From positions 1-64,000 of the forward strand of contig NZ_JAIVMC010000017.1 in assembly GCF_020177265.1 (NCBI RefSeq): DNA of 64,000 nucleotides, in the 5' to 3' direction. Positions within the stretch are counted from its first letter, which is position 1. Each line of letters begins with the position of its first letter. Made by a program: the position numbers and the translations under genes. The notes beneath the pieces are model-generated. The model was not told the DNA's origin, ran no database searches, and saw only the letters and a list, made by a program, of their open reading frames with translations. Source of the DNA: Pseudooceanicola marinus (GTDB lineage: Bacteria > Pseudomonadota > Alphaproteobacteria > Rhodobacterales > Rhodobacteraceae). Positions 1 to 64,000 of the stretch are shown here, in pieces.

Positions 1-102
1 TGGTGCCTGTTGACGGCAGGAGGTCCAACGCGATAGCCCTTGTTTTGCTGACGCGAACCATCGCCGAGGTGCCTGTAGCGGGAACAGAACGAGGCAAGAC
101 CT

Positions 103-187
103 CCGCCCCCGGGCACCATTAAACTCCGGTAACCCATTGGTTTCGCTTCAGCTTCTCGCTTGTGCCAGGAGCCGTAGACCATGTCGG
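103..187 (+). repeat. Left arm of an 85-bp perfect inverted repeat
   Basis: This arm is the exact reverse complement of 1364-1448. It begins with a tRNA-Phe 3'-end-like stretch (CCGCCCCCGGGCACCATT) and ends with a second copy of the integrase start (ATGTCGG at 181-187). It abuts the integrase stop codon at 189. The match breaks immediately outside both ends (102 against 1449, and 188 against 1363). Confidence 0.93.
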
Positions 188-188
188 C

Positions 189-1370
189 TCACGTGACGGC
201 TTTCAGCCACTTCCTCAGAACCTCAGTTGGGTAGCCTCGCCCATAGGCATGGCCCACACCATCGGTCTGCCAGCCGCCGATCTGATCAACGATGTCAGCT
301 GGACATTCGACCGCCCGGAGCCGATCCCGCATGGCATGACGGAAGCCGTGCATCGTGGTCCCCTTAGGCGTGTAGTCTTTCATCCATTTGTTTAGCGCTG
401 CACTCGCTGAATTTGCGTTCGTGGTCTCGCCACTGTTGTACCTTGGGAAGGCATAGACGCTGTCGATCGAGGAAGCGAGGACCCGCTCCGCAGCCCATGC
501 CGCCGCACCTACCAAGGGCACGTCCCTTTCGCTGCCCTTCGTCTTCAAGCGGCGCCAAGGGTGAGGTCGCACTCTCGCAACAAGCTCACCGTCCTCTGAT
601 CGACAGATGTCCTCCTTGAGCAGCCCTGCAGCCTCGGCAAGGCGCATCCCGGTGTCCGAGACCAATGCAACGAGCCACCGAAGCTCATCATCGACGTCGC
701 GACACTTGGCCTGCACAAGAGCAAGTTCCTTCGTCGAGACGGGGGCACGTTCAGCGACGCCAGCTTCCCGGTCGTAATAGATCCGCGTGAATGGGTTGCG
801 ATAGTCCAGACCCAGCTCGCTTGCGGCGAAGTTAGTGACAGACCGGACAGTCCCCAAGACGCGCGTGATCGAACTCCCTGCCAACTTTCGCTCGACCAGA
901 GCGTCCCTGAAGCGGTTCGCGTCGGCCTTGCTGTAGGCATCAATGGGCAAGTCCCCGCAGACGTCGATGACGTAGCCGCAAGACCTCTCCGCAGCCCTCT
1001 TGAAGGTGTCTGGGCGCCCTGCCCCTTTTAGCTTGATGTAAAGAGCGACAGCTTCCGAAAGGCACACGTCCTGCGCTTCAGACTCCACGTCCTGTCGTGG
1101 CGGCGCAGCCGTCGTGTCGCCTCCGCTACGCAGCAGATGCGCACCGGGCAGTGGCATGAGCTGTGTCCGAAGATGATACCAATACTGGTCGAGCTGATCT
1201 GCCGCCTTCCTCGCGCGGGCTTCAGCGACCCGTTCACTGCGGGTTCTGAGCGAATAACAAATACGAGAAGCAGAGTAATGCGACCTCAAAGCAGAGGGCA
1301 CACGGCGGCTGAAGTAGAACACTCCGGCCTTGCGAAAGGTGAACGTGGGGGAGGAAATGGTCTCCGACAT
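189..1370 (-). CDS. Tyrosine recombinase/integrase, DUF6538-type N terminus
   Basis: This is a 393-residue site-specific recombinase. The N terminus (residues about 8-50, FTFRKAGVFYFSRRVP) is the short arm-binding segment seen in many alphaproteobacterial phage-type integrases. The catalytic domain shows the first arginine in DTGMRLAEAAG (about residue 245), the H-x-x-R box HGFR at 341-344, a GGW in place of the usual LGH, and the nucleophilic tyrosine at 376 (GHAYGRGY). Start codon ATG at 1368-1370 lies inside the right inverted-repeat arm; the stop codon lies next to the left arm, so the unique segment is essentially only this gene. The tRNA-Phe-like att core lies about 60 bp upstream of the start. 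It appears intact. Which element it mobilises is unclear, since it lies just outside the 14.6-kb tRNA-Phe element. Confidence 0.93.
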   Translation of the reverse strand: MSETISSPTFTFRKAGVFYFSRRVPSALRSHYSASRICYSLRTRSERVAEARARKAADQLDQYWYHLRTQLMPLPGAHLLRSGGDTTAAPPRQDVESEAQDVCLSEAVALYIKLKGAGRPDTFKRAAERSCGYVIDVCGDLPIDAYSKADANRFRDALVERKLAGSSITRVLGTVRSVTNFAASELGLDYRNPFTRIYYDREAGVAERAPVSTKELALVQAKCRDVDDELRWLVALVSDTGMRLAEAAGLLKEDICRSEDGELVARVRPHPWRRLKTKGSERDVPLVGAAAWAAERVLASSIDSVYAFPRYNSGETTNANSASAALNKWMKDYTPKGTTMHGFRHAMRDRLRAVECPADIVDQIGGWQTDGVGHAYGRGYPTEVLRKWLKAVT

Positions 1371-1448
1371 GGTCTACGGCTCCTGGCACAAGCGAGAAGC
1401 TGAAGCGAAACCAATGGGTTACCGGAGTTTAATGGTGCCCGGGGGCGG
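1364..1448 (+). repeat. Right arm of the 85-bp inverted repeat
   Basis: Reverse complement of 103-187 with no mismatch. It contains the integrase start codon (1368-1370), its 60-bp upstream region, and the tRNA-Phe-like core 1431-1448. Inversion of 188-1363 between the arms would rebuild the same integrase start from the left arm (ATGTCGG joined to AGACC), so both orientations would have the same promoter region. Confidence 0.93.
1431..1448 (+). other. attL-like direct repeat (tRNA-Phe 3' end)
   Basis: The 18-bp sequence AATGGTGCCCGGGGGCGG is identical to 15976-15993, where it is the 3' end of the intact tRNA-Phe gene. Homology to the T arm resumes at 1452-1456 (CGAAC) after three mismatches. 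It marks the left end of the integrated element. Confidence 0.88.
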
Positions 1449-1624
1449 CAGCGAACACATCGATATATGGATCTCACACGAAATCAGGCACACTCACAAA
1501 TTCCAACAGCACCTTAAAAATATAGATCAATAGCAATCAGGGGCTATCAAGGCAGCTCGGGAAATACTACATATCGGGGTGGATTGAGAGGGGGACTGAA
1601 TACGCCCCGCCTGGAGCCCAAGTG

Positions 1625-2815
1625 ATGCCAGCCATGAACCGCCTAAGTGCCCGCGCCCTTCCCAGCCTGCCTCCAGGCAAGCATGCTGACGGCGCCGGCT
1701 TGTGGTTCGTGAAACGAGAGGACGGCGGAGCGCAATGGGTTCTCCGCGTCACCGTTCATGGTCGGCGCCGAGAAATGGGGCTCGGGGCCTATCCCGCTGT
1801 CTCGCTGGCAGATGCACGGCGCAAGGCCGATGAAGCGCGCGCGCAGGTGCGAGAAAATCTGGACCCGATCAAGGAGCGCGAGCGGGCCCGGCGCGAAGCA
1901 TCCAGCAAGCTCCACATTTTGAGCGACGTGGCGGCGGATGCCTTCGAGAGCCGCAAAGCCGAGCTGAAGGGTGACGGCAAGGCTGGCCGCTGGTTCAGCC
2001 CTTTGGAACTTCACATACTGCCCAAGCTTGGCAAGGTGCCGGTTTCGGATCTGGACCAGAAGGATATCCGCGATTGCCTTGCGCCAATCTGGCACACGAA
2101 AGCCGACACGGCGCGGAAAGCGATGAACCGGCTAGCGATCTGCATGAAGCACGCCGCGGCTCTAGGTCTGGACGTAGACCTGCAAGCGACAGACAAGGCC
2201 CGAGCTCTCCTCGGGAAGCAGCGCCATGAAGTCGAGAATATCCCCGCAATGCACTGGCAGGATGTCCCGGGCTTCTATGAGAGCCTTAGCGACGGCACCG
2301 TGACGCATCTGGCCCTCCGCCTTCTAATACTGACCGGAGTGCGCTCCCTCCCCCTTCGCTTCGTGCATGAGAGCCAGCTGGAGGGGGAAATCTGGACGGT
2401 ACCTAGAGAAGCCATGAAAGGTCGCAAGGGCATGACCAGCGATTTCAGGGTCCCTCTGGTTCCTGAGGCTATGGCGGTCATTGAGGAAGCCCGGCGCCAC
2501 TCACGCGACGGCTACCTGTTCCCAAGCATCCGAAAAGGGGTGATTTCGGACGCCACCATGTCACGGCTGATGGAACGGCGCGGCATGGTGGAACGGCCGC
2601 ATGGCTTCCGCTCATCTCTACGAGATTGGCTGGCTGAGGCGACGGACGCCCCACACGAGGTGGCAGAGGCCTGCCTGGGGCACCGGACTGACGGCGCCGT
2701 GGTTCGAGCCTACCGGCGAACAGACTTCCTAGAGCAAAGGCGCGTTCTCATGGGGCGCTGGGCGAAACATGTGACCGGTCAGTCCGGAGTTCTGCTAAAA
2801 GCGGTTGGGGTATGA
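1625..2815 (+). CDS. P4-type tyrosine integrase (DUF4102 arm-binding domain)
   Basis: A 396-residue integrase. The N-terminal arm-binding domain shows the DUF4102 pattern (LPPGKHADGAGLWF, then WVLRVTVHGRRREMGLGAYP and SLADARRKADEAR). The catalytic domain has arginine in LTGVRSLPLRF, H326/R329 in HGFRSSLRDW, H353 in CLGHRTD and the nucleophile Y363 in VRAYRRTD. ATG at 1625 is preferred over the GTG at 1622 or ATG at 1634 because GGAG sits eight bases upstream. It lies 180 bp inside the left att repeat and reads into the element, the usual position for the integrase that made the insertion. The following gene begins three bases after its stop. Confidence 0.95.
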   Translation: MPAMNRLSARALPSLPPGKHADGAGLWFVKREDGGAQWVLRVTVHGRRREMGLGAYPAVSLADARRKADEARAQVRENLDPIKERERARREASSKLHILSDVAADAFESRKAELKGDGKAGRWFSPLELHILPKLGKVPVSDLDQKDIRDCLAPIWHTKADTARKAMNRLAICMKHAAALGLDVDLQATDKARALLGKQRHEVENIPAMHWQDVPGFYESLSDGTVTHLALRLLILTGVRSLPLRFVHESQLEGEIWTVPREAMKGRKGMTSDFRVPLVPEAMAVIEEARRHSRDGYLFPSIRKGVISDATMSRLMERRGMVERPHGFRSSLRDWLAEATDAPHEVAEACLGHRTDGAVVRAYRRTDFLEQRRVLMGRWAKHVTGQSGVLLKAVGV

Positions 2816-2818
2816 CGA

Positions 2819-3808
2819 ATGACCGAGAGCATTGAGAATGCAGCAAGGAAATGTCTCGTAACAGGCATCCAGATTCTTGCGCCGGACTCTCCGGTCGCAA
2901 GGCTTTATCGCGGCGACCTCGAGGGCCGCGACGATGAGAAGGCCGGTCCATGGTACGTCAAGGTCTGCACCAGAACCGGATACTTGCCGGAAACAAGCTT
3001 TGTTGCAGCTTTCCCGGATGAGCAGAGGGCCACTGAATTTGCCAACTTGTACCCCTTGGGCTCTGAAGTGCCCGAAGACGAAGGGGCTTTTACGCTCTTC
3101 GCGCGCGAGATGGAGCGCGAAGACTTTGTGCGGCAAGCGATGGGCGGTGACGTTTTGTTTTCGCGCTTTCTCACTGTCGGCGATGAAGACCTGGGGCTTC
3201 CCTGGTCGATCTTGGCCGCATCCAGTGTGACGGACGAAGTCGGCCTTCACCCTTCTCAACTGGTACTCGACTCTCTTGGAGAGCAGAGAATTCAAGAACT
3301 CCAACTGCAGTTCGGCGAGAATTGGGAGGGTGCCGCGGCATATGAGTACTGCTGGGTGAATCTTCCTCACACTTCTCCGGTCTACATCGCAGCAGCCTGT
3401 AGGTACCACTACTTCATAACGGGTGAGGACTTCTCGGCGGGCTACCTTCTCCGTGACTTGGAGGTCCTGGAGGCCGGAATTGAGATCGAAGCAAGCAATG
3501 CCATCGCAAGACGCAGGAAGGCTGGAGCGAAGGGAAGCGAAAGCTCCTCCCGCTCCAGAAAGGAAAGGAGGGCCAAGCTGATGGACGCACTCGAAAAAGT
3601 TGCTTCAGAAAACCCTGCTATTGCACCGCTACTTGGCCCCAAAGGACTGCTGGCCGCCGCCTTGCCAACGGCGAAATCCGCCGACCCAGCGCTCTGGACG
3701 CAGGGAGAAGGACAAGCGAAAGACTACCTTGACGAGATCCGTCGCGGCGAAGCGGGCAGATCACTAAAGGAGCGCTATCATCAACTCTTCCCCGCCAAAA
3801 CCGCATAG
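2819..3808 (+). CDS. Uncharacterised 329-aa protein coupled to integrase
   Basis: I do not recognise this family. The ATG lies three bases after the integrase stop, so it is probably co-transcribed and translationally coupled. The first 230 residues look like a compact soluble domain rich in acidic and aromatic residues. Residues about 231-255 form a basic, serine-rich linker (SESSSRSRKERRAK), followed by a short helical C-terminal part with LGPKGLLAAALP. There is no signal peptide, membrane segment or obvious catalytic motif. Position beside an integrase is typical of cargo or regulatory genes in islands; no function is assigned. Confidence 0.8.
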   Translation: MTESIENAARKCLVTGIQILAPDSPVARLYRGDLEGRDDEKAGPWYVKVCTRTGYLPETSFVAAFPDEQRATEFANLYPLGSEVPEDEGAFTLFAREMEREDFVRQAMGGDVLFSRFLTVGDEDLGLPWSILAASSVTDEVGLHPSQLVLDSLGEQRIQELQLQFGENWEGAAAYEYCWVNLPHTSPVYIAAACRYHYFITGEDFSAGYLLRDLEVLEAGIEIEASNAIARRRKAGAKGSESSSRSRKERRAKLMDALEKVASENPAIAPLLGPKGLLAAALPTAKSADPALWTQGEGQAKDYLDEIRRGEAGRSLKERYHQLFPAKTA

Positions 3809-3983
3809 GCGGTTAAGGTATCGGGTCTAGTTTCGCTTAGGCAACTCAGATGCCGTCAAGCAGCCGCCCAGCCACTTGGACAGCAGCAAGCGAACCGCAT
3901 AAGCTATTGATTTTAAATATTAACAAAGCGCGGAGGTATCTTCATGCTTCACCTCGTATCAACAAGCATACGAGCCGAGAGCC

Positions 3984-4178
3984 ATGAAAATCACCGACCC
4001 TCTTCTGAACGTCCGAGAATCCGCCGCGCTTCTGCAAGTCAGTGTGCCGACGTTTCATCGTCGCGTCGCTGACGGCACGATCCCGAAGCCCCTCAAGCTC
4101 GGCGCACTGTCGCGCTGGCCTCAGTCGGAAATCCTTCAGGTCATCGAGAACGCAAAGGCGGCACGAGCTGCCGCCTAA
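3984..4178 (+). CDS. AlpA-family helix-turn-helix regulator/excisionase-like
   Basis: A 64-residue protein with the AlpA/MerR-like layout: LLNVRESAALLQVSVPTFHRRV (helix-turn-helix, residues about 7-28), then the wing GTIPKPLKLGALSRWPQSEIL. AlpA proteins control integrase expression or excision in P4-like elements, which fits its place downstream of the integrase. It follows an intergenic stretch of 175 bases (3809-3983) without a gene, which probably holds its promoter. Confidence 0.85.
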   Translation: MKITDPLLNVRESAALLQVSVPTFHRRVADGTIPKPLKLGALSRWPQSEILQVIENAKAARAAA

Positions 4179-4285
4179 CAAAACCGCCACCCCGAGGGGC
4201 GGCGGCGGGACTTTGTTTTCGGCGCTTGGATGCCTGAGAACAATAGCCGAACGCCCTTCGTGTTTCAACAGACACGAGGCCGAGC

Positions 4286-4597
4286 ATGGCACAGAAACGT
4301 TGGGCGAGAGCCCCCTACGAATTCACCGACGAACAAGGCCAGGTCCAGACCGTAATCCTGCATGGGCGTGTCCGGTGGGCAATTGAGGAGCTGCGCAAGG
4401 CGGGGTCCGCCGGCCGCACCGGCAGAGAGGCCCTGGGGCCGCGCTGGGCCGCCTATGTTCACACCGCCAAGAACGTCCACGGCATCCCCATTTACGACAC
4501 CTGGGAATCCCACGAGGGCGAACACCCGGGGCGACACAAGCGCTGGTGGCTGGGCTGCGATATCCGCCCTATCCCCCAGCAGGAGGCCGCAGAATGA
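4286..4597 (+). CDS. Small uncharacterised protein of the element
   Basis: A 103-residue soluble protein (MAQKRWARAPYEFTDEQG...). The segment RVRWAIEELRKAGSAGRTGREALGPR looks like a helix-turn-helix or winged-helix core, and the C terminus KRWWLGCDIRPIPQ could be the strand pair of a wing. This is reminiscent of small phage proteins that control entry into replication functions, but I cannot name the family. Its stop overlaps the start of the next small frame (ATGA at 4594). Confidence 0.72.
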   Translation: MAQKRWARAPYEFTDEQGQVQTVILHGRVRWAIEELRKAGSAGRTGREALGPRWAAYVHTAKNVHGIPIYDTWESHEGEHPGRHKRWWLGCDIRPIPQQEAAE

Positions 4598-4692
4598 TGG
4601 CGCTCCGCATTGCCCGCTTTCGCCACCGCCATGGCTTGAGCAAAGCCGCGGCGGTACTCTTGGCCGCTCTCATCTACGGGGATGCTGATTGA
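4594..4692 (+). CDS. Very small coupled protein (32 aa)
   Basis: A 32-residue frame beginning with ATGATGGCGCTC and overlapping the previous stop by four bases (ATGA), which suggests translational coupling. The product is basic at the N terminus (ALRIARFRHRHGLSKAA) followed by a short hydrophobic helix (AVLLAALIYG). Function unknown. Support is the overlap and the coding-like composition only. Confidence 0.5.
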   Translation: MMALRIARFRHRHGLSKAAAVLLAALIYGDAD

Positions 4693-4909
4693 TGGCGCCC
4701 CTCAGCCCTCCCTGCCCTTCGACCAGGCGGACCGTCACGCGGCCCGGCCCTTCGTTGCCTCTCTGCTGCCCGTCGCGGGCGGCCCGAAACCCCAACGAAA
4801 CAGGCGTGCATTGGAGGTCCATGCCGCTGAGGCGAAGCTGCCCTTGCCGCAGATCGAAGGGGAAGCGCATGACCGAGCACGATGGAAACGCCGAGCCACG
4901 GCGCCCTAA
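4682..4909 (+). CDS. Small uncharacterised protein (75 aa)
   Basis: The frame starts at ATG 4682, overlapping the end of the 32-aa frame, and reads MLIDGAPQPSLPFDQADRHA... The other frame through this DNA (from 4689) is rich in serine, proline and cysteine and looks less natural, apart from its end. No domain recognised; the product is proline- and arginine-rich. It could be a small phage accessory protein. Confidence is limited because two frames compete. Confidence 0.45.
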   Translation: MLIDGAPQPSLPFDQADRHAARPFVASLLPVAGGPKPQRNRRALEVHAAEAKLPLPQIEGEAHDRARWKRRATAP

Positions 4910-4937
4910 GAAATGGAGGGCTGGCGATGGGGCGTGA
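4869..4937 (+). CDS. Possible 22-aa leader peptide before the winged-helix gene
   Basis: A short frame MTEHDGNAEPRRPKKWRAGD with GAAGGGGAAG just upstream of the ATG. Its stop (TGA 4935-4937) lies inside the start of the winged-helix gene at 4927, so translation could couple the two. It is the better-looking tail of a longer competing frame from 4689. Evidence is the ribosome-binding site and overlap only. Confidence 0.3.
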   Translation: MTEHDGNAEPRRPKKWRAGDGA

Positions 4938-5415
4938 CAAGCGAAATGAGGAGAAGGTCGAGCACTTTACGAAGATGGTGCGCCCCCTGATGCAGTCAGA
5001 AGCATGGCGCGCACTGTCGACCACAGCCCAAGCCCTCTATCCTTGGATCAAGTTCGAGTGGCGCGGCCCCAAGGCGAACAACAACGGCAAGCTGAGCCTC
5101 TCGGTCAGGCAGGCTGCGGAGTGTCTGGGCGTTAACCGAAAGACGGCCGCGCGCGCATTCCACGACCTCCAAGCGAAGGGTTTTCTCGTGCAAACCCACC
5201 CCGGTTGCCTAGGTGTTGGCGGCGAAGCTAGGTCGCCGACATACGAGGTGACCGAGCTTGCCTTGGCTGGTCACACGACCGGACGTCGCCTGTATCGAGA
5301 CTGGGTGAATGGCCACGACTTCCCGGTAAAGACCATCCCATCGAACAATCCAGGCGGTCGAAATGGCAGGGCGCCAGCCGCCAATGTGGTTCCCATCAAA
5401 GGCGGAAACCGGTGA
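4927..5415 (+). CDS. Winged-helix/HTH protein, possible replication or control protein
   Basis: A 162-residue protein starting ATGGGGCGTGAC with GGAGGG upstream. Residues about 60-90 form a helix-turn-helix (SVRQAAECLGVNRKTAARAF followed by HDLQAKGFL) of the type found in plasmid and phage replication or regulatory proteins. The N-terminal part (MVRPLMQSEAWRALSTTAQ) is a pattern I associate with small alphaproteobacterial phage/plasmid proteins. Five iteron-like repeats begin 18 bases after its stop, which makes it a candidate to bind them. Whether it initiates replication or represses transcription cannot be told from sequence. Confidence 0.78.
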   Translation: MGRDKRNEEKVEHFTKMVRPLMQSEAWRALSTTAQALYPWIKFEWRGPKANNNGKLSLSVRQAAECLGVNRKTAARAFHDLQAKGFLVQTHPGCLGVGGEARSPTYEVTELALAGHTTGRRLYRDWVNGHDFPVKTIPSNNPGGRNGRAPAANVVPIKGGNR

Positions 5416-5432
5416 CTGAAAAAGGAAAACCC

Positions 5433-5573
5433 CGTCATCCTTTTGGGGACGGTCCTGTCATACTTTTGGGGACGGCAACGGCCGCCCCTGTCATCCTTTT
5501 GGGGACGCCCTGTCATACTTTTGGGGACGGAAACGGCACTTTTCGACACCTTCCCTGTCATACTTTTGGGGAC
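5433..5573 (+). repeat. Five iteron-like repeats, consensus TGTCATMCTTTTGGGGAC
   Basis: Direct copies start at about 5433, 5456, 5489, 5511 and 5556, each about 18-19 bp and nearly identical (A or C at position 7; the first copy starts CGTC). Start-to-start distances are 23, 33, 22 and 45 bp, close to 2, 3, 2 and 4 helical turns, so all sites face about the same side of the helix. They are in non-coding DNA between the winged-helix gene and the DUF2786 gene. This suits a replication origin or a multi-site operator. Confidence 0.88.
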
Positions 5574-5785
5574 ATCCTTAATCTACCAGGGGGTACAGGA
5601 ACTTGCATCCAGACCTCTCCCAAGCCCGGAGGCTGTTCGGCGCCCGGAGAACGCTCGAGGAAGTGCCACCCGAACGCTGAACACCGCCACCTTTCCGCAA
5701 GTGGTCTGGCCTTCACCCGCATCTCCACCCAGCCGCGCTCGGCGCGAGTAGAAGAGCAGTGGCTCGTATGAAGGATAGTTCATCC

Positions 5786-6703
5786 ATGTTGGACACCGAG
5801 AAGCTCCGTCGGCTCCAATCCCTGATGGCCAGGGGGGCCACCGAAGGAGAGAGAAGCGCAGCGCGGGGGCGGGCAGAGATGCTGGCCCAGCGCGCCGGGC
5901 TCTCACTAAGTGACGCCCTGTCCAAACTGGACGAGCAACCCGCCGCGAAGCCCAAGGGAATGTTCGATGGCTTCGATGATTGGATGGAGGCGAAGGAGCC
6001 AGGCTGGAAGGCTCGCAGTGCAGTCGAGAGAGCCCAGCGCGAAGCCGCACGCCTGAACCGGTGTGAGGAGCTTCTACGTGAATTCGGCTCTGAAGAGGCA
6101 GTATTTGCCGAGACGGCTGAAGAGGCGGCGCTTCGGAAGGCCTTGGCGCCCCTCGCGGACAAGACGAAGGGTTTCTCTGGGTTCGATGGCTGGGTCAGCG
6201 GCCGGCCAACGGAGGCCATGTGGAAGGCTATGGGTGCCGCCCTGCCGTTCCCGGAGACCGTACAAGGTGCTCTCGATGAGCTGAGGGGCCTGGAAGGGCT
6301 CACTGATGCCCGCTGTGCGTTCTTCCCGGATTATTCCGAGGGAGACCACGTCTACGCCCGCATATGCGCCCTCACGGCGCTTCTGGACGGCATGTCGGAT
6401 CCAACGGAGGCCGGAATAAGGACGCGCTTGAAGTGGATTGCTGACATTGCGCACAGCGAGATCGCCCGCGACCCCGGTTACGACCAGGAACTTGCTGCGA
6501 CATTACAGGCAGATTTCGAGCTGTTCACCCGATCGCGCGGGAAAAACACGCGGCGCGCCAGCAGAGCAGAGCGGCAAACGGAAATCGTGTCCATGTTGCG
6601 CGCTCACCCTGACCTCCCGGACCGCGAGATAGCGCGGCGCATCGGATGCAGCCCTCAGACAGTAGGGAACTGGCGCCGGCGCCTTGCGAAGGGGCATTCG
6701 TGA
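5786..6703 (+). CDS. DUF2786-containing protein with C-terminal HTH
   Basis: About 305 residues. The start MLDTEKLRRLQSLMARGATEGE with ERSAARGRAEMLAQRAGLSL matches the N-terminal DUF2786 signature, often found in phage and plasmid proteins. The C terminus has a resolvase/Mu-type helix-turn-helix (DLPDREIARRIGCSPQTVGNW) followed by basic residues RRRLAKG, so it probably binds DNA. ATG 5786 is chosen because DUF2786 starts there and GGA precedes it; GTG 5759 and ATG 5768 are alternatives. It follows the iteron-like repeats directly, so expression could be controlled by whatever binds them. Confidence 0.8.
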   Translation: MLDTEKLRRLQSLMARGATEGERSAARGRAEMLAQRAGLSLSDALSKLDEQPAAKPKGMFDGFDDWMEAKEPGWKARSAVERAQREAARLNRCEELLREFGSEEAVFAETAEEAALRKALAPLADKTKGFSGFDGWVSGRPTEAMWKAMGAALPFPETVQGALDELRGLEGLTDARCAFFPDYSEGDHVYARICALTALLDGMSDPTEAGIRTRLKWIADIAHSEIARDPGYDQELAATLQADFELFTRSRGKNTRRASRAERQTEIVSMLRAHPDLPDREIARRIGCSPQTVGNWRRRLAKGHS

Positions 6704-6784
6704 GACGGCAAATCAGCTCGAGCTGACCCGTGCCTCAATCTGATACGCGGGCCGTTTCCCAACTCGGTCAGGCTCAGTCGAAAC

Positions 6785-6895
6785 GTTGCGCGACCAGTAC
6801 GCGCGCACGCGCGCGAGACTGAGTTACCAATACGCGCGCGCGAGGCGGGAAGATTTTTCGGAAGTCTGTACGCGACCAATTCGCGCGCGCGAGGC
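6785..6895 (+). repeat. Three alternating CG tracts in a short repeated context
   Basis: Three copies of CCARTWCGCGCGCGCGAG-like sequence at about 6794-6817, 6827-6844 and 6876-6894, the first extended by an extra CGCA. Each has 10-16 alternating C/G bases, the type of sequence able to adopt Z-DNA. They overlap a degenerate terminase-like region, so they may also be remnants of coding repeats (arginine-alanine). Confidence 0.6.
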
Positions 6896-7045
6896 GACAC
6901 CTTGGAGGCGGCAATCCGGGCCGGATACAGCGAAAAGACAGCGCATTCCCAAGGCCCGCGCCTGTTGGAGAATGTTGACATCGATTCAGCGATTGCGGTG
7001 GCGGAAGCCGTAGGCTCAGAGCAGACCGGAAGGACATGGGAATGA
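6845..7045 (+). pseudogene. Fragments of phage small terminase subunits
   Basis: Two partial matches lie in different frames. At 6833-6890 one frame reads ARREDFSEVCTRPIRA, matching the gp3-type packaging protein fragment at 15208-15495 (KREDFFPVCTRV). At 6902-7045 another reads LEAAIRAGYSEKTAHSQGPR then LLENVDIDSAIAVA, a typical Terminase_2 N-terminal helix-turn-helix. Neither has a good start codon or full length (a TTG at 6902 is possible for the second). The second frame overlaps the next gene by ATGA at 7042, suggesting it was once translated. Confidence 0.6.
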
Positions 7046-7281
7046 CAGCAGGACACGTTGAGATCGCATCGGGCATCATCAGTTCGCAAGAGCATCACAG
7101 CGCCCAAGGCAAGCAAATGCTGTTCAAGCACATCGGGGAGCGCTGGTTCTTCGTGGATGCGGTGGAGGCAGATGGGGGCCGCGTGTCGCTCTGGGATGGG
7201 CCCGCCTATGAAGCGGCAATCTTCGAGGCCGAGGTCTGCGCCCGCGAAGGTTGGGGGCCGGTGTTGGATCTGGTCCTCTGA
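7042..7281 (+). CDS. Small uncharacterised protein (79 aa)
   Basis: Starts at ATG 7042 (GGAAGG eight bases upstream; ATG 7036 is too close to that site). The product, MTAGHVEIASGIISSQEHHS..., contains a beta-rich core with ERWFFVDAVEADGGRVSLWDG and an acidic end. No family recognised. The overlap with the terminase-like fragment suggests it belonged to a phage packaging-region operon. Confidence 0.65.
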   Translation: MTAGHVEIASGIISSQEHHSAQGKQMLFKHIGERWFFVDAVEADGGRVSLWDGPAYEAAIFEAEVCAREGWGPVLDLVL

Positions 7282-7407
7282 GACTTCGCCGCCGGCCGGA
7301 GCGGTCCTGGACCCTAAGATGACCCTAAGACCCTGAGGTTACCCTGAGGTTCGCCCGAAGGCGAATGGGGTGGTGTCGGGCCCCATACCTAGGCGAGGTG
7401 GGGCGCT

Positions 7408-7839
7408 CTAGCTGCAGGGGAAAGCCTCCATCAGCGCATTCCAGATCAAGCCCCTTGCAGGGAAATGTCTGCTCTCAGGGTGGTCAGATAGGTATCGAAC
7501 GACGATATCCCGAAGCTGCTCATTCGTCGCGTCGCTGGGGATGCAGTGCGCCAGAAAGGCGTTGATGGCACTATTGCTCTCATCTGTCGTCTGACCGGGC
7601 ATGAGGCGCTGAATCACGATGAACGCACCAAAGCTCTCCCCTTCGATCGCTCCGAGAACGAAGCCTACGCAAAAGCCAAGCTCGACGCCACTCTCTGAAC
7701 GGCAAGCTGAATAAAGCGAGTTGCCAGATACCTGTTGTGCTTTCGACGGGTGCGGATACCAAGCGAACGCCAAAGCTAGAATGGCGGCGAGGCCAATGCC
7801 TCTCCTGGACTGGCAGGCCCCGACGCTTCGTGTTGACAT
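7408..7839 (-). CDS. Rap1a/Tai-family immunity-like secreted protein
   Basis: A 143-residue protein with a hydrophobic signal segment (GLAAILALAFAWYP, cleavage probably after SKA). The mature part has the Rap1a/Tai pattern: NSLYSACRS, then ELGFCVGFVLGAIEG, then HCIPSDATNEQLRDIVVRYL and a terminal ALMEAFPC. Rap1a proteins are periplasmic immunity partners of type VI amidase effectors, but the domain is widespread in orphan genes. Four cysteines are placed to form disulphides. Its start directly follows the stop of the upstream small secreted protein (TGAATG), so the two are an operon. No effector gene is visible nearby. Confidence 0.8.
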   Translation of the reverse strand: MSTRSVGACQSRRGIGLAAILALAFAWYPHPSKAQQVSGNSLYSACRSESGVELGFCVGFVLGAIEGESFGAFIVIQRLMPGQTTDESNSAINAFLAHCIPSDATNEQLRDIVVRYLSDHPESRHFPARGLIWNALMEAFPCS

Positions 7840-8049
7840 TCAGTCACCCTCTGAAGTGCATTGGACGGTCAGCGCGCCACTCCCGTCTCTCGACGGCGCG
7901 CAAAAGGTTACAGATCCCGTCTCTGTGTTGACGATGTAGACGCCTGGGCCGCCACCTTGCGCAACGGCCGTGAACGCTGCGCGGTCATCTGCGCCGCTCA
8001 CGGCAGGCGTCATGAGCATGGTTGCTGAAGCGATTGCCAACAGTCGCAA
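7840..8049 (-). CDS. Small secreted protein upstream of the Rap1a-like gene
   Basis: 69 residues with an N-terminal signal peptide (MRLLAIASATMLMTPAVSGA) and a short mature part with two cysteines (VTFCAPS and VQCTSEGD). No family recognised. Its stop is immediately followed by the start of the Rap1a-like gene, so they are likely made together. The mature part (GVYIVNTETGSVTFC) resembles small periplasmic beta-strand proteins of unknown role. Confidence 0.68.
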   Translation of the reverse strand: MRLLAIASATMLMTPAVSGADDRAAFTAVAQGGGPGVYIVNTETGSVTFCAPSRDGSGALTVQCTSEGD

Positions 8050-8151
8050 TGTCGTTCTCCCCTTATCAAGTTTGATGCATTCAACCTGCGCGCAGATGTC
8101 GGCTCAGGCAATAGGGAGACACGCGAGGAGCGTAGCGCCTTGGGCAGCGAC

Positions 8152-8388
8152 CTAGTCTCGCGACGCCGCAATCAGAGCAATGCCCGGACCCTCTGAGGTC
8201 TCGCCAGGAGAGAGGAACTGCACGCCTCTGGCTTCGAGCGTCATCTGAACGAGCTTCACAGTCGATGGCTTGCCCTCGCCTCGGTCCACCTTGTTCAGGG
8301 TGTTGCGATGCAATCCAGTCAGCCCCGCAAGTTCAGGGTTACTCATCCCAAGCGCAGCTTTAGCCATTTTGAATTGCTCTGATGTCAC
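8152..8388 (-). CDS. XRE-type helix-turn-helix regulator
   Basis: 78 residues. The motif QFKMAKAALGMSNPELAGLT then GLHRNTLNKVDRGEGKPS is a classic XRE helix-turn-helix, followed by TVKLVQMTLEARGVQFLSPG, the usual C-terminal strand of small phage repressors. It lies upstream of, and in the same direction as, the two secreted-protein genes, with about 100 bases between, and divergent from the plus-strand genes at 8562 onward. Confidence 0.82.
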   Translation of the reverse strand: MTSEQFKMAKAALGMSNPELAGLTGLHRNTLNKVDRGEGKPSTVKLVQMTLEARGVQFLSPGETSEGPGIALIAASRD

Positions 8389-8561
8389 GTCGCTTCCTTT
8401 CGTGTGCTACCGGCATATTTAATGTGTTGACAGAACAGCCTGACAGACCCATAAATATGCCAATAGCACACGCCAACAGGCGGCGCTATTCAAATTCAAA
8501 GCACCAAGTTCCCGCTTCAAGAGCCTGGGGAACGTCATCTCAAGAACAGGAAGGAAAGGCT

Positions 8562-8729
8562 ATGCCGACCAATACCCCGCCCATCGCGCGTGAACCGCGT
8601 GGCGAACTCCATGACTGTATCGCCTTGGCTTTGGACGCGATCTGCGCTCCGAGCCCGAGCGAGCGGAACCTGATCGAAGCCCGGGGCTACCTGCGGGCTG
8701 CCATCAGCCGGATCGGGGGTGCAGCATGA
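8562..8729 (+). CDS. Small uncharacterised protein (55 aa)
   Basis: Start ATG 8562 follows AGGAAAGG. The product MPTNTPPIAREPRGELHDCI... is a short amphipathic helix protein (ALALDAICAPSPSERNLIEA). Its stop overlaps the next start (ATGA at 8726), making a three-gene coupled set with the two signal-peptide paralogues. Function unknown. Confidence 0.62.
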   Translation: MPTNTPPIAREPRGELHDCIALALDAICAPSPSERNLIEARGYLRAAISRIGGAA

Positions 8730-9025
8730 AGCGCCGCTCCTTCATCGCCTCCGCTACGGCGCTCGCCTTCGCCCCTATCGCGTCCAAGTCGGCTGAGCCG
8801 AGCGTCACTGACCAGATCCAGCACCATGCCGACGAGCTGGTGCGCCTCCTGTCCGAGAGCGCCCCCGAGGGCATCAATGATGTTCAGCAAGTGGTCATCA
8901 CCCCGGCATTCCTGATCGCGTCTGCTTTCCCTGGGGTGGCTGATCTGCGGTCCTGGCAGGAAGGCGATATGACCGCGAACTATCGCCATGGTCGTGGTTG
9001 GAAAACCGAAGGGGGTGCAGCATGA
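8726..9025 (+). CDS. Signal-peptide protein, tandem paralogue 1
   Basis: 99 residues beginning MKRRSFIASATALAFAPIAS, a Tat-like leader (RRSFI followed by a hydrophobic run). The mature part has DQIQHHADELVRLLSESAPE then GINDVQQVVITPAF and ends RSWQEGDMTANYRHGRGW. Clearly paralogous to the next gene (same leader; ...HHADELVRLLSESAPEGI against ...HIEAIREALLEHAPDGVT). Overlaps it by ATGA. No family recognised. Confidence 0.7.
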   Translation: MKRRSFIASATALAFAPIASKSAEPSVTDQIQHHADELVRLLSESAPEGINDVQQVVITPAFLIASAFPGVADLRSWQEGDMTANYRHGRGWKTEGGAA

Positions 9026-9348
9026 AGCGCCGCGAGTTTTTCGCCGCCAGCGCGGCCCTTGCTCTGGCCCCCGTCGCGGCGCCGGCCGTCGAAGTCCAGA
9101 ACATTCCCGAAGACTGGGCACGGGACGAACTGAACACGAAGCTGGCCTATCACATCGAGGCGATCCGCGAGGCGCTTCTGGAGCACGCACCCGACGGCGT
9201 GACCAGCATGCAAGGCATCCAGCTGCGTTGGATCGACGGGAAGCCGACCGGCGTCTGGGCGACGGGCCGCGAGGGTCTCGGGGCACTGCAGAACTACCGC
9301 CCTGAGAGCGGGTGGCGCCAGAAATCAGCGGTCCTGCTCCCCGTGTAA
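9022..9348 (+). CDS. Signal-peptide protein, tandem paralogue 2
   Basis: 108 residues beginning MKRREFFAASAALALAPVAA, a Tat-like leader matching the preceding gene. The mature part includes KLAYHIEAIREALLEHAPDG, MQGIQLRWIDGKPTGVWATG and a closing YRPESGWRQKS. It is a diverged duplicate of the upstream gene, translated from an overlapping ATGA. Export of two related small proteins from a phage-like element is unusual; possible roles are superinfection exclusion or lysis control, but nothing proves this. Confidence 0.7.
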   Translation: MKRREFFAASAALALAPVAAPAVEVQNIPEDWARDELNTKLAYHIEAIREALLEHAPDGVTSMQGIQLRWIDGKPTGVWATGREGLGALQNYRPESGWRQKSAVLLPV

Positions 9349-9430
9349 CGCAAGTCCCGGCGGCAAACGTATAAGCCTGAGACCACCCCCGACCGAACTC
9401 CGGCCGGGGGTGGATTGTTTCTGGGTGAGG

Positions 9431-9721
9431 TTAGGCGGCTTGCAGGGGCCTGATGCCCGAGACGTCCACTTGATCGCGATTGGAGATCAGATCGAAGTTC
9501 TTCTGCATGTTGAGCCAGTAGTCAGGCGTGGTGCTGAAGAACTTGGCAAGCCGAAGGGCGGTGTCCACGGACATGGAAACGTCCAGCTTGCACAGTCGCT
9601 CGATGCGGGTGCGCGGCACCCCTAGGCGCTTTGCAAGGGCGATGGGGCTCATCTCGAGCGGGTCAAGATACAGTTCGCGCAGGATCTCACCGGGGTGAAC
9701 CGCAACTTTCATCATGGTCAT
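9431..9721 (-). CDS. higA: HigA-type antitoxin (XRE)
   Basis: 96 residues. The motif VHPGEILRELYLDPLEMSPI then ALAKRLGVPRTRIERLCK is the diagnostic HigA/VapI start and helix-turn-helix, followed by SVDTALRLAKFFSTTPDYWL and NMQKNFDL. It neutralises the HigB toxin encoded just upstream and represses the operon. ATG 9721 is chosen because AGGAG lies seven bases upstream. The toxin-first gene order is typical of higBA. Confidence 0.92.
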   Translation of the reverse strand: MTMMKVAVHPGEILRELYLDPLEMSPIALAKRLGVPRTRIERLCKLDVSMSVDTALRLAKFFSTTPDYWLNMQKNFDLISNRDQVDVSGIRPLQAA

Positions 9722-9733
9722 GTTCGGCTCCTT

Positions 9734-10015
9734 TCAGTGGTAGTCGATAATCTCAACGTCTTCTGGACCAGTCGAGGTCCACACAAAGCAGATGCGCCAC
9801 TGGCCATTGATCCGGACGGAGTGCTGTCCAAGCCGGTTCCCGGCAAGTTGCTCAAGGTGATTTCCAGGCGGAAACCGAAGGTCCTCCAGCTCGTGCGCGG
9901 CATCCAGGGCGGCCATCATGGCATTGGTCCGATTAACCAGGTCAGCTGGAAACCCCTTGCCGTACTTCCCTTCTAAGGCGCGTTTGGCAAGCTTGCCCTT
10001 GGTGCTTTGTATCAT
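9734..10015 (-). CDS. higB: HigB/RelE-type mRNA interferase toxin
   Basis: 93 residues of the RelE superfamily. HigB signatures include LRFPPGNHLEQLAGNRLGQH and SVRINGQWRICFVWT, ending DVEIIDYH. It cleaves mRNA in a ribosome-dependent way in characterised systems. The gene is first in the operon, 12 bases before higA, and its start codon is four bases from a perfect palindrome likely bound by HigA. In the element it may serve for maintenance. Confidence 0.92.
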   Translation of the reverse strand: MIQSTKGKLAKRALEGKYGKGFPADLVNRTNAMMAALDAAHELEDLRFPPGNHLEQLAGNRLGQHSVRINGQWRICFVWTSTGPEDVEIIDYH

Positions 10016-10018
10016 GGA

Positions 10019-10032
10019 GTGATACGTATCAC
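10019..10032. promoter_or_regulatory. Palindromic operator of higBA
   Basis: GTGATACGTATCAC is a perfect 14-bp palindrome four bases upstream of the higB start codon. A partial GAGATAC copy follows at 10036-10042. HigA-type antitoxins bind such palindromes to repress their own operon; binding here is inferred from position. Confidence 0.75.
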
Positions 10033-10059
10033 GTTGAGATACATGCAGTCAACCGATCA

Positions 10060-10335
10060 TTGACCCGTCGCGCCGACAAGTTCTGTCAAATTTCGACCTC
10101 GAACGACGACAAGCGCCGCGCGGTGATGACGCTGCTTGAGGATGAGGAGTGGACCCAGTGGTCGGACCGCCAGTGCCGTGTTTCTGCCCCGCTTGTCGCG
10201 ACCGTTCGGGCTTCCGTCACTGTAAATTCTTACAGTGAGCCACGCACATATAAGACCAAGCATGGCACTGAAGCCAGGATGAACACCGCCAATATCGGCA
10301 GAAACGCAATCGGTGGCAAGACCCCCAAAACCTGA
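10060..10335 (+). pseudogene. Fragment of a ParB-like phage/plasmid protein
   Basis: The frame reads DDKRRAVMTLLEDEEWTQWS then DRQCRVSAPLVATVRASV and later RTYKTKHGTEARMNTANIGR. This pattern (KRRAV-LL-D-EW--WSDREIA, variable linker, RTY-TKHGT---MNTA-IG) is the middle part of ParB/Srx-type proteins of phages and plasmids. The N-terminal ParB-nuclease domain is missing and only a TTG start is available. The IAR-G core of the helix-turn-helix is damaged (QCRVS). It is best read as a gene remnant. Confidence 0.62.
10218..10237. promoter_or_regulatory. Inverted repeat CACTGTAA-N4-TTACAGTG
   Basis: Eight-bp perfect arms separated by ATTC. It lies within the ParB-like remnant, about 215 bases upstream of the HTH gene at 10452. 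The symmetry looks like a repressor site, but no regulator can be assigned. Confidence 0.45.
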
Positions 10336-10451
10336 GTGATACACAGGGCTTCACCAAGCGCTGAGGCCGAAACAGCAAAGCAATCGCTCGCTCACAGTTC
10401 GGCGCCGCCACGTCCGCCCACCGGAACCACCAAAGCCATTGAGGAAAACCC

Positions 10452-10640
10452 ATGACCACCCCCGCTACCTTCCGCCCCGCCGATTCCCCCAAGGTCGTCG
10501 GGATCTCGCGCGCCACGCTCTACCGCTGGGAGAAAGCTGGTCACATCAAGCTCTATCGCCAAGGCGGGATGACCTTCGCCAAAACCGCAGAGGTGGTCGA
10601 TTTCATCACCGGCGATTGTACAGAGGCGGGCCCGACCTGA
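10452..10640 (+). CDS. MerR/AlpA-like helix-turn-helix protein
   Basis: 62 residues. VVGISRATLYRWEKAGHIKL followed by YRQGGMTFAKTAEVVDFITG is a MerR-type winged helix of the kind used by excisionases and small phage regulators. ATG at 10452 starts right after GAGGAAAACCC. A second, diverged AlpA-like protein in the same element (first at 3984) suggests separate control of integration and of this module. Confidence 0.78.
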   Translation: MTTPATFRPADSPKVVGISRATLYRWEKAGHIKLYRQGGMTFAKTAEVVDFITGDCTEAGPT

Positions 10641-10653
10641 GCGTTGCCTTCGC

Positions 10654-10705
10654 TCGCGTACAGACTGCAAAAAAACCTTCCCGCTTGGCTTAATTGTCCC
10701 AGGTC
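10654..10705 (-). pseudogene. Small terminase fragment, inverted copy of 15270-15321
   Basis: On the minus strand this 52-bp stretch reads TWDN-stop-AKREGFFAVCTR, matching the plus-strand fragment TWDNYAKREDFFPVCTR at 15270-15321 with about five base differences. The TAA in place of TAC shows it is broken. Together the two copies form an inverted repeat around the ejection-protein genes. Confidence 0.65.
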
Positions 10706-10839
10706 GAGCCCGGCAAAGCCGCCCCAGGCGAGAACATTTGGGGCCAAATAGGGAATATAGACAGAACATGTTGTGGGAAATCTGCTCGTTTTAGCCTACA
10801 CTGGTGCTGACTTTCATCGTCAGACTTGGATTGCAGGCA

Positions 10840-11010
10840 ATGACCGACAAACACCCAGATTGCGAACGCCGTTCCGGCGAAGAAGCCCGCCAATCAGGCG
10901 GCGCCTCCCCCTTGTTCCCCGAGCTCTTCCAGCGGGGCTGGCGGGAGTTCCTGCGGTGGGAACAGATGATGCAGGCGCCGTTTGATCCGCGCACTGACCG
11001 CATCCACTAA
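10840..11010 (+). CDS. Small uncharacterised phage protein (56 aa)
   Basis: MTDKHPDCERRSGEEARQSG... ending LFQRGWREFLRWEQMMQAPF. Short, charged, with an aromatic helix at the C terminus. It lies 15 bases upstream of the first ejection-like protein, with GGGAGGG between, so it probably forms an operon with the two large genes. Family unknown. Confidence 0.6.
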   Translation: MTDKHPDCERRSGEEARQSGGASPLFPELFQRGWREFLRWEQMMQAPFDPRTDRIH

Positions 11011-11025
11011 GGGAGGGCTCTAACC

Positions 11026-12423
11026 ATGGCAGACCTGAACCCGAGCATCATCCTCGCCGGCCAGCCGGTCAACGCGCTGAATGCGCTGTCGGGCGGCATC
11101 CAGACCGCGGGGCAGGCGAACGACGTCCGGCACACGTCGAACTACCGCAACACGCTGGCGCAGTACGGCGCGGGCGCCATCGGAGGCGACCAGGGGTCGA
11201 TCAACGCGTTGGCAGGCTTCGACCCCGGCGCGGCGCTGGGCATCCAGCAGACCCGGCAGCAGATGGACATTCTCGACGCCCAGGAGCGCAGGGCAGCGGC
11301 CAAGTATGCCGCCAGCCTTTCGGCGGCACGTCGCAGCGCCGTAGCACAGGAGGTCGAGGGCGCTGTGAAGGTGGGGCTTGGCCTTCAAGACAAGGACGCC
11401 TGGGACGCCTTCATGGGCGAGAACCAACCCGATCTCGTCGGCCAGTTCGAGAATCGCCAGGCTCTGGCGAACCGCTACATGAGCGTCGCGGATATCCTGA
11501 GGAACAGCAGGGAACCCGACCCCATCGTCATCAACGGCCAGCTGGTCAACCCGCGCACCTCGGAAATCCTCGGGGACTACCGAGACGACGCCGAGCCGGT
11601 GTCCCCGGACTATGTCGAAATGAACGGTCAGCTGGTGGATCGCAACGCCCGGGGCGGCCCTGCCGTGGTGCCGGTGCAGGGCCTCCAGCCGGAGCCCATC
11701 AAACAGACGGAAGCCGACCGAGAACTGGCCCGGATGGAGAGTATCGGCATTCCGCGTGACGTAGCCATCCGGATCAAGGAGGGCGTGTACCGGGTCGTAA
11801 CCGACCCGCTTACCCGAGAGACCTCGGTCATGGACCTGTCGAGCGGAAAGACCATTCTCGACGCGACGCACAGCGCGAACATAGGTCCTTCGCCTTCAGG
11901 TCAGGTCAGCAACCAGACTGCTCCCGCTCTCTCGTTCGGGCCTGATGTCTCAGGCGATGCGGGGCAATCCTTCGGTGTCGAGGGCTTCGCCAAAGCGGGT
12001 ATCAATGCGCTGGGAGATGCGGTGGGGCTTGGCCCAGCCTACCCGGATGTGCAGGAAACCCAATCCGACTTCATGGTCCTGCGCGAAACCTTGCTGAACG
12101 ACGTAGCTGGGGCCTATGACCGGCAGCCGCCGGGCTGGCTTATGGAGAACATCCGGGATCTGACCCCGGAGCCCGGGCGCCCCCTGCAAGGCGCGAGTGG
12201 GGCGCAGTCGAAGTTGCGGGCTCTGAAGCGGAACTTCGAGAGCGAGCTGAACATCGCCCAGCAGCAGGCCGGTCGCCGTCTCTCGCCAACACAGCGTCAA
12301 GACCTTGAGACCCGCATCATCGGCTTGGAGGCGACCATTCGCCGGGTGGACGGCGCACTGGCGCGCTTCGGCAGTGACCAGCAGCAACGCACATCGAATG
12401 GCATCACCTGGAGCATTGAGTAA
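11026..12423 (+). CDS. Putative phage DNA-ejection/internal virion protein 1
   Basis: 465 residues beginning MADLNPSIILAGQPVNALNA, an N terminus I associate with podovirus-like internal virion or DNA-ejection proteins of Rhodobacteraceae phages. The first 110 residues are helical and alanine-rich (LGIQQTRQQMDILDAQERRA). A repeat-like pair follows (VINGQLVNPRTSEILGDYRD and VEMNGQLVDRNARGGPA), then a linker and a helical C terminus (LKRNFESELNIAQQQAGRRL). It ends TAATG into the next gene. Family assignment is by resemblance and not certain. Confidence 0.72.
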   Translation: MADLNPSIILAGQPVNALNALSGGIQTAGQANDVRHTSNYRNTLAQYGAGAIGGDQGSINALAGFDPGAALGIQQTRQQMDILDAQERRAAAKYAASLSAARRSAVAQEVEGAVKVGLGLQDKDAWDAFMGENQPDLVGQFENRQALANRYMSVADILRNSREPDPIVINGQLVNPRTSEILGDYRDDAEPVSPDYVEMNGQLVDRNARGGPAVVPVQGLQPEPIKQTEADRELARMESIGIPRDVAIRIKEGVYRVVTDPLTRETSVMDLSSGKTILDATHSANIGPSPSGQVSNQTAPALSFGPDVSGDAGQSFGVEGFAKAGINALGDAVGLGPAYPDVQETQSDFMVLRETLLNDVAGAYDRQPPGWLMENIRDLTPEPGRPLQGASGAQSKLRALKRNFESELNIAQQQAGRRLSPTQRQDLETRIIGLEATIRRVDGALARFGSDQQQRTSNGITWSIE

Positions 12424-14984
12424 TGGCCACCCTGAACATCGACGGTCAGCGCGTCACCGTTTCGGATGACTTCTTGTCTCTCACCCCCGAAGAGCAGAAC
12501 CGTACCGTCGAGGAAATCGCGTCGCAGTTGGGCCCGCGCCAATCGGCCGTGACCGGCTCGATGTCCCAGGTGAACCGCGGCATTGCCGACGCGGCCGGCG
12601 GTATCGTGGACTTTCTCAACCCCTTTGATAAGCCCCACGCCCTCAATCCCTTCAAGGAGGGAACCGGCTCCGCTCAGGACGGTATTGCCGGGCTCATGGA
12701 AGGGGCTGGCATCCAGGTTGCGGAAGGTGAGCCGGCGAACGTCACAGAGGCTTTCCTGCGCGGCACCGGGGAGGCGGCAGGCGCGATGCTTCCCGCCACC
12801 AAGGGGCTGCAAGCACTGAGCCGTGCCCCAGGGCTGGTCGGACGACTGGCCGCAGACTCCGCGCAAGCGATCGGCTCTGTGTCGGGCGTCGCCTCAGAGG
12901 CGCTGGCGGGTGGCGCCGCGCGAAGCGGGGAGAAGCTGGCTGAAGAAGCTGGCGCCCCGGAATGGGCGCAGCAGACGGCAGGCGTCCTGGCCGGGGGCGC
13001 TGTGCTTCCCGCCACGATTGCCGCGCCGAAGTTGCTGCCCAGCGTCGCCGGGGGCAAGCGCGTCGTCGGGGCGATCAAACGTGCCGTGGCTCCCCATACG
13101 GAGGGCGGAGGCCGTGAAATCGCGGCGCGGCGCTTGCAGAGCCTTGCGGGCGGAGAGGAGCGCGCAGGCCAGCTTGCGCGCCGCATCACCCCGGAGAACG
13201 AATTGGGGCTGACTCCGGCCCAGCAGACCGAAGACCCCAGCTTTATCGGCCTCGAGCGTCTGGCCGCCGATCAAGACCCGGCCCTAAGGGCGCGGCTCGA
13301 TACCCGGGCGCAAGCCAGTCAGGACACGGCGCGGGGTGCTGTGGGGGCTATGGGCGGCGACGAGGCAGAGGCCGCCCGTTTCTTTGAGCAGCGGCGCGCT
13401 GCCTTCTCGGAGCGCCTGTCGCGCAGGGCCAATGAAGCGCTCGCAGCGGCCGAACGGCAGATTGCGGCGCTTGGCCCGGCCCGGTCGGAAAGTGAAAATG
13501 GCCTCATCGCCCGCCGCGCCATAGATCAGGCGCTCGATCGAGAACTCCTCCAGGAGCGAGCCTTGTGGGAGGCCGTCCCGAAGGAGGCGATGGTGCCCAC
13601 GGCGCGCACCCGGGAGGCCATCCAGCAGGTAAACGCCAATCTGCCCTACGCCCAGCGGAACGACATGCCTCGCGCCGCCCGCGAGGTGATCGAGGCCGAA
13701 GGTGTCTATGGCAGTGAAGCGTCGGTGCGTGACCTGCACGGGCTCTATTCCGAGCTCCGCAGGGTTGCGCGCTCCGCGATGGCCGGAAACGACCAGAACA
13801 AGAACGCCGCGCGCATCGCCAACGAGGTGGCCGATGCGGTCCTCAAGGATCTGGGGGCGGCAGATGGGTCCACCCTGGCCGGCCGACGCATCAATGAGGC
13901 CCGTGCCTTCTCCGCCGCTCTTCACGAGAGATTCGACCGTGGTGCGGTGGGCCGCCTCTTGAAACGCAGCCTGGACGGTGACGCGTCCGTTGACCCGGAG
14001 CTTTCCCTACGTCGGACGGTCGGTCGCGCAGGGCCAGAAGGTGCTGTCGGCGCTCGGCAGATTGAGGCCGCGACTGGCTCACGCGCCTCGGGGGCCATCC
14101 AGGATTTCATCCGGGATCGGTTCACTCGGTCCGCGACAGGGCCCGACGGGGAATTCACCCGTAGCTCCGCTGGGCGCTTCATCCGCGACAACCGTGAGCT
14201 GCTGGCCTTGTACCCCGAGTTGCGCGGGGAGATTGAAAATGCCGTGCGGAACCGCGAGACTGCCGGTGCTCTGGCCGAGCGGGTAACTCGCAGGCTGGGA
14301 GCTCTTCGGCAGAGTTCAGCCTCTGGACAGGCGGTGATAGATGGGCAGACGGTCAAGGCGGTGCTCTCCGCGAGGTCTCCGGCGCGCGAGGCACACAAGC
14401 TTGCCAGCGAGGCCCGCAAAGACTCGACGGGGCAGGCTTTGGCTGGCCTTAAGGCTGCTTTTGCAAATCACCTGATCGGCGGCGCCTCTGGAGTAAGGGC
14501 CGGCCGCGAGACCTTCTCCGGTGACGCGCTCCTGAAACTGATGAGCGACAGCAGGACGGCCGCGGCTCTGCCCCGGATCTTCTCTAAGGAAGAAATCGGG
14601 CGCCTGCGCCGGATCGGTCACGAGTTGGCGAAACTCGACGCGGGCGCGGCTGGGATCGGGGCCAGCCTATCCGGAGAGAGGCCGGCGCGCGTCATCGAGT
14701 ATCTGGCTCGCGTTGTGGCTGCTCGGCACGGCGCGCAACTTGGTGGCGGTGGCGGTGCCAGCTTGCAGACGGCTCAAATGGCCTCGGCTCGAGTAAAGGA
14801 GCTTCTGGCCTCACTTGTATCTGACAAGGCGTCTGAAATCCTCGCACGCGCGGTGGAAGACCCTGAACTCTTCAAGGATCTGCTGCTCCACACGCAAAGC
14901 CCCAAGTTGGAGCAACGTCTGTTGCCCAGGCTTGCACCCTACCTGCTTGGGACAAGCTCGGCCCTCGGAGCGGAAACCGACTGA
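12423..14984 (+). CDS. Putative phage DNA-ejection/internal virion protein 2
   Basis: 853 residues, start overlapping the previous stop (TAATG). The N terminus (MATLNIDGQRVTVSDDFLSL then TPEEQNRTVEEIA) matches the opening of large internal virion proteins. It is followed by amphipathic alanine/glycine-rich helices (AGAMLPATKGLQAL; AQQTAGVLAGGAVLPATIAA) that could insert into membranes, then long alpha-helical segments. It would be carried in the capsid and injected ahead of DNA in a complete phage. Full length and in frame despite the apparent loss of capsid genes, which argues for recent decay or for retained use. Confidence 0.72.
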   Translation: MATLNIDGQRVTVSDDFLSLTPEEQNRTVEEIASQLGPRQSAVTGSMSQVNRGIADAAGGIVDFLNPFDKPHALNPFKEGTGSAQDGIAGLMEGAGIQVAEGEPANVTEAFLRGTGEAAGAMLPATKGLQALSRAPGLVGRLAADSAQAIGSVSGVASEALAGGAARSGEKLAEEAGAPEWAQQTAGVLAGGAVLPATIAAPKLLPSVAGGKRVVGAIKRAVAPHTEGGGREIAARRLQSLAGGEERAGQLARRITPENELGLTPAQQTEDPSFIGLERLAADQDPALRARLDTRAQASQDTARGAVGAMGGDEAEAARFFEQRRAAFSERLSRRANEALAAAERQIAALGPARSESENGLIARRAIDQALDRELLQERALWEAVPKEAMVPTARTREAIQQVNANLPYAQRNDMPRAAREVIEAEGVYGSEASVRDLHGLYSELRRVARSAMAGNDQNKNAARIANEVADAVLKDLGAADGSTLAGRRINEARAFSAALHERFDRGAVGRLLKRSLDGDASVDPELSLRRTVGRAGPEGAVGARQIEAATGSRASGAIQDFIRDRFTRSATGPDGEFTRSSAGRFIRDNRELLALYPELRGEIENAVRNRETAGALAERVTRRLGALRQSSASGQAVIDGQTVKAVLSARSPAREAHKLASEARKDSTGQALAGLKAAFANHLIGGASGVRAGRETFSGDALLKLMSDSRTAAALPRIFSKEEIGRLRRIGHELAKLDAGAAGIGASLSGERPARVIEYLARVVAARHGAQLGGGGGASLQTAQMASARVKELLASLVSDKASEILARAVEDPELFKDLLLHTQSPKLEQRLLPRLAPYLLGTSSALGAETD

Positions 14985-15207
14985 CAGCAAACGAAAGCAC
15001 CGGGGTCCGGGTTGATGAGCTTTCGGCGACTGGGGCGGCTCAGCTAACCATGCCGCATGGCGCGAGGTTCCTTCCTCGTGGAAGCTCGATTTGACCGCAA
15101 TAAAGCCTTGATCCCATATTATCGAGCTTGCCAGATGAGCAATCGGGTCCGGCGATAGCAAGAAGACAGCCGCCCCAGCAGGGCAGCCGCATGTTGATAA
15201 ATGTTAA

Positions 15208-15495
15208 GGTGGCGGAGGCCATCTCGACCCTATCGAGGGCCTGTGCAACTTCCTCGATATCAGCCGCCGGACCTGGGACAATTACGCCAAGCGGGAAGAT
15301 TTTTTCCCAGTCTGCACGCGAGTGGAGCAACCAACCGTCGATTGCGTCATCTTCACCACGCGCCGCTCGACCAGGCGTCACCCAGGAGAACCTCAGATCG
15401 AAAAGGCGATTGTCGCTTCTCCAAGTCTCCGTCGCAGAGCTCCGGCTGGGGCAGGACCCGCCCTCAGCCCGAGACCTTTCCGGCCGCCTCAGTAA
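15208..15495 (+). pseudogene. gp3-type small terminase fragment
   Basis: The frame opens after a TAA at 15205-15207 and reads DPIEGLCNFLDISRRTWDNY then AKREDFFPVCTRVEQP, which resembles the DNA-binding core of gp3-type packaging proteins (GLC-FLGIS--TW--Y). After about residue 45 the sequence turns to non-homologous basic residues. There is no start codon for the conserved part. A truncated remnant, part of an inverted repeat with 10654-10705. Confidence 0.65.
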
Positions 15496-15752
15496 GCTTC
15501 CCGGATCTCAACGATGCGAACTGGCAAGCAGACGAAGCCGCGGTCATTTCGCTTCGGCGCTGGCAGGCCGAGTTCCTTGCAGCGGGCAATGACCCTGGCA
15601 GCCGCGCTACCAGCAAGACCCTCAGTTGCTGAACTGTTCTCGCAGCGCAGGCACATGGGGATCCGCCATTCCTCTGCGTAGGGCAGCGTCCCCTCCAGGG
15701 CTGGCCGGTCGCACAGAGGGCACAGCACAATATCACCGTCATTCATGTTCAT
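15489..15752 (-). CDS. Small zinc-ribbon-like protein
   Basis: 87 residues with two cysteine pairs, VLCPLCDRPA and PMCLRCENS, suited to bind one zinc ion. A strong ribosome-binding site (GGAAAGGAG) precedes ATG 15752. The C-terminal part (GSAAARVIARCKELGLPAPK) is helical. No exact family known. It reads away from tRNA-Phe and is the last gene of the element; the next 220 bases hold no gene. Confidence 0.7.
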   Translation of the reverse strand: MNMNDGDIVLCPLCDRPALEGTLPYAEEWRIPMCLRCENSSATEGLAGSAAARVIARCKELGLPAPKRNDRGFVCLPVRIVEIREAY

Positions 15753-15975
15753 GAGAATCTCCTTTCCTGCTCTCGCAGCTCAGCATGACAGAGGAGAAAA
15801 GCGTTCCCGATGCACAGGAGGCTATGATGAAGATGGGAAGCGAGCTTGGGGCGGCACCATGCGGACCGACGCCCCTTGATAGCCCCTAGCGCCCCGCAAA
15901 GAGGTGGATAAAAAGGGGGATTGGAAATCCAGAAATCCCGGTAACAGACGAAAAACAAACGACTATTTCCGGAAA

Positions 15976-15993
15976 AATGGTGCCCGGGGGCGG
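15976..15993 (+). other. attR-like direct repeat in the tRNA-Phe 3' end
   Basis: AATGGTGCCCGGGGGCGG, identical to 1431-1448. It covers the CCA end and acceptor/T-arm bases of the tRNA, so integration kept the tRNA gene complete. Confidence 0.88.
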
Positions 15994-16052
15994 AATCGAA
16001 CCACCGACACGAGGATTTTCAATCCACTGCTCTACCCCTGAGCTACCCGGGC
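15978..16052 (-). tRNA. tRNA-Phe (GAA)
   Basis: 75 bases including the encoded CCA. Acceptor stem GCCCGGG pairs with CCCGGGC; the D arm starts TAGCTCAG; anticodon loop TTGAAAA gives GAA; T arm GGTTCGATTCC. Its 3' end is the integration target of the neighbouring element. Confidence 0.97.
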
Positions 16053-16193
16053 ACGGGAACGGCGTTTGCCGTTGGGTGGAGGCGTTCTAGGCGAGGGGCG
16101 CGGGAGTGTCCAGAGGGTTTTTGCAAAAAGATGCAGCCCCCTTGCGACACACCCCAGACCGCCGCGCGCCGGCGTCCAACGCCTCGGAACCGT

Positions 16194-16394
16194 TCAGGAA
16201 AACCGCTGTGTTTTCATAGCCTTCTCGACCTCTTCCTCGACCGCGTCGATGGCCGCCTCGATGTCTTCGGGGTTGGTCGAGGGCACGGCATAGCTGCCGT
16301 TCATCCAGCGCGCCAGATCGCGGTCCGCGCAGCGGCGCGAGCAGAAGGGGCGGTAGTCAGGATCGGTCTTTCCGTTACAGATCGGACAGGTCAT
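16194..16394 (-). CDS. yacG: DNA gyrase inhibitor YacG (zinc-binding)
   Basis: 66 residues: [10 protein letters not shown] then YRPFCSRRCADRDLARWMNG. The CPIC-x15-CSRRC arrangement binds one zinc, as in E. coli YacG, which binds GyrB and inhibits gyrase. ATG 16394 gives the canonical start; ATG 16400 would add two residues. It overlaps the end of the RNase E/G gene by 20 bases and is the last gene of the operon. Confidence 0.9.
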   Translation of the reverse strand: MTCPICNGKTDPDYRPFCSRRCADRDLARWMNGSYAVPSTNPEDIEAAIDAVEEEVEKAMKTQRFS

Positions 16395-17484
16395 CGGCAT
16401 AGCTTTCCGCAAAATGGTCCAGCGGAAGCCGGGCGCGTTTCCGCTGCAGTTCGTAGTTGCCCAGGGGCGACCAGCCGGCAAGGACGGTATCCACCGGATC
16501 GCTCTTGAAGGCCGCGCGCAGGACGCTCTCGAACTGGCGGCGGTCCTTCTTCCCCATGGGGGCGAGGTCCAGGTAGATGATGCCGCCCAGTCCCCGTACG
16601 CGCAGGATGCGGGGCAGCTCGCGGGCGGCGGCCAGGTTGGCCTTGAACCCGGCTGCGGGGCTATTGTCGCCGCCGGTGTTCACATCGACGCAGACCGCCG
16701 CGCGCGTGGCCTCGACGAAGACACGTCCGCCACCCGGCAGGGACAGGCCCGACCACATCGGTGCGGCCAACTCCAGCACCCCGGCCAGTTCGAAGGCGCT
16801 CTGGCGCTCCTTCGCGGGCAGCGCAGCGCCGTCCAGCACGTCGCCCATCTCCCAGTCGCGCAGGGCGAGATCATGGGCGGACGGGCCGTCGAGCAGCAGC
16901 TCGGCCTCCGCCCCTTCATCCGTCAGCACCTGTTCGGCCAGATCGGCCATCGCGCGGATGTCCTCGGCCACGGCCTCGGGATCGGCCTCGGCGCAGACCG
17001 AACGCAGGATCAGCCCTGCACCCCGTGCGGCCACCGGATGCTCGGCGAAACATTCATGCGCCAGCACCTGCAGCTCGTCGCGCAGGTCATCGTCCTTGAT
17101 GGAACGCGAGATGTTCATCCCCGGCGCGCCGGGGGTGACGATGGCATAGCGGCTCTTGAACAGGATCTTGGCGGTGACCGGCAGGGCCTTGCCCGGCTCG
17201 GGGTAGCCGGTGACCTGCACCAGCATCACGTCGCCCGGGGCGATGCCCTTCACCTGACGCAGGAAGGCGGCGCCGTCGGGGGTGGTCACGAACATGCCCC
17301 CCTGCCCTTTCACGGGACGATCGGCCACGGCGCGGTAGATCGTGCCGGGGGCCACCTGGGCGGGATGATCCACCAGCAGGTCCATCAGCCGACCATCCTC
17401 GATCAGGGCGGCCATTTCCACGGTTTCCTCGCCCTCGGGCGTGGGGAACACCCGGGTGTCGAGAACGATCTGACGGCCCTTCAT
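16375..17484 (-). CDS. Ribonuclease E/G family protein
   Basis: 369 residues starting [18 protein letters not shown]. An S1-like portion ([19 protein letters not shown]) is followed by the catalytic-domain signature [20 protein letters not shown], with the acidic DVN motif that binds magnesium, and later [11 protein letters not shown]. Length matches the short alphaproteobacterial RNase E/G paralogue rather than full RNase E. It acts in RNA processing. The start overlaps the maf stop (ATGA at 17481-17484), and the 3' end overlaps yacG, indicating one tightly packed operon. Confidence 0.9.
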
Positions 17485-18068
17485 GCGACGGCCTCCCTGT
17501 CCTGCCACAGCGGCCATCCGGCAGCCATCAGCAGCGTGGCGGTTTCGGCCAGGGGCAGGCCCATGACCGCGGAATAGGAGCCCTGAAGCCAAGGAACGAA
17601 GGCGCCCGCAGGCCCCTGAATCCCATAGCCCCCGGCCTTGCCCTGCCAGTCGCCGGTGGCGAGATAGCCGTTCACCTCCGCGTCAGAGAGGTGCTTCATC
17701 TTCACCGCCGTCACCACGTCGCGTTGCCAAAGCTGATCGCCCCGCTTCACCGCAAGCGCGGTGACGACACGGTGGCGCCGGCCCGACATGGCGTAGAGGA
17801 ACGCGGCCGCCTCGCCCGCATCGGCAGGCTTGCCCAGAATGCGGCGACCGAGGGCCACGGTGGTATCGGCCACCAGCACGATCTCGTCGTCGGCGGCGGG
17901 CACGGCCTGTGCCTTTTCCCGGGCCATGCGCTGACAATAGGGGCGCGGCAGCTCGGCCCGGAGGGGCGTTTCATCGATGTCGGGGGGGCGGATGTCGTCG
18001 GGAACGACCCCCAGCTGGGCCAGAAGCTCCAGCCGCCGGGGGCTGCCCGATCCGAGGACGAGTTTCAA
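17481..18068 (-). CDS. maf: Maf-like nucleotide pyrophosphatase
   Basis: 195 residues. The N terminus [20 protein letters not shown] is the Maf signature SxSPRR, and the conserved aspartate follows in [18 protein letters not shown]. The family hydrolyses non-canonical or modified nucleoside triphosphates (dTTP/UTP-type) as a house-cleaning enzyme. It overlaps the RNase gene by four bases and follows infA by 48 bases. Confidence 0.95.
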
Positions 18069-18116
18069 GTCAGGCCCTCTTGTTTGGGACGTGCGCCGCG
18101 CAAATCGCGCGCGGCG

Positions 18117-18335
18117 TCACTTGAAGCGGTAGTTGATCCGACCCTTGGTCAGATCGTAGGGGGTCATTTCGACCTGCACCTTGTCGCCAGCCAGAACGCG
18201 GATGCGGTTCTTGCGCATCTTGCCTGCCGTATGTGCGATGATTTCATGGCCGTTCTCGAGCTCGACCCGGAATGTCGCATTGGGCAGGAGTTCCTTCACG
18301 ACGCCGGGGAATTCGAGAATGTCTTCCTTGGCCAT
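18117..18335 (-). CDS. infA: Translation initiation factor IF-1
   Basis: 72 residues: [20 protein letters not shown], then [20 protein letters not shown], ending [11 protein letters not shown]. This is full-length IF-1, an OB-fold protein binding the ribosomal A site. The start is preceded by CAGGAGACCAC. It heads the infA-maf-RNase-yacG set. Confidence 0.98.
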
Positions 18336-18424
18336 GTGGTCTCCTGTTTTCAGTAAGGGACGCGCGAAGAGCGCGACCGTGTCGCGTAAATGGGCGCAGA
18401 TCGGCAGAAATTCAAGGAAATAAT

Positions 18425-19300
18425 CTACCTCAGCGGACAGGATTCGACGGAATCCTCGCCCGCCTGCTCATCCCAGTGGGCCAGATTGCGGACGCGGCCC
18501 GAATTTCGCACATGGCGCACGGCCTCCAGGTCCACCTCGGCATAGGTCCAGCCGGGCTGGTTCAACACCCCTTCGGCCAGGACGCCCGTCGGCGGGAAGC
18601 CTTCGTCGGGCGGGCCGAAGATGCCGCCCATGCCCACGCTGACATCCACCGCATCCAGCGCGGGGAAGTCACCGATGATCGAGGACATAACCGCAACGCA
18701 TTGATTTTCAAGGGCCCGCGCCATGGCGCCGATGCGCACGCGCCAGTAGCCTTCCAGCGCGTCAGTGGCCGAGGGCACCAGCAGGAGCTCCGCCGCGCGC
18801 TGTGCGCGGGCCTGCAGGGGGAACTCGCTGTCATAGCAGATGTTGATCGCGATCTTGCCCAGGGCGGTGTCGAAAACCTTCAGCGGGCCGGTGCCGGCGA
18901 CCTGCCAGGGGTCGCGCTCCCACAGGGTCATCACGACCTTGTCCTGGAACCCGGTCTGCCCCGTGGGCGTGTGCAGATGCGCGCGATTCACGATGGATCC
19001 GTCGGAGCGGATCACCGGGCCGGAGGCGCCAAGGATGTGGACGCCATGCCGCGCGCAAAGATCGCGGTGCAGCTGGTTGGCCTCTTCCATCACCTCTGAC
19101 ACCTGCCGGGTCGCCCGCGCCAGATCGGCACAGACCGCCTCGCCTCCCAGGGTCGCCAGTTCCATGGCGCCATATTCGGGGAAGACCAGCAGATCGGCCC
19201 CCTGCCCTGCGGCCTCACCCACCCAGTGGGTCAGCTTGGCCTCGTAATCGGCCCAGGTTTCGAACCGCGTCAGCGGATAGGCGGCGGCGGCGATCTTCAT
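18425..19300 (-). CDS. Carbon-nitrogen hydrolase (nitrilase superfamily)
   Basis: 291 residues. The catalytic triad is visible: Glu in [12 protein letters not shown], Lys in [14 protein letters not shown], and Cys in [12 protein letters not shown]. It is an amidase or N-acyl hydrolase acting in the cytoplasm; the precise substrate is not evident. The start overlaps the stop of the acetyltransferase gene (ATGA), which may hint at linked acyl chemistry. It lies in an operon of four coupled genes starting at the phosphatase. Confidence 0.9.
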
Positions 19301-19875
19301 AGGCTCTTCATCCAGAATTGCAGCGGGTGGGAGGTCTGCGCGTCGTCACCGATGTCCTTCCAGCGGAAGTGCGCGACGACGCCGGGCAGCGGTTCATAGC
19401 CGCGCTTGCGCCAGAACCCGTCCAGCGGGCGATAGCCCGCAGGGCGCGCCGGGTGATCCTCTGGCCGCTGCACGCCGCAAAAGGCGGAATAGCGGCGACC
19501 CAGGCTGCGGGCATGGGCCTCGCGCGCGTCGAAGAAGGCATGCCCCAGTCCACGGCCCCGGTAGTCCGGCAGCAGCACCGACTCGGCGCAATAGAAGATC
19601 TGGTTCAGCGGTTCCGGCCGGTCGGCGAAGGCGGCAGAGAAGTCGTCGGCATGCGCCTCCATCGCCATGCCGGTGGCGACGCCGACGATCCGGCCCGCGT
19701 CGATGGCGGCCACGACCACGGCGCTGTCGGCCTGATACTCGGTCAGGTAGCGCCGTTCATAGGCCAGGTCGCCGTCATAGAGATAGGGCCAGGCGCGGAA
19801 GACCTCGATGCGCAGCCGGGCCACGTCATCCAACGCGGCCTCCAGCGCCTCCCCTGTCAAGACCTCGACCCTCAT
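19297..19875 (-). CDS. GNAT-family N-acetyltransferase
   Basis: 192 residues. The acetyl-CoA binding motif A appears as SVLLPDYRGRGLGHAFFDAR (RGRGLGH being the Q/R-x-x-G-x-G/A box). Before it, VVVAAIDAGRIVGVATGMAM forms the usual beta strands. Substrate unknown. Coupled by four-base overlaps to both neighbours. Confidence 0.88.
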   Translation of the reverse strand: MRVEVLTGEALEAALDDVARLRIEVFRAWPYLYDGDLAYERRYLTEYQADSAVVVAAIDAGRIVGVATGMAMEAHADDFSAAFADRPEPLNQIFYCAESVLLPDYRGRGLGHAFFDAREAHARSLGRRYSAFCGVQRPEDHPARPAGYRPLDGFWRKRGYEPLPGVVAHFRWKDIGDDAQTSHPLQFWMKSL

Positions 19876-20270
19876 GCGGAGACCTGGGCCACCCAGTCCG
19901 CGAGGTTGTAATAGGTCGTCACGCGGCAGATCAGACCCTCTTCGTCCACGTCGAAGAAGCTGCCGGCGGGCAGACGGTAGGTCTGGCCCTTGGCCTCGGG
20001 CAGTCCCTCATCGGTGGCCAGGTAGGTGCCGTTGACCACGAATTCGGCTGCCATGCGGCGCCCGCCCTCGGCCTGAAACAGCACCATGTCGGTCAGCTGT
20101 TCCTTGTAGCAGCGGGTCATATGGGCGTTGAACTCGGCAAAGAGCGCCTTGCCGGTGCGCACCTGACCTTCGTTCACATGGTGGCGGACATCCTCGGACA
20201 GGCAGTCGAGCATGGCATCGGTATCGCCCGCGTTGAAGGCATCGAAATAGCGCTGGAGTATCTGGGTCAT
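19872..20270 (-). CDS. SnoaL/NTF2-like ketosteroid-isomerase-related protein
   Basis: 132 residues with the SnoaL-like fold pattern: LQRYFDAFNAGDTDAMLDCL, then SEDVRHHVNEGQVRTGKALF, and a C-terminal YRLPAGSFFDVDEEGLICRV. Cone-shaped alpha+beta barrel; many members are isomerases or unassigned. ATGA overlaps with the phosphatase gene upstream and the acetyltransferase downstream. Confidence 0.87.
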   Translation of the reverse strand: MTQILQRYFDAFNAGDTDAMLDCLSEDVRHHVNEGQVRTGKALFAEFNAHMTRCYKEQLTDMVLFQAEGGRRMAAEFVVNGTYLATDEGLPEAKGQTYRLPAGSFFDVDEEGLICRVTTYYNLADWVAQVSA

Positions 20271-20728
20271 GCGGCCTCTGTAGGGGGACCGAAACGGTCC
20301 TTCAGCTTCGAGATGATCTGGTCCCGGCTCTGCCGGTAGGCATTCAGCTTCTGCTCGCGCGTCTCGCCGATGCCCGTGGGATCCATGATCGGCCAGTACT
20401 CGACGTCAAGATGAAAATAGCGCGTCAGCTCCAGCGCGGATCGCTGGCTGGCGGGCGACAGGGCCACCACAAGGTCGAACGACGACAGGTCATCGCCCCA
20501 ATCCTGCATCTCCTCGAAGGACCGGGAGCGATGGCGTGACAGCTCCACCCCCAGTTCCTGGCATACGGCGATGGCGAAGCCGTCGATCTCAAGATCGTTC
20601 TTCACCCCCACCGATTGCACGTAGATATCCATGCCGTAGAGCTTCTTCATGATGCCCTCGGCCATGGGGGAACGGACCGCGTTGTGGTCGCAGCAGAACA
20701 ATACCGATTGCGGACGTTCCGCTGGCAA
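20267..20728 (-). CDS. Low-molecular-weight phosphatase family protein
   Basis: 153 residues. The P-loop CCDHNAVRSPMAEG (C-x5-R-S) near the N terminus and the general acid region YWPIMDPTGIGE mark the LMW protein-tyrosine phosphatase/arsenate-reductase fold. It may dephosphorylate proteins or reduce arsenate; context with UPF0262 and hisD is a standard alphaproteobacterial housekeeping order. The start is a TTG at 20728, with GGAGG eleven bases upstream. Confidence 0.9.
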   Translation of the reverse strand: MPAERPQSVLFCCDHNAVRSPMAEGIMKKLYGMDIYVQSVGVKNDLEIDGFAIAVCQELGVELSRHRSRSFEEMQDWGDDLSSFDLVVALSPASQRSALELTRYFHLDVEYWPIMDPTGIGETREQKLNAYRQSRDQIISKLKDRFGPPTEAA

Positions 20729-20735
20729 GGGTCCG

Positions 20736-21215
20736 TTATCCTCCGAAGTGCAGCACGCAGATCAGCGTGAACAGCCGTCGCGCGGTGTCGTGATCCACGA
20801 TGGCCTTGCCTTCGAGACGTTCCTCGAGCACCCGCGCGCCTTCATCATGGATGCCCCGGCGCGCCATGTCGATGGTTTCGATCTGCGCGGGCGGCAGATT
20901 CTTCACCGCGTCGAAATAGCTTTTGCAGATGGCGAAATAATCCTTCACCACCTGCCGGAACGGGCCCAGCGACATCAGGAATTGCGCGGCCGGCTCGCCC
21001 GCGTCGGTCTGCACGTCGAAGACCAGCCGCTTGTCGCGGATCGACAGGCCGACCTTGTAGGGGCCTTCGGGCACCACGCGATCATCCCGCTTCGGCAGGG
21101 TGAAGGAGTTCTCCTCCATCAGATCGAACATGGCCACGCGCCGTTCCTGCTCGATCTCCGGGGTCGGAGGCGGCAGGTTGCGGTCGTCCAGCTCTATTTG
21201 CGCGATATGGGACAT
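20736..21215 (-). CDS. UPF0262 family protein
   Basis: 159 residues, MSHIAQIELDDRNLPPPTPE, with the conserved LMEENSFTLPKRDDRVVPEG and DYFAICKSYFDAVKNLPPAQ. A conserved alphaproteobacterial family of unknown function. It lies between hisD and the phosphatase gene. A nine-bp inverted repeat lies 21 bases upstream of the start. Confidence 0.93.
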   Translation of the reverse strand: MSHIAQIELDDRNLPPPTPEIEQERRVAMFDLMEENSFTLPKRDDRVVPEGPYKVGLSIRDKRLVFDVQTDAGEPAAQFLMSLGPFRQVVKDYFAICKSYFDAVKNLPPAQIETIDMARRGIHDEGARVLEERLEGKAIVDHDTARRLFTLICVLHFGG

Positions 21216-21235
21216 GGCGTGTTTCCCTCGGACTC

Positions 21236-21260
21236 CTGTCAGCGCTCCCCTCGCTGACAG
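21236..21260. promoter_or_regulatory. Inverted repeat CTGTCAGCG-N7-CGCTGACAG
   Basis: Nine-bp perfect arms in the 132-base gap between hisD and UPF0262, 21 bases before the UPF0262 start. There is no T-tract on either side, so it is more likely an operator or an RNA stem than an intrinsic terminator. Confidence 0.5.
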
Positions 21261-21347
21261 ACTATGCTGCGCCGCAGAAAAACGCTAGAAATTCTTACCC
21301 GAAGGTTAAGGTTTCGCGACAGGACTACGACGTAAACGTGACGTCAC

Positions 21348-22652
21348 TCAACCCTCGTTGAGCTTGTCGATCCGGGCCCGGACGGAAAGGCCATGGGCCT
21401 CAAGGCTTTCCGAGTTGGCCAGCCGTTCCGCGGCGGGGCCGATGGCCTTCAGCGCGGCAGGCGTCATCTGGGCCAGCGTCGTCCGTTTGAGGAAGTCCAG
21501 CACCGACAGCCCGGAGGAGAATCGCGCCGAGCGGGCGGTCGGCAGAACGTGGTTCGGGCCGCCGACGTAGTCGCCGATGGCCTCGGGCGTCCAGCCCCCC
21601 AGGAAGATCGCGCCGGCATGCTGGCATTGCTCGGACAGCTTCAGCGGCTCGGCGGTGCAGATCTCCAGGTGTTCGGGCGCCACGCGGTTCGACAGCGCCG
21701 CTGCCTCGTTCAGATCCCGCACGGTGATGACGGCCCCGTAATCGCGCCAGCTGGCGCCCGCGATCTCACGCCGCTCCAGCGTCTCCAGTCGCCCCTCGAC
21801 CGCCGCGACGACCTTTTCGGCCAGCGCGGGGCTGTCGGTGATCAGGATCGACTGGGCGCTTTCGTCGTGCTCGGCCTGGCTCATCAGATCCAGGGCCAGC
21901 CAGTCGGGATCGTTGTCGGCATCGGCGATCACCAGGATTTCCGAGGGACCAGCGATCATGTCGATGCCCACCTTGCCGAAGACGCGGCGCTTGGCGGCGG
22001 CGACGAAGGCGTTGCCCGGGCCGGTGATCTTGTCGACGGGTTGCACCGTCTCGGTGCCATAGGCGAAGGCCGCCACGGCCTGGGCGCCGCCGATGCGATA
22101 GATCTCATCCACCCCGGCCAGACGCGCAGCCATCAGGACCAGCGGGTTTACCTTGCCGTCCGGCGTCGGCACGGCGATGGCCAGACGTTCGACCCCCGCC
22201 ACCTTGGCGGGAATGGCGTTCATCAGCACCGAGGAGGGATAGGAAGCCAGGCCACCGGGCACGTAAAGACCCGCCGCCGACACGGCCGTCCAGCGCCAGC
22301 CCAGCGAGGCCCCGTCAGGATCGGTCCAGAAGGCATCCTCGGGCATCTGGCGCACGTGGTAGGCGCGGATGCGCTGCGCCGCCGTCTCCAGCGCCTGCTT
22401 CTCCTCCGCCGAGACCTGGGCGCAGTAGGCGTCGATCTCCTCGGGGGTGAAGGCCAGGGTTTCGGGCGTCAGCTCCAGCCGGTCGAATTTCGCCGTCAGC
22501 TCCACCAGGCAGGCGTCACCGCGCGCCCGCACGTCGGCGATGATCGCGGCCACCGCGTCATCCACGTCGGGGCTGTCCTCGCGCTTGGCGCCCAGGAGGG
22601 CGGTGAAGCGGGTCTCGAAATCGGCGTCGGTCGTGGACAGGAAGTGCGGCAT
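21348..22652 (-). CDS. hisD: Histidinol dehydrogenase
   Basis: 434 residues, start MPHFLSTTDADFETRFTALL. Signatures include TVSAAGLYVPGGLASYPSSV, the DKITGPGNAFVAAAKR motif, IAGPSEILVIADADNDPDWL and the zinc-binding QAEHDESAQ with YVGGPNHVLPT. It oxidises histidinol to histidine in two NAD-dependent steps (EC 1.1.1.23), the last steps of histidine biosynthesis. ATG at 22652 is chosen; the frame continues upstream without homology. It is transcribed with murA and the DUF2948 gene upstream. Confidence 0.97.
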   Translation of the reverse strand: MPHFLSTTDADFETRFTALLGAKREDSPDVDDAVAAIIADVRARGDACLVELTAKFDRLELTPETLAFTPEEIDAYCAQVSAEEKQALETAAQRIRAYHVRQMPEDAFWTDPDGASLGWRWTAVSAAGLYVPGGLASYPSSVLMNAIPAKVAGVERLAIAVPTPDGKVNPLVLMAARLAGVDEIYRIGGAQAVAAFAYGTETVQPVDKITGPGNAFVAAAKRRVFGKVGIDMIAGPSEILVIADADNDPDWLALDLMSQAEHDESAQSILITDSPALAEKVVAAVEGRLETLERREIAGASWRDYGAVITVRDLNEAAALSNRVAPEHLEICTAEPLKLSEQCQHAGAIFLGGWTPEAIGDYVGGPNHVLPTARSARFSSGLSVLDFLKRTTLAQMTPAALKAIGPAAERLANSESLEAHGLSVRARIDKLNEG

Positions 22653-22745
22653 GGGTCTCTCCGAAAGTCGGACCTCTCTAGACCGAAGCAGCACAGGGGT
22701 TCAAGCGACGGCGACAGCTCGCCCCCTGCCCGGCTGCATCTGATC

Positions 22746-23219
22746 TCATTCCCCGTGATCAGGTGCCCGGCCCGAGGGGGCACGATAGGGGCGTGTCACG
22801 TCCTTCAGCACCGCTTCCAGCGCCTCCACCTTCAGGCGGATGGCCCCGTCGCCGGCCAGGGTGATCTCCACCAGGCCCGAGGGCGGCTCGGCATCGGGCA
22901 GAAAATTCAGGGTGAGCGGCGACAGGATCATTTCCGGATCCTCGCGGGTGACCCCCTGGGAGGTCACCGCCAGCACGTTCTCGAAGACCAGCAGCGAGCG
23001 CACCCGCTCCGCCCCGTGACGGTCCCGCGCCGCATCTTCCCAGCGGAAGCGGTTCAGCAGCATGGCAAAGCGGCGTTCGTCGCGGAACCAGCGCATTTCC
23101 GACACCGGCAGGACCGAGTCCTGGATCAGCGCCGACAGCACCTGAAGGTCCTCCTGCGTCAGGGCGCCCAGATTCAGGGGCGCCTCGCCACCGTCTTCGA
23201 AACGTGCATCTTCCGTCAT
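22746..23219 (-). CDS. DUF2948 family protein
   Basis: 157 residues. Core [20 protein letters not shown], then [20 protein letters not shown] and [11 protein letters not shown] are typical of DUF2948, found almost only in alphaproteobacteria between murA and hisD. Function unknown. The start overlaps the murA stop (ATGA at 23216-23219). Confidence 0.92.
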
Positions 23220-24484
23220 TGGCCCGACACCCGTTCCACCTTGGCCCCGCAGGCCTGAAGTTTCTCTTCCAGCCGCTCGTACCCACGGTCCAGATGGTAG
23301 ACGCGGTTCAGGACCGTTTCGCCCTCTGCCGCCAGGCCCGCCAGGATCAGCGAGACCGAGGCGCGCAGGTCGGTGGCCATCACGGGCGCTCCTTTCAGGC
23401 GCTCGACCCCGTGCACCGTGGCGACACCGCCGTGCACCTCTATATTGGCGCCCATTCGACCCAGTTCCGGCGCATGCATGAAGCGGTTTTCGAAGATCGT
23501 CTCCTCCAGCACCGAGGTGCCCTCGGCGGTGCACAGCAGCGCCATCATCTGCGCCTGCAGGTCGGTGGGGAAGCCGGGGAAGACCTCTGTCTTCACGTCG
23601 ACGGCCTGGATGCGGTCGCCACGGCGGCGCACCTTCACGCCATTCTCGGTCGCCTCCACATCGACGCCCGCCTCGTCCAGCTTCTCGACGAAGGCGCCCA
23701 GCAGGTCCAGGCTGCCGCCCAGGCACTCCACCTCGCCACCGGCGATGGCCGGGGCCAGCATGTAGGTGCCCAGCTCGATCCGGTCGGCGACCACCTGATG
23801 GGTGGCGCCATGCAGGCGGTCGACGCCCTGGATCTCGATCCGGTCGGTGCCCTCGCCCTCGATCTGGGCGCCCATGGCGCGCAGGCATTTCACCAGGTCG
23901 ACGATCTCGGGTTCACGCGCGGCATTGCTCAGCACAGTGGTGCCCTTGGCCAAGGTCGCGGCCATGACGATATTCTCGGTCGCGCCCACCGAGGCGAAGC
24001 TCAGGCGGATCTCGGCGCCCTTCAGCCCGCCGGGAGCCTTGGCGTGCAGGTAGCCGTCGCGCAGTTCGATCTCCGCGCCCAGGGCCTCCAGGCCGTGCAC
24101 GTGCAGATCCATGGGGCGCGCACCGATGGCGCAGCCGCCGGGCAGCGACACCTCGGCATGACCTTCGCGCGCCAGCAGCGGACCCAGCACCAGGTTGGAG
24201 GCGCGCATCTTGCGCACGATCTCGTAGTCCGCGCGGGTCGAGGTCAGGTCATGGCTCGACAAGGCCAGAACCTTGCCATCCGCCATCGGCATCGCCTCGC
24301 CGCCCAGCGACTGCAGCAGGCTCGACATCGTCTTGATGTCCGACAGCCGCGGTGCATTGGTCAGCGTCAGCGGCTCTTCCGACAGGAGCGTGGCCGGCAT
24401 CAGCGCCAGGCAGGCGTTCTTGGCGCCCGCGATCGGGATGCTGCCCTTCAGCGGGCCATTACCCGTCACAACGATCGAATCCAT
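23216..24484 (-). CDS. murA: UDP-N-acetylglucosamine 1-carboxyvinyltransferase
   Basis: 422 residues, start [20 protein letters not shown] with the conserved [16 protein letters not shown]. The active-site cysteine lies in [15 protein letters not shown], so the enzyme should be fosfomycin-sensitive by the usual criterion. It adds enolpyruvate to UDP-GlcNAc in the first committed step of peptidoglycan synthesis (EC 2.5.1.7). Later motifs such as [14 protein letters not shown] are intact. A six-base gap separates it from the small gene upstream. Confidence 0.97.
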
Positions 24485-24489
24485 CTGCC

Positions 24490-24663
24490 CTAGTCCTCTT
24501 TCCCGTTTTCCGCGCCGGGGGAATCGTCCGCCTCGGTCGCGTTGTCTGATTCCGCCCTGGCCCGCGCCTGCGCCTTGCGCCGGGCGAGATTCGCTTTCAG
24601 GGCCGATCTCAGCCTCTCCTCGCGCGTCTGCGCGTCTTTTCCAACGCTCGATTTCCTTGCCAT
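24490..24663 (-). CDS. Small conserved basic protein upstream of murA
   Basis: 57 residues, [20 protein letters not shown] then [20 protein letters not shown] and an acidic tail. The basic helical N terminus followed by an acidic disordered end resembles small hypothetical genes often next to murA in Rhodobacteraceae. Five bases before murA, so part of that operon. No function known. Confidence 0.7.
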
Positions 24664-24812
24664 ACGCCTTCTGTAAACGAGCCGGAAAAAAGCGTCCAGT
24701 TTGTGCTTGCACCCTCGGCGGTTTGCGTCTAAATCCCCGCCCACGGCAGCCGGAGACGGCGGCCACGGCAACGGGCCACGCCAGATGCGACATCGCAAAA
24801 CGGCCCCCGGAT

Positions 24813-24887
<75 letters not shown>

Positions 24888-25036
24888 TTAACCACCTGAA
24901 AGCATAGAAGACTTTCTGCCCCTCGGGCCATGTGCCTCGGCATGTCCTGCGGCGGTCTGCCGAGTTTCGCGGCGCCTTTCTCGGTGCGTTCCGCGAACGC
25001 CCCCTGCCCTGCTCTCTGCCATCCGCCTGCGCCCAA

Positions 25037-25067
25037 ACGAAAACGGGCGGCGCTGATGCGCCGCCCG
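25037..25067 (-). terminator. Intrinsic terminator of the TAXI-TRAP operon
   Basis: CGGGCGGCGC (25044-25053), loop TGAT, GCGCCGCCCG (25058-25067). On the minus strand the stem is followed by TTTTCGTTT. It lies 25 bases beyond the permease stop at 25092. Confidence 0.85.
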
Positions 25068-25091
25068 CTCGTTTCGGAAACCTGCCGGTCG

Positions 25092-27332
25092 TCAGGTCCC
25101 CGGAGCTGCAACCGCCGGGGCGGGACGTGCCAGGATCGCCAGAACGATCAAGGCGCCCACGGCGATGGCAATCATGTTGGTGGAGATCAGCAGCAGACCC
25201 GCCAGGGTCAGCACCAGCTTCTCCCAGGTGGCCAGGCTGCGACGGAACCACCCGATGTAGGCCGCCGACAGTGCCAGCACGCCCACCAGGCCCGACAGCA
25301 GCGCGGTGATGAACTCCAGCCAGGTGAAGTTCACGAACAGCAGCGCGGGCGCGTAGACGAACATGAAGGGCACCAGGGCCTTGCCCATCGACAGACGGAA
25401 GGCCGTCGTGCCGGTGGTCATCGGTTCCGACCGTGCCAGACCTGCCGCCGCATAGGCGGCAAGCGCCACGGGCGGCGTCACATCGGCCAGCACCCCGAAG
25501 TAGAAGACGAAGAAGTGCGTGGCGATCAGCGGCACGTCAAACTCCATCAGCGCAGGCGCCGCGATCGAGGCCAGGATGATGTAGGTCGGCGTCGTCGGGA
25601 TACCCGCGCCCATGATGATGCAGGCGATGGCGACGAAGATCAGGCCGAAGAACAGCGCCATGCCATCCTCGGACAGCAGCCCGGTGAAGTCGATCATGGT
25701 GACCCAGCCGGCCAGGTCATGGGCCAGTTCGACCACGGCGGCCGAGAACTTGAAGCCCAGGCCGGTGAGGGTGGTCATGCCCAGCAGGAAGCCCACGCAG
25801 GCACAGGCGGCGCCGATGGCCAGCGCGAACTTCGCGCCATCCTCGAAGCCACGCACCAGGCGCGGCGGCGTCAGCACGGTGGAGGTGTCCATCTGGGTGT
25901 TACCCATCTTCGACATGACCCACGGGATGTAGCTGCACACGATGGTCAGGATGATGCCCCAGAAGGCGGCCAGGAAGGGCGTGTATTGCATCAGCAGCAT
26001 CGCGACCATGACGCCCAGCGGGATGAACAGGTGCCAGGATTTCGCCAGGACGTTGGCGAACTGGGGGATGTTCTCCTTGGTCATGCCGGTCAGGCCCAGC
26101 TTCTTCGCCTCCAGGTGCACCATCAGCAGGATGGCGATGTAGTGGAAGGCGGCCGGAACGATCGCGATCAGGATCAGCTCGTTGTAGGGAATGCCCAGCA
26201 TCTCGGTCATGACGAAGGCCGAGGCGCCCATGATCGGCGGGGTGATCTGCCCCCCGCAGGAGGCCGAGGCCTCGGTCGCGCCGGCGAAGCGTCCGGAGAA
26301 GCCCGACTTCTTCATCAGCGGGATGGTGAAGGCACCCGTGGTCACCGTGTTGGCGATCGGCGAACCGGAGATCATGCCGAAGAAGCCCGAGGAGACGACC
26401 GACACCTTGGCCGAGCCGCCCGAGGCGCGGCCGGCGATGATCGTGGCCAGGTCGATGAACAGCTGACCCAGGCCCGACATCTGCGCCAGGATCCCGAACA
26501 GAACGAAGTGGAACACGTAGGTTGCCACGACGCCCACGGCCACGCCGTAGATGCCTTCGGTGCCGATGAACAGGTGGTTGATGATGCGCGAGATCGAGTA
26601 GCCGCGGTGCGCGAAGATGCCCGGCAGGTAGGGACCGAACAGCGCATACAGAAGGCAGCCGATGCCGATGTAGGCCAGGGTCGGGCCCATGGTGCGGCGG
26701 GTTGCCTCCAGCGTCATGAGGATCGCGACGAAGCCCATCAGGTAGACTTCCTGCGGCGGGTTGCCGACGTTCTGGATGAACACGTAGTCGAAGCCGAAGG
26801 ACAGGTAGGCCGAGAAGCCCGCGCCACAGGCGGCGAAGATCCAGTCACGCAGCGCCACCTTTTCGGGGTCCGCGCCACGGCGGTTGAAGGGCAGCGTCAG
26901 CACGGTCAGCACCAGCACGACGGCGATGAAGACGTATTTCACCGTCCCCTCGGGCAGCGTCGGCGCCATCTGCCACAGCATGTAGAGGTAGAAGGCCGCG
27001 AAGATCAGCGACTCGATCCACAGCTTCCGGGTCGGTTTCGCGCGTTTGCGCGGGAACACCAGGAAGATCAGGCCCATGACGAAGGCGAGGTGGATGGTGC
27101 GGTGCATCACCTCGTTCAGCAGGCCGAAGCCGGCGGTGTAGACATGGAACAGCGACAGGATGACCGAAACGACGGTCACCAACTTCGCGGTCGGGCCAAC
27201 CAGGTTGCGGAAATTCGACTCGGAATCGTATTCGCGCACCAGCGCCTCGACCTCGTCGGCGGTAAATTGGTGATCACCGTCCGCCGCGGTGTGTCCGCGG
27301 TTGTCGGTCTTCGGGGGACTACTTTGAGTCAC
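25092..27332 (-). CDS. TAXI-type TRAP transporter fused permease (DctQM)
   Basis: 746 residues with many membrane helices. The small and large TRAP permease domains are fused, as is usual with TAXI-type receptors. The large-subunit signature is seen in SGSPIANTVTTGAFTIPLMK followed by FAGATEASASCGGQITPP, and in MGAGIPTTPTYIILASIAAP. It imports a substrate using a sodium or proton gradient. It overlaps the DUF1850 gene by four bases, and that gene overlaps the receptor gene. Divergent from hutG, so histidine-pathway compounds are a possible substrate class. Confidence 0.94.
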   Translation of the reverse strand: MTQSSPPKTDNRGHTAADGDHQFTADEVEALVREYDSESNFRNLVGPTAKLVTVVSVILSLFHVYTAGFGLLNEVMHRTIHLAFVMGLIFLVFPRKRAKPTRKLWIESLIFAAFYLYMLWQMAPTLPEGTVKYVFIAVVLVLTVLTLPFNRRGADPEKVALRDWIFAACGAGFSAYLSFGFDYVFIQNVGNPPQEVYLMGFVAILMTLEATRRTMGPTLAYIGIGCLLYALFGPYLPGIFAHRGYSISRIINHLFIGTEGIYGVAVGVVATYVFHFVLFGILAQMSGLGQLFIDLATIIAGRASGGSAKVSVVSSGFFGMISGSPIANTVTTGAFTIPLMKKSGFSGRFAGATEASASCGGQITPPIMGASAFVMTEMLGIPYNELILIAIVPAAFHYIAILLMVHLEAKKLGLTGMTKENIPQFANVLAKSWHLFIPLGVMVAMLLMQYTPFLAAFWGIILTIVCSYIPWVMSKMGNTQMDTSTVLTPPRLVRGFEDGAKFALAIGAACACVGFLLGMTTLTGLGFKFSAAVVELAHDLAGWVTMIDFTGLLSEDGMALFFGLIFVAIACIIMGAGIPTTPTYIILASIAAPALMEFDVPLIATHFFVFYFGVLADVTPPVALAAYAAAGLARSEPMTTGTTAFRLSMGKALVPFMFVYAPALLFVNFTWLEFITALLSGLVGVLALSAAYIGWFRRSLATWEKLVLTLAGLLLISTNMIAIAVGALIVLAILARPAPAVAAPGT

Positions 27333-27835
27333 GGGAGGGTCTCCTCGTCACAGGGGGCAAGGGTAAGAGCGGAAATCCCGAGCGTCGCCAGGGTCAGCTC
27401 GGTATCGGCGGTATGAAGGGTATTCTCGAACTGGGCCTGGATGCGCAGCGGAATCGGGCCCGTATAGCGATGCATGTCGAGAATGAAACGCCCATTTTCG
27501 TGTCGCCAGCCCGTCGCGTCCATGTCGTTCGCGATCGACGGCAGACCGGCCCCATGGGCCATGAACTCTTCGCGCATCTGCAGGATGCGGCCCTGCTCGA
27601 CGCGATAGTAGTCCGTCACGGGCGTACGCGACACGGAGTGGATGAAGCTGAGGGCGAATGTGGCGTCGGGGCCCAGGGGCACCCGTTTCACCAGCGACTG
27701 CGTTCCACGCGTTTCGCTCAGGCACAGGAAATGACTCGGCTCCGCCGCCAGTGAGACGCCGGAGCCGATGATGAGGACCAGGAGGGCGAGCAGGCTCGCC
27801 TCTCCTGGCCGGCGCAGAAACCCGCGCCGGAGCAT
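27329..27835 (-). CDS. DUF1850 protein of TAXI-TRAP operon
   Basis: 168 residues. A membrane-spanning N terminus (LLALLVLIIGSGVSLAAEPS) is followed by FLCLSETRGTQSLVKRVPLG and ALSFIHSVSRTPVTDYYRVE, the typical DUF1850 pattern. DUF1850 genes nearly always sit between TAXI receptor and fused permease genes; their role is not known. The start codon overlaps the receptor stop at 27835. Confidence 0.88.
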   Translation of the reverse strand: MLRRGFLRRPGEASLLALLVLIIGSGVSLAAEPSHFLCLSETRGTQSLVKRVPLGPDATFALSFIHSVSRTPVTDYYRVEQGRILQMREEFMAHGAGLPSIANDMDATGWRHENGRFILDMHRYTGPIPLRIQAQFENTLHTADTELTLATLGISALTLAPCDEETLP

Positions 27836-28815
27836 TACTCGGTAACGCCCATTTCTTTGTAGTAGCGTTCCGCGCCGGGGTGCAGCGGGATCGAGACGGA
27901 TTCCAGAGCGGTCTCGACCGAGATCTGCTTGCCCATCGGGTGCACCTGACCCAGGGTCTCGGTGTTCTCGTAGAGCGCCTTGGTCACGGCGTAGACGACA
28001 TCCTCGGACACCTCGGCGTGGGTGGTCCAGATGGCGCGCACGGCCAGGGTCGGAACGTCTTCCTCAATGCCGTTGTAGGCACCGGCCGGAACGGTCGCGG
28101 AGGCGTAGTAGGGCTGTGCTTCCTGCATCGCTTCGATGGCCGGGCCGGCCAGCGGGACGATGGCGATCTCGTGGCCGTTGGCCAGGTCGGTCACCGAGGA
28201 GGTCGGCAGGCCGGCGGTGATCAGCGAGGCGTCGAGGTTGCCGTCCTTGATCTTGTCCACGGACTGCGCGAACGAGGAGTAGTCCTCGTTGATGTCTTCG
28301 CGGGTCATGCCGTGGGCTTCCAGCAGGTCACCCAGCAGCTGCCACTGGCCCGAGCCCGGCGAACCGGAGGAGACGGACTTGCCGCGCAGGTCTTCGATCG
28401 AGGTGATGCCGCTTTCGGCACGCACGACCAGCTGGACGGTTTCCGGGTACAGGGCGCCGATGGCGCGCAGGTTCTCGATCGGCTCACCTTCAAACTGGCC
28501 GGTGCCGTTGTAGGCGGCGTCCAGGATGTCGGCGGAAGCGAAGGCGGATTCGATCTCGCCACGACCCAGCAGCTGGGAGTTGGCGACCGAGGCGTTACCG
28601 GTTTCGGCGGTGGCCGACAGGCGGGTGTCGGGCAGCTCGGCGGTGTTGGAGATCAGCTGCGCCAGCATGCCACCCAGCGGGTAGTAGGTGCCGCCGGTGC
28701 CGCCGGTGGCGATCCCGAAGAAGGTACGGCTCTGGGCGAGGCCGGGGGTTGCGAGGGCTGCCAGGGTGGCGGCAGCAGCGGAGGTGCCAAGGAAATGGCG
28801 CCGGGAAAGAGACAT
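27835..28815 (-). CDS. TAXI-family TRAP solute-binding protein
   Basis: 326 residues. MSLSRRHFLGTSAAAATLAA is a twin-arginine leader, with cleavage likely after GLAQS. The mature start RTFFGIATGGTGGTYYPLGG is the TAXI-receptor signature. Motifs RGKSVSSGSPGSGQWQLLGD and LVVRAESGI follow. Exported folded to the periplasm, it captures the substrate for the fused permease. ATG 28815 has AGGAGGATTCCTG upstream. Characterised TAXI proteins bind glutamate or dicarboxylates; here hut context suggests histidine, urocanate or glutamate-related ligands (inference). Confidence 0.93.
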   Translation of the reverse strand: MSLSRRHFLGTSAAAATLAALATPGLAQSRTFFGIATGGTGGTYYPLGGMLAQLISNTAELPDTRLSATAETGNASVANSQLLGRGEIESAFASADILDAAYNGTGQFEGEPIENLRAIGALYPETVQLVVRAESGITSIEDLRGKSVSSGSPGSGQWQLLGDLLEAHGMTREDINEDYSSFAQSVDKIKDGNLDASLITAGLPTSSVTDLANGHEIAIVPLAGPAIEAMQEAQPYYASATVPAGAYNGIEEDVPTLAVRAIWTTHAEVSEDVVYAVTKALYENTETLGQVHPMGKQISVETALESVSIPLHPGAERYYKEMGVTE

Positions 28816-28921
28816 CAGGAATCCTCCTAGATCTGTTGGTCCCCCGCCTGCGCGGAGCAGTCCGTGCGGCCCGCGGGGGGATGAACGGATCTTGACCTTA
28901 AGTTTTTGCATGTCAATATCC

Positions 28922-28956
28922 GATTTCAGATATGAAATCCGACTGACCCGTCAGTC
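28922..28956. promoter_or_regulatory. Paired inverted repeats in the TAXI-TRAP/hutG divergent promoter
   Basis: GATTTCA-GATA-TGAAATC (28922-28939) and GACTGA-CCCG-TCAGTC (28941-28956) lie side by side in the 157-base divergent region, 17-51 bases before hutG. IclR-type regulators bind such palindromes; the nearby IclR gene is the obvious candidate. Confidence 0.6.
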
Positions 28957-28972
28957 AGTAGCAGGCAAGGTC

Positions 28973-29776
28973 ATGGAAACACAACTCTATTCCAGCGCAA
29001 ACGGGGGCTCTCCGCTGTTGCTGAATGTGCCACATGCGGGCACTGAAATGCCCGAGTCGGTGCGCGCGGCGCTCACCCCGGAGGCACTCGACCTCAGCGA
29101 CACCGACTGGCACATGGACCGGGTCGCCCGCGACGTGCTGCCCGACGGCGCCAGCCTGATGGCCGCGCGCCAGTCGCGTTACGTGGTCGATCTGAACCGG
29201 CCCGCCGATGACGTGCCCCTTTACACCGGGGCCACCACGGGGCTGATGTCGACCATCGATTTCGACGGCACCCCCCTCTACCGCGAGGGGATGGAGCCCG
29301 ACGCCGCCGAGCGGGACGCGCGCATCGCCAGCTACTGGCAGCCCTACCATGATGCCCTTGCGGCCGAGATTGAACGCATCCGCGCCCTGCACGGCTATTG
29401 CCTGCTACTGGACGTGCATTCGATCCGCAGCCGCATCCCGCGCCTCTTCGACGGTCGCCTGCCGGACCTGAACCTGGGCACCAACGTCGGCGAAAGCTGC
29501 GCCCCTGCCCTGTCGGACGCGGCCTTTGCCGCGCTGCAGGCCAGTGGTTTCAGCGCCGTGCGCGATGGCCGCTTCAAGGGCGGTTTCATCACCCGCAACT
29601 ACGGCCAGCCCGCCCGCGGCGTGCACGCCCTGCAGATCGAGATCGCGCAGGAATGCTACATGGAGGAGGTCTCCCCCTGGACCTACCGGCCCGAGCGCGC
29701 CAACCGGCTGAAGGTCGCCCTGCAGGCCCTGATCGCCGCCATGACCACCTTTACCCCCGAAGCGGAGCTTTCCTGA
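28973..29776 (+). CDS. hutG: N-formylglutamate amidohydrolase
   Basis: 267 residues. LLLNVPHAGTEMPESV near the N terminus, DTDWHMDRVARDVLP, RQSRYVVDLNRP, and LLLDVHSIRSRIPRLFDGRL with LNLGTNVGESCAPAL are the N-formylglutamate amidohydrolase pattern; the metal ligands are His and Asp residues in these motifs. It releases formate and glutamate in the last step of histidine degradation by the HutF branch. ATG 28973 follows GGCAAGG. One base separates it from hutF. Confidence 0.93.
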   Translation: METQLYSSANGGSPLLLNVPHAGTEMPESVRAALTPEALDLSDTDWHMDRVARDVLPDGASLMAARQSRYVVDLNRPADDVPLYTGATTGLMSTIDFDGTPLYREGMEPDAAERDARIASYWQPYHDALAAEIERIRALHGYCLLLDVHSIRSRIPRLFDGRLPDLNLGTNVGESCAPALSDAAFAALQASGFSAVRDGRFKGGFITRNYGQPARGVHALQIEIAQECYMEEVSPWTYRPERANRLKVALQALIAAMTTFTPEAELS

Positions 29777-29777
29777 C

Positions 29778-31190
29778 ATGACCGCCCCCCAGATGACCGG
29801 CGCGCATTTCCACCTGGCCCTGACGCCAGAGGGCTGGCGCCGGAACCTCTCGGTGCATTTCGCCGCCGACGGCACGATTGCGACGATGGCCGAGGACGAC
29901 AATCCCGACGCCCTGCCCGTCTATGAAAACCCCGTCGTGCCCGGCATCACCGACCTGCACAGCCACGCCTTCCAATATGCCATGGCCGGGCTGACCGAGG
30001 TACGCCGCAACCCCGTCGACAGCTTCTGGTCCTGGCGCGACATGATGTATTTCTTCGCCCTCACCCTCTCGCCCGAGGACATGCGGGCGGTGGCGGCGCG
30101 CCTGTACCTGTCGCTGCTGAAGGGCGGCTACACCGGCATCACCGAATTCCACTACGTCCACAACGACGTGGACGGCAGCCGCTACGCCCGCCCCGAGGAG
30201 CTGTCGCTGGCGATCTTCGACGCGGCCCAGACCACCGGGCTGGAACTGACGCATCTGCCGGTCTTCTACGCGCATTCCGACTTTGGCGGCGCCGCCCCCA
30301 ATGAGGGCCAGCGCCGGTTCATCCAGAGCCTCGATGGCTATGCCGAGATGATGGAGGCCCTGCGCGCCCCCGCCGCCGAGGCCGGTCACGTCCTGGGCAT
30401 CGCACCGCACTCGCTGCGCGCCGCCACGCCGGACGAGATCACCAAGCTGCTGGAGTTGCGCGCCGACAAGCTGCCCGGCTGCCCGGTCCACATCCACGTC
30501 GCCGAGCAGATGAAGGAAGTGAACGACGCGGTGGCCTTCAATGGGCGCCGCCCCGTCGAACAGCTTTACGATTTCGCCCCGGTCGATGACCGCTGGTGCC
30601 TGATCCACGCCACCCACCTGACCGAGGCGGAAGTGACGCAGATCGCCGGATCCGGCGCCGTCGTCGGCCTCTGCCCGCTGACCGAGGCGAACCTGGGCGA
30701 CGGCATATTCCCGGCCACGGACTTCCTGGCCCAGGGCGGTGTCTTCGGCATCGGCTCCGACAGCAACATCGCCACCGTCACGGCGCAGGAACTGCAATCG
30801 CTGGAATACAGCCAGCGGTTCCGCGACCGCACCCGCAACGCCCTGGCCTCCGAGGCCCAGCCCCATGTCGGCACCAACCTGTGGTCCCGCGCGGCCCTGG
30901 GCGGCGCGCAGGCCGCAGGCCGCCCGACCGGCGCCATCACCCCCGGCGGGATGGCCAGCTTCGTCGAGCTGACCAGCCCGGAACCCGCCGCCATGGCCCC
31001 GGTTGCCGCCGAAGCGAGCCTCGACTTCCACATCTTCGCCGGACGGGGCTTCCACGTGGGCGATGTGGTTGTACGCGGTCGTAGGGTGGTCCAGTCTGGC
31101 CGGCACCCGCAGGAGGAGGCGATCCTCGCCGACTATGCCGCGGCCATGGCGAAGATCGCCGCGCGGATGGACGACCGCAGCATCAGTTAA
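29778..31190 (+). CDS. hutF: Formimidoylglutamate deiminase
   Basis: 470 residues of the amidohydrolase superfamily. The zinc site starts with ITDLHSHAFQYAMAGLTE, continues in CPVHIHVAEQMKEV and HATHLTEAE, and the catalytic Asp is in FGIGSDSNIATVTAQE. HutF converts N-formimidoyl-glutamate to N-formyl-glutamate plus ammonia, supplying HutG, whose gene lies just upstream. hutH, hutU and hutI are not in the window, so the rest of the pathway must lie elsewhere. Confidence 0.94.
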   Translation: MTAPQMTGAHFHLALTPEGWRRNLSVHFAADGTIATMAEDDNPDALPVYENPVVPGITDLHSHAFQYAMAGLTEVRRNPVDSFWSWRDMMYFFALTLSPEDMRAVAARLYLSLLKGGYTGITEFHYVHNDVDGSRYARPEELSLAIFDAAQTTGLELTHLPVFYAHSDFGGAAPNEGQRRFIQSLDGYAEMMEALRAPAAEAGHVLGIAPHSLRAATPDEITKLLELRADKLPGCPVHIHVAEQMKEVNDAVAFNGRRPVEQLYDFAPVDDRWCLIHATHLTEAEVTQIAGSGAVVGLCPLTEANLGDGIFPATDFLAQGGVFGIGSDSNIATVTAQELQSLEYSQRFRDRTRNALASEAQPHVGTNLWSRAALGGAQAAGRPTGAITPGGMASFVELTSPEPAAMAPVAAEASLDFHIFAGRGFHVGDVVVRGRRVVQSGRHPQEEAILADYAAAMAKIAARMDDRSIS

Positions 31191-31213
31191 GGCCGGGGAG
31201 GGCCGCAGGACAT

Positions 31214-31963
31214 ATGGCGAAGGAACCAGACTACCGCTCGAACTCGCTTCTGCGCGGGCTCAGCATCCTGGAGTGTTTCGACCATCGCCATGCGGAGATG
31301 ACCCTGACCGAGATTGCCGAGGCGATCTCGGTCACCAGCTCTGCCGCCTATCGCTTCGTCGTCACCCTGGAACGCGAGGGCTACCTGTCCCGTCGCGAGA
31401 ACTGCTATCGCCTGGCGCCGCGGGTGATGGACCTGGGCTATCGCTACCTGGCCTCGCTGGATGTCTACGACGTGGCACGCCTGCCCGCGGATGCGCTGCG
31501 CAACGCCACCGGTTTCACCGTGCATGTGGCGGTGCTGGACGGCACCGAGATCGTCTATGTCTACCGGGCGCTGTCGGACCGTTCGATGGTGTCGAACGTG
31601 CCCGTAGGCTCGCGCCTGCCCGCCTTCTCCACCACCATGGGCCGCGTGTTGCTGAGCGACCTGCCGGAGGCCGAGTTGAACCGCCGGTTCGAGGGCTATG
31701 CCTTCGACCGGATGAGCCAGGCCGCGCCGGGATCCCTGTCGGAGCTGAAACAGATGCTGAAGGCCGACCGGGCGCGCGGTTATGTGGCGCAGTCCTCGCA
31801 CCTGGCCACCGGCACGGTGTCGATCGCCGCGCCGCTGATCTCGCGTCACGGCGCCTATGTCGCGGCGATCAACCTCTCGGGCCATGAGATGCAGCTGACG
31901 CCCACCGATGCCCGCGTGGCGCAGGTGCTGGACACCGCGCGCGAGATTTCCGCGCTGCTGTGA
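31214..31963 (+). CDS. IclR-family transcriptional regulator
   Basis: 249 residues. The winged helix (LRGLSILECFDHRHAEMTLT, EIAEAISVTSSAAYRFVVTL, EREGYLSRREN) is followed by the IclR effector domain with GSRLPAFSTTMGRVLLSDLP and GYVAQSSHLATGTVSIAAPL. It probably controls the hut genes and the divergent TAXI transporter, because it is in the same direction 23 bases after hutF. The effector may be a histidine-degradation intermediate. Confidence 0.92.
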   Translation: MAKEPDYRSNSLLRGLSILECFDHRHAEMTLTEIAEAISVTSSAAYRFVVTLEREGYLSRRENCYRLAPRVMDLGYRYLASLDVYDVARLPADALRNATGFTVHVAVLDGTEIVYVYRALSDRSMVSNVPVGSRLPAFSTTMGRVLLSDLPEAELNRRFEGYAFDRMSQAAPGSLSELKQMLKADRARGYVAQSSHLATGTVSIAAPLISRHGAYVAAINLSGHEMQLTPTDARVAQVLDTAREISALL

Positions 31964-31965
31964 GC

Positions 31966-31988
31966 CGGCGGGACGCCGCCCCCCGCCG
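31966..31988. terminator. Hairpin between convergent iclR and thiY genes
   Basis: CGGCGGG-N9-CCCGCCG lies between the iclR stop (31963) and the stop of the minus-strand binding-protein gene (32000). It has no clear T-tract, so terminator function is uncertain. Confidence 0.4.
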
Positions 31989-31999
31989 ACCCACGCCGT

Positions 32000-33001
32000 T
32001 TACTCGGCCATCCAGTCCTGGCTGATCCAGTCCGACACGTCACCGGGCCATTCCAGCGCGGCGCCGCCCGGCCCCTTCAGCACGCCGCTGTCGAAGAGGA
32101 ACCGCGCCATGGTGGCGAAACGGTCTGGGTCGATCTGCCCCACGGGCGTGTCGCCATCGCGCAGGTAGTCGCCGTCGACGATCACCTCCATCGAGCCGCG
32201 CACCAGCTCCGGGTTCTGGAAATCGCCCGCCCCGATCAGGATCTCGGCGGCCTCCTGCGGGTGATCGGCCGCCCAGGCGTAGCCCTGCTGCGTGGCCTGC
32301 ATCACGGCGCGGACCAGTTCGGGCTGCGCCTCCAGCACCTCCGACCGCGTCCCGATATAGCCGGTCTGCTGATCCGGAACGCCGTAATCGGCATAGGTGA
32401 AATGGGATTGCTCCCGCCCCAGAAGGTCGCTGTTCACGCCCTCCCAGGTCGTCACCTCCAGCGTGAAATCGACCGCGCCCGAGGCCAGCGCCTCGTAGGC
32501 GCCGGTGCCCAGTGTCACGGTGTCATACTCCGCCGTGCCGCCGTCGGCCTCGATCATGGTCGAGATCAGCGCCTCTTCCCAGGCGCTGCCGAAGCCCGCG
32601 TAGGTCTTGCCCTCCAGGTCCGCCGGGCGGGTGATCGCCTCGTTGTTGCTGTTGTAGACCAGCCGCCCGGCCTCATGCTGCATCGTGGCCCAGAGCGCGA
32701 CGATATCGGCGCCCCCGGCGCGGGCGGACATGAAGCCCAGCGAGGTCATGTAGGCGAAATCCGCCGCCCCGGCCGCCAGCAGTGCGGTGGAGGAGCTGTC
32801 GGAATAGGGCAGGATGTCGACCGACAGCCCTGCCTCTTCGTAGAAGCCCTTCTCGCGCGCCACGATCAAGCCCACGTGGTTGGTGTTCAGCGTCCAGTCG
32901 AGCGCCAGGCTAACCTCGGTCAGCTCCTCGGCCTGCGCCGCCACGGGCACTGCAAGGGCCAGGCCCAGGGTCGCGGCGGTGAAAGTCTGTCGGATCGTCA
33001 T
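32000..33001 (-). CDS. thiY: ABC substrate-binding protein, ThiY/NMT1-like
   Basis: 333 residues with signal peptide MTIRQTFTAATLGLALAVPV then AAQAEE. The mature domain starts VSLALDWTLNTNHVGLIVAR then EKGFYEEAGLSVDILPYSDS, matching the NMT1/THI5-like fold that binds pyrimidine precursors of thiamine. The start overlaps the ATPase stop (ATGA at 32998-33001). The operon lies under a TPP riboswitch, so the ligand is probably a thiamine-pyrimidine salvage compound. Confidence 0.9.
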   Translation of the reverse strand: MTIRQTFTAATLGLALAVPVAAQAEELTEVSLALDWTLNTNHVGLIVAREKGFYEEAGLSVDILPYSDSSSTALLAAGAADFAYMTSLGFMSARAGGADIVALWATMQHEAGRLVYNSNNEAITRPADLEGKTYAGFGSAWEEALISTMIEADGGTAEYDTVTLGTGAYEALASGAVDFTLEVTTWEGVNSDLLGREQSHFTYADYGVPDQQTGYIGTRSEVLEAQPELVRAVMQATQQGYAWAADHPQEAAEILIGAGDFQNPELVRGSMEVIVDGDYLRDGDTPVGQIDPDRFATMARFLFDSGVLKGPGGAALEWPGDVSDWISQDWMAE

Positions 33002-33741
33002 GGTGTCTCCTCCATCAAAAGGGATCTCAGGTCGGCGCGGACGCCCGCCAGGGCGGCCTCGCTGCGCGCGGGGCGCGGGGTGGTCAGGGGAATGTCGGCG
33101 ACGATGCGGCCCGGGCCAGCGGCCATGACCAGGATGCGGTCGGCCATCTGCGTCGCCTCGTAAAGGTCGTGGGTCACCAGCAGCACCCCGCGCGGACGCT
33201 CCGCCAGCCGCGCCAGCAGCCAGTCCTGCAGGCGCAGCCGCGTGACCGCGTCGAGCGCGGAAAAGGGTTCGTCCAGCAACAGGTAGGGGGCATCCAGCAC
33301 GATGGTGCGCAGGAAGGCGGCGCGCTGGCGCATGCCGCCCGACAGCTCGCGCGGGAAACGATCCTCGCAGCCCGCCAGGCCGAAGCGGTCGAACAAGGGC
33401 CGCACCCGCGCCTGCGCGGCGCGACGCGACAGCCCCGTCAGCTCCAGCCCCAGGGCCGCGTTCTCGGCCACCGTGAGCCAGGGAAACAGCGTGTCCTGCT
33501 GCGGCTGGTAGGCCAGCGCAGGCGACGGCGGCACCAGGGGGGTGCCGTCGACCTCGGCCCGCCCTTCGGCCGTCAGGCCGGGGGCCAGCACCCCGGCCAG
33601 CCACTTCAGGACCGAGGATTTGCCGCAGCCCGAGGGGCCGATCAGGCAGGTCACCTGCCCCGGCACGAGGGTCAGCGACGTGGGCTCGACCAGCAGCCGG
33701 TCGGCGGCGCGAATGGTCAGATCCTCAAGCCGCAGCATCAT
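32998..33741 (-). CDS. thiZ: ABC transporter ATP-binding protein, ThiZ-like
   Basis: 247 residues with Walker A LIGPSGCGKSSVLKW, Q-loop AYQPQQDTLFPWLTVAEN, signature LSGGMRQRAAFLRT and Walker B LLLDEPFSALDAVTR. It powers pyrimidine-precursor uptake with the adjacent permease and binding protein. Its start lies within the end of the permease gene (33725-33741 overlap). Confidence 0.92.
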   Translation of the reverse strand: MMLRLEDLTIRAADRLLVEPTSLTLVPGQVTCLIGPSGCGKSSVLKWLAGVLAPGLTAEGRAEVDGTPLVPPSPALAYQPQQDTLFPWLTVAENAALGLELTGLSRRAAQARVRPLFDRFGLAGCEDRFPRELSGGMRQRAAFLRTIVLDAPYLLLDEPFSALDAVTRLRLQDWLLARLAERPRGVLLVTHDLYEATQMADRILVMAAGPGRIVADIPLTTPRPARSEAALAGVRADLRSLLMEETP

Positions 33742-34492
33742 CGCCTCCGCGGAACCGGCGCCCGGTCAGCCGGTCGATGAGGTGCAGCAGCCCCAGCAGG
33801 GACAGCGTCAGGAAGGCCGACAGCACCACCGCCGAGAGCACCAGGTCGGCGCGAAAGTTGTTCTTGGCGGTCAGGATCCAGATCCCCAGCCCCTGCCGCG
33901 CGCCGGCATATTCGGCGAAGATCGTGGCGACGATGGCGTAGGTGGCCGAGATCCGCAGACCCGCGAAGAACTGCGGGCGGGCCACCGGCAGGGCGGCGCG
34001 GCGGAACAGGGCGCCCCGCCCTGCCCCCATCGACACCAGCTGATCGTGGTAGGCCTGCGGCAGGCGCGCGTAGCCCGACAGCAGGCTGACCAGCATCGGG
34101 AAGAAGGTGACCAGGATCACCAGCAGGATCTTGGGCAGCAGGCCGAAGCCGAACCACAGCACCATCAGTGGCGCCAGCGCCACGATGGGCACCGTCTGGC
34201 TGGCCACCATCAACGGCAGCACCCCGCGCCGCAATGCCGGCAGGAACCACAGCGCCACGGAAGAGGCAAAGGCGAAGGCCACCGACAACGAGAACCCCAG
34301 CCCTGCCACCAGCAGCGTGGCGCCCGCGTGCCGCGCCAGATCGGCGCGGTTCACCCACAGCCCCCGCGCCACGTCGCTGGGCGCGGGCAGGATCAGGGGG
34401 GACACATCGGCCCAGGCGCAATAGCCCTGCCAGAGGGCCAGCAGCGCGGCGGCCAGGAAGAACGCGGGCAGGAGCTGCCGCAGGACGGACAT
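33725..34492 (-). CDS. thiX: ABC transporter permease, ThiX-like
   Basis: 255 residues with about six membrane helices. The conserved permease cytoplasmic loop is LVSMGAGRGALFRRAALPVA (EAA-type motif). N terminus MSVLRQLLPAFFLAAALLAL is the first helix. ATG 34492 with GCGAGG upstream is chosen over a TTG at 34507. Second gene of the riboswitch-controlled operon. Confidence 0.9.
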   Translation of the reverse strand: MSVLRQLLPAFFLAAALLALWQGYCAWADVSPLILPAPSDVARGLWVNRADLARHAGATLLVAGLGFSLSVAFAFASSVALWFLPALRRGVLPLMVASQTVPIVALAPLMVLWFGFGLLPKILLVILVTFFPMLVSLLSGYARLPQAYHDQLVSMGAGRGALFRRAALPVARPQFFAGLRISATYAIVATIFAEYAGARQGLGIWILTAKNNFRADLVLSAVVLSAFLTLSLLGLLHLIDRLTGRRFRGGDDAAA

Positions 34493-34555
34493 GGGGATAC
34501 CTCGCAAACGGGGCGCGTCGCCCCTGGGGGCGGCAGTCGGGTCAGGACAGCGGGA

Positions 34556-35167
34556 TCAGCGCAGGCTGGGGCTGTTGGCCGAGGCGGTCAGGTCGATGGT
34601 GACATGCCCCTCCGCCGGACCGAAGCGCAGGAAGGCCTGGCGCAGGGTCTCGAAGACGGCCCCGGCATCGCCGCGCAGGCGGGTGCAGAAGTTCTTCGAT
34701 TTCAGGAAGGTGCCCGAGGCCTTGAGGAAGTCGATGCAGCCGTAGATCTCATCCATGTGGTGATCCTGGCCCAGCACGTAGAGAGAGAACTGCACGTCGA
34801 TCCCCACGCCCAGGTCGGGCGCGGCGGCCACGGCCTCGGCGGCCAGGGCCTTGCGATCCTCCAGCGACAGGTCCTGCGCCCGCACCAGGGCCTCGCAGTG
34901 ACAGCTGGGATCATCCGGCTCGCCCGGACAGCCGCGCGACAGGGTGACATGCATCGTCACATGCTCGGGCCGGCGGGCGGCCTCGGCAAAGAGATCGCGG
35001 ATGGCATCCAGAAGCGGTTCCGGCGCGCCGACCATCAGGGTCGACATGTCGTCCGTCTCGATCCGCAGATCATCCGTGTAGGGGGTCAGGGCGGTGAGCC
35101 CGGATTTGATGACATCCACGAAATCGGACGTCATCGGATACAGTGACACCTGCGCGCCAATGAACAT
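34556..35167 (-). CDS. ykoF: YkoF-family thiamine/HMP-binding protein
   Basis: 203 residues. MFIGAQVSLYPMTSDFVDVI starts a YkoF domain, and a second related half follows (LGVGIDVQFSLYVLGQDHHM). YkoF of Bacillus binds thiamine and is encoded with the HMP transporter. Putative regulatory or ligand-handling role in the cytoplasm. The start is ATG 35167, since the upstream frame extension runs through the riboswitch. Its ribosome-binding site lies in the 3' strand of the riboswitch P1 stem. Confidence 0.87.
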   Translation of the reverse strand: MFIGAQVSLYPMTSDFVDVIKSGLTALTPYTDDLRIETDDMSTLMVGAPEPLLDAIRDLFAEAARRPEHVTMHVTLSRGCPGEPDDPSCHCEALVRAQDLSLEDRKALAAEAVAAAPDLGVGIDVQFSLYVLGQDHHMDEIYGCIDFLKASGTFLKSKNFCTRLRGDAGAVFETLRQAFLRFGPAEGHVTIDLTASANSPSLR

Positions 35168-35171
35168 ATGC

Positions 35172-35258
35172 GTACCTCGCTCCGCTGGTATTACCCAGAT
35201 CAGCTTTGAAGGGTTCGCGCGACTGCGCATCTCAGCCCCTGACGGAGCACCCCTGGTT
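35172..35258 (-). ncRNA. TPP riboswitch (THI element)
   Basis: On the minus strand: GGGGTGCTCCG, then GGGGCTGAGATGCGC, then ACCCTTCAAAGCTGATCTGG and GTAATACCAGCGGAGCGAGG. The conserved CTGAGA, ACCCTT-CTGATC and GGTAATACCAGCG blocks are the TPP riboswitch core. The P1 partner CTCCG/CGGAG includes GGAG-GAGG bases just before the ykoF ATG, which suggests translational control by ligand binding. Confidence 0.96.
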
Positions 35259-35442
35259 GATGGCCGGACCGTCACGCATGCGGGCCGGGTTGTCAACCGG
35301 ACATTCGCGGCGCCGACCGAGCGAGTAGAACCGGGGAGCGAAAAAGGGGCCGGGGGCCTGCCGCGCCAAGCTATAATAAAATCCTATTTAGAACTTTTAT
35401 AAATCCAATTGTACGTTATTGATGCGCACTGCTATCGGTTGA

Positions 35443-37710
<2,268 letters not shown>

Positions 37711-37740
37711 ACGCGGTACTGAGCCGCGCATGAGAACCAG

Positions 37741-37773
37741 GGCTTCCCCGCAGAGATGCGGGGGAGCCTTTTT
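37741..37773 (+). terminator. katG intrinsic terminator
   Basis: GGCTTCCCCGCA, loop GAGA, TGCGGGGGAGCC, then TTTTT (37769-37773). It lies 31 bases beyond the katG stop. Confidence 0.9.
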
Positions 37774-37825
37774 GCGTCTCTGGGCAGGGGGGCTATGCCC
37801 GCAGGGAAAAACAGCTGCACGCCAC

Positions 37826-37855
37826 AGAAAAGCCCCGGCGCCGAGGCCGGGGCTT
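37826..37855 (-). terminator. Intrinsic terminator of the acyl-CoA synthetase gene
   Basis: AAGCCCCGGC (37830-37839) pairs with GCCGGGGCTT (37846-37855) around GCCGAG. On the minus strand it is followed by TTTTCT. It lies 28 bases beyond the stop at 37883. Confidence 0.85.
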
Positions 37856-37882
37856 GTTGATTTGGCAGAGCGCGGGGGCGGC

Positions 37883-39787
37883 TCAGGCCGGTTCCGACAC
37901 GTCTTCGGCCCATTCCCAGGGGTTGGTGTAGTTCCCCAGCAGGGTCTTCAGGGCGGTTTCATCCACCTCGCCCTTGCGGACGACCCGGGCAGTCAGGCCG
38001 CGTTTCTTGTCGTCGACCACCTCGACCACCTCTGCCGGGATGCCCGCCTCGGCCAGGGCGGCGTTGTAGACCCGCTGGATCGCGCTCTTGCGCAGGGCGG
38101 GCTTGAACACCTTGCCGACGGCGGTCTTGGGCAGTTCGTCCATCACCTCGACATACTTCGGGATCGCGGCGCGTTCGTGGACATGTACCTTGCAGTGGGC
38201 CAGCAGCTCTTCCGAGGTCACCTCGGCGCCGTCCACCAGCTCGACATAGGCGCAGGGCAGCTCGCCGGTGCGGGCGTCGGGCTGACCGATGGCGCCTGCG
38301 AAGGCGACCGAGGTATGGGCCAGCAGCGCCTCCTCGATCTCCGCCGGGTCGATGTTGTGTCCGCCACGGATGATCAGATCCTTGGCGCGCCCGGTGATGA
38401 AGAGGTAGCCATCCGCGTCCAGCCGGCCCAGGTCGCCGGTCCGCAGGTAGCGGTCATAGTGGAAGAGCTCGCGGTTCTTGGCCTCTTCGGTATAGGTCGA
38501 CCCCGCGTAGACGCCAGGGTTGGCGACGCAGATCTCGCCCACCTCGTCCACGGCGCATTCGCGCGGCTCGCCCCCGCCCGAGGCATCCAGGATGCGCACG
38601 TCGGTATAGGGGAAGGGCACGCCGACCGAGCCGTTCTTGCGCTCCCCCTGGTCGGGGTTGCAGGACACCAGGCAGGTCGCCTCGGTCAGCCCGTAGCCTT
38701 CGAGGATCTTCAGACCGGCCGCCGCCTCGAACCGCTTGAACAGTTCCACCGGCAGGGGCGCGGAACCCGAGAAGCAGAGTTTGACCGTCGAGATGTCGGC
38801 ATCCACCGGGCGCTGCATCAGCGCCGAAATCGCCGTGGGCACCGAGACGATGAAGGTCGTCTTGTAACGCTCACAGAGCTTCCAGAAATTGTCGAAGACG
38901 CCGTCGCCGCGATAGCCCGCAGGCGTCGGGAAGACCACATGGGCGCCCGACATGCAGGCCCCCATCAGCATCACGTGACAGGCGAAGACGTGGAACAGAG
39001 GCAGCGGGCACATGATGCTGTCCTCTTCTGTGTAAAGCAGCGAGGCCCCCACCCAGCCGTTGTAGACCAGTCCAGAATGCAGGTGGCGCGCCACCTTGGG
39101 CATGCCCGTCGTGCCGCCGGTGTGGAAATAGGCGCCGATGCGGTCGGTCTGGCTGTCGGCAAAGGCCAGCTCGGTCGGCTGGCGGGCCAGCTCCTCACCG
39201 AAGTTCAGCACGTCGGCGTGGTGCCGGTCCGGTGTCTTGGGACGGATCAGCGGCACGATCCAGCTTTTCGGCGGGCTGAGGTAGCGGTTCAGGTCCACCT
39301 CCAGCACGGTGTGCACATTGGGCGCGAATTGCACCGCCTGGGCGACCTTCTGCGCCACGTCGGTCTTCGGGAAGGACTTCAGCGTGACCACGACCTTGGC
39401 GCCGGTTTCCCGCAGGATGGCGGAGATCTGCTCCGGCTCCAGCAGCGGGTTCACCGGGTTCACGATGCCTGCCGTCATGCCGCCCAGTGTGGCGACCACG
39501 GTTTCCATCGAGTTGGGCATGACCAGCGCGACCACGTCGTTTTCCCCGACGCCCAGCTTGCGGAACATGTTGGCGCATTGCGCCACCTTGCCCTTCAGCT
39601 CGGTCCAGCTCAGGGTTTCGGCCTTGTCCTTCGGCCCGGATTCAAGCTGGAACGTGACCGCCTTGTTCGACGGAAAAGCGGCCGCCGTGCGCTCCACCAT
39701 TCCGAATACCGTCTTCGGAACGTCCCGCGCCTCCCAGGGCATCTCCGCTTCGATCCGCTTGACATCAGGCACGCCTGTAAAGGTCAT
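37883..39787 (-). CDS. Acyl-CoA synthetase (AMP-binding)
   Basis: 634 residues of the adenylate-forming superfamily. The ATP-binding P-loop is AYFHTGGTTGMPKVARHL; the later motifs EGYGLTEATCLVSC and LRTGDLGRLDADGYLFITGR are intact, and the catalytic lysine is in PKTAVGKVFKPALRK. It activates a fatty or other carboxylic acid to its CoA thioester. ATG 39787 has GGAGGAGAACGC upstream. Monocistronic, with its own terminator; substrate cannot be read from sequence. Confidence 0.93.
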   Translation of the reverse strand: MTFTGVPDVKRIEAEMPWEARDVPKTVFGMVERTAAAFPSNKAVTFQLESGPKDKAETLSWTELKGKVAQCANMFRKLGVGENDVVALVMPNSMETVVATLGGMTAGIVNPVNPLLEPEQISAILRETGAKVVVTLKSFPKTDVAQKVAQAVQFAPNVHTVLEVDLNRYLSPPKSWIVPLIRPKTPDRHHADVLNFGEELARQPTELAFADSQTDRIGAYFHTGGTTGMPKVARHLHSGLVYNGWVGASLLYTEEDSIMCPLPLFHVFACHVMLMGACMSGAHVVFPTPAGYRGDGVFDNFWKLCERYKTTFIVSVPTAISALMQRPVDADISTVKLCFSGSAPLPVELFKRFEAAAGLKILEGYGLTEATCLVSCNPDQGERKNGSVGVPFPYTDVRILDASGGGEPRECAVDEVGEICVANPGVYAGSTYTEEAKNRELFHYDRYLRTGDLGRLDADGYLFITGRAKDLIIRGGHNIDPAEIEEALLAHTSVAFAGAIGQPDARTGELPCAYVELVDGAEVTSEELLAHCKVHVHERAAIPKYVEVMDELPKTAVGKVFKPALRKSAIQRVYNAALAEAGIPAEVVEVVDDKKRGLTARVVRKGEVDETALKTLLGNYTNPWEWAEDVSEPA

Positions 39788-40019
39788 GCGTTCTCCTCCC
39801 ATCGCCTCGTGCGCCTCCTTGCGCTCTTCGCTAGATTTTCCTTCGCCGCCTCAAAGGCAAGCATGACGCTGCGTTTCCCCTCCGATGCGCAACGTGACGT
39901 AAAGCCTAGCATGGAAAGGCAATTGGCGAGAAGAAATGTCGGAAGAGTCAGAGAAAGCTGCCCGGACCTGCCCCACAAGGGGCCGCCGGGCAACAGGCGC
40001 AGGACGGGCGGCGGGGCCC

Positions 40020-41819
40020 TCAGGCCGCCGCCGATCCGTCGGTGAATTGCAGCCGCGCCAGACGGGCATAAAGGCCACCCTCGGCCACAAGGTCCTCGTG
40101 ACGGCCCTGGGCCACGATCCGGCCCTCCTCCATCACCACGATGCGGTCGGCCCGTTTCACCGTGGCCAGACGGTGCGCGATGATGATGGTGGTACGCCCC
40201 TCGGACACGGTCTCGATCGCCTTCTGCACCAGGCCCTCGCTTTCCGCGTCCAGCGCTGAGGTCGCCTCGTCCAGCAGCAGAACCGGCGCGTCGCGCAGGA
40301 TGGCGCGGGCGATGGCGATCCGTTGCTTCTGCCCGCCCGACAGCATCACGCCGCGTTCGCCCACCGGGCTGTCGTAGCCCTCGGGCAGCGCCTCGATGAA
40401 CTCATGCGCGGCTGCGGCACGGGCGGCGGCCTCGACCGCCGCATCGCTGGCGCCGGGCAGGCCGAAGCGGATGTTGTCACGCGCCGAGGCGGCGAAGATC
40501 ACCGGATCCTGCGGCACCAGCGCCACGTGGCGGCGGAAGGCATCCCGTGCCATCTGGCGCAGGTCGGTGCCGTCCAGGGTCACCGCCCCCGCCTCCGGGT
40601 CGTAGAAGCGCAGGATCAGCTGGATCAGCGTCGACTTGCCCGCCCCCGAGGGGCCGACCACGGCCACCGTCTCGCCCGGGTTCACCTGCAGGCTCACGTC
40701 GTCCAGCGCCGCCCGCGCGGGGCGCGAGGGGTAATGGAACGTCACACCGTCGAATCCGATCCGCCCGCGTGCCGGTGACGGCGGTGCCAGCGGCACGGCC
40801 GGGTCCTGCACGGCATCCTCGACCGTCAACAGCTCCACCAAACGCTCGGTGGCGCCGGCGGCGCGTTGCAACTCGCCCCAGATCTCCGACAGGGCCGCGA
40901 CGGAACCTGCGACCATCACCGCGTAGATCACGAACTGCACCAGCCCGCCGGTGGTCATCAGCCCGGTGCGCACGTCATTGGCACCGATCCACAGCACGCC
41001 GACGATGCCCGCGAAGATCAGGAAGATCACGATCACGGTCATCACCGCGCGCGTCAGGATGCGCCGCATGGCGGAGCGATAGCTTTCCTCGGTCACCGCA
41101 TCGAAGGTCTCGCGGCTTTGCGCCTCATGGGTGAAGGCCTGCACCGTCTGCACCGACAAGAGCGCCTCGGAGGCATTGCCCGAGCTTTGCGCGATCCAGT
41201 CCTGGTTTTCCCGGCTGAGTTTCCGCAGGCGGCGCCCCAGCGTCAGGATCGGCACCACCACCAGTGGCACGATCAGCAGGGCCAGCCCCGTCAGCTTGGC
41301 CGAGGTCAGCAGCATCATCACGAAGCCGCCGAAGAAGATCAGCACGTTGCGCAGCGCCACCGAGACGGAGGAGCCGACGACCGACTGGATCAGCGTGGTG
41401 TCGGTGGTGATCCGGCTGAGGACCTCGCCGGTCATCGTTCTCTCGTAGAACGCCGGGCTCATCCCGATGACACGACCGAAGACGGCCTTGCGGATGTCGG
41501 CCACCACGCGTTCGCCCAGGGTGGTGACCAGCGTGTAGCGCAGCCCCGTGCCCAGGGCGAGAAGCGCCGCGATGCCGATGGCGGCCAGGAAATACTGGTC
41601 GAGGATCTGGGCCGAGCCCTCCTCGAAGTTGTCGACCACGCGGCGCACCGCCAGGGGCAGCACCAGCGAGACGGAGGCGGTCAGCACCAGCGCCAGCAGC
41701 GCGCCGATCAGCAGCGCGCGGTAGGGGCGCAGGAAGGGCCACAGCTCTCCCAATGCGCCGACGCGGCGCGAGGGGTCGCGATCAAGCTGGCCGGGATCGG
41801 TCTGGGGACGTCGGGCCAA
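40020..41819 (-). CDS. ABC transporter fused permease/ATPase (MsbA/ABCB-type)
   Basis: 599 residues. Six-helix membrane domain (about residues 35-315) then ATPase domain: Walker A AVVGPSGAGKSTLIQL, signature MLSGGQKQRIAIARAI, Walker B VLLLDEATSALDAESEG, and the H-loop IIIAHRLATVKRAD. Half-transporter that dimerises, exporting lipids or drugs. A TTG start at 41819 is chosen since GGAAGGAG lies seven bases before it and homologues start MARRPQ. Divergent from the molybdenum hydroxylase genes. Confidence 0.92.
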   Translation of the reverse strand: MARRPQTDPGQLDRDPSRRVGALGELWPFLRPYRALLIGALLALVLTASVSLVLPLAVRRVVDNFEEGSAQILDQYFLAAIGIAALLALGTGLRYTLVTTLGERVVADIRKAVFGRVIGMSPAFYERTMTGEVLSRITTDTTLIQSVVGSSVSVALRNVLIFFGGFVMMLLTSAKLTGLALLIVPLVVVPILTLGRRLRKLSRENQDWIAQSSGNASEALLSVQTVQAFTHEAQSRETFDAVTEESYRSAMRRILTRAVMTVIVIFLIFAGIVGVLWIGANDVRTGLMTTGGLVQFVIYAVMVAGSVAALSEIWGELQRAAGATERLVELLTVEDAVQDPAVPLAPPSPARGRIGFDGVTFHYPSRPARAALDDVSLQVNPGETVAVVGPSGAGKSTLIQLILRFYDPEAGAVTLDGTDLRQMARDAFRRHVALVPQDPVIFAASARDNIRFGLPGASDAAVEAAARAAAAHEFIEALPEGYDSPVGERGVMLSGGQKQRIAIARAILRDAPVLLLDEATSALDAESEGLVQKAIETVSEGRTTIIIAHRLATVKRADRIVVMEEGRIVAQGRHEDLVAEGGLYARLARLQFTDGSAAA

Positions 41820-42105
41820 GGGGGGCTCCTTCCTTTGCGGGCGCAAAACAGGGGCTTCATGCCCCCCCGCGCCGCCCCGGTCAAGCGCAGGCCCCGACAG
41901 GGCGCCAGACGCGACGCCCGTGCCGCTGCCCAGCCCTTACGCAGCCGCAGAGCAAACTTGAGCCGCGGGGGCATTTCGTGGCTCACTCCCTCTGGCGCGG
42001 GGACAGGTTTCGCGACATTGTTCGTGCGCAAGCAATTTGTCCGCCCCGCAACGACGGGACAGGGCCAGCAAGAGAGGCGCAGCCATGCGCCCGGGGAAGG
42101 GAAGG

Positions 42106-42594
42106 ATGCGGGAGGAACTGAGGTTCACCCTGAACGGGAAGCAGGTCACCTGCGGCGGCGCGGCGGGGCTGAGCCTGCTGGATCTGCTGCGCGAGGAACT
42201 GGGGCTGAACGGCCCGAAATACGGCTGCGGCCTGGCGCAATGCGGCGCCTGCACGGTGCTGGTCGACGGCGCCCCCGCGCGGTCCTGCATCCTGCGCGCC
42301 GAACGCGTGGCCGGGCGGTCCGTCACCACGCTGGAAGGTCTGGCCGATCCCGACACCGGCGCCCTTTCCCCCACACAGCAGGCCTTCCTGGAGATGGAGG
42401 GCGCGCAATGCGGCTACTGCCTGAACGGCATGGTGATGAGTGCGACGGCCCTGCTGCGCGCCAACGCCGACCCGACGGAGGCGGAGATCCGAAGCGCCCT
42501 GCGCCACAACCTCTGCCGCTGCGGGGCGCATCTGGAGATCATCGCCTCGGTCCGCCGCGCGGCGGAACTGATGCGGGAGGCCGGCCATGCGTGA
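42106..42594 (+). CDS. (2Fe-2S) subunit of molybdenum hydroxylase, NicA-like
   Basis: 162 residues. Two [2Fe-2S] sites: plant-type YGCGLAQCGACTVLVDG near residue 45, and the helical AQCGYCLNGMVM with HNLCRCGAHLEI. It passes electrons from the molybdenum site of the partner to the c-type haems. ATG 42106 with GGAAGG upstream is preferred; ATG 42085 would add seven residues. The partner gene starts 33 bases downstream, so the pair is an operon. NicA of nicotinate dehydrogenase is the closest known type; isoquinoline oxidoreductase is an alternative. Confidence 0.9.
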   Translation: MREELRFTLNGKQVTCGGAAGLSLLDLLREELGLNGPKYGCGLAQCGACTVLVDGAPARSCILRAERVAGRSVTTLEGLADPDTGALSPTQQAFLEMEGAQCGYCLNGMVMSATALLRANADPTEAEIRSALRHNLCRCGAHLEIIASVRRAAELMREAGHA

Positions 42595-42627
42595 CCTTTG
42601 CCCGGCTGCCGAAAAGGGGCGCCGCCC

Positions 42628-45600
42628 GTGACCCATGCCCTGACCATCTACCGCGCCACCGAAGGAGGGCGTGATGTCTTCCTGACGCTTTCACCCGAGG
42701 GCCACGCTACCGGCTACAACGGCCACGTCGACCTGGGCACCGGCATCGGCATCGCCCTGACACAGATCGTCGCCGAGGAGCTGGACCTGCCGCTGGAGGC
42801 GGTGACCATCCACCTAGGCGACACGGCCCACACGCCGAACCAGGGGCCGACCATCGCCTCTGAAACCATCCAGATCACCGCCGCGCCCCTGCGCCGCGCC
42901 GCCGCCCAGGCCCGCGCCTGGCTGGTGGCCCAGGCGGCCCGGCAGTGGGATGCGCCCGAGGCGGAGATCACGACCCTCGACGGCGCCTGCCTCTGGCAGG
43001 ACCGGCGCCTGCCCTACGAGACCCTGTTGCAGAACCACGCCGAGGCGCTGCCCCTGGACGAGGCCGCGCCGGTCAAGGACCCGGCCAACTATCGCGTCGT
43101 GGGCCGCAAAGCCGGGCGGCTGGACCTGCCGGCGAAACTTCGGGCCGAGTTCGACTACATCCAGGACGTGCGCCTGCCGGGCATGATCCACGGCCACGTC
43201 ATCCGCCCACCCTATGCGGGCCGCGACAGCGGCGATTTCATAGGTCGCAGCCTGATCGGCTATGACGCCACCAGCGTGGAGGGCATGCCGGGCTATCTGG
43301 GTCTCCACCACGAGGGTGACTTCCTGGCCGTGCTGGCCGAAACCGCACCCCAGGCCCGCGCCATTGCCGAGGCGCTGAAGGTGGACTGGCGCCTGCCGCC
43401 CCCCCTGCCCGAGATGGAGAGCATCGCCGAGACGCTGAAGGCGCAGCCCTCGACGCCCCGTCCTCTGCTGGCCAGCGGCGACATCGACGCCGGGCTGGCC
43501 GAGACGGCGCATCGGCTCGACCGGCGCTATGTCTGGCCCTGGCACATGCACGCCTCCATCGGACCCAGCTGCGCCGTGGCCGACTGGAACGGCGGTGCGC
43601 CGCTGGTCTGGTCGGGCACCCAGAACCCGCACATGCTGCGCGGAGACCTGGCGGTACTGGTGGACCTGCCGGACCAGCAGATCGAGATCCGCCGCCATCA
43701 GGCCGCCGGCTGCTACGGGCGCAACTGCGCCGATGACGTGGCGGGCGATGCCCTGCTGCTGTCGCGGGCCTGCGGGCGACCCGTGCGGGTGCAGCTGACC
43801 CGCGCGCAGGAAAGCCTGTGGGAACCCAAGGGAGCCGCGCAGCTGATGGAGATCCGTGGCGGCCTGGATGCCGCGAAGGATTTCCACGCCTATGACTTCC
43901 AAAGCTGGTATCCCTCGAACCGCGGCCCCAACCTGGCGCTGCTGCTGACCGGCCGGATCAGCCCCGAACCGCGCCCCGACACCATGGGCGACCGTACCGC
44001 CGTACCGCCCTACCGCATCCCGCACCGCCGGATCGTGGCGCATGACATGGCCCCCATCGTGCGCGCCGCCTGGCTGCGCGGCGTCTCGGCCCTGCCCAAT
44101 ACCTTCGCCCATGAAAGCTATATCGACGAGCTGGCGGCAGAGGCCGGCGAAGACCCGGTGGCCTTCCGCCTCCGTCACATGGACGACCCGCGTCAGGCCG
44201 AACTGGTGCGCCGCACCGCCGAAGAGGCGGGGTGGGAGGAACATGACGGCCCGCGCCTGCGCCGCGAGGGGCGCATGGCCTATGGTCAGGGCTTCGCTTT
44301 TGCCACCTATGTCCACGGCCCCTTTCCGGGCGTGGCAGCGGCGGCCGCCGCCTGGGTCGTCGACGTGGCGGTCGATACCCAGACCGGCGAGGTCACCCTG
44401 TCCCGCGTCTTCGTCGGCCAGGACCAGGGGCTGGTCATCAACCCCGACGGGGTACGCCAGCAGATCCACGGCAACGTCATCCAGACCGCCGGACGGGTGC
44501 TGACCGAGGAGGTCAGTTTCGACGAGATCAGCGTCACCGACCAGAGCTTTGCCGACTATCCCCTCACCACCTTCCCGCAGCTGCCGGAGATCCGCACCCT
44601 GCTGGTCGAACGCCCCGAGGATCCGCCCCTTGGCGTCGGCGAAAGCGCCGCCGTGCCCGCCGCCGCCGCCATCGCCAATGCGATCTTCGATGCCACCGGG
44701 GTGCGTATGCGCGAGGCGCCCTTCACGCCCGAGAAGATGCGCGCGGCCTTGGGACGGACGGAAACACCGGCAACCGCCCTGCCCCCGCCCCCGCGCAAAC
44801 CGCGTCTGCCCCTGCGCGCGCGCCTGGCCGCCGGGGCCATCGGGTTGATGGGGCTGGCGGGCCTCGGCGCCGTTTCCCTGCCCCTGCACCGCGCCATCGC
44901 GCCGGTGACGCCCCAGCTCGCCACCACGGCGGAGCAACTGGCGCGGGGCGAGACGCTCTTTGCGCTCGGCAACTGTTCGTCCTGCCACACCGCCACCGGC
45001 GGGCTGAAGAACGCGGGGGGCAAGCCGGTGGAGACGCCCTTTGGCACGGTGTTTTCCACCAACCTGACGCCCGATCCCGAGACCGGGCTGGGTCGCTGGT
45101 CCTACCCGGCCTTCGCCCGCGCCATGCGCCATGGCGTCAGTCGCGACGGGCGCAACCTCTACCCGGCTTTCCCTTATACCTCCTTCGCGAAGATGGCAGA
45201 GGCCGACCTGCAGGCCCTTTACGCCTACATTCAGTCGCTGGAGCCGGTGCGATCAGAAGTGCCCGTCGCGCGGATGCAGGTGCCGCGCCCCGCGCTGGCA
45301 GCCTGGAACGCGCTGTTCCACAAGGCCGAGACGCTTACCGCCGATCCGGCCCAGGACGCGACCTGGAACCGGGGCCGCTACCTGGTGGAAACCGTCGGCC
45401 ATTGTTCCGCCTGCCACACGCCCCGCGGCACACTTGGCGCCGAGGATGGCGCCCGTCCGCTGACAGGCGCGATGATCCGCGACTGGTTCGCCCCTGCTCT
45501 GGCGGGCCCCGAGGCCGGCGCCCGGGGATGGGACGTGGCAACGCTGACCCGCTACCTGAAGACCGGCACCGCACCGGGCCTCTCGGCCGCCTCCGGACCC

Positions 45601-46014
45601 ATGGCCGAGGTGATCGAGGGCACGTCGCAACTGCCCGAGGCGGATCTGACCGCCATGGCCACCTACCTGGCTTCGCTGGCCGAAGGCAGTGCCGCGCCGG
45701 TGCCCGAGCCCGTCCAGCCCGCCACGCCCGACCGGATGCACCGCATCTACGAATCCGCCTGTGCGAGTTGCCATGAACCCGCCTTCGCCGACCTGCTGAC
45801 GGCGGCACAAATCCCGCTGGGTCAGGCGCCCGCCCTGCGCGCGCCGGGGCCGGAAACGGCGATGACGGTGATCCGAGAGGGTCTCTCCGGCCCGCTGGGG
45901 ACCGAGCTGCGCGACATGCCGGGCTTTGCCGCCGAACTGCCGGAGACGGACATCGCCGCCCTGGCCCGCTACCTGCGCACCCGCTACGCGCCCGATCTGC
46001 CCGCCTGGCCCTGA
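42628..46014 (+). CDS. Molybdopterin/tri-haem cytochrome c fusion, NicB-like
   Basis: 1128 residues. The first 700 form a molybdenum-cofactor-binding hydroxylase domain (NGHVDLGTGIGIALTQIVAE, later PLGVGESAAVPAAAAIANAI). A single membrane helix follows (AAGAIGLMGLAGLGAVSLPL, about residue 735). Then three c-type haem sites: CSSCH near residue 783, CSACH near 927 and CASCH near 1045. This is the NicB architecture: substrate hydroxylated with water, electrons moved to the respiratory chain. A GTG at 42628 with AAGGGG upstream is the likely start. The substrate is probably an N-heteroaromatic acid or aldehyde, but other genes of a nicotinate pathway are absent. Confidence 0.88.
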   Translation: MTHALTIYRATEGGRDVFLTLSPEGHATGYNGHVDLGTGIGIALTQIVAEELDLPLEAVTIHLGDTAHTPNQGPTIASETIQITAAPLRRAAAQARAWLVAQAARQWDAPEAEITTLDGACLWQDRRLPYETLLQNHAEALPLDEAAPVKDPANYRVVGRKAGRLDLPAKLRAEFDYIQDVRLPGMIHGHVIRPPYAGRDSGDFIGRSLIGYDATSVEGMPGYLGLHHEGDFLAVLAETAPQARAIAEALKVDWRLPPPLPEMESIAETLKAQPSTPRPLLASGDIDAGLAETAHRLDRRYVWPWHMHASIGPSCAVADWNGGAPLVWSGTQNPHMLRGDLAVLVDLPDQQIEIRRHQAAGCYGRNCADDVAGDALLLSRACGRPVRVQLTRAQESLWEPKGAAQLMEIRGGLDAAKDFHAYDFQSWYPSNRGPNLALLLTGRISPEPRPDTMGDRTAVPPYRIPHRRIVAHDMAPIVRAAWLRGVSALPNTFAHESYIDELAAEAGEDPVAFRLRHMDDPRQAELVRRTAEEAGWEEHDGPRLRREGRMAYGQGFAFATYVHGPFPGVAAAAAAWVVDVAVDTQTGEVTLSRVFVGQDQGLVINPDGVRQQIHGNVIQTAGRVLTEEVSFDEISVTDQSFADYPLTTFPQLPEIRTLLVERPEDPPLGVGESAAVPAAAAIANAIFDATGVRMREAPFTPEKMRAALGRTETPATALPPPPRKPRLPLRARLAAGAIGLMGLAGLGAVSLPLHRAIAPVTPQLATTAEQLARGETLFALGNCSSCHTATGGLKNAGGKPVETPFGTVFSTNLTPDPETGLGRWSYPAFARAMRHGVSRDGRNLYPAFPYTSFAKMAEADLQALYAYIQSLEPVRSEVPVARMQVPRPALAAWNALFHKAETLTADPAQDATWNRGRYLVETVGHCSACHTPRGTLGAEDGARPLTGAMIRDWFAPALAGPEAGARGWDVATLTRYLKTGTAPGLSAASGPMAEVIEGTSQLPEADLTAMATYLASLAEGSAAPVPEPVQPATPDRMHRIYESACASCHEPAFADLLTAAQIPLGQAPALRAPGPETAMTVIREGLSGPLGTELRDMPGFAAELPETDIAALARYLRTRYAPDLPAWP

Positions 46015-46038
46015 ACCAGAACGCGGTCGCGGCGTCCG

Positions 46039-47259
46039 TCAGGCCTTGGCGTGCTCTGTCACGATCTCGCACAGCGCCTCGGCCAGCCGCGTGATCTCCG
46101 CATCATCGGTCAGGTAGCTGACCGAGGCCCGGCAGACCGAGCCCTGCGGCATCGGCACGGTGGAAAACGGCGCATAGGAGGTGTTGACGGTGGTGATCGT
46201 CACCTCGCGCCCGGCCAGCGCCAGCTGCACCTGGGCGGGTGTGATCTCCGGCATGTGGAACGTGGTGATATGACTTTCCGCCGCGCCGGTTTCCCGCAGG
46301 ACCAGCCCCGGCACCTCGGCCAAAGCCGCGCGCAGGCGCGCCGTTCGCTCCAGCACCCGCGCCTCGATTGCAATGGCGCCCAGCTGGTTGGCCAGTCGCA
46401 CCGCCGCGCCGAGACCGAGGCGCAAGGCCGGGGCATATTCGGAGGCTTCGAAGCGCCCGCCGTCACGCCGCTGCACCACCTCGCCCGCGACGAGGCTGGC
46501 GGCGCGCAGGTTCATCGGCCGCGGCACCAACTGCTCCAGCGCGCCCTCGCGGACAAAAAGGAACCCGCTGCCCTTCGGCCCGCGCAGGCCCTTACGACCT
46601 GGCGCCGTCAGGATGTCACAGCCGATCCGGTTCACGTCGATCGGCAGGACCCCCACCGCCTGGGCCGCGTCGACGACAAACGGCACCCCGGCGGCCCGAG
46701 CCAGCCGACCGATCCGCTCCACCGGGACGGCATGGCCCAGGTGCGCTCCGATCCAGGTCACCGCGATCAGCCGCAGCCGGTCATCCATCATCTCTTCCAG
46801 GCCCGACAGGTCCATGCGGCCATCAGGCAGCTCGGGGATCCGCTCCAGCCGGGCGCCGGCGGCGGCGCATTCCTGCGCCAGCGCCAGGATGTTGCCGCCC
46901 CATTCCCCACCGCCGACCAGCACCCGGTCCCCCGGCCGCAGGCGCGGCAGCGACAGGACAGCCAGGTTCCAGCCCTCGCTGTTGCTGCTCATGAAGGAGA
47001 TCTCGGGGGCGGTGGCGCCGATCAGCCAGGCAATCTCGTCGCGGGCGTTCTCGATCGCCTCAGCAGCGGCCAGCCCGGCGGCATGAGGAGAGGTGCGGAT
47101 CTCCTCGCCCAGGTGGAACTGCAGTGCCTCGACCACCTCGGACGACAGCAGACCGCTGCTGGCGGCATTGAAATGCGCCAGTCCGGGAAGCGACGGCGTT
47201 GCCTTGCGCAGAGCAACGACATCCATGGGCATGCCAGGCGCATTCATTCTCAAACTCAT
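46039..47259 (-). CDS. Class V aminotransferase-fold PLP enzyme
   Basis: About 406 residues. AHFNAASSGLLSSEVVEALQ opens the fold; the cofactor-binding core is VDAAQAVGVLPIDVNRIGCD, and the Schiff-base lysine is in LTAPGRKGLRGPKGSGFLFV. It resembles cysteine desulfurase/selenocysteine lyase and isopenicillin-N epimerase relatives, but substrate is unknown. The start is uncertain: ATG 47259 is used; 47247 and 47304 are also possible, and none has a strong ribosome-binding site. Convergent with the hydroxylase gene (24-base gap). Confidence 0.85.
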   Translation of the reverse strand: MSLRMNAPGMPMDVVALRKATPSLPGLAHFNAASSGLLSSEVVEALQFHLGEEIRTSPHAAGLAAAEAIENARDEIAWLIGATAPEISFMSSNSEGWNLAVLSLPRLRPGDRVLVGGGEWGGNILALAQECAAAGARLERIPELPDGRMDLSGLEEMMDDRLRLIAVTWIGAHLGHAVPVERIGRLARAAGVPFVVDAAQAVGVLPIDVNRIGCDILTAPGRKGLRGPKGSGFLFVREGALEQLVPRPMNLRAASLVAGEVVQRRDGGRFEASEYAPALRLGLGAAVRLANQLGAIAIEARVLERTARLRAALAEVPGLVLRETGAAESHITTFHMPEITPAQVQLALAGREVTITTVNTSYAPFSTVPMPQGSVCRASVSYLTDDAEITRLAEALCEIVTEHAKA

Positions 47260-47472
47260 CAAAGACGCCACGCGGAAAACACGGAAAATCAACAACCCGG
47301 TCATCTAAGCGTGAGAGGGCGCAGGCGATCAAGCTGTTTCTAGGCGCACAGTGTCGCGCCCCCGCCCGTCTGTCTGCCCGCCTGCCTGGTTTGCAGCCGG
47401 GGCAAGCCGTGACGGGGCGAGCCTTCAGGGAAGGATCCGCGCGGCGCGCCCTTGGGCCGCCGCGCAGCAGGG

Positions 47473-49119
47473 TCAGCCAACCGCGTCCAGCAGTTCGGGC
47501 GGCAGGCTGCAGGAGGCCTCCGCCCGGACCATCTCGCTTTCGGCGAAATGCAGGCGATAGCGCGCCCAGGCGCGCCCCTCGTCGCCCAGCCCGGCCAGCC
47601 GCGCCGCCATCAGCGCCGATACGGCGGCCCAGCCGGCGCGGAGGTAGCCGTCGGCCTGCCCCAGCAGGACTTTCGTGGAGGCACCCGACGACATCAGCCT
47701 GTCAGCCAGGGCGATGAAACGGTCCAGCATCTCGGCGGCGCGGGCCGCCTCGGCCTCGTGGGGCGAGGCCGTCAGCTCTGCCCGGGCGGCACGGGTGAAG
47801 GCATCGAGGCTGCGGCCTTCATCCTTCAGCAGGCGGCGCATCAGGAAATCCTGCCCCTGCATGCCCGTGGTCCCTTCGTAGATGGTGATGATGCGCGCGT
47901 CGCGCAGGTAGCGTTCGGCGGGCCATTCGCGGGTATAGCCCGCGCCCCCCAGCACCTGCACCGCGCCCGAGGCGACCTCGAAAGAGATCTCGCCGCCGAA
48001 GTTCTTGGCCAGGGGCAGCAGGAAGGCGGAGCGCATCTCGGCCTCCGGATCGCCCGCCCGCGCCGCGTCGGTGGTCACCGCCGCCTCGGCCACCAGGGCC
48101 GCCAGCAGGGCCGCGTTGGACTGCATGTCCAGCAACTGCCGCCGCACGTCGGGGTGCGACAGGATCGGCACAGGCGGCTCGGACGGCTTGCCGCCCTGCA
48201 ACCGCTCGCCGGCGTAATGCCGCGCCAGCGCCGCCGCGCGCAGGGCCACGCCCGCGCCCTGACAGCCGGTTTGCAGACGCATCAGCTCGATCATCCTGAA
48301 CAGGGTCACGAGGCCCCGGCCCGGCTCACCCACGATCTGCCCCTCGGCGCCCTCGAAGCTGAGGACACAGGTGGGCGAGCCGTGCAGGCCCAGCTTTTCC
48401 TCGATCCGTTCGACCCGGATGGCGTTGCGGCTGCCGTCGTCCTTCACGTCCGGCACAAGGAAAAGCGACAGGCCGCGCGTGCCCTCCTCCGGGGTGCCGG
48501 TGCGCGCCAGGCACAGATGGCCGATGCGCGCCGCCATGTCGTGATCACCGAAGGAGATCCAGCATTTGGGCCCGGTGATCGACCACAGGCCATCGCCCAG
48601 ATCCGTCGCCCGGGTGCGGATACGTCCCACGTCCGAGCCCGCGTCGGGTTCCGAGATGCAGATCGTCGCGGTCCATTCGCCCGAGGCCAGTTTCGGCGCC
48701 CAAGTCGCGGCCAGGTCCGGCGCGGCGGCGATCAGGCAATGGGCGCCTGCACGGGTCGAGCCGCCGATCATCATGAAGGGCATCGCCGCGCCCTCAAACG
48801 CCAGAGAAGCGGCCACATGCACCGCCGTCGGCAGGCCCTGCCCGCCGAAGTCCTCGGGCAGGTCGGCGGCCAGCCAGCCGTCGGCGCCCAGACGCGCCAG
48901 CGCCTCGCGGTAGCCCTGGGGCGTGCGCACCCGGCCGTTCTCGACCGTGCACCCCTCTTCGTCGGCCCGCCCGGCCAGCGGCGCCAACACCTCCTCGGCC
49001 AGGCGCGCGGCCTCGCCGAGGATCATGGTCGTGTCTTCCCGCTCCAGCCCCGCGGCCTCGGCCTGATCGGCCCAGCCCGGGGTCAGGTGCAGGATGTCGG
49101 AGATCAGCTCCGCGCTCAT
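47473..49119 (-). CDS. Acyl-CoA dehydrogenase
   Basis: 548 residues. FAD/substrate signatures ATICISEPDAGSDVGRIRTR, WSITGPKCWISFGDHD and, late, QVLGGAGYTREWPAERYLRD with IYEGTTGMQGQDFLMRR. The length and the extra C-terminal part match the AcdA/FadE type with a C-terminal helical extension. It oxidises an acyl-CoA, here probably a side-chain-derived intermediate. The start overlaps the SDR stop (ATGA at 49116-49119), so it is the third gene of the ligase-SDR-dehydrogenase operon. Confidence 0.93.
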   Translation of the reverse strand: MSAELISDILHLTPGWADQAEAAGLEREDTTMILGEAARLAEEVLAPLAGRADEEGCTVENGRVRTPQGYREALARLGADGWLAADLPEDFGGQGLPTAVHVAASLAFEGAAMPFMMIGGSTRAGAHCLIAAAPDLAATWAPKLASGEWTATICISEPDAGSDVGRIRTRATDLGDGLWSITGPKCWISFGDHDMAARIGHLCLARTGTPEEGTRGLSLFLVPDVKDDGSRNAIRVERIEEKLGLHGSPTCVLSFEGAEGQIVGEPGRGLVTLFRMIELMRLQTGCQGAGVALRAAALARHYAGERLQGGKPSEPPVPILSHPDVRRQLLDMQSNAALLAALVAEAAVTTDAARAGDPEAEMRSAFLLPLAKNFGGEISFEVASGAVQVLGGAGYTREWPAERYLRDARIITIYEGTTGMQGQDFLMRRLLKDEGRSLDAFTRAARAELTASPHEAEAARAAEMLDRFIALADRLMSSGASTKVLLGQADGYLRAGWAAVSALMAARLAGLGDEGRAWARYRLHFAESEMVRAEASCSLPPELLDAVG

Positions 49120-49877
49120 TTCGGCTGCATCCGCACGGCGCCGTCGAGGCGGATCACCTCGGCGTTCAGGTAGGCCGTCTCGAAGATGTACTGCACGGTG
49201 CGGCCATATTCATCCGGATCGCCCAGACGCTGCGGGAAGGGGATGGTGGCGGCGATGGATTTCTGCACCTCCTCGCCCAGCCCCTCCAGCAGAGGGGTCA
49301 GGAAGAGGCCCGGCGCGATGGTGTTCACCCGCACGCCGAACTTCGCCAGCTCGCGCGCGATCGGCAGGGCCATGGCGACGATGCCGCCCTTGGAGGCCGA
49401 ATAGGCCGCCTGGCCGATCTGCCCGTCGAAGGCCGCCACGGAGGCGGTATTGACGATCACGCCGCGCTCGCCGTCCTCCAGCGGGTCGGTGGGCACCATG
49501 CGCGCCGCGGCCAGCCGCAGCATGTTGAACGATCCCAGCAGGTTCACCCTGATGGTGCGTTCGAAATCCTCGAAGGGCAGCGGCCCTTCGCGGCCCACCA
49601 CGCGGCCCGCCTCGCCGATGCCGGCGCAGTTCACGAGCCCACGCAGGGGCCCCTGCGCCGCGATCGCCTCGTCCAGGGCGGTTTCCGCCGCGACCGGATC
49701 GGCCACGTCCAGCGCCTTGGCCACGCCGCCCAGTTCCGCGGCCACGGCCTCGGCCGCCTCGGCGTTGCGATCCACGATGGTCAGCTTGGCGCCCGCCTTG
49801 GCCAGGCGCCGCGCAGTGGCGGCCCCCAGGCCGGAGCCACCGCCGGTGACGGCGATATGTGCGTCGGTCAGGTTCAT
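49116..49877 (-). CDS. SDR-family dehydrogenase, 3-hydroxyacyl-CoA type
   Basis: 253 residues. The NAD-binding motif is AVTGGGSGLGAATARRLAKA; the catalytic serine, tyrosine and lysine are in VIVNTASVAAFDGQIGQAAY with SASKGGIVAM. The pattern resembles type II 3-hydroxyacyl-CoA dehydrogenase. It follows the feruloyl-CoA synthase gene by four bases and overlaps the acyl-CoA dehydrogenase gene, so its substrate is likely a 3-hydroxy-acyl-CoA from side-chain oxidation. Confidence 0.9.
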   Translation of the reverse strand: MNLTDAHIAVTGGGSGLGAATARRLAKAGAKLTIVDRNAEAAEAVAAELGGVAKALDVADPVAAETALDEAIAAQGPLRGLVNCAGIGEAGRVVGREGPLPFEDFERTIRVNLLGSFNMLRLAAARMVPTDPLEDGERGVIVNTASVAAFDGQIGQAAYSASKGGIVAMALPIARELAKFGVRVNTIAPGLFLTPLLEGLGEEVQKSIAATIPFPQRLGDPDEYGRTVQYIFETAYLNAEVIRLDGAVRMQPK

Positions 49878-49881
49878 GTCG

Positions 49882-51726
49882 TCAGGTCCTTTCCATATGC
49901 AGGGAGATCACCCGCGGGTCCTCGGACCACAGGTTCTCCACCAGGTCGGCACGGTGGCGCAGCACCGCGCGCTGGTTGATCGAGCCCTTGTCGGTCACCT
50001 CGCCCTTCTCGAAGGACAGCGGCACCTCCAGGAACATCATCCGGGTCACCCGGCTGGCCGAGCCGGTGGCCCGCGCCGCATGGGCATCCAGCAGGTCAGC
50101 GGCCACACGGCGCACCTTGGGGTGGTTCAGCAGCGCCTCGTCGGTGACGTCCTCGTCGACCATGGCGGCCAGGGCATCCCAGTCGGGCACGACCAGCGCG
50201 CCCAGTTCGGTATGCCCCTCTCCCGCCACGACCACGTCCGAGGCGAGCCCCTTCAGGTCGTTGGTCAGCTGCGCGCGCAGGGCGCCCACGGCGACCCAGG
50301 TGCCCGAGGCCAGCTTGAAGTTCTCGGCCAGGCGCCCGTCGAAGTAGAAGCCCGCCGCCGGGTTGCCCGGCTCGACGAAGCGGAAGGCGTCACCGAAGCA
50401 GTAGAAGCCCTCCTCGTCGAAGGCCTCTGCCGACAGTTTCTCGTTGCGCCAGTAGCCGGGGGTGATGTTGGGCCCCTTCACCCGCGCCTCGTACTTGTCG
50501 CCCTGGGGCGCCAGTTTCAGGGTTATCCCGCGCGACGGCACGCCCAGGTTGCCGGCCGTTTCCTGCTTTTCGCAGCACATCAGCGAGAACGGCCCGGTCT
50601 CGGTCGAGCCGAAGCCGGTGGCCAGGACCACGCCGCCCTCGACCTCCTGGTCGGCGATACGGGTGATCCGATCCCAGACGGGTTGCGACATGCCGGCGCC
50701 CGCGTACATCAGCATTTTCACCCGCTTGAAGAAGGTCTTGCGCAGATCCGCGTCGCGCTCCATCGCGTCCAGCAGCATCTGGTAGCCAAGCGGCACGTTG
50801 AAATACCAGGTGGGCGAGACGTCATGCAGGTTGCGGATGGTCCGGCCGATATCCTTCGGCGTCGGCTTGCCATCATCGAGGTAAAGCGTGCCGCCGTTGT
50901 AGATCACCAGGTTGAAGACCTTGTTGCCGGCAGCCGTGTGGTTCCAGGGCGCCCAGTCGCAGACCACGGGCGGTTCGTGGTTCAGGAAGCGATAGCTGTC
51001 GTTGATCATCACCTGGTTGGAACACAGCATCCGCTGGGTCTGGATCACCGCCTTGGGCGAGCCGGTAGTGCCGGAGGTGAAGAGGAACTTCGCCACCGTG
51101 TCGGGGCCAAGCGTTGCAAAGGCCGCCTCCATCTCCGCCGAGGGCTCCGTCGCCGCCAGGTCACCGAAGCGCAGCACCTCGCGGTCCTTCAGCTGGCCGG
51201 TGACGCTGACCACGGGAACCGCCGGGTCGAAGACCTCATGGATGGCACGGCCGAAGGGCGTGGCGTCCTCGGCGTAGATCATGCCGGGGGTCAGCTGACC
51301 CGCCACGTCGATCAGCTTGCCCAGATCGCCCTTGGCCAGGGCATAGGCGGGCGCCAGCGCGGCGGAGGGCACGCCCACGTGTTGCGCCGCCAGCGCCATG
51401 ATCGCGTGACGCACCGAGTTGCCCGAGAGAATCAGCAGCGGCCGTTCCGCCGACAGGCCCATCTGCAGCAGGGCCGACCCGATGGCGCGGATCTTTTGCG
51501 CCGCCTCGCCATAGCTCATGTGCTGCCAGGCGCCTTCCGGCCCACCGCGTTCAACGATCCAGCTGCGGTCCGGGGCGACCTCGGCCCAGTGCATGAATTT
51601 CTCGGTCATGCAGCGGGGATAGGGGCCAAGCTCCTCCTCCTGCCAGACCAGAATCGATCCGTCGTCGCGGGTCTCATGGCGAATGACGGGCGCCCAGAAA
51701 TCCTGGGCCCGAGAACTGTCGGACAT
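49882..51726 (-). CDS. Feruloyl-CoA synthase-like AMP ligase
   Basis: 614 residues. P-loop KFLFTSGTTGSPKAVIQTQR, then WAPWNHTAAGNKVFNLVIYN and LATGFGSTETGPFSLMCCEK. The terminal VTDKGSINQRAVLRHR lacks the usual GK catalytic-lysine context seen in many ligases but is typical of feruloyl-CoA synthases (Fcs). It activates hydroxycinnamic acids to CoA thioesters. ATG 51726 has GGAGGAGACAC upstream. First gene of its operon, divergent from the crotonase gene. Confidence 0.9.
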   Translation of the reverse strand: MSDSSRAQDFWAPVIRHETRDDGSILVWQEEELGPYPRCMTEKFMHWAEVAPDRSWIVERGGPEGAWQHMSYGEAAQKIRAIGSALLQMGLSAERPLLILSGNSVRHAIMALAAQHVGVPSAALAPAYALAKGDLGKLIDVAGQLTPGMIYAEDATPFGRAIHEVFDPAVPVVSVTGQLKDREVLRFGDLAATEPSAEMEAAFATLGPDTVAKFLFTSGTTGSPKAVIQTQRMLCSNQVMINDSYRFLNHEPPVVCDWAPWNHTAAGNKVFNLVIYNGGTLYLDDGKPTPKDIGRTIRNLHDVSPTWYFNVPLGYQMLLDAMERDADLRKTFFKRVKMLMYAGAGMSQPVWDRITRIADQEVEGGVVLATGFGSTETGPFSLMCCEKQETAGNLGVPSRGITLKLAPQGDKYEARVKGPNITPGYWRNEKLSAEAFDEEGFYCFGDAFRFVEPGNPAAGFYFDGRLAENFKLASGTWVAVGALRAQLTNDLKGLASDVVVAGEGHTELGALVVPDWDALAAMVDEDVTDEALLNHPKVRRVAADLLDAHAARATGSASRVTRMMFLEVPLSFEKGEVTDKGSINQRAVLRHRADLVENLWSEDPRVISLHMERT

Positions 51727-51812
51727 GTGTCTCCTCCGTTTCCAAAAGGCCCGGACAAAACTCTCCTCACTGCCCGGGCTTGGTTGATCAGAGATTGACT
51801 CAGCAATTTTAT

Positions 51813-51832
51813 TTTGTCTACTAGGAAACAAA
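51813..51832. promoter_or_regulatory. 20-bp near-palindrome in the divergent ligase/crotonase promoter
   Basis: TTTGTCTACTAGGAAACAAA matches its own reverse complement at 16 of 20 positions and is centred on CTAG. It lies 38 bases before the crotonase start and 87 before the ligase start. It is the kind of site MarR proteins bind; the MarR gene is two genes downstream. Confidence 0.6.
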
Positions 51833-51869
51833 TAACAGTCGAAAGACGATGTGGAAGGAGTGCGGTCCG

Positions 51870-52655
51870 ATGGCGGAGACCGAAGGAAAGTCGTTTGTTT
51901 CCTATGAGTTGCGCGGCAATGTTGCGCTGATCGGCCTGACCCGGCCGGAAAAGCGCAACGCGATCAGCGACGCGGTGATCGAAGAGCTTGCCCTCGTGAT
52001 CGAGCGTGCACGCAATGAGGCGAAGGCCGCCGTTATCTTCGGCGAAGGGCAGCATTTCTGCGCCGGGCTGGACCTGGCGGAGCATTCGGAGAAGCCGCTG
52101 CTCGAATCGATCATGGGCTCGCGCCGCTGGCATGAGGTCTTCGACCGGATGCAGCGCGGCACCATCCCCTTCTTCGCGGCCCTGCATGGCGCGGTGGTCG
52201 GCGGCGGCTTCGAGCTGGCCTCCTCCTGCCAGATCCGCGTGGCGGATGAGACGACCTATTTCGGCCTACCCGAAGGCCAGCGCGGCATCTTCGTCGGCGG
52301 TGGCGGCTCGGTCCGGATCGAGCGGCTGATCGGCACCTCGCGGATGACCGACATGATGCTGACCGGCCGTGTCGCCAAGGCCGAGGAAATGGAACGCTGG
52401 GGCGGCGTGAACTACCTTGCCCCCGCCGGCGGCGCCATCGACAAGGCCATCGAACTGGCCGAAGAGGCCGCCAGCAATTCCGAGTTCTCCAACTACGCGG
52501 TGATGAACGCCCTGCCCCGCATCCGTGACATGTCCTCGGAAGACGGGCTGTTCGTCGAATCCATGGTTTCGGCCCTGGCCTCGATGACGCCCGAAGCCCA
52601 GGAACGTCTGCGCGCCTTCCTGGAGAAGCGCGCCAAGAAGGTGCTGGCGGACTGA
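51870..52655 (+). CDS. Crotonase-family enoyl-CoA hydratase/lyase
   Basis: 261 residues. LTRPEKRNAISDAVIEELAL, the oxyanion-hole segment GQHFCAGLDLAEHSE and AALHGAVVGGGFELASSC, and FGLPEGQRGIFVGGGGSVRI define a crotonase. With a feruloyl-CoA synthase gene divergent, it may be a hydroxycinnamoyl-CoA hydratase or hydratase-lyase. Start ATG 51870 has GGAG nine bases upstream (ATG 51849 is an alternative). First gene of the plus-strand operon. Confidence 0.9.
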   Translation: MAETEGKSFVSYELRGNVALIGLTRPEKRNAISDAVIEELALVIERARNEAKAAVIFGEGQHFCAGLDLAEHSEKPLLESIMGSRRWHEVFDRMQRGTIPFFAALHGAVVGGGFELASSCQIRVADETTYFGLPEGQRGIFVGGGGSVRIERLIGTSRMTDMMLTGRVAKAEEMERWGGVNYLAPAGGAIDKAIELAEEAASNSEFSNYAVMNALPRIRDMSSEDGLFVESMVSALASMTPEAQERLRAFLEKRAKKVLAD

Positions 52656-52657
52656 TC

Positions 52658-53161
52658 ATGGCCAGCCCCACCCCAACAGCCCCCGCGCAGAAGATCACGA
52701 CCGAGAGCCTTCGTGGCTCCCTCGGCTTCCTGTTGCGGGTCGCCCAGCTTCGCTCCTTCGGGCATTTCTTCGCCGTCATGGGCGACGAGGAGGTGCGTCC
52801 GGGCGAGGTAACGGTGCTGGACCTGATCCGGGAAAACCCCGGGATCCGGCAGGGGATGGTATCGAAGACGCTGAAGATCAAGCGCGCGCAGATGTCGAAG
52901 ATGATCCGCGAGATGGAACGCGAGGGCCTGGTGGCCCGCAGCGTGCCGGAGGACGACCGTCGCGCGATCGAACTGCGCCTGACGAAGGAGGGGGAAGCGA
53001 TGATCGCGGCTATCACCGCGCGCTTCCCGGAGATCGAACGCCGCACGCAGGCCGCGCTGACGCCGGCCGAGGGTGCCGAATTGCGCCGTCTACTGATCAA
53101 GCTGAACGGCCTCGACAAGACCAAGGGAGAGGATTCCGATGACCCGGACGATGAACGTTGA
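52658..53161 (+). CDS. MarR-family regulator of the catabolic regulon
   Basis: 167 residues. Winged helix: LDLIRENPGIRQGMVSKTLK, IKRAQMSKMIREMEREGLVA and RSVPEDDRRAIELRLTKEGE. It starts two bases after the crotonase stop and overlaps the amidohydrolase gene by 23 bases. MarR proteins such as CouR and FerC repress hydroxycinnamate genes and are released by the CoA-thioester; a like role here is inference from context. Confidence 0.9.
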   Translation: MASPTPTAPAQKITTESLRGSLGFLLRVAQLRSFGHFFAVMGDEEVRPGEVTVLDLIRENPGIRQGMVSKTLKIKRAQMSKMIREMEREGLVARSVPEDDRRAIELRLTKEGEAMIAAITARFPEIERRTQAALTPAEGAELRRLLIKLNGLDKTKGEDSDDPDDER

Positions 53162-54026
53162 TGAGCTGATCGCCATCGACTTCCACACCCACGCCGAGGA
53201 ACCCTGCAAGTGCAGCCGCGATGACGGCTACAACGAGTTCCAGGCCGGCATGGCCAAGTATTTCAAGAACCCCGCCGGGGCCGACGGGATGCTGCCCACC
53301 GTGCCGCAGACCGCCGAGTATTTCCGCGAGCGCAAGATCGGCGCGGTCATCTTCCCCGTCGATGCGGAACGCGAGACCGGCTTCCACCGCTATTCCAACG
53401 AGGAAGTGGCGGAACTGGCGGCGGAGAACGCCGACGTGCTGATCCCCTTTGCCTCCATCGACCCGCACAAGGGCAAGGCCGGTGCCCGCGAAGCACGCCG
53501 CCTGGTACGCGACTACGGGGTGAAGGGGTTCAAGTTCCATCCCACCATGCAGGGGTTCTTCCCCAACGACCGGATGGCCTATACGCTCTACGAGGCGATC
53601 GCCGAGGAAGGGGCGATTTCCCTGTTCCACACCGGACAGACCGGCGTGGGGTCGGGCATGCGGGGAGGCATGGGGATGCGGCTGAAGTATTCCAATCCGA
53701 TGCACGTGGATGACGTGGCGGTGGATTTCCCCGACATGCCCATCGTGCTGGCGCACCCCTCCTTCCCCTGGACCGAGGAAGGCCTGTCGGTGGCCCAGCA
53801 CAAGCCCAACGTCTACATCGACATGTCGGGCTGGGCGCCGAAATACTTCCCGCCGATCTTCGTGAAATATGCGAATTCGATCCTGAAGAAGAAGATGCTC
53901 TTCGGTTCCGACTGGCCTGCGATCACGCCGGACCGCTGGGTGTCGGAATTCCAGGATCTTGACCTCAAGGAGGAGGTCAAACCTTTGATCCTGAAGGAAA
54001 ACGCGAGGCGTCTCCTGAAGATCTAA
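53139..54026 (+). CDS. Amidohydrolase-2 family protein (decarboxylase/hydrolase type)
   Basis: 295 residues with a TIM barrel. AIDFHTHAEEPCKCSRDDGY gives the metal-binding His pair; FKFHPTMQGFFPND, SLFHTGQTGVGSGM, LAHPSFPWTEEGL and FGSDWPAITPDRW supply the rest. This is the ACMSD/gamma-resorcylate-decarboxylase group, acting on aromatic or ring-derived acids. Overlaps the MarR gene and is followed after 32 bases by the TRAP receptor gene. Confidence 0.88.
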   Translation: MTRTMNVDELIAIDFHTHAEEPCKCSRDDGYNEFQAGMAKYFKNPAGADGMLPTVPQTAEYFRERKIGAVIFPVDAERETGFHRYSNEEVAELAAENADVLIPFASIDPHKGKAGAREARRLVRDYGVKGFKFHPTMQGFFPNDRMAYTLYEAIAEEGAISLFHTGQTGVGSGMRGGMGMRLKYSNPMHVDDVAVDFPDMPIVLAHPSFPWTEEGLSVAQHKPNVYIDMSGWAPKYFPPIFVKYANSILKKKMLFGSDWPAITPDRWVSEFQDLDLKEEVKPLILKENARRLLKI

Positions 54027-54058
54027 GAAAAGACTGTTGAGCAACCAGGGAGGAGAAA

Positions 54059-55183
54059 ATGGTGGCTTTCAAGAAGACGATGATGATCGCGGCGACGGCA
54101 GGGATGGCCTTTGCTGCAACCGCCGACGCACGGGACCTGCGGATCGCCTCGGGCGCCCCGCCGGCCCACCCGTCGAACGGCTTCCTCTACAAGCCCTTCG
54201 CGGAGTACCTGCCGGAGGAGTCGAACGGCGCTCTCGGCACCATCGAGCTGGGCACCGAGGTCGTGGGGCTGACCCAGATGAAGGACGCCCTGCAGACGGG
54301 CCTCGTGGACGTGGGCAACCTGCTGCCGCTCTACTTCCCGGCCGAGCTGCCCAACTTCGCCCTGGCGGGCGAGTTGTCCCTGTCGGGCCGTGACGCCCAC
54401 GCCATGGGCGCGGCGCTGACCGAATACACCGTCACCTGCGAAATGTGCCAGCAGGAGCTGTCGGACTTCGGCATCGTCTATCTGGGCTCCGGCTCGTCCG
54501 ACCAGTATGCCCTGCTGACCAAGACCCCGGTCAGCACCGCCGAGGACGTGGCCGGCCTGCGCCTGCGCTCGGGCGGCGCGCCCTATGCCCGCTGGGCCGA
54601 ACACTTCGGCGCGACCCCGGTCAGCGTGTCGGTGCTGGAAACCTTCGAGGCGATGTCGCAAGGCACCATCGACGGCTCCATGGCCTCCATCGGGGACCTT
54701 CTGGCCTTCCGCCTGATCGAGCTGGTGGAACACGTCACGCTGATCCCGCTGGGCACCTACTTCGCCACGTCGAACATGACCGTGGCGCAGCCCACTTGGG
54801 CGAGCCTGTCGGCAGAGGAGCGTGCCGCCATGGCCCGCGCGGCCAACAAGGCCAACGCGGACATGACCCAACGCTGGGGCTACGACTTCCCGCAGATCGC
54901 CCGCGAACAGGCGCTTGAGGCCGGCATCACCATCGAGGAAGCCTCGCCCGAGTTGATCGAGGCTGCGACCCAGTTCGCCATCGACGACCGCACCGCCGCC
55001 GCCGAAATCTCGGCGGAACGCTTCGGCATGGACGATGCGGCCGAGCGCGTGGACGAGTTCGTGCGCCTGATCGAGAAGTGGGAAGCCATCTCGGAAGAGC
55101 TGGACCACGACAAGGACGCCATCACCCAGCGTGTCTGGGACGAGGTCTGGAGCAAGGTCGACTTCTCCACCTACGGCGGCTGA
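54059..55183 (+). CDS. TRAP transporter solute-binding protein DctP
   Basis: 374 residues with signal peptide MVAFKKTMMIAATAGMAFAA. DctP features include LRIASGAPPAHPSNGFLYKP, AEDVAGLRLRSGGAPYARWA (the conserved arginine contacts a ligand carboxylate) and MSQGTIDGSMASIGDLLAF. ATG 54059 lies after GGAGGAGAAA. The ligand is probably the aromatic acid consumed by the neighbouring enzymes. Confidence 0.93.
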   Translation: MVAFKKTMMIAATAGMAFAATADARDLRIASGAPPAHPSNGFLYKPFAEYLPEESNGALGTIELGTEVVGLTQMKDALQTGLVDVGNLLPLYFPAELPNFALAGELSLSGRDAHAMGAALTEYTVTCEMCQQELSDFGIVYLGSGSSDQYALLTKTPVSTAEDVAGLRLRSGGAPYARWAEHFGATPVSVSVLETFEAMSQGTIDGSMASIGDLLAFRLIELVEHVTLIPLGTYFATSNMTVAQPTWASLSAEERAAMARAANKANADMTQRWGYDFPQIAREQALEAGITIEEASPELIEAATQFAIDDRTAAAEISAERFGMDDAAERVDEFVRLIEKWEAISEELDHDKDAITQRVWDEVWSKVDFSTYGG

Positions 55184-55272
55184 TCAGATCAGATGCCCAT
55201 GGTGGCCGGGCCTGTCCCGGCCGCCAGCCCCTTCCCTGCCGTCTCTCCACTCTCAAGACCAGGACACCTGCC

Positions 55273-55800
55273 ATGAAACGTCTTGAAAAGGTCGCGGACC
55301 TGCTGTCGCAGGGCCTGGCCCTGATCGGCTCCATCGGCCTGATGGCCATGCTCGTGCATGTCTCCATCGACGTGATTTCCCGCAATATCTTCGACCTGCC
55401 GGTCCCCGCCACGAACGAGGTCGTGTCGCGCTACTACATGGTGCTGATCGTCTTCCTGCCGCTGGCCTGGGTTGAACGGCAGCGCACCATGATCACCGTC
55501 GAGGTGATGGAAATGGTGCTGGGTCCGCTGGGCCGCCGCCTGTCCGATGCTGCCGTGGGCCTGTTGGCCACGGTCATCTACGCCTCCCTCGGCTGGGTGA
55601 CCTGGACCGTCGCCCTCAAGAACATGGAGATCGGCACCTTCGTCGATGTCCTGGGCCGGCAACTGCCCGTCTGGCCCAGCTACTTCCTGCCCACCGTAGG
55701 GTTCTTCCTGGCCGCGCTGATGACGGCCCTGCGCGTGATCCTGCTTCTGAAAGGTCCCTCGGAGGACCAAGGCTCCAGCCCGGAAAGTGCCCACCCATGA
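55273..55800 (+). CDS. TRAP transporter small permease DctQ
   Basis: 175 residues with four membrane helices (LIGSIGLMAMLVHVSIDVIS; YMVLIVFLPLAWVERQRTMI; AVGLLATVIYASLGWVTWTV; SYFLPTVGFFLAALMTALRV). The VERQRTMITVEV segment is typical of DctQ. ATG 55273 follows CCAGGAC. The stop overlaps the DctM start (ATGA at 55797). Confidence 0.92.
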   Translation: MKRLEKVADLLSQGLALIGSIGLMAMLVHVSIDVISRNIFDLPVPATNEVVSRYYMVLIVFLPLAWVERQRTMITVEVMEMVLGPLGRRLSDAAVGLLATVIYASLGWVTWTVALKNMEIGTFVDVLGRQLPVWPSYFLPTVGFFLAALMTALRVILLLKGPSEDQGSSPESAHP

Positions 55801-57098
55801 GTGTTGAAACCGGCTTCTACGGCATTGCCGCCCTGCTGATCCTGCTGATCCTGCGGGTACCCGTGGCGCTGGCGATGATCACCGTCAGCTTCGGCGGCAT
55901 CGTCAGCCTGCTGGGCACCGCGCCCGCCATCGGCATCCTGCAGAACACGCCCTACGACTTCGCCGCGAAGTGGACGATGTCGGCGGTGCCGATGTTCCTC
56001 CTGATGGGGTTCGTCGCCTTCCATGCCAACCTGACCTCGGGCTTGTTCACCGCCGCCAAGGTTCTGCTGAAACGCATTCCCGGCGCGCTGGCCATCGCCT
56101 CGGTCTTCACCTGCTCGGGCTTTGCCGCCGTCTGCGGCAGCTCCATCGCCACCGCCGCCTCGATGGGGCGGATCGCGATCCCCGAGATGGTCAAGGCAGG
56201 CTACTCGCCCTCCATCGCGGCGGGCGCCATCGCGGCAGGCGGCACCATCGGCGCGCTGATCCCGCCGTCGATCATCATGATCATCTACGGGGTCTTCGCC
56301 GAGACCTCGATCACCCAGGTCTTCATGGGCGGCGTCACCATCGGCATCATGACCGCCGTGGCCTATTCGCTGGTCATCCTGATCGGCGCCTGGATCCGTC
56401 CCGACCTGGTGCCGCCCCGCCCGATCGAGGGCGAGACGCCCCCGCTGGGCAAGGCCCTGATCGACACCTGGCCGGTGCTGGCGCTGATCGTGCTGGTCTT
56501 CGGCGGCATGTTCTCCGGCCTCTTCAGCGCGACCGAGGCCGGTGCCGTCGGCGCGGCCGGCGCGCTGATCTGTGCCCTGCTGGTCGGCCGCCTGAACTGG
56601 AAGGTGCTGCGCACCTCCCTGCTGGAAACGCTGCAGACCACCGCCTCGCTGCTGATCATCGGCATCGGCGCGGCCATGTTCACCCGCTTCCTCGGCATCA
56701 CCGGCCTGTCCAACTTCATCGCCGCCCAGGTTAGCGGCGCCGACCTCAGCTACTACCACCTGATGCTGATCGTGGTGGTGATCTACTTCCTGCTGGGCAT
56801 GGTGATGGAACCCTTCGGCGCCATGCTGGTCACCCTGCCGATCTTCATCCCGATCCTGAACGCCGAAGGCATCAGCCTGGTGTGGTTCGGCGTGCTGGTG
56901 GTGAAACTGCTGGAGATCGGCATGGTCACCCCGCCCGTGGGGCTGAACGTCTTCGTCATCCGCAACGTGGCGTCCGAGCACGTCACCACGATGCAGGTCT
57001 TCAAGGGCGTCGGCCCCTTCCTGCTGTCGGATCTGGTGGTCACGGCGATCATCGTGATCTTCCCGTCGCTGGTGCTGTTCCTGCCCTCGCTGGTCTAG
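55797..57098 (+). CDS. TRAP transporter large permease DctM
   Basis: 433 residues, 11-12 membrane helices. Family motifs: FTCSGFAAVCGSSIATAASM, GAIAAGGTIGALIPPSIIMI and EPFGAMLVTLPIFIPILNAE with MVTPPVGLNVFVIRN. Drives import with a sodium gradient, completing the DctPQM set. Confidence 0.94.
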   Translation: MSVETGFYGIAALLILLILRVPVALAMITVSFGGIVSLLGTAPAIGILQNTPYDFAAKWTMSAVPMFLLMGFVAFHANLTSGLFTAAKVLLKRIPGALAIASVFTCSGFAAVCGSSIATAASMGRIAIPEMVKAGYSPSIAAGAIAAGGTIGALIPPSIIMIIYGVFAETSITQVFMGGVTIGIMTAVAYSLVILIGAWIRPDLVPPRPIEGETPPLGKALIDTWPVLALIVLVFGGMFSGLFSATEAGAVGAAGALICALLVGRLNWKVLRTSLLETLQTTASLLIIGIGAAMFTRFLGITGLSNFIAAQVSGADLSYYHLMLIVVVIYFLLGMVMEPFGAMLVTLPIFIPILNAEGISLVWFGVLVVKLLEIGMVTPPVGLNVFVIRNVASEHVTTMQVFKGVGPFLLSDLVVTAIIVIFPSLVLFLPSLV

Positions 57099-57123
57099 GG
57101 CGGCGCGAGGCACGCGAAACACG

Positions 57124-57156
57124 AAGGGGCGGCCCGGGCATCGGGCCGCCCCTTTT
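57124..57156. terminator. Bidirectional intrinsic terminator between dctM and marR
   Basis: AAGGGGCGGCCC (57124-57135), loop of seven, GGGCCGCCCCTT (57143-57154), then TTTT on the plus strand and an A-rich flank giving T on the other. It lies between convergent genes. Confidence 0.88.
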
Positions 57157-57185
57157 CGTTTCGGGCCGTACACGAGGCGGTGCGC

Positions 57186-57743
57186 TCAGTCGCTCTCGCC
57201 TTCTAGGTTGGTCAGGAACTTCCGCATGACCCCCATGAAGGTCTCCAGCTCGGCATCGCTGACGCCCTCCAGCATGCGCGCCTCGGCGTCCAGGGCGATG
57301 TCCAGCAGCGCCTCGAACAGGACCTGCCCGCTGTCCGACAGCCACCAGCTGCGGCGGCGGACATCGCCGGGGCTGGCCTTCCAGTCCAGGTAGCCACGGT
57401 TCGACAGCAGATGCAGCGACCGGCTGATCGCCGACTTGTCCATGCGCAGCAGCGCGCAAAGCTGCGAGGCCGAGGCGCCCGGATGGACGCTCAGCAAGGC
57501 GATGACCCGCCATTCCACCACGCCCAGCTCGTAACCGTCGCGGAACGGTCCCGCGATCTGGCGGCTCCAGGCGGTGTGGACGGCGGCCAGCAGGAACGGC
57601 GCATAGTGATCGAGATCGAGGCGTCGTTTCCCCGAGGGCTGCGCCTCCGCTTCCCTCCCGGACGCGCCCGCCTCCTGAGCGTGGCTGTCCTCGCGCGTCA
57701 CGCATTCCTGCTCGGGCCGAACGGCCCCTTTCAATTCCTCCAT
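57186..57743 (-). CDS. MarR-family regulator, second copy
   Basis: 185 residues. The first 45 residues are charged and disordered. The winged helix then reads LGVVEWRVIALLSVHPGASA, SQLCALLRMDKSAISRSLHL and LLSNRGYLDWKASPGDVRRR. Upstream lies 250 bases of intergenic DNA. It may regulate the aromatic regulon or be unrelated; convergent orientation and a terminator separate it from the TRAP genes. Confidence 0.9.
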   Translation of the reverse strand: MEELKGAVRPEQECVTREDSHAQEAGASGREAEAQPSGKRRLDLDHYAPFLLAAVHTAWSRQIAGPFRDGYELGVVEWRVIALLSVHPGASASQLCALLRMDKSAISRSLHLLSNRGYLDWKASPGDVRRRSWWLSDSGQVLFEALLDIALDAEARMLEGVSDAELETFMGVMRKFLTNLEGESD

Positions 57744-57994
57744 GCAACTCCCCTCCCCTGGCGTTGGCTGGCGGTTTCGTGAAAATCCGTGAGGAGAATG
57801 TCACGGATGGGCCCCGCAAGGCCAGCCTTTGCGGCCGGTTTTCCCGCAAGCGGGCCGCCCCAGGCGTGCTTGCCGGGCAAAGTCGCGGCGAACCGGGGAC
57901 GACGGCAGGCAGCGGGCGGTGTTTCCCGGCCACATCAGACCCAGATCCCGCTTGACCGGCCCTGCCGGGATGTTCTAGTCAGTCCCCCACCCGA

Positions 57995-58068
57995 GCGGGC
58001 GTTGTGTAATGGTAAGACCCTTGCCTTCCAAGCAAGAGATACGGGTTCGATTCCCGTCGCCCGCTCCA
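57995..58068 (+). tRNA. tRNA-Gly (TCC)
   Basis: 74 bases with encoded CCA. Acceptor GCGGGCG pairs with CGCCCGC; anticodon loop CTTCCAA gives TCC; T arm GGGTTCGATTCCC. It marks the boundary between the catabolic region and the accessory right-hand region. Confidence 0.97.
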
Positions 58069-58532
58069 AAAGCTTCCCAAATATCTTTATGTTGCAGAGC
58101 CTTGGCCCCAATGGCGCCCTGGTCAGGACCAGAGTGCCGGAAAGCTTGAGCTTTAGCGAAACTTTGGGATGCGCCATTCGTCGCCCCCATCCGCACCATC
58201 GGAACCTGACATTAACGATCCATCATCTGCGGAATCATCTTGCCCGAAATGGGAAGCCAGAGCCGGCGGGAGGTGCCGCGCGCGCGCGCTCCTCTCGGTC
58301 CTCCAGACTGCTGGGCGAACTGTTGAAACGGCGCTTGGCCGCAGCCGGAATAGTCAGCATGGCGGTTATCAGCAGCGTCCCGACCAGCTTTATGGCAAGC
58401 TACCACCTTGATGGCCCTGGCGAGGTTCAACACCCTCTGTCCCCGCTCAGGCCTGATACCTTCAGCGCGGGCGAGATTGGGAATCAGCGTTGCGAGCAGC
58501 GACACCGCTTGGTCGGCCTGAGGCGCTCAAAC
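58069..58532. other. 464-base stretch without a recognisable gene
   Basis: Frames exist on both strands (58169-58411 plus; 58212-58505 minus) but neither shows a convincing start, ribosome-binding site or family. No tRNA-Gly direct repeat or att-like copy was seen. The DNA next to the RTX gene stop may contain a remnant of a lost gene. Nothing firm can be called. Confidence 0.5.
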
Positions 58533-61241
58533 TCAGAATATGAAAGCTTCCGAACTCAGTTGATCCAGGCCGACGCCGACAAGAAGGACCTCACCGGAGC
58601 CTTCAAATTGCAGAACGACCCCGCTTTCTGTCTCTTTGACATGATTTTCTATCAGGTCCTCAAACGACCCGACTTGCTCCAAGCCCGAAAGGTCGATGCG
58701 CTCAAAACGGTTCGAGGCATCAAAATCTTCGATGCGGTCCGCCCCGAAATTTCCCTGAAAAACAAAGGTGTCGGCATTGAACCCGCCTATCAGCGTGTCA
58801 TTGCCTTCTCCTCCTTCCAGAACGTCGAAGCCGGCACCGGCATGCAGGACGTCGTCCCCGTCGCCGCCCAGGAGCGTATCGTCTCCCTTGCACGCATACA
58901 CGCGGTCATCGCCTTGCTGACTTGAAAGCACGTCGTCACCGGACTGACCAAAAAGCGCATCGTCGCCCTGCCCACCGAGCAGGGAGTCGTTGCCGTCCCC
59001 GGCGAACAGCCGATCAAATCCCTGGCCACCGTCCAGCAGGTCTGCCCCGTCCCCACCGAAGAGATTGTCGGCCTGATCCCCGCCGTAGAGCGCGTCCGAG
59101 CCGGAGCCCCCATCGAGAAAGTCGAAACCGGCGCCGCCGAACAGGGCATCATCATGCGCGCCACCGAACAGGCGGTCCTCATGGATGTCCCCGAAGAGAC
59201 GGTCGGCCCCCTCATCCCCGTGCAGCTCGTCGTTTCCCGCCCCGCCATAGAGGTTGTCCGCCTGGTGCCCGCCCGACAGGCTGTCGTTGCCGTCGCCGCC
59301 CTTCAGCAGATCGAACCCGGCTCCGCCGAACAGGCTGTCGGCGCCTTCGTCGCCGTAGATGCGGTCTTCGTGCGTCCCTCCACTGACGAAATCGTCGCCT
59401 GAGCCCGCAAAGATGCGATCGTCGCCATCGCCACCGTAGAGGATGTCGTCCCCCGCCTCGCCGGCCATGCCGTCAGATCCGTCGCCACCGAAGGCCACGT
59501 CGTCGACCCCGGTTCCCATGATGCGGTCGTCCCCGCCGGCGCCATCGAAGACCAGGCCGGGAAACAGCTGGAACGCGTCCTCGCCTGCAGTGCCTTTCAG
59601 GACATTTCCGCTGGTGAGGTTGGGGATGCCCGGTCGTTCAAGGGCATGCAGGTAGTCGTCGAAGGGCGAGAAGGTGAAGTCGGCCGAGCCGAGTTCGAAG
59701 GTCACCCGCCCCTGATCAAGATCATCGGCGGGCGCCTCGTTCTCGTCGATGGACAGCAGGACGAGTTCCCAGGCATTCATCGACAGATCGACCGTCGTGT
59801 CCGTCCCGTCGAGCGTTTCGGTCCCGTCGATCCGCAGGACTGGGGTGCCGTCGTTGTCGAGGCTGGACCCGCTGTCCGAGATCAGCCGTGCGATGTGGAT
59901 CTGCGTCGGATCGGCATCCAGACCATAGGCGGCGAAATCCAGACTGACCTCGGCATCCTTGCTGCTGCTGGCGAAGGTCAGGATCTTTCCGTCCTGCACG
60001 AAGCGATAGATGAACAGATCTGCCACACCGTCGCCATCCGTGTCGTAGTCCGTCATCTCTCCATCGACGCTCATGCCGGGCAGCAAGGACCGCATCAGGA
60101 TGAAGGCCGCGCCGGTAAAGCCGACCTCTAGGTCCTCCTCGCTTCGGCCCGACAGAAACGTGTTCTCGTTATTCTGCAGGATCGGCCAGGCCTGCATGCC
60201 GTCGACCCCGCCACTGACCATCTGGTGAAACATCGAGACAACGCCGACAGCCGCTTGCACACCGGCAACCTCGCCATCTCCGAAGGCGCCGTTCTTCAGG
60301 TTCCACTCGGAGGCCAGCAGCCGCAGGTCCCTGCTTTCAAGCCCATGTGTCTCGGCATACTCGTCAAATGCCGTTTGCCAGTCCTCGAGAAGCGCCAGAT
60401 CCTTCTCGAGGTTCTCCTGGCCGTTCGCGGCATCGGCCCAGGGCATGTCCGGATAGAAGTGGTTGGCGACGCCATCAATGGCCGCAAAGAAGTCCTCCAG
60501 GCTCTCGACATGCGCATATTCGGTCTCGAGGCCTTCATCGAACAAGTTGTTCAGAAGCGGCGCATTGCCCTTTTCCCCGTACTTGAAGAAGCCCGTTTGC
60601 GCGATGATGTCCGGCATGGCCTCCGGCGCGAGACCACTTTCGACCAGAGCCTCTTCGATCCAGACGCTGAAGTTGCGGACCAGAACGGCGAAGTCACGGG
60701 TGCTCTCCAGGAGATCCCCGTTGTGTCCGTCCATCCATGCGCCATACTCGTTTCCGATCTCGAAAGCGGAGATCACCCCGCCGTTCGGATGCGCCACGGC
60801 GCGCGCGATGAAGTCCTTGAGTTCCGCCTCCACCGCGGCAATCGCCTCTGCGTCATCGCCGGTCAGCACCTCGATGTAACGGATGGTCGGCACCACCACG
60901 GTAACGGTGTTTCCCGTCTCCGCAGCATGATCCATGAAGGCGCCGAGGCTGGTCAGGTTGGTGGTGTCCGTCGGATCCGTGAAATTATGCGCGTCGATCG
61001 TATGCGCCCCGCCCGCCTCCAGGTGGCGCATGTCCGTCAGGTCAAAGTACTTCTCTGCCAGGGTTCCGCCGGGGTAGCGCAGATCGGTCGCACCGGCCCA
61101 GGCCGAAGCCTCGTCGAAGACGCCCTCGTCGCCGACGGTCTGATTGTGACCATCCCGATTGGCCAGAAAATTGGACCCAAAATGGTCGTCGGTGACCCTG
61201 TGGTTGCTTGGTTGAGATTCGAGCGAAATTTGTACTGGCAT
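58533..61241 (-). CDS. Glycoside-hydrolase-like protein with C-terminal RTX repeats
   Basis: 902 residues. Residues about 1-420 form a clan-A-type barrel: HFGSNFLANRDGHN, DLRYPGGTLAEKYFDL, the putative acid/base in SAFEIGNEYGAW (about 158) and the nucleophile in LLASEWNLKNG (about 310). This resembles families acting on uronate-rich or arabino-polysaccharides (GH39/GH79-like), but the exact family is not certain. A beta-sandwich-like region follows, then about 27 glycine-rich nonapeptides (GGxGxDxLx; residues about 585-828) that bind calcium and direct type I secretion. There is no N-terminal signal peptide, as expected. ATG 61241 has GGAGGTG upstream. No type I secretion genes are adjacent. 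Confidence 0.88.
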   Translation of the reverse strand: MPVQISLESQPSNHRVTDDHFGSNFLANRDGHNQTVGDEGVFDEASAWAGATDLRYPGGTLAEKYFDLTDMRHLEAGGAHTIDAHNFTDPTDTTNLTSLGAFMDHAAETGNTVTVVVPTIRYIEVLTGDDAEAIAAVEAELKDFIARAVAHPNGGVISAFEIGNEYGAWMDGHNGDLLESTRDFAVLVRNFSVWIEEALVESGLAPEAMPDIIAQTGFFKYGEKGNAPLLNNLFDEGLETEYAHVESLEDFFAAIDGVANHFYPDMPWADAANGQENLEKDLALLEDWQTAFDEYAETHGLESRDLRLLASEWNLKNGAFGDGEVAGVQAAVGVVSMFHQMVSGGVDGMQAWPILQNNENTFLSGRSEEDLEVGFTGAAFILMRSLLPGMSVDGEMTDYDTDGDGVADLFIYRFVQDGKILTFASSSKDAEVSLDFAAYGLDADPTQIHIARLISDSGSSLDNDGTPVLRIDGTETLDGTDTTVDLSMNAWELVLLSIDENEAPADDLDQGRVTFELGSADFTFSPFDDYLHALERPGIPNLTSGNVLKGTAGEDAFQLFPGLVFDGAGGDDRIMGTGVDDVAFGGDGSDGMAGEAGDDILYGGDGDDRIFAGSGDDFVSGGTHEDRIYGDEGADSLFGGAGFDLLKGGDGNDSLSGGHQADNLYGGAGNDELHGDEGADRLFGDIHEDRLFGGAHDDALFGGAGFDFLDGGSGSDALYGGDQADNLFGGDGADLLDGGQGFDRLFAGDGNDSLLGGQGDDALFGQSGDDVLSSQQGDDRVYACKGDDTLLGGDGDDVLHAGAGFDVLEGGEGNDTLIGGFNADTFVFQGNFGADRIEDFDASNRFERIDLSGLEQVGSFEDLIENHVKETESGVVLQFEGSGEVLLVGVGLDQLSSEAFIF

Positions 61242-61401
61242 GGGACCCACCTCCAACGGTGGCTTCCTGCGGCATCGGCGAAGCGGCCATCGGTACGGAA
61301 ACGTGGCAACTTTCGGGCATACCTCCAGCATTGTCGCCATTTGTATCCGGGCAGATGCGTTGCACCTGAGCGCGCAACGGGCCTGCGCCCAGTGAAGACC
61401 C

Positions 61402-61608
61402 TTGAGGAAATTCTGGAGGCTAGCTCTTGGACGACAGCTCATTGGCATTCCGAGCCAGAGCAAGACGGTGGCGTCGAGGGCGGCTGCGATCGAGATCATG
61501 TTCGGGCGCCTGACGGATCGGCGACGGAGTGCAACTCGCTACGACAGGCCCCCTGAGGTCGACTTTGCCACCGTCGCAGACGCCGCAACCGTCATGTTCC
61601 GGCCATGA
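61402..61608 (+). pseudogene. IS5-family transposase C-terminal remnant
   Basis: The frame reads RAAAIEIMFGRLTDRRRSAT then RYDRPPEVDFATVADAATVM and ends FRP. The intact IS5 family ends with IEIMFGRLKDWRRVATRYDR followed by CPKTFFSAIALAATVIFWL; the match is clear but only about the last 50 residues remain. No inverted repeats or target duplications were found. It records past insertion in the gap between the RTX and OpgC genes. Confidence 0.75.
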
Positions 61609-61647
61609 CGCCGCACCGGGTCCTGACCCTCTCTCGCAGCTTCAGGA

Positions 61648-62889
61648 TCAGGCCGCGATCCGGCGACGCCATCCGCGCTCTCGGATCAGGGGCGGCACCC
61701 ACATCAGCGCGAGCACGTAGAGGCCCAGGAGCGTATTGATCACCACACCGCTCGGCCCCCAGGCGCTGTCGTAGTAGCGCACTGCATAGACCAGTACGAC
61801 GTGCCAGGCGTAGACGTGCAGCGAATGCCGGCCGAGCAGGCACAGCGCAGGCCGTGTGAAGACCCAACGCAGACCGGCCGAGATCATCCGGATGGGGGCC
61901 AGCCGGTCCTGGCGGCCGGCGATCGCCAGCCAGCTGAACAGGACGGCCGCAGCCACGAAGTTGGCCAGATAGATCAGGCTGAAATTCGAACGCCGGTCGA
62001 ACGGCCAGAACACCTCCAGCAACTCCTTCGGCATCAGCCCGTGCGCGGTGGCAAAGCGCAGCGGCGCGAAGAGCAGCACGATCAGGAGGGCGCAAAACGC
62101 CACGCCGCGCGTCTTCGGACCGAAGACGGCATCCCAGTTGATGCGCCCGCTCGCCCAGAGGGCGCCCAGAATGACCCCGGCGATGAAGAGCGCCTGCCAG
62201 CCCATTGGGTCGAAGGCCATGCGCAGCCCCTGCGTGTCCGAGGCCTCCAGCGCCTCGTCCAGCGGCCCCGACCAGATCCGTGCCACCTCCAGCTGGCAGG
62301 CGATCCAGCTGAGCGCCGACAGGCCCGCCGCAAGCTTCCAGCGCCCCTCGACGGCCCATCGGGTGACCACGATCGCGGCGCCCATGAAGAAGATGTACAT
62401 GGGCAGGATGTCCATGAAGGTCGGCTGGAAGGTCAGTGTCAGGATCCCGAGGATCCGCATCGGATCGCCGATCGGCGCCGTGCCGAGCCAGTTGCGCCAG
62501 GCCAGGTAGCCCCCGGGGGCGAGGTCCCGGGCCACCAGGGCCAGGAAGATCAGCCCGACCGTCCAGAGCCAGAGCTCCGCCATTCTGGACAGGATGGACC
62601 TTCGCATCGCCGCGCGACCGTGGCGCAGAAGGCGGCGCCCCTGGATCAAACCGACCATGAGACCCGAAAGAAAGACGAAGCCCTGCGCACTTTCGACGAA
62701 CATCAGCTGCCGGAAATGCAGCTCCGTGAGCCAGACGCCGCCCTGCAGGACGAGGTGAGAAAGGGCCATGGTCAGCAGGAAGAACCCCCGCATCCCGTCA
62801 AGAAAGTCGAGACGTTTCACGTCACTTGTCCTGGCAATGCCGCCGGCCTCAGGAGAGGAAGGCAAGCTTTCGTCTGGGTCGATGGGCAC
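61648..62889 (-). CDS. OpgC-like membrane acyltransferase
   Basis: 413 residues with about ten membrane helices. RLDFLDGMRGFFLLTMALSH opens the acyltransferase-3-like fold, RQLMFVESAQGFVFLSGLMV and GRHSLHVYAWHVVLVYAVRY follow; this is the OpgC pattern (succinylation of periplasmic glucans in characterised members). The start is a GTG at 62889; a later start at 62818 is possible. Neighbour of a glycan-active RTX protein, consistent with surface-polysaccharide metabolism. Confidence 0.87.
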   Translation of the reverse strand: MPIDPDESLPSSPEAGGIARTSDVKRLDFLDGMRGFFLLTMALSHLVLQGGVWLTELHFRQLMFVESAQGFVFLSGLMVGLIQGRRLLRHGRAAMRRSILSRMAELWLWTVGLIFLALVARDLAPGGYLAWRNWLGTAPIGDPMRILGILTLTFQPTFMDILPMYIFFMGAAIVVTRWAVEGRWKLAAGLSALSWIACQLEVARIWSGPLDEALEASDTQGLRMAFDPMGWQALFIAGVILGALWASGRINWDAVFGPKTRGVAFCALLIVLLFAPLRFATAHGLMPKELLEVFWPFDRRSNFSLIYLANFVAAAVLFSWLAIAGRQDRLAPIRMISAGLRWVFTRPALCLLGRHSLHVYAWHVVLVYAVRYYDSAWGPSGVVINTLLGLYVLALMWVPPLIRERGWRRRIAA

Positions 62890-63059
62890 GGCGTCTCGGG
62901 GTCATGGCAGAGCAGCACAAGCTGCTCGATACAGGGAAGTTCGACCTTAGTGCCTTGGAGTGCTCCGGTCTAGCGTTCCACTCCCAGCGTGTCCTGCGTC
63001 GGGGCCAGGTCCTGCGCGGGATGTACTCACGACTGCAGCTACCGGCATTGCTCCTCATC

Positions 63060-63300
63060 TGGCGCAGCATAAGCTTGCCCGGCAGGTCGGTGACCTGACT
63101 GTGCAGCTGATACCGGTACTCATCCAGAGACCTGCTGCCCGACGCGCTCTCGCCTTTGCGACCCTCGGGGACCTCGTGCGTCGGAAATAAGTGATGCGGG
63201 TCGCTGTGTAGTGGTCTCTCAGCTCTTTCGGGCTGTGGCGACTAAAGTGGAACACTCCGTCTTCCACGAAGGTGAAGGCAGGCGAATTGGTTTCCGACAT
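63060..63300 (-). pseudogene. Decayed integrase related to the one at 189-1370
   Basis: The first 57 codons read MSETNSPAFTFVEDGVFHFS then RHSPKELRDHYTATRITYFR, clearly homologous to the integrase at 189-1370 (MSETISSPTFTFRKAGVFYF). Near 63130 the reading shifts to another frame (SLDEYRYQLHSQVTDLPGKL, against QLDQYWYHLRTQLMPLPGA in the intact protein) and the homology ends near 63060. Catalytic domain absent. Its upstream DNA also resembles that of the intact gene. Confidence 0.82.
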
Positions 63301-63372
63301 GGTCTACGGGTTCTAGCTACTGCGAATAGCTAAAGGAAACCCAATGAGTTATCTGCTGAGATGGTGCCCCCA
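63301..63372 (+). other. Integrase-upstream region with att-like core
   Basis: GGTCTACGG, AAACCCAATGAGTTA and ATGGTGCCC occur in the same order and spacing as upstream of the intact integrase (GGTCTACGG, AAACCAATGGGTTA, ATGGTGCCC). The core here continues CCCCACACGG rather than CGGGGGCGG, so it could have matched a different target. The distance from ATG to the core is 61 bases against 62. Confidence 0.65.
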
Positions 63373-63512
63373 CACGGACAGGCAAAGATGGGAAAAAGCT
63401 CTGCAATACCAGCGCTACGGCGTCCCAGACCGCCCCCCGCTGCGCCCTCGTGATTTCAACAGGTTGCAGGCCATGTGTCCCACGGTTTCCGGCGGCGCCG
63501 AGGCAGGGGGAA

Positions 63513-63560
63513 GTAGCGGAAACGCTACACTACCTTGACCAAATGTAGCTTTAACGCTAC
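63513..63560. promoter_or_regulatory. Twin operator of the right-end toxin-antitoxin pair
   Basis: GTAGC-N6-GCTAC occurs twice, at 63513-63528 and 63545-63560, with centres 32 bp apart (three helical turns). A TTGACC -35-like box lies between (63535-63540). The toxin ATG is ten bases downstream of the second site. Confidence 0.78.
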
Positions 63561-63570
63561 ACACCCCCCC

Positions 63571-63822
63571 ATGAAGTCGATCACTTACAAGCCAGCAGCC
63601 ATCCGCATGCTCCGCAAGATGCCCCGGAACGACGCCAAACGGATCACTGGCAAGATCGAGCAATACGCCGAGGACCCGTCGTCTCTGGCCAACAACGTCA
63701 AAGCCCTGAAGGGCCGGGACGGCATACGGCTTCGGGTCGGTGACTGGCGGGTGATCATGAACGATCAGGGCGAGGTCCTGGACGTGCTGACAATTGGCCC
63801 CCGTGGCGGGGTCTACGACTGA
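63571..63822 (+). CDS. RelE/ParE-type toxin
   Basis: 83 residues: MKSITYKPAAIRMLRKMPRN, then DAKRITGKIEQYAED and LKGRDGIRLRVGDWRVIMND, ending GPRGGVYD. This is the RelE fold with the conserved RLRVGDWRVI strand; it most likely cleaves ribosome-bound mRNA. ATG 63571 lies ten bases after the operator. The antitoxin gene follows after 11 bases with AAGGAGG. Confidence 0.9.
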   Translation: MKSITYKPAAIRMLRKMPRNDAKRITGKIEQYAEDPSSLANNVKALKGRDGIRLRVGDWRVIMNDQGEVLDVLTIGPRGGVYD

Positions 63823-63833
63823 AGGAGGCGATT

Positions 63834-64000
63834 ATGAACGAAATGGTGACCATTCCCCGCGACGAATACGACCGCCTGCGTCAGGCGGCCGAGGATCTGT
63901 CGGACCTGCAGGCCTATGACCGGGCCATGGAAGCCGGCGGCGAAAGCATCCCGGCCGAATACGTAAACCGGATCCTGGACGGCGAGAACCCCGTGCGGGT
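63834..64000 (+). CDS. Antitoxin, cut by window edge
   Basis: The frame MNEMVTIPRDEYDRLRQAAE then DLSDLQAYDRAMEAGGESIP runs to the end of the window and is open. It has the strand-helix start and acidic helices of RelB/Phd-like antitoxins. GAAGGAGG precedes the ATG. Pairs with the toxin just upstream. Confidence 0.85.
   Translation, partial: MNEMVTIPRDEYDRLRQAAEDLSDLQAYDRAMEAGGESIPAEYVNRILDGENPVR

Follow-up and report, generated by a model that had tools for sequence, protein, structure and literature searches.

Why would a mobile element hold its integrase gene between two perfectly inverted copies of the gene's own start? This question is raised by a contig of Pseudooceanicola marinus, of which we analyzed a stretch of 64,000 nucleotides, referred to as the window. 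Window base 1 is also the first base of the contig (C17; 64,362 bp). The features on which the argument rests are the following:

1–102, plus strand: X, the core-near P arm of an inverted attP copy (attP2); identical to C8:1–102, the attR end on another contig, with the remainder past the contig end
103–118, plus strand: core of attP2, identical to the tRNA-Phe 3' end, CCGCCCCCGGGCACCA
103–187, plus strand: left arm of the perfect inverted repeat, with core, P' arm and int nucleotides 1–7 (ATGTCGG)
172–183, plus strand: copy of the putative arm-type site P'1 in attP2, CCGTAGACCATG, with no adjoining P'2 (sequence motif)
189–1370, minus strand: int1, a DUF6538 tyrosine integrase of 393 aa (open reading frame and profile match)
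1356–1364, minus strand: putative arm-type site P'2, GAGACCATT, in int codons 3–5, at the int start only (sequence motif)
1364–1448, minus strand: right arm of the inverted repeat, with int start, P' arm and core
1368–1379, minus strand: putative arm-type site P'1, CCGTAGACCATG, overlapping the int start codon (sequence motif)
1433–1448, minus strand: core joining the element of int1 to element A, in direct orientation relative to the tRNA-Phe 3' end
1449–15977, no strand assigned: element A, the second island, separating int1 from tRNA-Phe, its extent judged from two direct cores
15978–16052, minus strand: tRNA-Phe (GAA), the attachment gene

The two arms are 85 nt each, 100% complementary and spaced by 1176 nt, and the int gene lies in between. 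A chance origin is excluded, since the second-longest inverted pair within the first 4 kb measures 21 nt at 81%. A reading made from the sequence only had described the arms as base-for-base alike, each holding the int start region, its upstream DNA and a tRNA-Phe 3'-end core in opposite orientations; this was confirmed, and each arm consists of the core CCGCCCCCGGGCACCA, the int leader and the initial 7 nt of int. The same reading counted two att cores. Both are indeed present, but they are not equivalent: the left one lies in an inverted attP that lacks P'2, and at the right one the element meets the neighboring island. On the plus strand, positions 1–187 run X, core and P' arm, inverted behind the int stop codon, and read as the core-near portion of an attP, the P sites of which would be expected past the contig end. 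In many relatives X contains the conserved motif GTGCCTGTA.CGGGAA. Perfect matches to CCGCCCCCGGGCACCA occur four times in the genome (C17:103–118 plus, C17:1433–1448 minus, C17:15978–15993 minus and C8:103–118 plus), the third being the tRNA-Phe 3' end, and a fifth site, on C6, has one mismatch.

The int1 protein matches PF00589 (Phage_integrase; E 2e-10) and PF20172 (DUF6538). Residues R243, H341, R344, H345, W367 and Y376, which we take to be catalytic, are invariant in the integrase alignment; int1 is a tyrosine recombinase with a catalytic domain. Its element stands in tandem with element A, the cores of which are in direct orientation and which has an integrase of its own (1622–2815, plus strand, Arm-DNA-bind_3) and a short ORF (3984–4178) that presumably is AlpA-like. 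Fossils of the int1 element family mark several tRNA genes. At window 63237–63375, the int start and arm recur as a decayed second copy that has a core of tRNA-Thr type (CCGTGTGGGGGCACCA) and is adjoined by two small ORFs that we assume to resemble a toxin–antitoxin pair. Another decayed int start and arm sits directly behind tRNA-Thr (CGT) in the same genome (L010; C5:128292–128517).

Where is the rest of the element? Window 1–119 is identical to the opening 119 bases of contig C8. Exactly 119 opening bases are shared in 11 pairs of readable contig ends, and a further three contigs have ends that overlap one another by 119 bases. This implies that the assembly derives from a graph with k=119 and that window 1–119 marks the edge of a repeat. 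After the core, C8 continues into long open frames of chromosomal look, and we take C8:1–118 as the putative attR of the window's element. The remainder of that element is in no readable contig of its genome and may belong to contigs whose bases are given as N; no circle junction was found in the readable contigs.

A complete element is present in the finished megaplasmid NC_008043.1 of Ruegeria sp. TM1040. On the int side its order is tRNA-Phe, core–arm, int and inverted arm–core–X, with identical arms of 85 bp; then follow bro, type I restriction-modification genes, a SprT-family protease, a helicase-like protein of 636 aa, a second bro, X and core. The X copies with the 16 bp core extend over 1148 bp at 0 differences, and both bro genes are filed under one protein accession. 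The element has a single integrase and long internal repeats. Altogether, six elements show both an arm pair and an X pair: TM1040, L217, L218, L223 and two in the closed genome G113 (G113a and G113b). The pairs of L217 (L. aquimarina) measure 75 bp at 100% for the arms and 1053 bp at 98% for X, those of L218 (L. aquaemixtae) 85 bp at 98% and 233 bp at 96%, and those of L223 (genome G267) 88 bp and 3183 bp, both at 100%, with a full helicase gene in each X copy. The G113 elements, at tRNA-Thr and tRNA-Ser, have arms of 244 and 121 bp at 100% and X copies of 686 bp at 98% and 729 bp at 95%; a third int is located at the tRNA-Ser locus. At the right end of L218 follow about 50 bp that resemble an arm, and this element may be a tandem remnant. 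An element at tRNA-Leu has arms of 181 bp and no long X pair. Boundaries vary by clade, with arms from 75 to 265 bp and X from 233 to 3183 bp.

The integrated layout is thus tRNA, core–arm–int–arm'–core'–X'–cargo–X–core and flank. As its three cores are in the orientations plus, minus and plus, they correspond to attL, an inverted attP (attP2) and attR. The core equals the tRNA 3' end and recurs directly at both element ends, in the window at 1433–1448 with C8:103–118, and likewise in TM1040, L223, L217, G113a and G113b. We deduce that a circle formed from attL and attR would hold two inverted attPs, which would split the int half from the cargo half. The int module is open to cargo as well: in G113 a hemerythrin-domain gene separates int from the inverted arm (L219 10198–10779). 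The G267 cargo (L223 6476–12924) comprises two large convergent ORFs that have an identical C-terminal part inside the 3183-bp inverted repeat; the one that was scanned contains RTX repeats.

How widespread is this arrangement? It was first met in relatives in the same-genus genomes G003, G021 and G001, the last with unlike arms at a tRNA-Phe. A scan of GTDB contigs then yielded 74 loci, including the same-genus assemblies L134, L136 and L163; 35 of them (L134–L166, L170, L187) match over about 380 or more of the 393 residues and are counted as full length, not all of them intact, as L142 has two in-frame stops. Sought beside the DUF6538 integrases of other genomes, the same arrangement was found in many Rhodobacterales: in 30 of the 35 full-length loci an inverted pair of 41–113 bp surrounds int (41 bp in L139, 47 bp in L159, 67–113 bp in the other 28). 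In L141, 23 bp of the pair are left before other DNA begins, the contigs of L152 and L166 stop at the gene start and the gene end so that no pair can be read, and the full-length matches L142 and L165 showed no inverted repeat. Nor was a convincing pair seen in the 39 partial matches.

A kin search of 29 loci (L018–L046, 1.5 kb flanks) returned the pair in three, all close relatives, and in none of the 26 more distant integrases or remnants with the same flanks. A further set of 15 (L223–L237) has it in 13, the exceptions being L228 and L234; these sets must not be summed because they share some contigs (for example, L224 is L150). Among viral contigs, none of 87 stretches with the pattern was confirmed as a relative, and a phage search gave three weak matches. 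A plasmid search returned 28 records, with a query coverage of at least 80% in TM1040 only. At least 9 of the 35 full-length contigs stop 48–227 bp past the int match (L137, L139, L145–L147, L149, L160–L162); a repeated P arm that breaks assemblies is the probable cause. Int1-type elements are a mobile DNA family of mostly marine bacteria; they are seldom seen whole and have likely been missed in surveys, a possible blind spot.

The two attPs of an element differ in one respect that proves important. At the int start, P'1 (CGTAGACCATG) runs across the start codon and P'2 (GAGACCAT) occupies codons 3–5, their first bases 13 bp apart. The inverted copy ends immediately ahead of P'2, which is missing from it in 28 of 29 decidable loci, with L160 as the exception and L140, L157, L170 and L187 left out as undecided. 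On the other side of the core, P sites were sought by pattern in the 26 loci in which X extends over 110 bp or more: by this pattern, 16 have two CGTAGACCA-like P sites 12 bp apart at 98–136 bp from the core, two have a single copy and eight have none. P'1 departs from ACC in 10 loci, and in seven of these the variable bases of P'2 are identical (L153, L154, L157, L158, L159, L161 and L163, with L162, L164 and L223 disagreeing). The X sites follow these variants in part: L154, L157, L158 and L223 do so fully or in a mixed way, L162 does not. We infer that the P and P' motifs bind Int.

Orientation is equally asymmetric. A tRNA adjoins int in 61 of the 74 loci, with none called by ARAGORN in the other 13, and all 61 have it beside the int start. 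In this count truncated remnants are biased by search patterns placed in the N-terminal half of Int, and full-length loci are not. Its distance to the int match is exactly 62 positions in 34 of the 61. L200 has an extra tRNA-Cys on the opposite side, 825 bp behind the match. Both the fixed tRNA side and the P'2 asymmetry suggest that integration is confined to the attP beside the start of int; the latter points this way because attP2 lacks P'2 in all but one decidable locus.

Within an element the copies are kept alike. Leaving out L134, L139, L159 and L187 with their truncated or unclear arms, the two arms of a locus have a median identity of 100% (exactly 100% in 19 of 28, lowest 90%), compared with a median of 54% across loci (378 pairs). 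In five chosen close pairs we asked whether ungapped differences between loci appear in both arms: they do in 2 of 2 for L134/L136, 5 of 6 for L147/L151, 7 of 8 for L144/TM1040 and 11 of 11 for L137/L138; L145/L148, with 0 of 4 in both arms and 4 in one arm, counts against concerted copying. The X copies are mosaic. In G113a a single difference lies within 546 bp of the core and 14 lie farther out; in G113b the first 320 bp are free of differences and 34 follow. L217 shows the reverse, with 24 differences within 57 bp of the core and 0 beyond, and L218 has 10 in the first 28 of 233 bp. Arms, cores and long X tracts are alike within most elements and divergent between them, including elements with different tRNA targets.

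The cores follow the tRNA as well. The terminal 14 nt of the neighboring tRNA were compared with the inverted copy in 30 loci, two of which (L134, L139) have contigs that end ahead of the core; 23 of the 28 testable ones match exactly, over eight kinds of tRNA. The inexact copies have 1 (L151), 2 (L148), 4 (L164), 5 (L187) and 6 (L159) differences, and no core is visible in the last two. A quick tree was made of 45 integrases, of which 44 were labeled with 12 kinds of target, and it requires at least 23 changes of target. Shuffled labels gave a mean of 25.6 changes and a minimum of 22, with 17 of 200 shuffles at 23 or fewer. This tree includes the contig shared by L150 and L224 and the long rows L235 and L161, and the labels of L134, L136, L141 and L223 come from partial flanking tRNA sequence, not from a tRNA call. 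Closely related pairs illustrate the pattern: L137 (tRNA-Arg) and L138 (tRNA-Thr), each recorded under the name Shimia gijangensis, differ in their cores, as do L144 (Thr) and TM1040 (Phe), and in each case the core is matched in both arms. Along its tree the int1-type lineage appears to switch targets in a nearly random manner, and the att copies follow.

What mechanism could produce such a pattern? The reading that we prefer, with a probability of roughly 0.5, sees the window as the integrase end of a tRNA-targeted element that integrates via the attP at the int start and whose inverted copies rewrite one another, a process by which the att sites would go on fitting the current tRNA. Integration would proceed only through attP1, the site at the int start that includes P'2, placing int about 62 bp behind the tRNA, a distance at which tRNA transcription could read into int. 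Gene conversion or inversion would recombine the inverted copies with each other, perhaps while the element is a circle or replicates, and their pairing would hand on the core that stems from the tRNA, from attL to attP2 to attR: the arm repeat would pass the attL core to attP2, and the X repeat would pass it on to attR. The selected effect would be a matched att set after a change of target, with an address that fits the occupied tRNA and target changes that soon become fixed. Layout, identity of the copies and target changes are what the comparison of loci shows, and it is from these that we infer copying and selection. Several points stand against the copying model. Repeats with one-sided homology would need a mechanism, yet to be demonstrated, for passing on a core. 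Further points are the five inexact cores, the one-arm differences of L145/L148, the reversed mosaic of L217, the arm-like right end of L218, the full-length matches L142 and L165 without a repeat and L141 with 23 bp of it, the disagreement of P and P' sites in L162, L164 and L223, and the eight loci in which the pattern found no P site.

A bolder version of the preferred reading, which we put forward only tentatively, is that of a self-retargeting element: twin inverted att sites would write the 3' end of the current tRNA into the element's own attP and attR, and the lineage would move freely among tRNA genes. The prevailing view is that tRNA-targeted integrases stay with a single target. If the bolder version is true, an integration-competent attP1 with P'2 and a template attP2 that lacks it would amount to a new route for evolving target specificity. 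Most full-length members have an inverted spare attP, and the switching of att sites by integrases becomes a testable question.

The main rival borrows from the yeast 2-micron plasmid and its FLP recombinase. Here, inversion during replication, driven by Int or by homologous recombination, would lead to a double rolling circle and amplify the element before transfer. The deduced circle of the six whole elements indeed has a recombinase gene between two long inverted repeats that contain the recombinase site, and in all six a large ATPase-like gene (helicase-like, polymerase-like or other), hereafter called replication-type, lies in or beside a repeat. Across species this gene is found on differing sides, as inversion of the cargo could produce: L135, L140, L150, L151, L157, G113a and G113b have it at the int-side repeat, TM1040 and L144 at the far one, and L223 at both. 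We had considered the helicase strands as proof of isomerization through cargo inversion, and this argument was weakened by the helicase in both repeats of L223 and the fragments elsewhere. Since L223 has two full copies and four others (TM1040, L157, G113a, G113b) retain a fragment of the second, both repeats may once have borne the gene, and the sides may differ by loss. Moreover, no single genome contains a pair of isomers, and a symmetric inversion device would not be expected to show the P'2 asymmetry. On balance we regard this reading as rather unlikely.

As to the replication-type genes themselves, one helicase family is tied to int1-type elements (L216 21640–23550; also L223, L135, L144, L150, L151 and L171). 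It has no match in Pfam, PHROGs, NCBIfam or PDB sequences, and its predicted fold (mean pLDDT 66.7) resembles DinG/XPD helicases. A relative with 37% identity is encoded on the Azospirillum brasilense plasmid NZ_CP032346; a search of 22 genomes of the window's own genus, run without a positive control, gave no match. The protein of L157 12034–13572 matches PHROG 4756, a family of unknown function. We take this protein and that of L098 1–220 to have polymerase-A-like motifs; such a protein stands in for the helicase in these other elements.

Could the repeat simply be passive, an ancient inverted duplication with no function that ordinary homologous recombination keeps alike? The variation of its boundaries and lengths between clades would fit such a history, and the mosaic differences in X are compatible with gene conversion. 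However, a functionless long repeat should be lost more often than is seen, given its presence in 30 of 35 full-length matches and its absence from all 26 of the more distant integrases and remnants; we find this explanation unlikely and somewhat more doubtful than isomerization. Control at the RNA level, with an int 3' flank complementary to int's own leader and start codon that blocks translation of read-through transcripts, is improbable. In the main clade the copy does span the leader and ATGTCGG, often beginning 1–4 nt past the stop codon. Yet in L157 and L217 the repeat stops ahead of the called start codon, about 400 bases to more than 1 kb separate int from the copy in L138, L153, L158, L164 and G113a, and the copy extends as an attP with P-arm sites, which RNA pairing would not need.

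The sequence-only reading had proposed that int itself flips through the two inverted cores and thereby alters what it reads into. The cores are inverted and the arms would restore an identical int start, but flipping in place found no support: the orientation is fixed in all 61 loci with a tRNA, the attPs are asymmetric in P'2, and the window contig continues unbroken through both arms, where a common second isomer should have broken it at k=119. We consider this very improbable. Least credible of all is the assembly fold-back that had been named as the plain alternative: the left arm does start only 102 bases from the contig end, but the 119-nt overlap of contig ends, from which we derive the k of an assembler that is not named, exceeds the 85-nt arm and makes an artefact in the window unlikely, and for the family a fold-back is refuted by a layout that recurs with other sequences in separate assemblies, one of them a finished replicon.

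With the copying of inverted att sites as the preferred reading, how does the int1 family relate to known systems? That no integrase module of such symmetry had been described agrees with our searches of the openly licensed literature: judged by title or abstract start, no layout with int between inverted attP copies was met, no paper on DUF6538 was found, and titles on two inverted attPs concerned a serine integrase (PMC3556126) and fly engineering only. The closest kin are tRNA-targeted islands with a tyrosine integrase (P4-, SLP1- and tycheposon-like), with the same tRNA 3'-end core, int beside the tRNA and a lambda-like attP with paired arm sites on either side. Their familiar members have one attP, which is split on integration; in the int1 family a further attP lies inverted behind int, and at attR the P arm recurs as a second inverted copy. 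In the yeast 2-micron plasmid, FRT sites within inverted repeats divide the circle, which includes the FLP gene, into two halves; the deduced circle of the int1 family likewise has a recombinase gene and two inverted repeats that hold the recombinase site. Unlike that plasmid, the family is bacterial, integrates at tRNA genes and has two sites made inequivalent by P'2, and inversion or amplification is only hypothesized. Invertons, which are invertible DNA switches, also have inverted recombination sites around a recombinase gene; a second orientation, sought among relatives, was seen in none of the 61 int1-type loci with a tRNA, where the tRNA is never on the int-stop side. Strand-biased circularizing integrative elements (SEs), described as having imperfect 19-bp end repeats and two integrases, intA and intB, are likewise atypical tyrosine-recombinase elements with inverted repeat motifs (PMC9345347). 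Membership in the SEs was considered and rejected, as by those features the TM1040 element, with one integrase and long internal repeats, falls outside them (PMC9345347). Compared with SEs as described there, the repeats of the int1 family are tens to thousands of bp long, flank int internally and hold the att sites.
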